A DNA stretch of 29,714 nucleotides from a virus, in IMG/VR virus record IMGVR_UViG_3300049893_000851, positions 1-29,714 of that record. One strand, given 5' to 3'. This document shows, in pieces, positions 1 through 29,714 of the stretch. The notes under the pieces were generated by a model that was not told where the DNA came from, searched no databases, and saw only the letters and a list, made by a program, of their open reading frames with translations. The position numbers were made by a program, and so were the translations under genes. How positions within the stretch are numbered: the first letter of the stretch is position 1; every line of letters starts with the position of its first letter.

Positions 1-54
1 GTCTGGTAGTTCACCACCAAGTAATTTATAGACTTTTTTTAATTTACTCTTCAT
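1..54 (-). CDS. Partial CDS running off the left edge, unknown function
   Basis: An ATG at 54 opens a frame that stays open to the window edge (18 codons, beginning MKSKLKKVYKLL and ending LGGELPD). It overlaps the last 11 bases of the upstream acidic-protein gene, the type of small overlap used throughout this strand. The visible peptide is basic and gives no family. Only the N-terminus is present, so no function can be assigned, and a chance frame cannot be excluded. Confidence 0.5.
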   Translation of the reverse strand, partial: MKSKLKKVYKLLGGELPD

Positions 55-502
55 TGATTATCTTTTTAATTTCATCTCTTAATGTTCCAATTTCTTTTTT
101 AAGCATTCTCTTTAATTCATCCTTGTTTTCTTTTACCATCTTTTTAAGACTATTAGAAGTTTCTTTAAGTTTTTTATCAACACCATCTGTTTCCTCCATT
201 TCTACGTCAGATTCGTTTTTAACCTCTTCTTCGTCACTTTCCTCATTATCGTCAGCTTCCTCATCTTCTAACTCAATTTCAGACTTATTTTCAGTATCCT
301 CAGCCATTGCCCCATCTTCAATTGACAAAGTTTGTTCTTTCATAGACATATCTTCACCTTGAGGAGCATTTTGTGCCATCATTTGTTCACTTAGACGAGT
401 AGAGATGGCCAGAGCGGCCATTGCTTCATCTGGAGTCATTTCAGGACTCATTTGAGTGGGGTCTAATTGTGCGTTTTCTACTTGATTTTCTTCTAGTTGC
501 AT
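44..502 (-). CDS. Acidic coiled-coil protein, unknown function
   Basis: Protein of 152 residues that I do not recognise. The first third is rich in Gln, Met and Asn. Residues about 60-105 are almost continuous Glu/Asp with few hydrophobics, so probably disordered. The last 45 residues alternate Lys/Glu with Leu/Ile (LKKMVKENKDELKRMLKKEI), as in an amphipathic helix or coiled coil. The very acidic middle could mimic nucleic acid or bind a basic partner; that is inference. It follows the tail/internal protein genes in reading order but is separated from them by the plus-strand endonuclease gene, so it may be transcribed separately. No Shine-Dalgarno precedes the ATG. Coding status is well supported by strand and length; function is unknown. 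Confidence 0.75.
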   Translation of the reverse strand: MQLEENQVENAQLDPTQMSPEMTPDEAMAALAISTRLSEQMMAQNAPQGEDMSMKEQTLSIEDGAMAEDTENKSEIELEDEEADDNEESDEEEVKNESDVEMEETDGVDKKLKETSNSLKKMVKENKDELKRMLKKEIGTLRDEIKKIINEE

Positions 503-509
503 ATATAAT
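482..509 (+). promoter_or_regulatory. Sigma70-like promoter for the plus-strand endonuclease gene
   Basis: TTGATT at 482-487 and a perfect TATAAT at 504-509 are separated by 16 bases and lie 22 bases before the ATG at 532. The gene is the only one on the plus strand, so it cannot use the transcript of its neighbours and needs its own promoter. The -35 box lies inside the start of the divergent gene. AT-rich sequence yields such boxes by chance, so support is moderate. Confidence 0.45.
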
Positions 510-531
510 GATATTATGTTAAACTAATAAA

Positions 532-972
532 ATGAAAACTAAATTTTGGGGAACTCAATTTTATAATATTTTTCGTGCTATTAATTATAGATGTAATTAT
601 CCTACCTCTAGAAATTATTATAGGTATGGTGGTCGTGGAATAAAGAATCTTTGGAAATCTGACAAAGATTTTAAAGAAGATATGTATGATTCTTACCTTA
701 AACACGTTGAAGAATTTGGTGAAAAAAATACCTCTATTGAAAGAATTGATAATGGTGGAAATTATTGTAAGGAAAATTGTAAATGGGTGACTAGAAAAGA
801 ACAGATGCGAAACCGAAGAAATACTATTTTTTATACACTTAAAGGAAAAACCCAAACACTTGATGATTGGTCTTTGGAGCTTGGAATTAGCCGACAAACT
901 ATAACTGGTCGTATTAAAGTTCTCGGTTGGAGTATCGAAAAGGCATTGTCTACTCCTGTTATTCACTTGTAA
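532..972 (+). CDS. Free-standing HNH/AP2-type homing endonuclease-like protein
   Basis: Protein of 146 residues of a type common as a solitary phage insert. The central block (about 78-100) has SIERIDNGGNY followed by CKENCKWVTRKEQMRNRR, the characteristic ID-N-GNY...NC-W-T-KEQ-NRR pattern of phage HNH/AP2-like DNA-binding nucleases. The C-terminal part (about 105-145) has a helix-turn-helix-like stretch (TLDDWSLELGISRQTITGRI) followed by GWSIEKALSTP, as in NUMOD-type DNA-binding modules. It probably nicks or cuts a specific target and spreads itself; this is knowledge of the family, not shown here. It is the only plus-strand gene and splits the block of minus-strand genes, which supports a recent independent arrival. 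A TTGATT/TATAAT promoter-like pair lies just upstream. The exact nuclease subfamily is uncertain. Confidence 0.8.
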   Translation: MKTKFWGTQFYNIFRAINYRCNYPTSRNYYRYGGRGIKNLWKSDKDFKEDMYDSYLKHVEEFGEKNTSIERIDNGGNYCKENCKWVTRKEQMRNRRNTIFYTLKGKTQTLDDWSLELGISRQTITGRIKVLGWSIEKALSTPVIHL

Positions 973-1048
973 TTTCGGGTCTTTCATAGTATTATATGGT
1001 TATGATTATTGTTATTATACTTTTAATATATATTGCTATTAAAGTTTC

Positions 1049-2371
1049 CTAAGGCAAAGGTAACAAATCTCTAATATCAATACCGAGGAGTTTAAGTCCT
1101 TCTAGCCCTAGGATGGTTGTTAAAGCTGTTGCTTTTTTAGGATTATCTTTAGCCCACTGTTTTATTTTACTTGGACTTGCACCTTCTACTTTTGTTTTTG
1201 AAAGTAAATCATTCTTAGCTTTATACATATCCGACATTTGTTTAAACTCTGGTCTAGAATTTTTTTCAATAGCATCACTTAAAATTTGTCTATTTTGTAA
1301 CCATTCATCTTTCTGTAGTTGTAGAGATTCAGGAGAAAGATTATTAGCCTTTTTAACTGATTCAGGAATACTATCGTCATATTTTACGGCTGTGTCCCAT
1401 AAATCAGCGTGATTATTAGAACCAGATTTTTTAAGTAAAGATTCAAATTTTAACTGTCGTTTTATAACATTAGCTTCTTCAGTAGCTGGAGCATCTGCAA
1501 GTTGAGATTTTTTTATGACCTCCCAGTCAGAGTTTAGCTTCTCTATAGTTTGAGGTTTTATTGGGGTAGCTTCCATTTGAGGTCTTAGTTTAGTAGCTGT
1601 TTCCTTAATATTGTTATCAACAGCCCTATAAAGTTCTGATGGAGTCATTTTTTGAGCATTCGGTATGTTTTCCACAATGGTTTGGGCGGCAGATTTTGTT
1701 TTTGAAGAAGGTAGAATAACATCTTCTGTTCCTCCCCTAAACAACGTTGGTTCTCTTCCCTCAACAAATCTTCCTTGTGATTGGGCTAACCTAGCTTCTC
1801 TTGCTGTTGCCTTAGGCGAAATCATCTCGGTGACTTTTTCAGTAGCCTTTTTTGTAGTAGATACTTGTCTTGATGCTTTTAATGCTTGATATGCTTCATC
1901 TGCTTTACTTAATCCGCTTTTAACAAGTGATGGTGTTTTACGAAGTAATCCAACACCACCCATAACATCTGCAGCCCCCATAACTGTCTGTCCAGTAAGT
2001 TCTGCGGTAGCCATAAGGGGTGAATTTTTACCTTCAAACACATCCGATGTTTTTTGAACAACCTGAGATTGAATGGTTGGAAAATTACCATTGTCTTGAA
2101 TAGGATTCTTTCCCATAAAACCCCTAACTATATCCACAGGTGCATAGGCTGCTGATTTTAAGAAAGTATAAGCTCCACCCAATAAACTTTTTCCTGTTTC
2201 TTTGGCTGTTTCAATACCTAAACCTAAAGGACTATTCAAATAATCTGCTTCTTTTTTAAGGGCTGCTGTTTCCTTGTTTATTTTCTCAAGTTTTTGCTTT
2301 CTAATCTCTTCAGGATTATATGGTTTAAATCCTCCACTTGAAGTATTTGAATTATATGGTGTAAATGGCAT
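1049..2371 (-). CDS. Probable internal or tail-associated virion protein
   Basis: Protein of 440 residues without a recognised domain. The N-terminus has a long Lys/Glu-rich helix (about 25-45). A Gly/Ala-rich, moderately hydrophobic stretch follows at about 48-85 and again around 120-145 (GQTVMGAADVMGGVGLL). Residues 150-420 are mainly polar and helical, and the C-terminus ends with a hydrophobic run (TTILGLEGLKLLGIDIRDLL). Large helical proteins with amphipathic or hydrophobic patches after the tail genes are often internal or ejection proteins in podovirus-like phages; that is the basis of the call, with no motif proof. The start overlaps the stop of the upstream 640-residue gene by one base (TAATG), which indicates coupled translation. 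Confidence 0.5.
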   Translation of the reverse strand: MPFTPYNSNTSSGGFKPYNPEEIRKQKLEKINKETAALKKEADYLNSPLGLGIETAKETGKSLLGGAYTFLKSAAYAPVDIVRGFMGKNPIQDNGNFPTIQSQVVQKTSDVFEGKNSPLMATAELTGQTVMGAADVMGGVGLLRKTPSLVKSGLSKADEAYQALKASRQVSTTKKATEKVTEMISPKATAREARLAQSQGRFVEGREPTLFRGGTEDVILPSSKTKSAAQTIVENIPNAQKMTPSELYRAVDNNIKETATKLRPQMEATPIKPQTIEKLNSDWEVIKKSQLADAPATEEANVIKRQLKFESLLKKSGSNNHADLWDTAVKYDDSIPESVKKANNLSPESLQLQKDEWLQNRQILSDAIEKNSRPEFKQMSDMYKAKNDLLSKTKVEGASPSKIKQWAKDNPKKATALTTILGLEGLKLLGIDIRDLLPLP

Positions 2372-4293
2372 TATAGTGATGTATATTTAGAGCTATTAAA
2401 TTCTGCATACGGGATATAACCGACTTGTCCCGTCGCGTTATCTAACACGGCCTTTTGCCCACTTGGAGTATTATTGATTATATTTTGGTAGTTTAGATTT
2501 TGACTCTTAAGCGAAGATTCTACGAAGACAGCGTCACTCATTGAACCCTTTGGCATTCCCTGCCCAGCCGACTCCGATTGTTTGAATTGGTCATATACTT
2601 TACCAAGAACACCACGATATGCTCCATCTATACCATCTTTAAACGCAGCTTTTCTTCCGTTAATAATTGCCTGGTTTAATCCCTGTGTTTTGTTTATACC
2701 TGGGAAAATAGAAGCAATGTCAGCCCCTTCCTGAACAGAATAGGCTGTTCCTGACACGGCGTTTCGATATATCTGTAGGTTCTGTTGTATTTGAGTTGCA
2801 AGTTCAACAAGTTTAGGGTCGCTTACTTCTCCAAGTTTATTAACTACTTTTTCGTAATTACCTGTAAAAATATTTGTTTTACCACCAGCACCGTAGAACT
2901 CTTTGAGTGTCTTTTCTATATTATTAAGGGCATCTTGTGAAGTTTCATAACTTTCAATTTTTGTTTGATTTGCTCCAGTCATTAATGCTTTGGCTTGATT
3001 TTTAATTACAGCAAAAGGGTCTTCACCGTTAGATATTGAGTTTCTAATTGCGTTTGATTGGTCTTTTGTAAACTTACCAGAACCTAGAATAATATTTATT
3101 GCTTCGGCTTCTTTAGGGTCAATCGTCCCTGTTGGAGTAACATTAGTTCCACTGCCACCAGCTAATTTTGCTAATCCTCCATTCCCTAAACCTAGTGCTT
3201 GTTCTATCTTATTTGTAGTATAAGCATCACCACCGGTCATTGATAGAAGTCCTGAATAACCCACTGTATCAACAATTTTACCTAATTGTTCAGCGGCGTA
3301 TTGTTTAGCTTGCTGACCATATTCTATCTTCTTCATTTCAAAGTTCATACGGGATTCAAACTGTTGAGCGGCATATTGTCGGTCGGCTTGGGCATATTGC
3401 ATCATATTGCCTATCTGTTCGGTAATGGCGTTTTTAGTTTCAAGTAATGTGTTATAATTCTTAATCAAACTTTTATTACGAGCATTAGTCATACCCTGAA
3501 CTTGTGATTCTGTAGCAAAACCTCCAGCCTTAGTAATCTCGGTTCGTATATCATCTTCTGTTCCGTCAATTATATTTTTAGCATCAATCAATTCTGCGTT
3601 AATATCATCTAAACCAAAAGAGGAAACCATTTCCTTATACGTTGTCATTAAACTATCCTTTTGATTTTTAGGTGACCAATAGTCTTTCGCTATTTTTTCT
3701 ATGGTGGCAATATCTTTATTTTCTCCAGTATCAACAGAATTCATATATTCTAAACCTTTCTGTGGAGGAGTTGGCCCTTGAGTAGTCGCAAGTGCAGTTC
3801 CGACTGCCTGTTTTGACTCAGCTCCACTATCGATATTTATGTTTTTAGGAGGATTATTAGCAATCGTCCTATAGTTTTGAGACATATCACTAGCAACTGC
3901 AGAGGTCGGTGTCCAACCCTCTCTAGTCATATCAGTTATATTAGACGGAGTTGAAGTAGGAGTAGGGGTCGTTGAAGTGGGTGTTATAGGAGCAGTAGGA
4001 GCAACAGGAGCAGTGGTTGTGGTAAGTTCATCATCTACTGGAACGTAATTTGAACTTCCTTTTTTATTCAGAGACTTTAAATAATCATTATATTCCTTAC
4101 TAGGCGTTCCGGTAGATGCACCAGTTTCAGCATTATAAGCTGGCTTAGTTGGCATATTTTGAACACCAGAAGAGCTAGAACTTAATGATGTTCTAACTGC
4201 ACCCTCTGCCTTTTCTTTTGAAGCTCCAAGTGATTGGGCCAATTTTGAAACTCTTGCTGCGTCTCCTGTTAGTTTTGTTGATTTAGTTGCCAT
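2371..4293 (-). CDS. Large helical virion-associated protein, possibly internal/ejected
   Basis: Protein of 640 residues, not assignable to a named family. The N-terminal 110 residues are Ser/Thr/Gly-rich and contain a Pro/Thr linker (about 90-118, repeats of TP, TS and AP). Residues about 195-345 are helical and Gln/Ala/Glu-rich, with a predicted coiled coil around the segment QQFESRMNFEMKKIEYGQQA. A Gly-rich turn (LGLGNGGLAKLAGGSG) separates it from a second helical domain (about 395-570). Such low-complexity linker plus long helical domain proteins occur among phage tail or internal proteins. The gene is in the tail block, between a small tail protein and the 440-residue protein, with which it shares a TAATG overlap. 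A role in tail assembly or genome delivery is inference. Confidence 0.5.
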   Translation of the reverse strand: MATKSTKLTGDAARVSKLAQSLGASKEKAEGAVRTSLSSSSSGVQNMPTKPAYNAETGASTGTPSKEYNDYLKSLNKKGSSNYVPVDDELTTTTAPVAPTAPITPTSTTPTPTSTPSNITDMTREGWTPTSAVASDMSQNYRTIANNPPKNINIDSGAESKQAVGTALATTQGPTPPQKGLEYMNSVDTGENKDIATIEKIAKDYWSPKNQKDSLMTTYKEMVSSFGLDDINAELIDAKNIIDGTEDDIRTEITKAGGFATESQVQGMTNARNKSLIKNYNTLLETKNAITEQIGNMMQYAQADRQYAAQQFESRMNFEMKKIEYGQQAKQYAAEQLGKIVDTVGYSGLLSMTGGDAYTTNKIEQALGLGNGGLAKLAGGSGTNVTPTGTIDPKEAEAINIILGSGKFTKDQSNAIRNSISNGEDPFAVIKNQAKALMTGANQTKIESYETSQDALNNIEKTLKEFYGAGGKTNIFTGNYEKVVNKLGEVSDPKLVELATQIQQNLQIYRNAVSGTAYSVQEGADIASIFPGINKTQGLNQAIINGRKAAFKDGIDGAYRGVLGKVYDQFKQSESAGQGMPKGSMSDAVFVESSLKSQNLNYQNIINNTPSGQKAVLDNATGQVGYIPYAEFNSSKYTSL

Positions 4294-4297
4294 ATAA

Positions 4298-4588
4298 TTA
4301 ATTGTTAAGTGCTACGACACTACCGACCCCGTTAACCCAACCTGTAGTATCATAAGTCATTGTTATTTTTGTATCGGTTGCAAAATAAGGTTGACCCACA
4401 GTAGCGACAGATGATTTAGGTCTGTTAGCGACCGTGCCATTATTTGTTAGGTATTTTCTATTTACTACTGAAAGGGAATCGGTTGGGGTGTCAGTTAATT
4501 TTCGGTCAGTAAAGGCGGCATTTTTCATATAAATAGGAATTTCCCGTTTAATCGTGTCTTTTATAAATTGTTTCATTTCTTCATTCAT
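4298..4588 (-). CDS. Small tail/structural protein
   Basis: Protein of 96 residues. A short N-terminal helix (about 1-20) is followed by a beta-rich part holding NNGTVANRPKSSVATVGQPY then FATDT. The pattern GT-xANRP...VGQ-YF-T-T recurs in small phage tail and receptor-binding proteins, where it forms a beta strand pair at the start of a fibre or tip domain. It lies between the propeller-like tail protein gene (11 bases away) and the 640-residue virion protein gene (4 bases away), so it belongs to the tail block. Its exact position in the virion is unknown. Confidence 0.6.
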   Translation of the reverse strand: MNEEMKQFIKDTIKREIPIYMKNAAFTDRKLTDTPTDSLSVVNRKYLTNNGTVANRPKSSVATVGQPYFATDTKITMTYDTTGWVNGVGSVVALNN

Positions 4589-4599
4589 ATTATTTTACA

Positions 4600-6189
4600 T
4601 TATTTACCTGCGTCAGTAAAGTCTATTTCCGCCTTGCTCATAATCCAATTCTTAGTTCCTAGATTCGTAATCCGAATACCAAGAGCATAAGTTGGGGCGG
4701 TGGCTGGTGAATACCAGACATAATCTTGTCCCGCAGTGACATTCGTTCCGACAGTAAATATTTTTGTGCTACCTGATAAAACAACACCACCAGAACCGAT
4801 TAAATCAACTTGGAAGGAATTATTGGCTATTAATGGGTCAACATAAAATCTAACTTCTTTTGGAACGATTTTTTTAGAGAATAATTGACTCTGAGTTTCG
4901 TATACCCCTCCAATAGCATTACCTAGTCCTGTTGGGACGGTTGTAAATTTGTAAAGTTTATAATCGACTGTTGGTGAAGCAGATGTTTCAAGTGTTGAAT
5001 AATATAATTTAGCTGAACCAATTTGATTAGAAGCGTATCCAGCTGATGAAGAACCATAAAAAAGATTAGAGACTATGGCACATAGGGGCATTTTAATGAT
5101 ATCTGTCTCTGTTCCTGATGCTGAAGCCCTTAAAAATCTATATAGATTAGTTGATATTTCTCGGTCGTAGTTTCCATAGGCCATAATCGTGCCTTTTAAA
5201 TATCCACCACTGTTTTCTGGTGAAGCGTGGCCGACAAGATTACCAGTTGAGAATACACCAGCAAAATTTGGCGACAACGACTCTGGTAGTGATATTATTT
5301 TCTGACCACCAGAATAAATTGCCGCTCCACCTAAATCATAACCATAAGTGTAAGAAAAAGGACCAAATGATGTATTAGAATTTAAAGAATATGAGTTATA
5401 AGGATTATATGAGGTATATCCATTGTCAATTCCGTTCCAATATATAAAATACGAGTCTGCCGAAGAAAGGGAAGAAGTATCTTGCGTTGTGGCGGTTAAA
5501 TCTGGTTGTGTAAGTCTTGAAACAACAATCTGAATATAGTTTCCATCTGGGCTTACATCCATATCTCGGACCTGTGTTCCAACAGGAAAAGCTGGTGAAA
5601 GCCTTGTATAAGAAGTGACTGTGGCCGTGGAATCTATGGCTACAATATTAGTTCCGTTTCCCCAATAAGTCACACCACCAAAATTAACAGATGGACGTGG
5701 TACGTTTGTTGTATAAGAAACTGCCGAACCAACAAGAGTTTCATTTGTTCCATTAAAGTCAATTCTTGTCACCCCGACATCGTGTCCAATATAAATTCTT
5801 TCAGTTGCTCCGTAAAATTGAATAGACGAACCGTATTTAAATGTTGGGCTTGAAGCGGTCAAAGTAGCAAGTAAAACGGCGTTATCGTAATTAGGATTAT
5901 AAGTTGTTGGGTCGTTTACTTGTATTTTATAGAGACGACCGGTATGTCCAATAGCATAGACATAGGTAATTCCACTTTCTAATCTAGGTCGAGCGGCCAC
6001 AATTAAATCTGTTATAACCGTTCCTCCACTATCCACTCTGGTTGGTGTTTCGAACCAAGTTAAATTACCAGGATTAGAAAATGGGTCGTTTCCAAAAGTT
6101 GTAGAATATTTAGCTAGCCCAGAGTTAATTTCACCATCATTATGACGGGTCAAACCTCCAGCAAAATTGTTAATTGATAATGTTTGCAT
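4600..6189 (-). CDS. Probable tail protein with beta-propeller-like repeats
   Basis: Protein of 529 residues. It starts with SINNFAGGLTRHNDGEINSG, a form typical of phage tail or neck proteins that begin with a short clamp before a beta-propeller-like body. The body contains blade-like stretches such as YVYAIGHTGRLYKIQV (about 74-89), RIYIGHDVGVTRIDF (about 131-145) and VRDMDVSPDGNYIQIVV (about 208-224); the last resembles a WD/SMP-30-like blade. The C-terminal 130 residues look like a beta sandwich. No catalytic motif is visible. Its start overlaps the stop of the upstream glycine-rich adhesin gene by one base, so the two are probably co-translated. A structural role in the tail is likely; precise homology was not established. 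Confidence 0.6.
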   Translation of the reverse strand: MQTLSINNFAGGLTRHNDGEINSGLAKYSTTFGNDPFSNPGNLTWFETPTRVDSGGTVITDLIVAARPRLESGITYVYAIGHTGRLYKIQVNDPTTYNPNYDNAVLLATLTASSPTFKYGSSIQFYGATERIYIGHDVGVTRIDFNGTNETLVGSAVSYTTNVPRPSVNFGGVTYWGNGTNIVAIDSTATVTSYTRLSPAFPVGTQVRDMDVSPDGNYIQIVVSRLTQPDLTATTQDTSSLSSADSYFIYWNGIDNGYTSYNPYNSYSLNSNTSFGPFSYTYGYDLGGAAIYSGGQKIISLPESLSPNFAGVFSTGNLVGHASPENSGGYLKGTIMAYGNYDREISTNLYRFLRASASGTETDIIKMPLCAIVSNLFYGSSSAGYASNQIGSAKLYYSTLETSASPTVDYKLYKFTTVPTGLGNAIGGVYETQSQLFSKKIVPKEVRFYVDPLIANNSFQVDLIGSGGVVLSGSTKIFTVGTNVTAGQDYVWYSPATAPTYALGIRITNLGTKNWIMSKAEIDFTDAGK

Positions 6190-7484
6190 TATTGTGTAAA
6201 TACTAAGCAGATACCTGAACCACCCGAACCACCATTTCCTCCAACTGTTGTTCCCCCTCCTCCACCGCCGCCGCCGCCGCCTGGTGTTCCACCAGCACCA
6301 CCATTGCCAGCAGTCCCATCATTGTGTGAACCACCACCGCCGCCGCCATCTCCACAACCATAACCGATACGGGAGGTTCCGTCACCACCATTACCACCTC
6401 CGGCTGTCCCGGCCACTCCACCACAAGAAGTTATATATAAACCATATCCACCACCAGCTCCTCCGGCCGTGTCTGTTCCAGGAGTTGTTGAATCAACTGA
6501 ACCACCAGCACCACCGCCAGAACCACCAAATAAAGCACAAGCCCCAGCTTTTCCAGCGGCTTGAGCCACTGCTCCACCCCCACCAGCACCACCATATTCA
6601 GCTGGTAGTCCGTCACCACCGTTAGCACTACCGCCACCCTGGCCTGAAATACCATTAGAAGCAACCGAAGATGCTGGTAAACCACCAGTTTTAGATGTTC
6701 CAGTCTGACCAACCTCTCCCGCTCCACCGGAGCCACCACCGGAGCCACCAGAACCGTTTGAACCAGACTCGCTACCACCACCTCCACCGCCATAAGCGAT
6801 TAAATAAGGACCAAAGGAGGTATTTCCACCAGTCGTCCCATCTGTTCCACTTCCAGCACTACCACCGGCTCCTCCAGCTCCTCCGGCTGGAACGGTGACA
6901 ACAACAGAAGATGTCAAAACACTGGCATAGAAGACTTTTGAAACAAAAGCACCCCCTCCACCGCCGGAGCCACTTCCTCTAATTGTACCAGCGTTCGCTC
7001 CTTCACCCCCTCCACCGCCGCCACCAGCTCCGACACATATAACGTGGACCATCCTTGCATTTGAAGGCTTGACCCAGGTTCCACTAGAAACAAAAGATTG
7101 GACATTCATTAATGGCGTTCCCCAACGGACACCGGTTGCTGCTGAACTATCAGCCATTAATGTTTCATTATCTACACCAACGGCCAATTTAGTTAAAACA
7201 GATGAACTTTGTGCAATTAAAACATCACCTTTAGTATAAATTGTCTGTCCTGTTCCACCCTTGTTCACACCTTGGACGTGTCCTCCACCATCTGAAGCGG
7301 GACTTTTTACTATATATTCATATGAGCCAACAACAGATGAAGCCCCAGCAATACCAATGACCGCTTCTAATTGCCTTAGACCAGAATTTTGAGCCGACTC
7401 AACGCTTGAATGAGAAGGGGCATTTAACCTATTGGTTGAGGCGGGGTCAGTGTATGAAGTTAAAACTGATGGAAATGTTGACAT
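6189..7484 (-). CDS. Glycine-rich tail fibre/adhesin
   Basis: Protein of 431 residues. Residues 1-130 form a normal-composition N-terminal domain, probably for attachment. The motif VSSGTWVKPSNARMVHVICVG (about 132-152) is the standard entry to the glycine-rich domain of many phage fibres. From about 153 to 425 the chain is mainly Gly with Ser, Ala and Thr, in runs of GGGGG and GGSGG. Similar glycine-rich tips in T2- and S16-type gp38 adhesins fold as packed polyglycine II helices with loops that bind the receptor; that is family knowledge. The chain ends in a short hydrophobic strand (GICLVFTQ). It lies beside another probable fibre gene, so host recognition is the likely job. The Gly codons create dense CCA/CCT/CCG tracts on the plus strand and several shadow frames. 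Confidence 0.8.
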   Translation of the reverse strand: MSTFPSVLTSYTDPASTNRLNAPSHSSVESAQNSGLRQLEAVIGIAGASSVVGSYEYIVKSPASDGGGHVQGVNKGGTGQTIYTKGDVLIAQSSSVLTKLAVGVDNETLMADSSAATGVRWGTPLMNVQSFVSSGTWVKPSNARMVHVICVGAGGGGGGGEGANAGTIRGSGSGGGGGAFVSKVFYASVLTSSVVVTVPAGGAGGAGGSAGSGTDGTTGGNTSFGPYLIAYGGGGGGSESGSNGSGGSGGGSGGAGEVGQTGTSKTGGLPASSVASNGISGQGGGSANGGDGLPAEYGGAGGGGAVAQAAGKAGACALFGGSGGGAGGSVDSTTPGTDTAGGAGGGYGLYITSCGGVAGTAGGGNGGDGTSRIGYGCGDGGGGGGSHNDGTAGNGGAGGTPGGGGGGGGGGTTVGGNGGSGGSGICLVFTQ

Positions 7485-7496
7485 ATATTTTAATTG

Positions 7497-9539
7497 TTAA
7501 GATGGTTTTGAGACCTTTGTATATAATGATTGATTAACTCCGTCATAAAATACTAATGGGTCATCATAAGTGATAAAAGGGTCGTCATATTGTTCTTTTC
7601 CCACTGTATTTATATTAACATAACTTGGATTAGTAGGTTTGGCTATATTGGTATAACTTGTTCCAATCGGTTTTGACATATAAGGATTCTGCCAACCGTA
7701 ATTATTTGCAACATCAACTGAATTATAACCCATATACCAATAAGCACCACTTACGCGAGAATTGCTAACCCTTAAATAGTCACAGTCAACTCTACCCGAA
7801 GACTTTGAAAGAATAAATTGAGTTGAACCATCGGAACTGTTTAAAGTGATGATATTTCCTGAACTACCACTAACTGTAAAAGTGGTGACAGTTTGAGTGG
7901 TGCCTGATTGAAACTTCAAAGAGTGAGCAACTGTTCCTGAATCCTTAATCTCCCCAAATGTATTTGAATTGTAGACTGTATTTGTGCCAGTTGATGTCCC
8001 TCGATTTAACCAGAGAGTAGTGAAGGTGTGTCCACCACCATAAAAGGAAGCGTCAGAAGAAGATGTGTTAGTGAGTTTAATTGTTCCGGTATAAGAAAGA
8101 GTTAAACCAGATGATGGTGTGTCCCAAACTGTTCCCGTACCGGTTAAAGTAATTGTTCCAGTGCCTAAGTTGATAGTTTTGGTACCAGCATAATTAGAGT
8201 TAATTGAGGCACAGGTGATGTTTTTATTATTAGCACTAAATGTTGCACCATCACCGTTAAAAATCAATCCAAGAGTGGTTGTTAGGTCATCAGTCAAGGT
8301 TCTTGAGCCTCCTGACGCTAAGAAATAGATTGTTGTATTTAACGATACCCCATTATTAGTAAAAGTCGTATCACCAGAAATAGCATCCTCAATAAAATAC
8401 AAGGTTCCAGCAGAAGAAGACGATGTCATCCCTGTTCCTAATGTGAGATTGCCGTAAACAACAAAAAAATTAAATCTAACGGTTCCTGTATAGCCAGTAA
8501 AATTGACATTATTAGCTATAAAATTAGAAACATTTAAAGTATAAGAGCCAGCTGTAATATTTACATTATTTAAATTCTCTAAACCACTACTAATAGTGAC
8601 TGAACCGGCGGTTGCACCTGTTATGTTAATTGTTGATTCTTCTGCATTAACCGTCAAACCACTACCGCCAAAGTTTATTCCCAATATACTCGTAAGTGTC
8701 CAAGTGCCTGAACCCATAGTCACAGTCTTCGAACTTGAACTAGTTGTTGTAATATAAGTTGCTGTTATATTTTTATCATTTGCATCAAATGTTCCTTTAT
8801 TAAAAGTAATACTACCCAATAGAGTCAAGTTGTCTGATAATTGCCTGGTTCCCGTGCTGTTAATTGTTATATTGGCTTTGATGGTTGCACCATTGCTAGT
8901 TAAAGTTTTTGTTCCCGAACTTTCAATAAATATTAATTCACCTGTTCCAGTCGATGTTGTCATTGTTGCACTACAGGTCATATCACCAGATATCGAAAGG
9001 TTGTCAGCATAAAAACTACCGCTGAAACCAGTTAAATCAAGATTATTTATTGTAATATTTTCAAGTTCAAGACTGCCAGTTCCAGCTGTAATATTTACGT
9101 TATTAATAGTTTTATTTCCACCTGTTATTTTTTTTGCTCCCCCCGTGCTATCAGAAGAAATAATTGTCGCAGTACCAGCATTTACTGTAATATTAGTAGA
9201 CGTTCCAAAAATAATAATAGTATTATCATTAATAAATTCCCAAGTGCCACTACCCATATTTAAAGTTTTTGTTGCAGTACCAGAACATTGAATATAATAC
9301 ATTTTTAAATTATATGTCGAAGCATCAAATGTTCCTGTGAAGGCATCCATTAAAATATAAAATACTTCTATATTCGCCCCGAGCGTCACCGTTCCACCAC
9401 CAGATGAGCCATTAAAAGTCACAATATCAGAAGCTCCTGGCACTGAAGCTCCTCCAGCACCACCAGAAGAAGCTGACCAGTGGGTTGTATCACTAGCGTC
9501 CCAAGTTCCCGTGCCTCCAACCCAATATCTTATAGCCAT
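7497..9539 (-). CDS. Large Ser/Thr/Asn-rich fibre protein built of about 180-residue modules
   Basis: Protein of 680 residues starting MAIRYWVGGTGTWDASDTTHW, an opening common in phage adhesins of the same type. The body is beta-rich and consists of two full and one partial divergent modules. TFDAS/TFDAN/TFSAN begin at about 70, 250 and 433; KTLNMGSGTW, KTVTMGSGTW and KTINLGTGTI follow at about 91, 271 and 454; NNVNITAG occurs at about 146 and 324. The composition (Ser, Thr, Asn, Gly) and strand-turn rhythm fit a beta-solenoid or stacked-sheet fibre. The last 100 residues differ, with PS/NP-rich and acidic stretches (QYDDPFITYDDPLVFYDG). It precedes the glycine-rich adhesin, so the two probably form or decorate one host-binding apparatus. 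It is also a plausible acceptor for the phage's own glycosyltransferases (inference). Confidence 0.7.
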   Translation of the reverse strand: MAIRYWVGGTGTWDASDTTHWSASSGGAGGASVPGASDIVTFNGSSGGGTVTLGANIEVFYILMDAFTGTFDASTYNLKMYYIQCSGTATKTLNMGSGTWEFINDNTIIIFGTSTNITVNAGTATIISSDSTGGAKKITGGNKTINNVNITAGTGSLELENITINNLDLTGFSGSFYADNLSISGDMTCSATMTTSTGTGELIFIESSGTKTLTSNGATIKANITINSTGTRQLSDNLTLLGSITFNKGTFDANDKNITATYITTTSSSSKTVTMGSGTWTLTSILGINFGGSGLTVNAEESTINITGATAGSVTISSGLENLNNVNITAGSYTLNVSNFIANNVNFTGYTGTVRFNFFVVYGNLTLGTGMTSSSSAGTLYFIEDAISGDTTFTNNGVSLNTTIYFLASGGSRTLTDDLTTTLGLIFNGDGATFSANNKNITCASINSNYAGTKTINLGTGTITLTGTGTVWDTPSSGLTLSYTGTIKLTNTSSSDASFYGGGHTFTTLWLNRGTSTGTNTVYNSNTFGEIKDSGTVAHSLKFQSGTTQTVTTFTVSGSSGNIITLNSSDGSTQFILSKSSGRVDCDYLRVSNSRVSGAYWYMGYNSVDVANNYGWQNPYMSKPIGTSYTNIAKPTNPSYVNINTVGKEQYDDPFITYDDPLVFYDGVNQSLYTKVSKPS

Positions 9540-9542
9540 AAT

Positions 9543-10250
9543 TTAATAATCCCAACCATTACTACCAATAATTAAATTCTCAACCTGTATTGGTTGTGAA
9601 CTCCCTCGACCTAGAGTTGAAATATACTGCTGAACTCTATCCTGATATTTCTGCTCAAAAGCTTGAGCCTCATTAAATTTTCCAAGAGAATTTAAATAAT
9701 CAGCACACACTCCAAATCCTAGTACTCGATAATCTTGATTTTCGGGATATGAGATGGTATCAGAGGTAGCTGTATATTCAGTCGGCTTCAAATAATAGAA
9801 CAAACGAATAGCTTGAGTTAAATTATCACCACTTTTAAAGGCGGGAAATATTTCATACCAATCACCTCGGTCGTCGAACTTTGGACACTGGGTTGAAGCG
9901 TTTGAACGTAAGTATGAAAAAGAATTTTGCTGACTCAAATTAGCCACATCTACTTGTTCAGCTCTAATATAACCGCTTGGGTCGGTATTTTGATAATTAA
10001 CTTCTATTGTTTTTAAAGCTAAACAGTCAGACGGATAGGCTAAGGTTGTTCCACTTCCTGTAGTTGGAACATTTGCATCACAATAAGCTTCCTGTAGTTG
10101 AGACGCATCTACCCCGTGTTCTACTAATTGGCGGTGAAAATCAACTAGACGTGAGTTAGCAAAAATAATTAGGTTAGTGTCTGTTAAACCATTACTGTCT
10201 GTTTGACATTGAGCCCTTGCAAATGAAGCGACGTTTGATAATGTTGACAT
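9543..10250 (-). CDS. Head-tail adaptor (neck) protein
   Basis: Protein of 235 residues. The N-terminus (MSTLSNVASFARAQCQTDSN, then GLTDTNLIIFAN and LVDFHRQLVEHGVD) matches the pattern of phage adaptor proteins that join the portal to the tail: two short helices for docking, followed by beta and helical parts. A segment with GDWYEIFPAF and a C-terminal helix (NEAQAFEQKYQDRVQQYISTL) follow. In such phages this protein forms a ring under the portal. It is the first gene after the major capsid protein and the inserted HNH gene, and precedes the fibre genes, as expected for a neck protein. No Shine-Dalgarno sequence; the ATG follows an A/T-rich run. Confidence 0.7.
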   Translation of the reverse strand: MSTLSNVASFARAQCQTDSNGLTDTNLIIFANSRLVDFHRQLVEHGVDASQLQEAYCDANVPTTGSGTTLAYPSDCLALKTIEVNYQNTDPSGYIRAEQVDVANLSQQNSFSYLRSNASTQCPKFDDRGDWYEIFPAFKSGDNLTQAIRLFYYLKPTEYTATSDTISYPENQDYRVLGFGVCADYLNSLGKFNEAQAFEQKYQDRVQQYISTLGRGSSQPIQVENLIIGSNGWDY

Positions 10251-10259
10251 AATTTTATT

Positions 10260-10625
10260 TTAATTTAACCTAAAATAATATTTTAAAGCCTTTTTAACTA
10301 AATCGTGGTATGTTTTTGAATTACACTTGGAACATAGTATCTTTAAATTTGCATAAGAATACTCCCCACCAATACATTTAGGAATAATATGCTCTAGTGT
10401 CAAATTCTCTCGCGAACCGCAATTAGCACAGCAATTTCCATCTCTCTCAATAATCTTATTCCTCCAATATTTATCCTTATTAAAGGATGGACACTTTTTT
10501 TTGGCCAACCTAACTCTTTCTGGGTATCTTTCTTTATATTTTTTTACATAAATTCTACTCTTCAGCTTTTTTGCTTGTATTCTTTCCTCGTCTGTAAAAT
10601 ATTTTTTGTTATATCTATTTCCCAT
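10260..10625 (-). CDS. HNH endonuclease
   Basis: Protein of 121 residues. A basic, Lys/Arg-rich N-terminal half (about 1-55) probably contacts DNA. The second half is a compact HNH nuclease: CCANCGS (about 66-72), then LTLEHIIPKCIGGEYSYANL with the HIIP histidine, and LCSKCNSK near the C-terminus. The two CxxC pairs should bind a structural zinc and the His/Asn residues coordinate the catalytic metal. The gene sits between the intact major capsid gene and the adaptor gene, and is not part of the virion set, which fits a mobile free-standing endonuclease. A packaging-linked HNH protein is an alternative, but those normally lie beside the terminase genes. Confidence 0.85.
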   Translation of the reverse strand: MGNRYNKKYFTDEERIQAKKLKSRIYVKKYKERYPERVRLAKKKCPSFNKDKYWRNKIIERDGNCCANCGSRENLTLEHIIPKCIGGEYSYANLKILCSKCNSKTYHDLVKKALKYYFRLN

Positions 10626-10645
10626 AATTATTTACGTCCTAATCC

Positions 10646-10661
10646 CAGCCCCTTAGGGCTG
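10646..10661. other. Hairpin between major capsid and HNH genes
   Basis: A perfect 6-bp inverted repeat (CAGCCC / GGGCTG with a 4-base loop) lies 19 bases after the capsid stop codon in reading direction. It is GC-rich in AT-rich surroundings. No run of U follows on the minus-strand transcript, so it is not a classical intrinsic terminator. It could limit read-through or protect the 3' end of a capsid mRNA. Confidence 0.4.
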
Positions 10662-10679
10662 AGTTAAGATACAAACTAA

Positions 10680-11762
10680 CTAAGCAGTGAAAGCTGACTC
10701 AACTCGGATGATTCTTGGAGCACCCAAGGTATCATTAAATCGAGTGACACCTAATGAAACTTTACCACCAATTGAGCTGTAAAGGTTCAAAGCGTTGTTA
10801 GAGTCTGCAGTTGTAGTTAGAATTGCAGTTGGCTCTTGGAAATACCCCCAACCGAATGAATCCTGACCGATAACGGTAGTAGGAATCACAGAGACAGTTG
10901 AGTTAAAGTAATTCTGCCAAGCAGTTTCAAGATAACGTACACCTCGGAAACCACCTAGTTTACCAAGTTTCAAGTCTTCTACGTTAGTGTATCGTCCAAC
11001 ATCAATGTAAGCACCAGTTGAGGTGTTTGACATCAAGTCAGAAGCGACAGCAGGATGAATGATTGCAGTGTAATAACCACCAAAATCTTTCAAACCAGCG
11101 GCGTTTGACGAACGGAGATAAGATACAGCTTTAACCATATCAGCTTGGGTAATTAAATCACCAGCAGCGATTGAAGTTCTAGCTGTTCTAGCACCTGAAT
11201 AAATAATACCGTTTGAGCCAGCATTGACCACGGTTTGGATAGCCGTATCAACCATTCTAGCTAAGGCATTTCTTACTTCCATAGTTGCATTCTGGATAAC
11301 TTCAATAGCAGAGTTTCGAACTAAAAGGTCAGAAACGGCTACCAAAATACCATACTGTGCAGGGCCGGTTGAATAAGAAGTTGCACCCCAAGTAATTGCA
11401 GTTGGGTTGCTACCTTCGGTGATTGCCGCGACACCAGATACTGAAGACACGGGGAAACCACCTTTGACGGAGTTAGGGTCACCTCCAATAATGGAAGCAC
11501 CGGCACCCCATACAGAACCTGACCCACCAATATTAGGACCGCCAACAGTCACCATTGAGACGTTAATCTTAACTGGTAATTGAGCTGGCTGTGGGAAAAT
11601 AATCCTATCAGAACCTTTAGGAGCGTCCCTTCGAGTTCCGAGTTTTGCATACTGAAGGTCTGGCTCTAGCATCCTGACCATATCAGTGATGTATCCAGTC
11701 AGAAGTTCAGACGTTTGGGTGGATGAACCACCCCAGTCACTATTTCTTACAGTTGTTGCCAT
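10680..11762 (-). CDS. Major capsid protein, N4-gp56-like
   Basis: Protein of 360 residues, close to the usual size for HK97-fold capsid proteins of the N4-gp56 family. The N-terminal segment YAKLGTRRDAPKGSDRIIFP (about 39-58) corresponds to the family's conserved block with a basic loop followed by a strand. The middle has a long helix (VIQNATMEVRNALARMVDTAIQ, about 157-178) like the HK97 spine helix, then GGYYTAIIHPAVASDLM (about 225-241), GFRGVRYLET and GWGYFQEPTAI. The C-terminal motif RFNDTLGAPRIIRVESAFTA is typical of the family. The upstream gene is scaffold-like and the downstream one an adaptor, separated only by an HNH insert. The protein forms the icosahedral shell. No frameshift or truncation is seen. 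Confidence 0.85.
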   Translation of the reverse strand: MATTVRNSDWGGSSTQTSELLTGYITDMVRMLEPDLQYAKLGTRRDAPKGSDRIIFPQPAQLPVKINVSMVTVGGPNIGGSGSVWGAGASIIGGDPNSVKGGFPVSSVSGVAAITEGSNPTAITWGATSYSTGPAQYGILVAVSDLLVRNSAIEVIQNATMEVRNALARMVDTAIQTVVNAGSNGIIYSGARTARTSIAAGDLITQADMVKAVSYLRSSNAAGLKDFGGYYTAIIHPAVASDLMSNTSTGAYIDVGRYTNVEDLKLGKLGGFRGVRYLETAWQNYFNSTVSVIPTTVIGQDSFGWGYFQEPTAILTTTADSNNALNLYSSIGGKVSLGVTRFNDTLGAPRIIRVESAFTA

Positions 11763-11787
11763 TTTATTAAATAAGTCTCATCCCAAG

Positions 11788-12285
11788 TTATCTACCTCTT
11801 AAAGCACCAACGAGCAATCCAGACTTTTCGGCTTCTTTTAGTGCCTCCAGTTTTTCTTCCGGTTTCATATCAGAAATTGATTTTTGACCTTCGGTCAATG
11901 TTGGAGCTGAGCCGCCTTCAATTTGTTGTTCAGTTGGTTTAGGTGCTGGCGGAGGGGTTAATTTACCCTCTTTTGCCAAGACCGCAAGGATGGCATCTTC
12001 AGTATCATATCCCTTATCCACTCTTTCCTTAATTTTATCTTGGTAAGCTGAGGCTTGAGGATACTTTGAGACATTAGTTGAAAAACCTTTATAAAAATTC
12101 AAGTCTTTTTCAGCTTTTTGTCTCGCTTCTTCGGCCGCTGTTGCTTTCGCAATAGCTTCATCCTTTTCTTTTGAAGTAAGTATTACTTTTTCAGAGAGCT
12201 TTTCAAAACGATTTTTAACTTTTAATCTTTCTTCGACATTGGACTGAATGTTGTCCAGTTCCAAATTTATTTCTTGTTCTTCCAT
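11788..12285 (-). CDS. Scaffold-like protein
   Basis: Protein of 165 residues, directly before the major capsid gene as is usual for a scaffolding protein. Residues about 5-65 form a continuous Glu/Lys/Ala-rich coiled coil. A central helical part (about 66-107, YQDKIKERVDKGYDTEDAIL) is followed by a Pro/Gln-rich linker (about 110-130) and a short C-terminal helix ending LVGALRGR, a basic tail of the kind that binds capsid subunits. There is no protease motif. Scaffold function is inferred from position and composition. The ATG lies after a 114-base leader with a hairpin, and no Shine-Dalgarno is seen. Confidence 0.7.
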   Translation of the reverse strand: MEEQEINLELDNIQSNVEERLKVKNRFEKLSEKVILTSKEKDEAIAKATAAEEARQKAEKDLNFYKGFSTNVSKYPQASAYQDKIKERVDKGYDTEDAILAVLAKEGKLTPPPAPKPTEQQIEGGSAPTLTEGQKSISDMKPEEKLEALKEAEKSGLLVGALRGR

Positions 12286-12305
12286 TTTTCTGCTTGTGTT
12301 TCACC

Positions 12306-12327
12306 TTGTGGTCAGCGACCTCCACAA
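12306..12327. other. Hairpin in the leader of the scaffold/capsid genes
   Basis: TTGTGG at 12306-12311 and CCACAA at 12322-12327 can form a 6-bp stem around a 10-base loop that holds an alternative smaller stem (GGTC/GACC). It is in the 114-base gap 12286-12399, the largest gap in the head-gene block, and begins about 20 bases before the scaffold ATG on the minus-strand transcript. No clear promoter was found in the gap. It may shape translation or mRNA processing of the capsid genes. Confidence 0.3.
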
Positions 12328-12399
12328 CGGGATTAGTCTAATAATTGCACTGCTTGACTTCTGACTAGGAAGGGCAGGATAGTTTGCAAAAACAAACTT

Positions 12400-12786
12400 T
12401 TAACTTGCTTGTTTGAATGCTTGTTCGTGTGCCTTTACGCACTCGAACGAGTTGCACCAGACAAGTAGTTCACCTGGTCGGTAGGGATGTTCCGCTACGT
12501 TTAGGGTGCTATTTCTAACTACCTCATCTTGATTTCTCTTATCACCGCAATATACACATTTCATCTCCATTCCTCTGTAATGAGGGCAGAGTTTATATTG
12601 CATATCACCAGGCTGATAGGAATCAAGCGTTCCGCAGAATTCACACTGTCCACCTCGGATTTGTGGAAATCTACGAGACATTGGGGCTGATGATACTCCT
12701 CTTGGGGTGAGTCTCATATTCCTCGGTAAGGAAGAATAATCGGGTGCTTTTGCATATTGAGGCAAAGTCCTCGGAGTTTCGTTCAT
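12400..12786 (-). CDS. Zinc-finger-like protein in the head block, unknown function
   Basis: Protein of 128 residues. The first 45 residues are Pro/Arg-rich and probably extended. Two zinc-site pairs follow: CEFCG (about 48-52) and CPHY (about 67-70), then CVYCG (about 77-81) with CNSFEC near the C-terminus (about 111-116). This suggests one or two treble-clef or ribbon-like zinc modules. I do not recognise the family. The start overlaps the stop of the preceding 103-residue gene by ATGA, and the scaffold gene follows after 114 bases. It might be a minor head protein or an assembly or regulatory factor. Confidence 0.7.
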   Translation of the reverse strand: MNETPRTLPQYAKAPDYSSLPRNMRLTPRGVSSAPMSRRFPQIRGGQCEFCGTLDSYQPGDMQYKLCPHYRGMEMKCVYCGDKRNQDEVVRNSTLNVAEHPYRPGELLVWCNSFECVKAHEQAFKQAS

Positions 12787-13094
12787 TGTAATTTTTTCTT
12801 AATGTCTTCTAACTGAGACTTTAAGGTTTGAATAAACCTCTCACTATCAACGTTCTGTTTAGCCCAAGCCCATTCACCTTGAAGTTTATATAACTTATTA
12901 GTGTCAATGACTTTTGCTAAAGACTCATTTATTAGTTGTTTCTCAATCGAAGCTAATGTTTTGTTAAAGACCAATTCTTTTAAGGTAAGCCAATCTTCGT
13001 TTGTTTCAAGCCTCGCTAGAGCTTCTAGGAGTCGAACTAAACGGTCTTGTATCTCTCTTAACTTAACCTTGTTTTCTTCTGTTATCTCGTCCAT
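12783..13094 (-). CDS. Small helical protein, unknown function
   Basis: Protein of 103 residues, nearly all helical, with heptad-like Leu/Ile spacing (KVKLREIQDRLVRLLEALAR, about 9-28, and ESLAKVIDTNKLYKLQGEWA, about 57-76). It contains no Cys, no signal peptide and no catalytic motif. It is preceded by a decoration-like gene 5 bases away and followed by a zinc-finger gene with an ATGA overlap, so it is translated as part of the head block. A minor capsid or chaperone role is possible, but the sequence does not show it. Confidence 0.65.
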   Translation of the reverse strand: MDEITEENKVKLREIQDRLVRLLEALARLETNEDWLTLKELVFNKTLASIEKQLINESLAKVIDTNKLYKLQGEWAWAKQNVDSERFIQTLKSQLEDIKKKLQ

Positions 13095-13099
13095 AAATT

Positions 13100-13591
13100 T
13101 TAAGCTGTAGCTGACTGGTTATTAACCATCACTTGGACTCTTGCACTAATATCTGTTGCATTTCCTGTTGAAATAAGGAAAATACGGTTCTGCAAACCTA
13201 AGACCGGAAGACCAGATACTTGCTGTGAACCCAAAGTAGAAGCAGATGCACTACCAACACCAGCAGTAATAACTGACGCACTTTGAGTGACGGCTGTTCT
13301 TAAACCACCGGACACAGTAGGAATGGACATCCACTGTGAAGCGGCACCAGCACCGTTAGCTGAAACAATACTTGTCCTAGCAACATCATAGTAAGTTGTT
13401 CCACCATCATCTGAAGTCTGAAAGATTGCACTAACACCACCAGCCACTACCGAAGCAACTAATTTTACAACCACATTATCGGTATCCTGTGGCAGTTTAA
13501 AGTTGTAAGCCCAACCACCAGCAACAGAGGTAGTCCCCTGGTTAGTGTGGGTGTAATCAAATACAGTCTGTAAAGGTAATCTAATTGACAT
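13100..13591 (-). CDS. Probable head decoration/fibre protein
   Basis: Protein of 163 residues, beta-rich, with high Ala, Ser, Thr, Val and Gly and no Cys. Strand-like segments include WAYNFKLPQDTDNVVVKLVA (about 27-46) and IFQTSDDGGTTYYDV (about 56-70); the latter resembles the F-x-x-SxDGGTTY-D strand pair found in many phage head and tail surface proteins. The middle (about 95-125) is a Ser/Ala/Gly-rich stretch. Position between portal and capsid genes and composition suggest a surface protein of the head; that is inference. A possible acceptor of phage-encoded glycosylation. Confidence 0.5.
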   Translation of the reverse strand: MSIRLPLQTVFDYTHTNQGTTSVAGGWAYNFKLPQDTDNVVVKLVASVVAGGVSAIFQTSDDGGTTYYDVARTSIVSANGAGAASQWMSIPTVSGGLRTAVTQSASVITAGVGSASASTLGSQQVSGLPVLGLQNRIFLISTGNATDISARVQVMVNNQSATA

Positions 13592-13623
13592 AGTTTTTTT
13601 TATGTTTAATTTGTTTCGGGAGC

Positions 13624-13806
13624 CTAAAATTGCACTCCCCCTGATAACGCCCTTTCGGCGGCTCGTTCAAGCATTGTTTGATGCCTTTTTTCCGCCTTTG
13701 CCATATTCTTTTGTTGTTCGACCTTTACATCTTCAATGCCACGGGCAATGACCCTCCCGCGTTCTCTTAACTGTTCTTGTTGTTTATCTGTTAGAGATGA
13801 TTTCAT
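13624..13806 (-). CDS. Small basic helical protein, unknown function
   Basis: Protein of 60 residues, Lys/Arg/Glu/Gln-rich and helical throughout (KQQEQLRERGRVIARGIEDV). No known motif. Its start lies within the end of the preceding 57-residue gene, an overlap of 23 bases, and it is followed 32 bases later by the decoration-like gene. It could be a small structural or assembly protein. Coding status rests on the shared strand and tight packing. Confidence 0.55.
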   Translation of the reverse strand: MKSSLTDKQQEQLRERGRVIARGIEDVKVEQQKNMAKAEKRHQTMLERAAERALSGGVQF

Positions 13807-13957
13807 TGATTTTATCTTTTAATATGTTCATATCTCCATTTCCAAACTCTTGGGTAATAGGGAGAACTTTCGGAAACATTACTTCTTTTACTTCTTCAAC
13901 AATTTCCGGTGGTGGGAGACTATTTTCTTTTGGTAATTTTATTATTTTTTTAGGCAT
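13784..13957 (-). CDS. Small ORF of 57 residues, unknown function
   Basis: The ATG at 13957 opens a frame of 57 codons to a TAA at 13784-13786. The product begins MPKKIIKLPKENSLPPPEIV and ends NEIISNR. It fills a gap of about 150 bases between two other genes on the same strand and starts 1 base after the stop of the preceding decoration-like gene, which fits the packing here. It has a basic N-terminus, a Pro-rich turn (LPPPEIVEEVKEV) and a helical end. No function can be named. Confidence 0.6.
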   Translation of the reverse strand: MPKKIIKLPKENSLPPPEIVEEVKEVMFPKVLPITQEFGNGDMNILKDKINEIISNR

Positions 13958-13958
13958 A

Positions 13959-14384
13959 TTAGTATTCAGCGATTAAGATACTTGTGGCAGTTGTGCCAGC
14001 GTTTATGACAGCGAGACGATTGTATAAACCATTAACGCTACCAGCTTGACCAACAGGCTGACCGGCCGTCTCTTTAGGAACGACAAATCTTCTATAATTT
14101 GATGGTGGCACATAGTGGTCATAATTAGCACCAGCACCAGAAGCAACAACTGAAGCTTTTGCACCAGCCGCAGCCGCCGTTTCAGTATTTGGAACCCATC
14201 TAATAACCGCACCTTGACCACCAAAAGCACCAACCTCTAAAGTGGTTGTGTCTGGGTGCAAGGTAATAACTGACGAAGCAACTTGGTTCTCTGAGGTGAT
14301 TCTATTTACTGCTTTAAAAGGAGCAGGAAAATTTTGCATTGGTTCACCGCCAGTATCTCTAGGTAAATTTTTTGCGTAGTTCAT
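13959..14384 (-). CDS. Probable capsid decoration protein
   Basis: Protein of 141 residues, beta-rich, with Ala, Gly, Val and Thr abundant and no Cys. It has an N-terminal arm (about 1-25), strands such as ASSVITLHPDTTTLEVGAFG (about 36-55) and VIRWVPNTET, and a C-terminal strand ITNAGTTATSIL-like segment ending LIAEY. The size and place, directly after the portal gene and before the capsid group, match small head decoration or auxiliary head proteins. The start is one base within the portal stop region. Family membership was not proven. Confidence 0.5.
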   Translation of the reverse strand: MNYAKNLPRDTGGEPMQNFPAPFKAVNRITSENQVASSVITLHPDTTTLEVGAFGGQGAVIRWVPNTETAAAAGAKASVVASGAGANYDHYVPPSNYRRFVVPKETAGQPVGQAGSVNGLYNRLAVINAGTTATSILIAEY

Positions 14385-16282
14385 TATTTGTTAAAATTAT
14401 TACTTTTATTATTTCTTTTAATTTCTGTTTTAAGTGGACTTGCCTGGGATATTGGATTCGACCTTTCGGCTCCAACCTTAGGCTTTTTGTCTATCATACC
14501 ACCCATCTCTTGCTGTTGAGTAATCATTTGCTGTTTTTTCTGTTCAGCCAACAGTTTTTCGTGCCAGTCAATATGTACCCACGTCTGCCAGGTCTTAGGT
14601 TGGACCATCATATGAGTATATAAGTGGGTTGTATGCTCGTCAGTTTCTAATACATCAGGCATAGTTCCTTTGCTTAATAGTTCGTTTTCCCCTTCAGCAT
14701 CTATTTCATCTAAAGTTTTTGGTAGCATAACATCTATTGTGGCTGGGTCATCTACCATTAAGGGGAAGAAAACGTGCTTTTGGAAGTTTCTCATACCATC
14801 AGGGTCAAGGGTTTGCGAAAGAGCGGGATATAATTGCATCCAATCCCTTCGTTTAACAAGATTCTTATACTCAGCTTCCTTAGCAGAATATACTGAAACG
14901 CCAGGAGGAAAATCAGCCTTAAAGTCTTCTAGGCTTATTATTTTTGAATCCACACCCTTAATTCCTATAATATTAGCAGTTTTCTCTTTTAATTCCTTAG
15001 CATTTTTAGCATAACGATGGAACCAGTGAGACCAGAATTCCGCTTCACCAAATTGCATTACTTTGCCTTGTAAAGAAGAAGCCATATCGTTTAATTGCTG
15101 GTCAATAGCAGCTTGAGTGGCTGTACCAGATGCTTGAGTTGCTGTAGATTGCATTGGACGACCAGCACCCATAGGCTCTTGTGCTTCAGCATCTAGGTAT
15201 TGAATAAATGCTTGTAGGTCTGGTGACATAGAGGATGATTTAGCCAGTGGCCAAGCGGCAGTTTCGTCATCCATTGGAATATGCTGATTGATTTGGCGGT
15301 TTAGGAATTGAGAAACATCCCTTACTTTATCAGGATTATAACCATACAAAGGATTAGCAGTATCTTTAGCGGCGATATAACATAGGTTTAACAATACACT
15401 TTTAGCTCGATGTTTATCTTCGAGTAGGTCCGCTACCGATATAGGTAATGATGAGTGTGGCATTCTAAAGGCTTCCTTGACGACAATAGGCCACTTACAG
15501 TCTCGAGAAACGCTAGCCCCATCTGGCAAAATAATCTCCTCGCCATCCATTAAATCTAACTTCTTTTGATAAATTATTTTACTAAAATTCTTATCCACCC
15601 AAAACACGGTCTTAAAATTAGAATCATCATAACCATAGAACTCAAGTATTTGATATACATCACCACCATAAGATTCCATTGATGGTGCAACACCTTCTCG
15701 TGCTTGGTCTCTCTTAACTTTGTAATCCCATAAATAAGGGTCAACACCAGAGGCTAATTCTCCAACCTTCACTTTTAATAATCCAGCCTTTTCTAATTTT
15801 AATAAATCTTGTTTGGATTTGGTAATCCACTTCCAATAATATCTCCAGTCTTGCACCGCATCAAAATAAGGGTCATAACCAAAGTTCAGAGGATTTATAA
15901 CGTGTGGTTGCAATATCTTCTTCTTCATATCAAAACGGATAGTTTCCATGTAGCCACGACCAAAGAATAGTGTATCCCAACACCAGTCATAATCTAACTT
16001 AGCCTTGCCCATTTCTTGATAGTCTGATTGAGCTAAAAGATTATAAGAATTGATTTGATTTTGGTCTATGCCTTGTGAAGGAAGGAATTTAACTTGAATA
16101 CGGTCGTCATAAATAGAAGACATTACTCGGTCAAATAAAGTAAGCATTAAAGTTGAAGCGATATTCTGGTCGCCTCTACGCATATTGGAAAGTAAAACTA
16201 ACTGATTAGCTTGACGTTTTTTACGAGCTTGTAAAAATTCAAATGATTCTTGATACCTAGATTGTATTTGAGCAGCATTCAT
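14384..16282 (-). CDS. Portal protein
   Basis: Protein of 632 residues placed directly after the large terminase region, as is usual. The N-terminal part is helical and rich in Gln/Arg. The middle has the portal pattern DYDWCWDTLFFGRGYMETIR (about 98-117), followed by VINPLNFGYDPYFD, where the chain describes the clip/wing region. The segment AEAQEPMGAGRPMQ (about 370-383) and the helix ATQAAIDQQLNDMASSLQGK after it resemble the crown-side helices of podovirus-type portals. The C-terminus (about 590-632) is Gln/Lys-rich, MITQQQEMGGMID. It forms the dodecameric channel of the packaging motor. It starts with an ATGA overlap with the 139-residue gene upstream. Confidence 0.8.
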   Translation of the reverse strand: MNAAQIQSRYQESFEFLQARKKRQANQLVLLSNMRRGDQNIASTLMLTLFDRVMSSIYDDRIQVKFLPSQGIDQNQINSYNLLAQSDYQEMGKAKLDYDWCWDTLFFGRGYMETIRFDMKKKILQPHVINPLNFGYDPYFDAVQDWRYYWKWITKSKQDLLKLEKAGLLKVKVGELASGVDPYLWDYKVKRDQAREGVAPSMESYGGDVYQILEFYGYDDSNFKTVFWVDKNFSKIIYQKKLDLMDGEEIILPDGASVSRDCKWPIVVKEAFRMPHSSLPISVADLLEDKHRAKSVLLNLCYIAAKDTANPLYGYNPDKVRDVSQFLNRQINQHIPMDDETAAWPLAKSSSMSPDLQAFIQYLDAEAQEPMGAGRPMQSTATQASGTATQAAIDQQLNDMASSLQGKVMQFGEAEFWSHWFHRYAKNAKELKEKTANIIGIKGVDSKIISLEDFKADFPPGVSVYSAKEAEYKNLVKRRDWMQLYPALSQTLDPDGMRNFQKHVFFPLMVDDPATIDVMLPKTLDEIDAEGENELLSKGTMPDVLETDEHTTHLYTHMMVQPKTWQTWVHIDWHEKLLAEQKKQQMITQQQEMGGMIDKKPKVGAERSNPISQASPLKTEIKRNNKSNNFNK

Positions 16283-16698
16283 TTTATTTTAAATAATTCT
16301 TCTAATGTTTTACTTTTATCAACAATAGCATTGCCCAAGCTTGGAATGCACGATACCACAAAACGATAATGACTTTTATCTTTAGCGAACAAAATCCTTG
16401 GTTCTATTGCTTCACAAGGAACCAAACCATCGTTCCAAAGCATTGCATCCATACCCATACGATGAGAATTAAATAATTCTTGAGCCGTTGGGGTGTGGTT
16501 TTTAAATGCTTCCTTATTAACAGCAAAATCAAAAAATCTTATAACTATTGGTTGGCCGGTTCCTTTATCCTCCTGTATTTTAGTAGTTGATTCGGCACCT
16601 AATTCCTCACCTTCCCACTCAATATCTTTAACTGGAGCATCCTTTGCGTCCTTTTCAATAACTTTAAACTTCTTTTCTTTAGAATTATCCTTGTTCAT
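16279..16698 (-). CDS. Small protein between terminase and portal genes, unknown function
   Basis: Protein of 139 residues from the ATG at 16698 (MNKDNSKEKKFKVIEKD). An upstream ATG at 16767 would extend it, but then it would overlap the terminase end by 83 bases, so the shorter start is preferred (14-base overlap). The N-terminal 45 residues are charged and probably flexible. The rest has a compact fold with VIRFFDFAVNKEAF (about 51-64) and RMGMDAMLWNDGLVPCEAIE (about 81-100) and HYRFVVSCIPSLG near the end. I do not recognise it. The gene ends in an ATGA overlap with the portal gene, so it is expressed with packaging and head genes. Confidence 0.65.
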   Translation of the reverse strand: MNKDNSKEKKFKVIEKDAKDAPVKDIEWEGEELGAESTTKIQEDKGTGQPIVIRFFDFAVNKEAFKNHTPTAQELFNSHRMGMDAMLWNDGLVPCEAIEPRILFAKDKSHYRFVVSCIPSLGNAIVDKSKTLEELFKIK

Positions 16699-18049
16699 AA
16701 ATTTGTTCCATTTTATCAAAGAATTTACCTCCTTGATGTTTATAAACTGCATTATTGCGTATAGCACTATCAGGAATTACCATTGTCAAGACAGAGGCAT
16801 CAACACAATTAGGTGATGGAATACCATCTTTAAATAGTTCTTCTTTAGGCTGAATACTAATTTTACCATCTTTATGCTTATATTTTACATACTCAAACTC
16901 GTTCCAACCGTGATTTTGTAATAATTTACCACCAGATAATAACCATTTTCTTTCTTTCCAGTGAAGTTCGGCCTTTAAATTACTAAACATTTCGCTTTCT
17001 GACTTTTCTCCAAATGAAACTCCTCTAACTGGTAATCCCATATCTCTTAGCCTATCAAATACTCCTTGGCCAACACCAGTCTTGTCAACAACAATCATAT
17101 CAATCAAACAACGGTGATATATCTCTTGAATAATACCGACCAAATCCATAGTGTTTTCTAATTTTTGGTTAAATACTATTTCTTGTAAGTTTCCGGATTT
17201 TACCACAATAGCTGATTTGTCACCTCCGGCGGCTGGGTCCACACCCATAATCAAATATCCAGCGTGTTTAGCATCTGGTGTAAATGTTGATTGTAATTCC
17301 CTATCATTTACCAATCTAATATAACCTTTTACATCCATAGAATCAGTAAAGGAATCCCAATTACCCTCTAAGAATGCCTTGCGTTCAGCTTCGGGTAGTG
17401 ATTCAAGTGATTTATAATACGAGGCATCTAGGAATGGGTTATCAGTTGGTAAAGCTGGCACATAGACAAATTCATATTGTTCACTTTCTTCTGGTGGAAA
17501 GATACGTTTAACAAACATATTCTTTACCCACACTTCACCCACTGGATTGCAAGCACATAAAAACTTTACATCTTTGATACCAGCCCAGCGTAAACGTTTT
17601 CTTAATTCTCTAAACGTAGTGACAGGATTTCTATTTATTTCATCCACACCTTCAATAGCAAATTCGACTGACAAATACTTCTCTGGGTCGTCTAGGTTAC
17701 GGAAGACAATAACACCTGACCCATATTCAGGTGCAAGTGTAAACTCGTGCTTAGCTTCATTATATGTTCCTAACCACGCTGGAAATTCATATTTAACTTT
17801 GGATAGGTGTCGGTCGTTTAATGATGGATAGTCTTCACAGAATAGTCCAGCTCTAATTCCTTTTAGTTGATACTTAGCCCAGAACTCCATTAGCCAATAA
17901 ACCATCATCCATCTTAACCAATATGATTTACCAGAGCCTAGTGAGCCTCCATAGAGAACAAATTTAAATCTACGAGATGCTTTGGCCGCCTCTAATTGCT
18001 TAGGGAGAAAGTGGGCTAGGTCTGTGAAATTAATTTCTTCATCTTTCAT
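16685..18049 (-). CDS. terL: Terminase large subunit (packaging ATPase/nuclease)
   Basis: Protein of 454 residues with both halves of TerL. The N-terminal ATPase has Walker A GGSLGSGKS (about 34-42), Walker B ending in AIEGVDE (about 131-137) and the coupling motif ACNPV (about 166-170). The C-terminal RNase-H-like nuclease has GVDPAAGGDKSAIVV (Asp271), IVVDKTGVGQG (Asp322) and PNCVDASVL (Asp417), which together supply the metal-binding acidic residues. It pumps DNA into the procapsid through the portal and cuts it. It overlaps terS by ATGA and is followed by a small protein and the portal gene. All motifs appear intact. Confidence 0.95.
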   Translation of the reverse strand: MKDEEINFTDLAHFLPKQLEAAKASRRFKFVLYGGSLGSGKSYWLRWMMVYWLMEFWAKYQLKGIRAGLFCEDYPSLNDRHLSKVKYEFPAWLGTYNEAKHEFTLAPEYGSGVIVFRNLDDPEKYLSVEFAIEGVDEINRNPVTTFRELRKRLRWAGIKDVKFLCACNPVGEVWVKNMFVKRIFPPEESEQYEFVYVPALPTDNPFLDASYYKSLESLPEAERKAFLEGNWDSFTDSMDVKGYIRLVNDRELQSTFTPDAKHAGYLIMGVDPAAGGDKSAIVVKSGNLQEIVFNQKLENTMDLVGIIQEIYHRCLIDMIVVDKTGVGQGVFDRLRDMGLPVRGVSFGEKSESEMFSNLKAELHWKERKWLLSGGKLLQNHGWNEFEYVKYKHKDGKISIQPKEELFKDGIPSPNCVDASVLTMVIPDSAIRNNAVYKHQGGKFFDKMEQIYEQG

Positions 18050-18396
18050 TCAATATCTAATTTAATTACTTTACTAACCATTTCACCACTTACATTCAAG
18101 TCAGTTCTATTACTGAACTCTTCCTTGGCCTTTCTTTCAGCATACCATTGGGATACAGGCACATCACCATCATTTATCTTATTAACTATATTCTTTCTAG
18201 CTCTATACTTAGGCATATCTTTAAGAGCTTCCTTTCTCTCTGAAAACTCTGGGTGTTCTTTACAATAAGCATAAAATGTGGCAGAAGAAATATTGGCTAG
18301 AAATATAGCTTCTTTATCAGTTGCTCCAACAGAAAATGCCTCCTCTAACTTGGAGATTGTTTCTGGAGTCATTACTGTGGGTCTGCCGGTTTCCAT
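18046..18396 (-). CDS. terS: Terminase small subunit
   Basis: Protein of 116 residues directly before terL, with which it overlaps by ATGA. The N-terminal half has a helix-turn-helix (about 12-45, PETISKLEEAFSVGATDKEA, then FLANISSATFYAYCKEHPEF) of the kind used by small terminase subunits to recognise the packaging site. The middle (KALKDMPKYRARKNIVNKI-like helix, about 57-76) probably forms the oligomerisation part, and the C-terminus is short and acidic for contact with TerL. It begins 1 base after the chaperonin stop codon, which places the chaperonin in the same transcript. Confidence 0.85.
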   Translation of the reverse strand: METGRPTVMTPETISKLEEAFSVGATDKEAIFLANISSATFYAYCKEHPEFSERKEALKDMPKYRARKNIVNKINDGDVPVSQWYAERKAKEEFSNRTDLNVSGEMVSKVIKLDIE

Positions 18397-18397
18397 A

Positions 18398-19840
18398 TTA
18401 GAATTCTACTTTATCTTTCTTCTCTCTCTTAGGCACTACTATACCTCCTAAAGTTAGTAATCCGTGGGCGATTGAAATTGCACTCTCTAAAGCAGTTATT
18501 ACTACATCAGTCGGGTCAAAGGTATTTTCATCTAGGTATTTAGCACCATTTGCTTCTAATTGCTTTCTTGGGGCTTGTAGGGCGTGATTTAATAGTTCAG
18601 ATGAGGTCTTGATGTTCATTAAACTCTTACCCGCTCCTTCTACAACACCACCTTTAAAAGCTATTTGAGTTGAATTGACTGCGTTTTCTACCTTTGTTTT
18701 TATGCCTTTTTGTTCGTTCTCTGTGTAAGCTCCGACCTTTATTACTGCGATGCCTCCACTTAATACTGCTATTCTCTTGGTTAGTTTGTCCTTTTCAAAG
18801 TTATTTGTACTTGATTCTAGTTGGTTTTTTAGGGTTTGAATATAGTCTTTAGTCTTTCCTTGTCCACCTAAAATAATTGTTTTATCCTTTGTTGATTTAA
18901 TAATATCACAACTGCCCCAGTCACTTACCTTGACATCTTTTAAATTAAGTAGCTTATCATCAACAACTTTTGCGTCTACAATGCAAGCAATGTCCTGTAA
19001 GTTCTCTAATCTATCTCCATATCCGGGTGTTTCAATCAAGAGTGGGCGGAATATACCTTGCATTCGATAGCCTAAACACTTGATTATTACATCCTCACCA
19101 AAGCCTTCTGCTATGATTACAATGTCCTTTAGTCCTTGATTAACTATGTCCTTTAGAATAATGGCTATTTCATTGAATAAATTGATTTTTTTATTCACTA
19201 AAAGAATAGCTGGGCTTTCCAATACAACTTTGTCCTCTTGATTTACAAGATAAGGGGAAGCATAGCCTTTTGGAATCTCTAGTCCGCTTACTACTTCAAC
19301 ACTTGTGTCTGTTCCCTTTGAATCTTCTACTGATAGCACTCCATCTTTTCCTATTGTGTAAATAGTATCAGCTATCAATTTAGCTATTGTTTCATTGTTA
19401 TAAGAGTTATGAGCAATAGCGTAGAGTTCATCCTTAGTCTTAATCTTGCGTGAAGCCTTTGAAATGGCCTTTACAGCCTCATTTAGACCCTTTTTAAGAG
19501 ATAGAGCCATACCATGATAATCCGTGTCGCTAAAGTCATTTTTGAGGTCTTTAAAGGCTTCTAGGATGATGTTCCCCATTATTAAACCAGCAGTAGTAGT
19601 TCCGTCCTTACCTTTCTGGGTGGTTTCCTTGATGTATTGTATAACAGCATTCTCTAACTCATTCTCTATTTCAAATGCTTGGGACGAGCGTTTACCATCA
19701 TCCACGGCTTCGTGAGTAAATTCATTGGCAACTATTAAAATCTTTTTACCGGCTGGACCATAAGTGGGAGCGATAAACTCCACATACTTTTTGACGGCTG
19801 ATAAAATAATCTCTTGTGGTTTGCTACTTGTGAGTTTCAT
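18398..19840 (-). CDS. groEL: Phage-encoded GroEL-type chaperonin with an altered catalytic residue
   Basis: Protein of 480 residues, against about 548 in E. coli GroEL, with no C-terminal GGM tail. The equatorial domain has YGPAGKKILI (about 27-36), AVDDG (Asp48, matching GroEL Asp52) and GKDGTTTA (Asp79, matching Asp87). The apical domain is present (KGYASPYLVNQEDK, ESPAILLVNKKI, and the ETPGYGDRLENLQDIA block). RIAVLSGGIAVIKVGAYTENE, GGVVEGAGKSL and FDPTDVVITALESAISIAHG follow. At residue 386 an Asn (in KVENAVNSTQ) takes the place of GroEL Asp398 ([10 protein letters not shown]-type segment), the residue needed for rapid ATP hydrolysis. No GroES gene is visible in the window. It probably helps fold capsid, tail or glycosylated virion proteins, as phage chaperonins such as that of phage EL do for their own products. 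It is one base from terS. Confidence 0.95.
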   Translation of the reverse strand: MKLTSSKPQEIILSAVKKYVEFIAPTYGPAGKKILIVANEFTHEAVDDGKRSSQAFEIENELENAVIQYIKETTQKGKDGTTTAGLIMGNIILEAFKDLKNDFSDTDYHGMALSLKKGLNEAVKAISKASRKIKTKDELYAIAHNSYNNETIAKLIADTIYTIGKDGVLSVEDSKGTDTSVEVVSGLEIPKGYASPYLVNQEDKVVLESPAILLVNKKINLFNEIAIILKDIVNQGLKDIVIIAEGFGEDVIIKCLGYRMQGIFRPLLIETPGYGDRLENLQDIACIVDAKVVDDKLLNLKDVKVSDWGSCDIIKSTKDKTIILGGQGKTKDYIQTLKNQLESSTNNFEKDKLTKRIAVLSGGIAVIKVGAYTENEQKGIKTKVENAVNSTQIAFKGGVVEGAGKSLMNIKTSSELLNHALQAPRKQLEANGAKYLDENTFDPTDVVITALESAISIAHGLLTLGGIVVPKREKKDKVEF

Positions 19841-19841
19841 A

Positions 19842-20048
19842 TTATTTTAATCTTAAATATAGTTGTTTAAATACTGCTAATAATCCCTCTTCTATAAAGA
19901 CATCGTGTATCATTTGAGTTATTGGCATTGAGCATAATGGGCATCTTGTGGATACAGGGTCATCTTCGTAAGAAGATACCTCTTCCCATTCTTCGTTACA
20001 CTGCTCGCAATTATATTTGGCTGACCAATTTCCTTCTTTACTTTTCAT
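19842..20048 (-). CDS. Small zinc-ribbon protein
   Basis: Protein of 68 residues with two CxxC pairs, CEQC (about 14-17) and CPLC (about 36-39), joined by an acidic linker and followed by a hydrophobic helix (DVFIEEGLLAVFKQLYLRL). This is the pattern of a small zinc ribbon, loosely like FmdB-type regulatory proteins. It lies between the exostosin-like gene (11-base overlap) and the chaperonin (1 base). It might be a co-factor of the chaperonin or a regulator; neither is shown. Confidence 0.75.
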   Translation of the reverse strand: MKSKEGNWSAKYNCEQCNEEWEEVSSYEDDPVSTRCPLCSMPITQMIHDVFIEEGLLAVFKQLYLRLK

Positions 20049-20988
20049 ATTGTTTAATTATATTTTTAAAAATTAAGTTTAAATCTAATTTAGACAAGTC
20101 CATAGTCTGTGCCTCTTGAAATAGGTGGTCCGAGTCCTCTAATAGTTTTTGTGTAATATCTGACCATTGCTCTACAAATAATACAGGAAAACCTTTCATT
20201 AGGCAAGTGAAATATGGTGTTCGTTTCATTACTGGCACACGTCTCATATATAATAATTCCCAATTTCGGTGACAGTCCATTCCGTGTCCTTCAGGGCAGA
20301 CCATAAACTTGTGGTCTCGCATTTCGTTTAAGAACTCTCGGTAATAATCATAAGTAAAATACATTGAATCCTCATTAAATCGTGTTGTGACCCACGGCAA
20401 TCCTTGAAAATCGACCAAAGGTTGCCTATCAGGATTCCTGCCTATGCCACAGTTAATGTAAAGAAGTTTGGTTGGCTTTATTTCTTTTCCTATTTCCTCC
20501 TTTAAGATTTGAATACGGTTATCTATTGGATTATTAGGGCGATTGATTACTCTTTGAACACCATAAGGAAATGGGTGTATCTTTCCACCAAAGTGTTTAG
20601 CGTTCACAGCATATATTCCTAATACATTATCAGGTATTTCAATCTGGTCATCGATTGGTGTGTCTTCGTGTGAGCAGAAGATTAAGAATTTGTTATTTGG
20701 AAGTTTTCTACATAGTCCAAGTAAATCATTATTCGTCATCAACCAAATCAAATAGGCTTCATCTTCCTTCTTGGCTAAGATATTTCTAGGATACAAACGG
20801 ATATTATCTATGAACAAGGTCATCACTTTCCCTTCAAACTCTTTACACTTATCAAAGAATTCTTGATTATCTTTATTGGCCATTTTCATAAAACCACCAA
20901 TTAAAATATCTGGTTCTTGACCTCCTAAGTGGTCTCCAAAGGAGTAGTCGCAAAGGTTTGATAGTTTGGTTCCTTCAATTACTTCCAT
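20038..20988 (-). CDS. Exostosin-like glycosyltransferase (GT47-type fold)
   Basis: Protein of 316 residues. The C-terminal half carries the exostosin-like signature FMVCPEGHGMDCHRNWELLY (about 228-247) followed by VPVMKRTPYF, a Ser/Gly-Glu-Gly-x-D-x-H-R-x-WE pattern that forms the nucleotide-sugar site in GT-B enzymes of this type. An N-terminal Rossmann-like half contains DILIGGFMKM and KVMTLFIDNIRL. Homologous enzymes in bacteria and large viruses add sugars such as GlcNAc, GlcA or Gal; the donor here is unknown. No signal peptide or transmembrane segment, so it acts in the cytosol. It is the last transferase of the cassette and overlaps the GT17 gene by 10 bases. Confidence 0.75.
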   Translation of the reverse strand: MEVIEGTKLSNLCDYSFGDHLGGQEPDILIGGFMKMANKDNQEFFDKCKEFEGKVMTLFIDNIRLYPRNILAKKEDEAYLIWLMTNNDLLGLCRKLPNNKFLIFCSHEDTPIDDQIEIPDNVLGIYAVNAKHFGGKIHPFPYGVQRVINRPNNPIDNRIQILKEEIGKEIKPTKLLYINCGIGRNPDRQPLVDFQGLPWVTTRFNEDSMYFTYDYYREFLNEMRDHKFMVCPEGHGMDCHRNWELLYMRRVPVMKRTPYFTCLMKGFPVLFVEQWSDITQKLLEDSDHLFQEAQTMDLSKLDLNLIFKNIIKQYEK

Positions 20989-21731
20989 AACTTTTTATAT
21001 TTATCTTTATTTTCTAATAGATAGTGAGGCAATTCTTTTTCATCCGTCCACATCTTAAAAGGCTTACCTTGCCAGTCATTACTTCGTCCTAAATAATCCT
21101 CGCCGTTCTCTATACGGGCTTTCATTCCATCCCTTACCCAATCACAATTTACTTCATTACAATGGTCATAAGATTCTATTTTTTTAAGTATCTGGTCTAG
21201 TCCTCCAATATTAGTAAAGTGCCAACCACCATCGGGGAGTTCGTTGGTATGATTTGCCCGCCAGTAATTTACAGAGTTAGTTTTAAAAATCTTCCACTTA
21301 CCTACCACAGTTCCCACCCACGCTTCACTAGAACGATTATTAAGATAATAGGAATAATTAAGTTGTTGTAAATTATAAACCTTATCATCAGTTATCTCCT
21401 GGGGTTTCCAAATTTCATCTAGGTCACCAAAATAAATTATATCATCGTCTTTAGCATAATCTAATAATCTGGTTCTGATATAATCCTTTTGATAACCAGC
21501 CCTAGCGAATGGGTCATCTGTTTCTATTAATTGTGGAGTGATATAAATAATTTTATCTTTCCATTTTTTAAATCTATCTACATTTTCTAAGAAATTAAGT
21601 AGTTTTCTCTGGCCAGAGAATGTTTCTGACCCCTCACATATAACAAAATAATCAACATACTGGTCAAGAATATTCAGCCTGATTTCCAGTAAGTCCAATT
21701 CATTCCAAAAACAAAAAGTATCGTAAATCAT
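20979..21731 (-). CDS. GT17-family glycosyltransferase
   Basis: Protein of 250 residues from the ATG at 21731, chosen because it overlaps the upstream stop as ATGA; an ATG at 21788 is possible but overlaps more. It opens MIYDTFCFWNELDLLEIRLN, the typical start of GT17 proteins (beta-1,4-mannosyl-glycoprotein N-acetylglucosaminyltransferase-like), followed by YVDYFVICEGSETFSG. The metal-binding DxD is GDLDEIW (about 102-108). Further family features are AGYQKDYIRTRLLD and a GWHFTNIGG block (about 173-181). In eukaryotes GT17 adds the bisecting GlcNAc; in microbes and viruses the acceptor is unknown. No signal or membrane segment, so it acts in the cytosol. Confidence 0.8.
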   Translation of the reverse strand: MIYDTFCFWNELDLLEIRLNILDQYVDYFVICEGSETFSGQRKLLNFLENVDRFKKWKDKIIYITPQLIETDDPFARAGYQKDYIRTRLLDYAKDDDIIYFGDLDEIWKPQEITDDKVYNLQQLNYSYYLNNRSSEAWVGTVVGKWKIFKTNSVNYWRANHTNELPDGGWHFTNIGGLDQILKKIESYDHCNEVNCDWVRDGMKARIENGEDYLGRSNDWQGKPFKMWTDEKELPHYLLENKDKYKKLWK

Positions 21732-22354
21732 TTCCACATTAAAAAATAACTTCTTTCCGCACATTGAGCTTCGACTGGCTCTCGGCAATAAGGTAAAGTT
21801 TCAGCCATTTTAATATAATAATCTTTGGCGTATTTGTGAACATCTTGTTTTGTTAAAATATAATTTCCACCAGGAGCAAAAGGAATATATGAGACGGCTG
21901 GCAGATAAAAATGATGACACCATTCGTTAAACGTTTTAACATACTTAGATGGAAATTCATTAAAAAACCAGTTGTCATTACGTTCGTGATACATACCAGC
22001 CGAGTAGTAATTTACAATCCCATTATTATCAGAATATGTTTTATGATTTTGAGTGAGTAATGGCGTAAATTCTTTATTATCTTTTACCCTATCGTATTCT
22101 TCGGGAGTGATGTATTTAAACATATTAGTTTTTCCCCACAAGAAAACATCTGGTAGATTGTCATAGTTATATATCAAGTAGCATAATTTATCATAGTCCA
22201 CTTGGCCAAGATTAGGAGTCTTGATAATTTTTGCTTGGTCAAATTCAGTTAAATGGTCTATGCCGTCATCTGACCTATCGTAAATAAGATAGTCATCACC
22301 TATCCACGACTTATCAGGTGTAAAATTATAATTAACTAATATCTTTTTCATCAT
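21728..22354 (-). CDS. DUF3431-like protein, possible glycosyltransferase
   Basis: Protein of 208 residues (MMKKILVNYNFTPDKSWIGD). LPDVFLWGKTNMFKYITPEE (about 67-86) and the C-terminal part with FAPGGNYILTKQDVHKYAKD and PVEAQCAERSYFLMW resemble the DUF3431 family, which occurs in bacterial and fungal glycan clusters and is probably a glycosyltransferase. No DxD is certain. The start overlaps the end of the fucosyltransferase-like gene by about 20 bases, and the stop overlaps the GT17 start as ATGA. It belongs to the cassette; activity is inferred. Confidence 0.6.
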   Translation of the reverse strand: MMKKILVNYNFTPDKSWIGDDYLIYDRSDDGIDHLTEFDQAKIIKTPNLGQVDYDKLCYLIYNYDNLPDVFLWGKTNMFKYITPEEYDRVKDNKEFTPLLTQNHKTYSDNNGIVNYYSAGMYHERNDNWFFNEFPSKYVKTFNEWCHHFYLPAVSYIPFAPGGNYILTKQDVHKYAKDYYIKMAETLPYCREPVEAQCAERSYFLMWK

Positions 22355-23069
22355 GATGTATATAAGTGAACTTGCTATAAGTTGCGTTATCAGGGTTAAT
22401 CCATTCTTTTGTATTGTATCTAGCCCAATACTTTGGGCATATCACTTTCTTTACGTTCTCATTCATATAGGCTGGTAAGATATTAAAACTACTATTTGAA
22501 AGAATGAGGTATTTGGCATAGCGAATAGAACGCCAATTTAAACCAGCATCGTGGATACATTTAAAGTCAGGAAAGAATTTTTTTGCTTCTTCTTCATCGT
22601 CAGTATGGACTTCAAATTTCATATTTGGATTTTCCTCTTTCATCATTTTAATCGCCAGATTCCAGTATTCTTTTGGTAAAAACAATTCAGGAAATACCTT
22701 ATACTCTCCACCTCGGAAATTAATCACACACAAATCATCTGGCATTTCAAGAGGTTCAGTCGGCAACCACTTCCTTACTTTATCTATTATCGGAAAGAAA
22801 ATCCTTTCGTTCTGTGATTCATTATCTAAAATACAATCACCCGCCATAAACATACCGCTAGGGACAACCTTTCCAGTTCCATACTCTACTGCATAGTCGT
22901 GATATTCCTCGCCCATTTCAGCCTTGATAAAATCTTTAGCCTTAAAAAGTTCAGGAGCAATAACACCAAATCTACATCCCTTAGCATAAGCCAACGCCCG
23001 ACAAGCCACATAACGATGGAGTTGATTACCTATTCCCGACCCAGCGTGCATTATTGATAATATTGTCAT
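22332..23069 (-). CDS. Fucosyltransferase-like glycosyltransferase (GT11-like)
   Basis: Protein of 245 residues from the ATG at 23069, chosen for its ATGA overlap with the upstream stop; an ATG at 23084 would add five residues. The start MTILSIMHAGSGIGNQLHRY has the G-GNQ(L/M) motif of GT11-like fucosyltransferases. The GDP-sugar block is VINFRGGEY (about 115-123), close to HxRRGDY but with Gly for the second Arg and no His. The late motif LSNSSFNILPAYMNENVKKV (about 190-209) is the NSSFSWWAA-like strand. It therefore has the GT-B fucosyltransferase fold, but the altered donor motif may mean another sugar or a different linkage. It lies between the DUF5672 and DUF3431 genes. Confidence 0.65.
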   Translation of the reverse strand: MTILSIMHAGSGIGNQLHRYVACRALAYAKGCRFGVIAPELFKAKDFIKAEMGEEYHDYAVEYGTGKVVPSGMFMAGDCILDNESQNERIFFPIIDKVRKWLPTEPLEMPDDLCVINFRGGEYKVFPELFLPKEYWNLAIKMMKEENPNMKFEVHTDDEEEAKKFFPDFKCIHDAGLNWRSIRYAKYLILSNSSFNILPAYMNENVKKVICPKYWARYNTKEWINPDNATYSKFTYIHHDEKDIS

Positions 23070-23644
23070 AGTGAATGAAAGCAAAAAGTTGATAAACCTG
23101 CGTTCTCTGGTAAATTATGTTCTTTGGAAAAATGTAATGCTTGTTCAAAAGTCGCAAATTTACATCCTTTAGATTCTAACCATTTACGATTCCAGCAACA
23201 TATCTGTCCATCTTCGTTATTATTACCATAATGAAATTCCATTGGGCGAGTAGCAACTAAGTCCATCAGTTTTTTACTACGGAGCGATACAGAATTTCCG
23301 ACACGTTGTAACTCACCTTCTTCATCTCGGTAAGAATAAGTATCTTGTGGTAATGGCCACGGAGCCCCAATAAAGTCTAGCTCTAACCATTTAGTATTCC
23401 ATAGTTCAGGATGAACCACATGGCCATCTTGATGGATTATTAAAGCGTGAGAGGTATCTATATATTTAGGAAGTTCCTTAATCATCTTCTCATTCCACTT
23501 TTCAATAGAATTACACTTTTCATCCCAGATGATTTTAGCTCCACCAAATTCTATATCTTTGCACGACAAATCCATTGCCTTTTTAGCACCTTCAAAATCA
23601 CGATTTGTGAGTAATATAATTGTGACTTCAGGAATTTTTAGCAT
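23066..23644 (-). CDS. DUF5672 family protein, probable glycosyltransferase
   Basis: Protein of 192 residues from the ATG at 23644 (MLKIPEVTIILLTNRDF); an ATG at 23665 gives a 38-base overlap with the upstream gene and is less likely. ALIIHQDGHVVHP (about 68-80), LDFIGAPWPLP (about 90-100), VGNSVSLRSKKLMDL (about 115-129), NNEDGQICCW and FEQALHFSKEHNL are the ordered motifs of DUF5672, a GT-A-like family found in glycan gene clusters; HQDGH sits where the DxD-like metal motif occurs. The donor and acceptor are unknown. It overlaps the DegT gene by 17 bases and the next gene as ATGA. Confidence 0.75.
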   Translation of the reverse strand: MLKIPEVTIILLTNRDFEGAKKAMDLSCKDIEFGGAKIIWDEKCNSIEKWNEKMIKELPKYIDTSHALIIHQDGHVVHPELWNTKWLELDFIGAPWPLPQDTYSYRDEEGELQRVGNSVSLRSKKLMDLVATRPMEFHYGNNNEDGQICCWNRKWLESKGCKFATFEQALHFSKEHNLPENAGLSTFCFHSL

Positions 23645-24812
23645 AATATTTATCAAATAATCCAATTATATAATCTAGGTCAGATTTAGTTAGACGAGGA
23701 TGGACAGTAATCCAAAAGGAATGTTCAAGAATATAATTAGCCTCTAATAAATCACCGTCTATCCTATAAATAGATTTTTCATAGGCTGGATGATTGGTTA
23801 TTACGCCAGCAAACATACTCCTTGTTTCAACTCCGTGTTTTTCAAGGAAAGAAACAAGCGGTTCTCGTTCACCAGTCACGGTTAAAGGAAAAGCAAACCA
23901 ACACACATCAGCTCCCTTAACTGAAACAGGTAAAATTAATTCTTTATACTTTGCTAGGTTTTTATATAAATAGTCAAAGTTCTTCTTCCTTAATTTCTTA
24001 ATCTTTTTAGCCTTTTTTAACTGAACTCTACCCATTGCCGCTTGAAGTTCAAGAATTTGAAAGTTATATCCTATCTTGTCATACACAAATCTAGGATTTT
24101 GGTCTTTAGGAAGTGATTTGCAATTATGAGGTTTAGAAGCATCAGCAATTCTACCCCAGTCTCTATACTGTCTGACCTTTCCAGCTAAAACTTTACTATT
24201 AGTAAATACACCACCACCAACACCCATTGACACTATATGGGCGGCGTGAAATGAGGTGAACATAATATCACCAAAAGTTCCTAGCATTTTACCGTTAATT
24301 GATGCTCCCCAAGTGTCACAACAGTCTTCAAGCACCCAAATACCTTTATTCTTAACTACCTTCATCAAGGCTTCCATATCACAAGGATTACCTACTGGGT
24401 GAACAGCAATAATTGCTCTAGTCTTTTCTGTTATGGCTTTTTCTACTTCTTTTACATCAAAAGTGTATGAACCAATTTTAGCATCAACAACAACGGGAAC
24501 AAGATTGCACTGAAGTATAATATTAAAGATAGTCGGGAAGGTGACGGCAGAGATAATAACTTCAGAACCATTAGGAAGTTCAAGAGCAGACAAAGCAAGC
24601 AACCCAGCACAAGAACCAGAAGTAGTAAGTATTCCATATTTTAATCCGAGAGTTTTACTGGCCTCATCTTCCATTTTTTTAGCCTCTAAACCTGCTTGCC
24701 AATTTCCACTTTTAATACACTTGTGAACGGTCTTTGTAATTGCCTGTTCCTCTTTTTTATCACATACCGACCCACCATATCTACCATCAAATTTATGTTT
24801 TAATTTATCCAT
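23628..24812 (-). CDS. DegT/DnrJ/EryC1-type PLP enzyme, His in place of the catalytic Lys (3-dehydrase-like)
   Basis: Protein of 394 residues from the ATG at 24812; ATGs at 24833 and 24842 are possible. The fold follows the DegT family: GLKYGILTTSGSCAGLLAL, EVIISAVTFPTIFNII, LEDCCDTWGA (the Asp that binds the PLP pyridine) and GTFGDIMFTSFHAAHIVSMG then GVGGGVF. In aminotransferases the segment reads SFHATK, the Lys forming the PLP Schiff base; here the codon is CAT (24237-24239), a His (residue 192). Such a change is typical of sugar 3-dehydrases (RfbH, E1, ColD), which remove the C3 hydroxyl of NDP-4-keto-6-deoxyhexoses. RDWGR...YDKIGYNFQILELQAA is RfbH-like, but the cysteines for its [2Fe-2S] cluster are absent (only one Cys). 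Works next to the RmlB-like dehydratase. Confidence 0.85.
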   Translation of the reverse strand: MDKLKHKFDGRYGGSVCDKKEEQAITKTVHKCIKSGNWQAGLEAKKMEDEASKTLGLKYGILTTSGSCAGLLALSALELPNGSEVIISAVTFPTIFNIILQCNLVPVVVDAKIGSYTFDVKEVEKAITEKTRAIIAVHPVGNPCDMEALMKVVKNKGIWVLEDCCDTWGASINGKMLGTFGDIMFTSFHAAHIVSMGVGGGVFTNSKVLAGKVRQYRDWGRIADASKPHNCKSLPKDQNPRFVYDKIGYNFQILELQAAMGRVQLKKAKKIKKLRKKNFDYLYKNLAKYKELILPVSVKGADVCWFAFPLTVTGEREPLVSFLEKHGVETRSMFAGVITNHPAYEKSIYRIDGDLLEANYILEHSFWITVHPRLTKSDLDYIIGLFDKYYAKNS

Positions 24813-25816
24813 TTTGGGTTTTCTGATTGCCATTTGATACAATTTGCTAAACTTTCTTCAAAACTAACTGGCGACTTCCAACCAAGTGCCTTAATCTTAT
24901 CTGCATTGAGACCATAATGTTTATCGTGTCCGGGGCGGGTGCTATGGAAATCTACTACTTTATATTTCAGCTCCTTACCCATTAAATCAGCAATCATTTT
25001 TGCCAACTCTAGATTATCTACTTGTTTATCGCCAGCAATATGGTATCTATCGGGTTTATCTACCGTACTTGGCTTATGAATATAAGGTTTAGTATTTTTT
25101 AATAAGAAAATTAAAGCGTTAGCAAAGTTTTGAGAATGAATATAAGAGCGAGAGCCAATTCCATCTTTATCACCATGTATCGTTATCTCTTCTCCTTTGG
25201 TAATTTTCTTTTGAACAATTACTGGATATTTTGAGTCCTGTTGCATTTCTCCAAAATTATTCATTGTATTTGTTATGATGAGAGGAAGTCCAAATGCCCT
25301 CCACCAAGCAATACATATTTCTTCTTGACACGATTTTGAGGCGGCGTAAGGATTTGAAGGAATTTTTGCGTCCCATTCTTTATATCCATCATCTTTACCA
25401 GTTGTTGGTCCATAAACTTCGTCTGTTGAGATTTGGATAAATGCCTCTGGTTTAATTTCTCTGGCATATTCAACCATATTTAAAACTAAATCAATATTAT
25501 TTCTAACAAAAGGAACTGGGTTAATATTACTTGCCTCTACATCAGAAAGTGAAGCCATATTTATAATATAATCTATGTGTCCGATTTCTTTCTTAGTTAG
25601 TTCAGAAAATGGGGCAATTAAATCGTGGGTAATTACTTTAATTCTAGGAACATCATTAGGATGTCTTTCTAAGTGATTAACAATTCGGTCACACCAACCC
25701 TTATGTCTAAAGCTATCAACCGCCACCAAATCCCAATCGGTGTTTTTCATTATTTGAGACAGGGTATGGATTCCAATACTACCACCAGCACCAGTAAGTA
25801 AAACTCGTTTATTCAT
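24800..25816 (-). CDS. NAD-dependent NDP-sugar 4,6-dehydratase (RmlB-like SDR)
   Basis: Protein of 338 residues, the usual size for extended short-chain dehydrogenases. The Rossmann motif is LLTGAGGSIG (about 6-15). Catalytic residues are ISTDEVYG (Thr131-Asp132-Glu133) and YAASK (Tyr157, Lys161), giving the Thr-Asp-Glu plus Tyr/Lys set of dTDP-glucose 4,6-dehydratases. NTMNNFGEMQ and HSTRPGHDKHYGLNADKIKALGW match RmlB-type substrate-binding parts, including the RPGHD signature. It should convert an NDP-hexose to the 4-keto-6-deoxy form, the substrate of the DegT-type enzyme encoded next. The base (dTDP, CDP or GDP) is not determined. It overlaps the GT2 gene upstream by 8 bases. Confidence 0.85.
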   Translation of the reverse strand: MNKRVLLTGAGGSIGIHTLSQIMKNTDWDLVAVDSFRHKGWCDRIVNHLERHPNDVPRIKVITHDLIAPFSELTKKEIGHIDYIINMASLSDVEASNINPVPFVRNNIDLVLNMVEYAREIKPEAFIQISTDEVYGPTTGKDDGYKEWDAKIPSNPYAASKSCQEEICIAWWRAFGLPLIITNTMNNFGEMQQDSKYPVIVQKKITKGEEITIHGDKDGIGSRSYIHSQNFANALIFLLKNTKPYIHKPSTVDKPDRYHIAGDKQVDNLELAKMIADLMGKELKYKVVDFHSTRPGHDKHYGLNADKIKALGWKSPVSFEESLANCIKWQSENPKWIN

Positions 25817-26465
25817 ATTTTTTTTGCATATATTCTAATTCTAATAATTTTCTAGCTTGACCCATCGTATGCGTGGCCTGTGATGGGTGAAGGCCTATTA
25901 CTACATTCTTGTCTTTTAAAATTGTTGGTTCACCAAATAAGTCAAACATTCTCCGATAATAATCACAATCAAGCAACCAGGTCATAGTCTCATCAAACAT
26001 TAAAGGATTATTGTTTCTAATTGTTAAGACTGAAGGTCCACCAATCGTGTTATGTCCAAGGTGTATATCTTCGGAATAGTGAGGGGTATGAGGATTAAAT
26101 GTCCCCAACCCGTCATCGTGAATACAACCAGATACCAACCATTCACCGTTAAAGTGAGTCAAAATCTTCAAAAGCGAATTAGGATGAGCCAGGTAGTCAT
26201 CCATATAAAGTATTTTAATTAATTCCCCTTTAGACCTTTTGATACCTTCATTCGTGTTTTGAGCCATCCCTTTAATTGGATTTCGGTAATAAACTATACC
26301 CGTTTTGTAAAAATTACATATATCTTCTATAATATTATCATCAGAATTATCAGTGACCACAATTTCAAAGTCTTGATAAGATTGACTCCATAGTGAATCA
26401 AGACAGCGAGTAAAAAACTCTACTTTATTTTCCATATCACTGGTTGGAATACAAACGCTAATCAT
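25809..26465 (-). CDS. GT2-family glycosyltransferase
   Basis: Protein of 218 residues with a GT-A fold. MISVCIPTSD opens it, followed by DFEIVVTDNSDD (about 32-43) and ILYMDDYLA (about 85-93) as the DxD-like metal site. GCIHDDGLGTF and WLLDCDYYRRMF (about 163-174) complete the acceptor side. Donor and acceptor cannot be deduced. It has no membrane segment. The start is ATGA with the other GT2 gene upstream, and the end overlaps the dehydratase gene. Confidence 0.85.
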   Translation of the reverse strand: MISVCIPTSDMENKVEFFTRCLDSLWSQSYQDFEIVVTDNSDDNIIEDICNFYKTGIVYYRNPIKGMAQNTNEGIKRSKGELIKILYMDDYLAHPNSLLKILTHFNGEWLVSGCIHDDGLGTFNPHTPHYSEDIHLGHNTIGGPSVLTIRNNNPLMFDETMTWLLDCDYYRRMFDLFGEPTILKDKNVVIGLHPSQATHTMGQARKLLELEYMQKKYE

Positions 26466-27154
26466 TTAAAAAGTGTTGGGTGATTTTTCCTAATTTGGGT
26501 CCATAGCTCATCACTATGTTCGTTTGCCTCGTGTATCATCGACCTATCCTTTACACGATACTTAAACAAAACTTCCTGGATAATTGAAATTGTTTTACCT
26601 CGCTTAAATAAGTCAAAAGTTAAGTCATAATCTTCCCACCCCCATTTCATTTTTGGATTATACCCGCCAACTTCAATTAAAGCCTTTCTTCTTATTGCAC
26701 AACAATAAGCTATTCTGTTAGCGATTTTTAAGTCATCCATAGTAAATGCTCCTAAAATTACCTCACGGTTGCTTTTTCCAAACTCGACAAAAGATGGAGC
26801 AACAACATCGGCATTCATCGCTTGTATTTCTTGGGTAATTCTCTCAACAGCGTTTTCCATTAAAATATCATCAGCGTCTAGGAATAGAATATAATCGCCA
26901 GTAGAGGCCATTATGCCTGTATTTCTAGCCGATGGTAATCCTTTATTATTTTGAGAAATAACCTTAACTGGACTATCTATAAGTGGAAACTGTTTAAACA
27001 TATATCTTTCAGCAATTTCTTTACTATTATCGGTGCTACCATCATCCACTACAATAATCTCGTGAGCTTGCATTGTTTGATTGTAAGCACTTTCAATAGA
27101 CTCCTCAAGGTATTCAGCGTGATTATGGACTGGTATTATAATTGATATGTTCAT
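26462..27154 (-). CDS. GT2-family glycosyltransferase
   Basis: Protein of 230 residues. It has the full GT2 pattern: ISIIIPVHNHAEYLEESIES, EIIVVDDGSTDNS (about 32-44), LPSARNTGI (about 73-81), ILFLDADDILM (DADD at about 93-96) and WGWEDYDLTF (about 171-180, the ED motif of the catalytic base region). It is an inverting enzyme by family membership; the transferred sugar is unknown. The start forms an ATGA overlap with the GT6 gene upstream, and the stop does so with the next GT2 gene, so the three are probably co-translated. Confidence 0.9.
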   Translation of the reverse strand: MNISIIIPVHNHAEYLEESIESAYNQTMQAHEIIVVDDGSTDNSKEIAERYMFKQFPLIDSPVKVISQNNKGLPSARNTGIMASTGDYILFLDADDILMENAVERITQEIQAMNADVVAPSFVEFGKSNREVILGAFTMDDLKIANRIAYCCAIRRKALIEVGGYNPKMKWGWEDYDLTFDLFKRGKTISIIQEVLFKYRVKDRSMIHEANEHSDELWTQIRKNHPTLFK

Positions 27155-27954
27155 AGGTTTTTTAAAGTTCTTTCAAGATTAGCACCACCTTCTTGACTAG
27201 TTGAAAAAGGTTTAGTAAGAGTGACAAGTTTAGGCACATAATTTCTACCCCATACTTTTCTATAATAAGAGTTAATTAATGAATCAGGATATACATAAGA
27301 TGGAGACAATACTACGTCTGGTGTGTTCTCAAAACAATATCTATTCCAGTGACTCTCATCATTCCAAATAGCAATATAATTATTTTTTGCAAAATCTAAA
27401 TCAATTTTTTCCTTCATAGCCTTCATCGCTTTTATAAAAGTATCTGAACGACCGCCTTGAAAACCACCAGCATAATATAACGGTTCAAACATCTTCTTTC
27501 CCTTCTTTTCAATTATTCGTCCTGGCCTTGGTATAAAGGCTGTTGACCTGTCATTTGGTTCATAAGGAGGGATAAAATCACGTCTAGTTGCATACATTGG
27601 ATGTTGAGCAGCAACAAGTTCTCCTAAAACCTCATCACCAACTGGAGAGACAAACAACATGTCGGCATCAATATAGTATATAAAATCATAAGTTGATAGT
27701 AATTCTTCCTCTCTAAGAAATAGAGAATATCTATGAAGAGTCGGTAGAGGCCATTGAAAAGGTTCTGTTGGTATAATTTTGGCGTCTATTTTTGTGTCAC
27801 TTGGCATATCAGTCCAAGCGATAAAATCTAAATCGTGGCCTTTTAGAAAAAATTTTCTTGCTGACTCAATCATCGGTGGTAAATATTGCCAATAATTTTT
27901 ATTAAGGCATATACACACAACTGCAATTTTATATTTATTTAGATTTGCGTCCAT
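27151..27954 (-). CDS. GT6-family glycosyltransferase (histo-blood-group ABO type)
   Basis: Protein of 267 residues, the size of the catalytic domain of ABO-type enzymes, without a signal anchor. The order of family motifs is clear: FIYYIDADMLFVSPVG (DAD at 96-98, the metal-binding DxD), HPMYATRRDF, YEPNDRSTAFIP (about 131-142), LYYAGGFQGG (about 159-168) and IAIWNDESHWNRY (about 194-206; Glu200 aligns with the catalytic Glu), then VVLSPSYVYPD. GT6 enzymes add GalNAc or Gal alpha-1,3 to a Gal that in ABO substrates carries Fuc alpha-1,2. The residue triplet AGG at 162-164 corresponds to the donor-selecting site and, like Bacteroides GT6a, suggests GalNAc; this needs testing. Most bacterial GT6 have NxN here; this one has DxD as in vertebrate enzymes. 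The start overlaps the GT11 gene by 16 bases. Confidence 0.9.
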   Translation of the reverse strand: MDANLNKYKIAVVCICLNKNYWQYLPPMIESARKFFLKGHDLDFIAWTDMPSDTKIDAKIIPTEPFQWPLPTLHRYSLFLREEELLSTYDFIYYIDADMLFVSPVGDEVLGELVAAQHPMYATRRDFIPPYEPNDRSTAFIPRPGRIIEKKGKKMFEPLYYAGGFQGGRSDTFIKAMKAMKEKIDLDFAKNNYIAIWNDESHWNRYCFENTPDVVLSPSYVYPDSLINSYYRKVWGRNYVPKLVTLTKPFSTSQEGGANLERTLKNL

Positions 27955-28481
27955 TCGTTTAATAGTTTACATCTAATTTTACAATCAGTATACCACAGCT
28001 GTTCTTTTGGTGCAACTACCTTGGCACTTGAGAGATATGAAGCCCACCAAGAAAAACTAGAATTTGCCATTATAATACCTTCGCAACTAGCTAGTCCATT
28101 AAAATCCTCTAACTCTGTTTTGCCACTATAAGTTTCAATATTTGGGAATCGTGTTTTGCACCATTCCTTGTCATCACTAAATATTAAAAACTCTTTACCT
28201 GGAAATAGTGCCATTGCTCTCTCGTAATAATCCGTTTTTGAAAAATCAGTATAAAAAGGATTATTTACATAATCTCCTCGCCTAACATGAATTCCGACTC
28301 TATTAATATTTCTAATACCTTCACCAAAAATCTCTCTTAGTTCATTTCGGTATTTGTCAAAGTAGTGATAGTTTTGAACATAAGTATCTGGTATCTGTTC
28401 TTCACGGCATAAAGCGTAAAGAAATGCCCATTGAAACATTTGATTACCCAATCTACCAGTTATTTTTTCAATTTCTACCAT
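27939..28481 (-). CDS. Alpha-1,2-fucosyltransferase-like enzyme (GT11), short form
   Basis: Protein of 180 residues with the key GT11 parts: GRLGNQMFQWAF (about 9-20), VGIHVRRGDYV (about 62-72, GDP-fucose-binding HxRRGDY), FLIFSDDKEWC (about 98-108) and ANSSFSWWASYLSSAKVVAP (about 139-158). Usual GT11 enzymes have about 280-300 residues; here the segment between GNQMFQ and HVRRGDY is only about 45 residues instead of about 100. No frameshift is seen and the main motifs remain, so it may be a compact enzyme rather than a broken one. It would transfer L-fucose to galactose, the step before GT6 in A/B-antigen synthesis. It is the first transferase of the cassette, after a promoter-like TTGCTT/TATAAT pair. 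Confidence 0.85.
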   Translation of the reverse strand: MVEIEKITGRLGNQMFQWAFLYALCREEQIPDTYVQNYHYFDKYRNELREIFGEGIRNINRVGIHVRRGDYVNNPFYTDFSKTDYYERAMALFPGKEFLIFSDDKEWCKTRFPNIETYSGKTELEDFNGLASCEGIIMANSSFSWWASYLSSAKVVAPKEQLWYTDCKIRCKLLNEWTQI

Positions 28482-28488
28482 AAAATAT

Positions 28489-28620
28489 TTAACTTATTAT
28501 AACTTGTTTCTTTTTTAAAAGCAATCTTCTTTCTATCCTCCTTTTTTCATCCCATTCTTTTCTACATCTGTCAGAACATAAAATATGGGTAGTTCTTTTG
28601 TGACAATTAATACAGTTCAT
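28489..28620 (-). CDS. Small Cys-rich zinc-finger-like protein (43 residues)
   Basis: An ATG at 28620 opens a frame of 43 codons to a TAA at 28489-28491. It begins MNCINCHKRTTHILCSDRCR, with CINC and CSDRC pairs spaced as in a short zinc finger, and ends in a Lys/Arg-rich helix (KRRIERRLLLKKKQVIIS). It fills a gap between the 105-residue Cys-containing gene and the GT11 gene on the same strand, which adds support. Too short for most gene finders. It could be a DNA- or RNA-binding regulator; not shown. Confidence 0.6.
   Translation of the reverse strand: MNCINCHKRTTHILCSDRCRKEWDEKRRIERRLLLKKKQVIIS
28496..28524 (-). promoter_or_regulatory. Promoter-like sequence upstream of the glycan cassette
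   Basis: On the minus strand, TTGCTT (28524-28519) and a perfect TATAAT (28501-28496) are separated by exactly 17 bases. The expected transcription start, near 28489, is only about 8 bases before the GT11 ATG at 28481, so the mRNA would be nearly leaderless, which agrees with the lack of Shine-Dalgarno sequences here. It lies inside the 43-residue gene and AT-rich DNA gives chance hits, so support is moderate. Confidence 0.4.
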
Positions 28621-28628
28621 CTAATTTT

Positions 28629-28946
28629 TTATTCATATTTTTCTTTGCCACAACGGCTACACTTATAATATCGAAAACATCTATGTAAAAAATAACAACT
28701 ATTTCGCACTCCTAATTTTTTATATTCTCTATCAAGTTCCTCGGCAAACTTACATTCAGAATCCTTTATCTCATAATATTTTCTAACCTCATCAAAGTTG
28801 AAGTCGTGAGTAGTGGAAATATATTTAGGTATAATTAAAACAAACTCGTGCGGTTTCTTGCCCTTACACGTTTCAGGGCGTTTGAGAGATGTCATAGGCT
28901 TCTCATCTTTCCATATTCTTTTGTCTCGGTTATATACTTTTTTCAT
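28629..28946 (-). CDS. Small basic protein with a CxxC knuckle, unknown function
   Basis: Protein of 105 residues. The N-terminal half is Lys/Arg-rich (MKKVYNRDKRIWKDEKP). The middle has HEFVLIIPKYIST and a charged helix. The C-terminal part holds CYFLHRCFRYYKCSRCGKEK (about 84-103), with CFRYYKC and CSRCG pairs that can bind one zinc. No family recognised. It is one of four consecutive Cys-rich small genes upstream of the glycan cassette. Confidence 0.6.
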   Translation of the reverse strand: MKKVYNRDKRIWKDEKPMTSLKRPETCKGKKPHEFVLIIPKYISTTHDFNFDEVRKYYEIKDSECKFAEELDREYKKLGVRNSCYFLHRCFRYYKCSRCGKEKYE

Positions 28947-28955
28947 TTTAATAAT

Positions 28956-28974
28956 TTAATTAACTCTTAATTAA
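28956..28974. repeat. Palindromic 8-mer repeat at a gene junction
   Basis: TTAATTAA occurs twice, at 28956-28963 and 28967-28974, separated by CTC. Each copy is a palindrome and their centres are 11 bases apart, about one helical turn. Together they can also fold into an 8-bp AT stem with a 3-base loop. The element spans the stop codon of the 118-residue gene and the space before the 105-residue gene. It resembles an operator or a weak processing site, but AT-rich sequence makes chance more likely than usual. Confidence 0.3.
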
Positions 28975-29316
28975 CCAATCCCAACAAAGTTTTACAGGTT
29001 CGCAGAAAATATCACAATCTTGATTATGACACTCGTGACAAGCAGGACATATACCGTGATTACAGATTTCACATTTATCTTCTTTTGGCACATCATTTGG
29101 AGTATCTATCATAGCGGTGACTTCACATTCTTTATGGCAAGCTAGGCAAAAATATTTCTGTGGTATTCTTTTACCATCTTTATTTCTTCCTTTTATTATT
29201 ACCTGCTCTCCACAACATTTGCTTATGTAATAATTTGACATAATTTTTTCTTTACAACAATGACGAACCCAAATTGTTAAACCTCCACAATATTCACAAA
29301 TTCGGGTCATTGTCAT
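28960..29316 (-). CDS. Cys-rich, probably multi-zinc protein, unknown function
   Basis: Protein of 118 residues with about 18 Cys. Pairs include CEYCGG (about 7-12), RHCC, SKCCGEQ (about 32-38), CLACHKEC (about 57-64), CEICNHGICPACHECHNQDC (about 82-101) and CEP/LCW at the end. The arrangement fits several small zinc knuckles or ribbons. The ATG at 29316 lies 1 base after the upstream stop; a later ATG at 29241 would lose the first pairs. No enzymatic motif. It could bind RNA or a host protein; unproven. Confidence 0.65.
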   Translation of the reverse strand: MTMTRICEYCGGLTIWVRHCCKEKIMSNYYISKCCGEQVIIKGRNKDGKRIPQKYFCLACHKECEVTAMIDTPNDVPKEDKCEICNHGICPACHECHNQDCDIFCEPVKLCWDWLIKS

Positions 29317-29317
29317 C

Positions 29318-29686
29318 TTATTTATTTAACTTGCTTTTAATATCTGCGATACAGTCATTATAACCTAATCCTCTTAGCCAATTACTTTCAATTATTAACT
29401 CCTTTGGAATACACTTCACAAACTCTTCCTGTTGCTTGGCGAGTAAAGAGGAGACAATAAATTTGATATGTTCAACTAATTCTTTATTTGCCCCTTTTAC
29501 AGATGACCATTGTTTTAGAAATAAGTCATTATCCAAATCAACCTCCCATTCTTTTTTTAACTCTTTTCCATATCTTTCAGGATGGCATTTTTCACACCAA
29601 AATCCTTTATGGGTATGGGTTTTAACACAATCTTCTTTACAAGACATTTCTGCACAATTACACTCTTTTTTTAATTCTTCTGACAT
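29318..29686 (-). CDS. Small protein with an N-terminal zinc knuckle and C-terminal helices
   Basis: Protein of 122 residues. The N-terminal 38 residues have CNCAEMSC, C20 and FWCEKCHPERYG, a Cys/His cluster able to bind zinc. The remaining 80 residues are helical with a hydrophobic core (ELVEHIKFIVSSLLAKQQEE). I do not recognise the family; similar two-part proteins are frequent among phage early-region hypotheticals. It is the first gene of the window in reading direction, 28 bases from the right edge. Confidence 0.65.
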   Translation of the reverse strand: MSEELKKECNCAEMSCKEDCVKTHTHKGFWCEKCHPERYGKELKKEWEVDLDNDLFLKQWSSVKGANKELVEHIKFIVSSLLAKQQEEFVKCIPKELIIESNWLRGLGYNDCIADIKSKLNK

Positions 29687-29714
29687 TCTCTTCTTCTAAT
29701 TATTCCTTGGGGAC

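Follow-up and report, generated by a model that had tools for sequence, protein, structure and literature searches.

In our study, 29.7 kb of DNA from an uncultivated tailed phage, a fragment taken from a virus record and analysed at full length (the window), was found to contain two adjacent sugar-transferase genes, each belonging to a variant that sequence comparison marks as new. The first is a compact GT11 gene of a phage-only clade whose proteins, of 180–200 amino acids, are predicted to have one Rossmann domain instead of two. The second is a GT6 gene of a clade in which aligned active-site positions are altered. We consider it about as probable as not that the pair are working members of a phage glycan block, and that this block decorates a structural protein of the phage with a short oligosaccharide late in infection.

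The compact GT11 gene (fucosyltransferase family; 27939–28481, minus strand, 180 amino acids) comes first, in the direction of transcription, among the known genes of the block. In profile searches it matched PF01531 at 1e-29 (104 bits against a cut-off of 23.9) and PHROG 2644 at 2e-29. The GT6 gene, of the family of ABO and Bacteroides ovatus GT6a (27151–27954, minus strand, 267 amino acids), matched PF03414 at 7e-26 (91.2 bits against a cut-off of 25) and PHROG 3317 at 3e-40. The end of the GT11 gene overlaps the start of the GT6 gene by 16 bp on the minus strand (27939–27954); the open reading frames, their shared strand and the overlap were exactly as the initial annotation had given them. 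The motifs that it had named were also present. The GT11 protein contained HVRRGDY at residues 65–71 (HxRRxD) and NSSFSWW at 140–146, together with SDD at 102–104, and the GT6 protein contained the metal motif DAD at 96–98, AGG within YYAGG at 160–164, and WNDES at 197–201. Both proteins fell inside their proposed families, above the Pfam cut-offs, and the assignments were backed by the PHROGs and by comparison of AlphaFold models with VIA. A chance origin of the motif and profile matches is ruled out.

The GT11 protein matched only the second half of PF01531 (model positions 142–294 of 298). It is devoid of about 70–95 residues of the usual N-terminal half and retains the start motif GRLGNQMFQ. 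The spacing from the N-terminal motif to HxRRxD was bimodal in the 197 GT11 sequences that contained both motifs (a gene may count more than once, as some contigs are present twice): 34 had 55–57 residues and 163 had 86 or more. The 34 short-spacer sequences were all from phages, and their spacer compares with a median of 127 residues in all phage GT11, the compact ones included. In a tree built without the N-terminal spacer region, the compact sequences were placed on one side of one branch (SH-aLRT 88). A broken gene was considered and rejected, as the 34 compact sequences (a count that includes duplicates and overlapping loci) share spacing and motifs and form one clade; a split gene was rejected too, as no N-terminal half was found beside it.

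The AlphaFold model of the compact GT11 protein (pLDDT 93.6, pTM 0.88) contained no strand before residue 59, followed by one Rossmann-like domain, and the two-domain GT-B architecture was absent from it. The model aligned with the C-terminal domains of FUT8 (the GDP-binding domain, residues 333–498) and of WaaC, and the best solved matches were the GDP-fucose domains of FUT8/POFUT. Human FUT8, POFUT1/2 and rhizobial NodZ resemble the compact protein in their C-terminal GDP-binding domain (Z 7–9.4), whereas they contain two domains and the compact protein one. As a Z of about 9 is modest, the statement on the fold also draws on the sequence family. With Foldseek and VIA, related fucosyltransferase folds were matched but no GT11 entry as such; no PDB entry for a solved GT11 structure was matched by sequence. 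A second GT11-like protein (22332–23084, minus strand; PHROG 2644 at 6e-7, below Pfam detection) was found in the block, in which NFRGGEY replaces HxRRxD, and it forms its own conserved family in the kin of the window.

The GT6 protein is predicted to have the GT-A fold of ABO and GT6a. In the structural comparison that the initial annotation had suggested as a check, its AlphaFold model (pLDDT 87.7, with 26 sequences in the alignment) superposed on B. ovatus GT6a (PDB 4AYJ; VIA Z 31.0, 1.8 Å over 221 residues) and on human ABO (Z 28.9), and alpha1,3-galactosyltransferase followed (Z 27.9). The window protein resembles GT6a and ABO in family, fold, catalytic Glu (Glu303, here E200) and His233, and Asp302 is retained as D199. 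The substrate-site set His233/Thr245/His301 of ABO was incomplete, with Thr245 replaced by Pro130 and His301 by Asn198. Both substitutions are typical of the window's GT6 clade, in which one outlier (L023) alone retains His301, and the clade is separate from the ABO/B. ovatus clade with 99% local support (FastTree). Thr245 is, we presume, part of the ABO acceptor site. Pro at this position was also found in some bacterial GT6 proteins encoded beside GT11, so it need not abolish function. His301 contacts the donor galactose in the human enzymes (PMC4692239), and its replacement by Asn makes the usual donor uncertain. The equivalents of ABO 266 and 268 are A162 and G164, Ala/Gly as in B. ovatus GT6a, whose donor-pocket YYAGG is the same. 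GT6a is a GalNAc enzyme (PMC3961637), and Gly at 266 or 268 was proposed as a requirement for GalNAc use (PMC4692239); GalNAc is therefore a likelier donor than Gal. GT6a contains NAN as its metal motif whereas the window protein contains DAD, and most bacterial GT6 proteins on the ABO/B. ovatus side contain NxN; DxD predicts metal dependence (PMC3961637).

Eleven genes with overlapping ends run on the minus strand from 28481 to 20038. Overlaps of 4–61 bp are present at each of the 11 junctions between GT11 and the small gene that precedes groEL, and the 16-bp overlap of GT11 and GT6 is therefore unremarkable. The GT6 gene is followed by two GT2 glycosyltransferase genes (26462–27154, PF00535 at 1e-38, and 25809–26465, PF00535 at 3e-14); the first follows GT6 in loci L010–L023 as well. 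The next gene (24800–25816; PF01370 at 9e-37) encodes a nucleotide-sugar dehydratase/epimerase that resembles dTDP-glucose 4,6-dehydratase (TIGR01181 at 3e-53, below cut-off) and not GDP-mannose 4,6-dehydratase (GMD; only 18 bits with the gmd model). It is followed by a DegT/RfbH-like sugar aminotransferase or dehydrase (23628–24842; PF01041 at 5e-82, NCBIfam RfbH at 4e-98, below cut-off), a DUF5672 protein (23066–23665; PF18922 at 3e-11), the second GT11-like protein, an uncharacterised member (21728–22354; no Pfam match, conserved in kin at 15 loci), a GT17-family glycosyltransferase (20979–21788; PF04724 at 2e-24) and a possible glycosyltransferase with weak RXYLT1_C similarity (20038–20988; PF24785 at 7e-4, below cut-off).

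Downstream of the block and on the same strand, the small gene is followed by groEL, the large terminase (16685–18049; PF04466 at 6e-9, PHROG 2 at 1e-27), an SU10-type portal (14384–16282; PF23899 at 1e-16) and the major capsid protein (10680–11762; PHROG 1357 at 8e-28), which bears out the phage context and the site beside morphogenesis genes that had been claimed. Among 50,697 phage records, none matched the portal, and the terminase had weak matches only. The block also adjoins the terminase, portal and capsid genes in eight kin identified through their terminase (L102, L103, L106, L107, L108, L115–L117). The constant GT6 neighbour in the kin is the GT2 gene, and the position of GT11 varies. 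The divergent GroEL (18398–19840, 480 amino acids; PF00118 at 3e-24), between the glycan block and the terminase, is also present in kin L010, L106, L107 and L115. Elsewhere in the window, a very glycine-rich protein of 431 amino acids (6189–7484; G+C about 52% against about 36% around it) is probably a fibre-like virion protein, and two small ORFs (532–972, plus strand, and 10260–10625, minus strand) appeared HNH-type endonuclease-like by eye, one of them on the opposite strand.

The initial annotation named a GT6 gene in cyanophage P-SSM2 and was aware of no such pair in a phage morphogenesis operon. The P-SSM2 gene is present, but a GT11 gene lies 1.5 kb before it, and in DSL-LC02 and SynMITS9220M01 the two genes are adjacent and overlapping. 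The annotated cluster of ACG-2014f contained GMD, an epimerase, GT11, two small genes and GT6. As these four cyanophages carry both genes, the pair as such has precedents in phages. Their genes lie, like those of the window, in one same-strand cluster, whereas they are large T4-like phages with full-length GT11 proteins of 263–296 amino acids. A tblastn search of the 50,697 phage records with the two proteins returned 71 and 70 records, mostly cyanophages. A scan of viral contigs with a single-protein GT6 query gave no matches; one with an alignment query gave at least 588 confirmed relatives. A previous study counted two cyanophage GT6 genes in 2014 (PMC3961637). A locus binned as Saprospiraceae (L315, 4961–13205) is phage DNA with a portal, a prohead protease and an HK97 capsid, and contained GT25-GT11-GT6-GT2-methyltransferase directly before these genes; it represents a second, unrelated phage lineage, of HK97 type, in which the genes are similarly arranged. 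In a 642-kb uncultured phage (LR756502, locus L006, 9242–20612), GT6 was found with homologues of six other block genes, which gives the impression of an exchange of the block with this huge phage. ORFs of about 555 amino acids, in which the GT6 domain is joined to another region and sometimes followed directly by GT11, were found at L221, L232, L234, L243, L250, L254, L257 and L261.

The position and enzyme content of the block, the arrangement in L315 and the lack of priming enzymes suggest virion glycosylation, for which a change of the host glycan is the main rival. The gene position points, at about even odds, to a virion protein as the target. The lipid-carrier priming enzymes PF02397 and PF00953 were not found in the window or in 12 related records of 33–44 kb, which may be incomplete (controls were positive), and no clear membrane helix was found in the block transferases. 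Mycobacteriophages have glycosylated capsids and tail tubes, according to the passages of PMC12619734 and PMC10877033 that cite Freeman et al. (2023). We infer the donors and the order of action as follows. Late in infection, soluble transferases would assemble the short oligosaccharide on a structural protein in the cytoplasm, from host nucleotide sugars and one or two modified sugars made by the dehydratase and the DegT enzyme of the block. The donor of GT11 would be a GDP-sugar, probably GDP-fucose made by the host, and GT6, with its predicted dependence on metal, would attach a sugar from a UDP-sugar in alpha linkage, GalNAc more likely than Gal. Among GT6-bearing viral loci, GT11 was found in 22/22 with GMD against 16/26 without it (p = 9e-4), which fits GDP-fucose use in the GMD-bearing loci. 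GMD is encoded, over cut-off, in ACG-2014f and DSL-LC02, whereas none above the cut-off was found in the scanned records of the window's phage family (two cyanophage controls were positive), which weighs against this reading.

The block could instead remodel a surface glycan of the host (LPS or capsule), for instance as a barrier to superinfection, and we regard this as rather improbable. In its combination of GT17, GT2, GT6 and GT11 with a dTDP-glucose-dehydratase-like and an RfbH-like enzyme, the block is similar to gene sets for LPS, and cyanophages often carry related clusters. Soluble enzymes in the cytoplasm can likewise complete glycans of the host surface, which counts against a virion target. 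However, the block was found to contain neither a priming transferase nor a clear membrane transferase, and it sits in a head-gene operon that is probably expressed late.

The initial annotation had proposed an ABO-type pathway, in which GT11 makes Fuc-alpha1,2-Gal and GT6, needing that fucose, adds GalNAc or Gal to give a blood-group A- or B-like cap. The two families are those of ABO and of E. coli O86, where the enzymes act in one pathway, and the GT6 of the window retains the His233 equivalent and YYAGG. The O86 genes belong to an O-antigen locus, whereas the window block lies beside phage head genes and no priming enzyme was found. The O86 enzymes are the GT6 WbnI and a GT11 alpha1,2-fucosyltransferase (PMC4202792), but some GT11 enzymes are alpha1,3, such as HhFT2 (PMC4202792). 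The changes of Thr245 to Pro and His301 to Asn also weigh against this pathway.

Genome comparison bears on the same question. With the order of genes randomised within same-strand runs, GT11 and GT6 were neighbours in bacterial GT6 loci 16 times in 23 runs (8 upstream, 8 downstream; 6.4 expected), a strong enrichment (p<5e-5); the adjacency p values are generous because neighbouring loci share ancestry. However, 14/39 of these bacterial loci on the ABO/B. ovatus (mostly NxN) side had the two genes adjacent against 2/41 on the window's side (p = 6e-4). Neighbouring GT11 and GT6 genes were found in many bacterial phyla (for example L304, L311, L318, L328, L329, L331, L335, L337, L345, L347, L351 and L352). 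The viral adjacency was near chance (p 0.39–0.74), and among the window's kin GT11 lay directly upstream of GT6 in 3/8, a weak excess (p = 0.03, uncorrected). All GT6-bearing records of the window's phage family (17/17) also contained GT11, and some GT11-bearing records, such as G003 and G008 of 39–41 kb, were without GT6; this is the predicted direction and agrees weakly with an ABO-like order, but 17/17 says little as GT11 is near-universal in the kin. The proposed search of viral sequences recovered the pair, and in the 59 viral loci chosen by a third gene, GT25 (near-copies removed, at least 8 kb), GT6 and GT11 were each present in about 70%, independently: 29 contained both, 13 GT6 only, 12 GT11 only and 5 neither (odds ratio 0.93, p = 1.0; contig ends may hide genes). 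Co-occurrence was therefore dropped as evidence of coupling. The inference of an ABO-like product is thus weakened, in that these comparative data do not strengthen it; the pathway is possible at a fairly low probability, and a true A-antigen-type cap, Fuc-alpha1,2-[GalNAc-alpha1,3]-Gal, is likewise possible but not probable.

More speculatively, the compact GT11 protein may be a fucosyltransferase, or another transferase of GDP-sugars, reduced to a single domain, with an acceptor site that is completed by a partner or by the virion protein; with the altered GT6 it would then equip phage particles with a blood-group-like glycan not known before. Glycosylation of modified phage DNA bases is very improbable: virus-encoded transferases with such a role are known, according to the passage of PMC12619734 that cites Pyle et al. 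(2024), but the GT6 and GT11 families act on sugars, and no gene of the thymidylate synthase/hydroxymethylase family PF00303 was found in the window or the 12 related, possibly incomplete records, with 9 controls positive.

The GT6 family, long discussed as a vertebrate and bacterial blood-group family, is abundant in phages. For a sugar transferase of the GT-B type, a one-domain GT11 protein would be uncommonly small. Both clades, that of the compact GT11 and that of the altered GT6, merit bench work; they could serve as glyco-tools, and would show how phages decorate their particles or their hosts.
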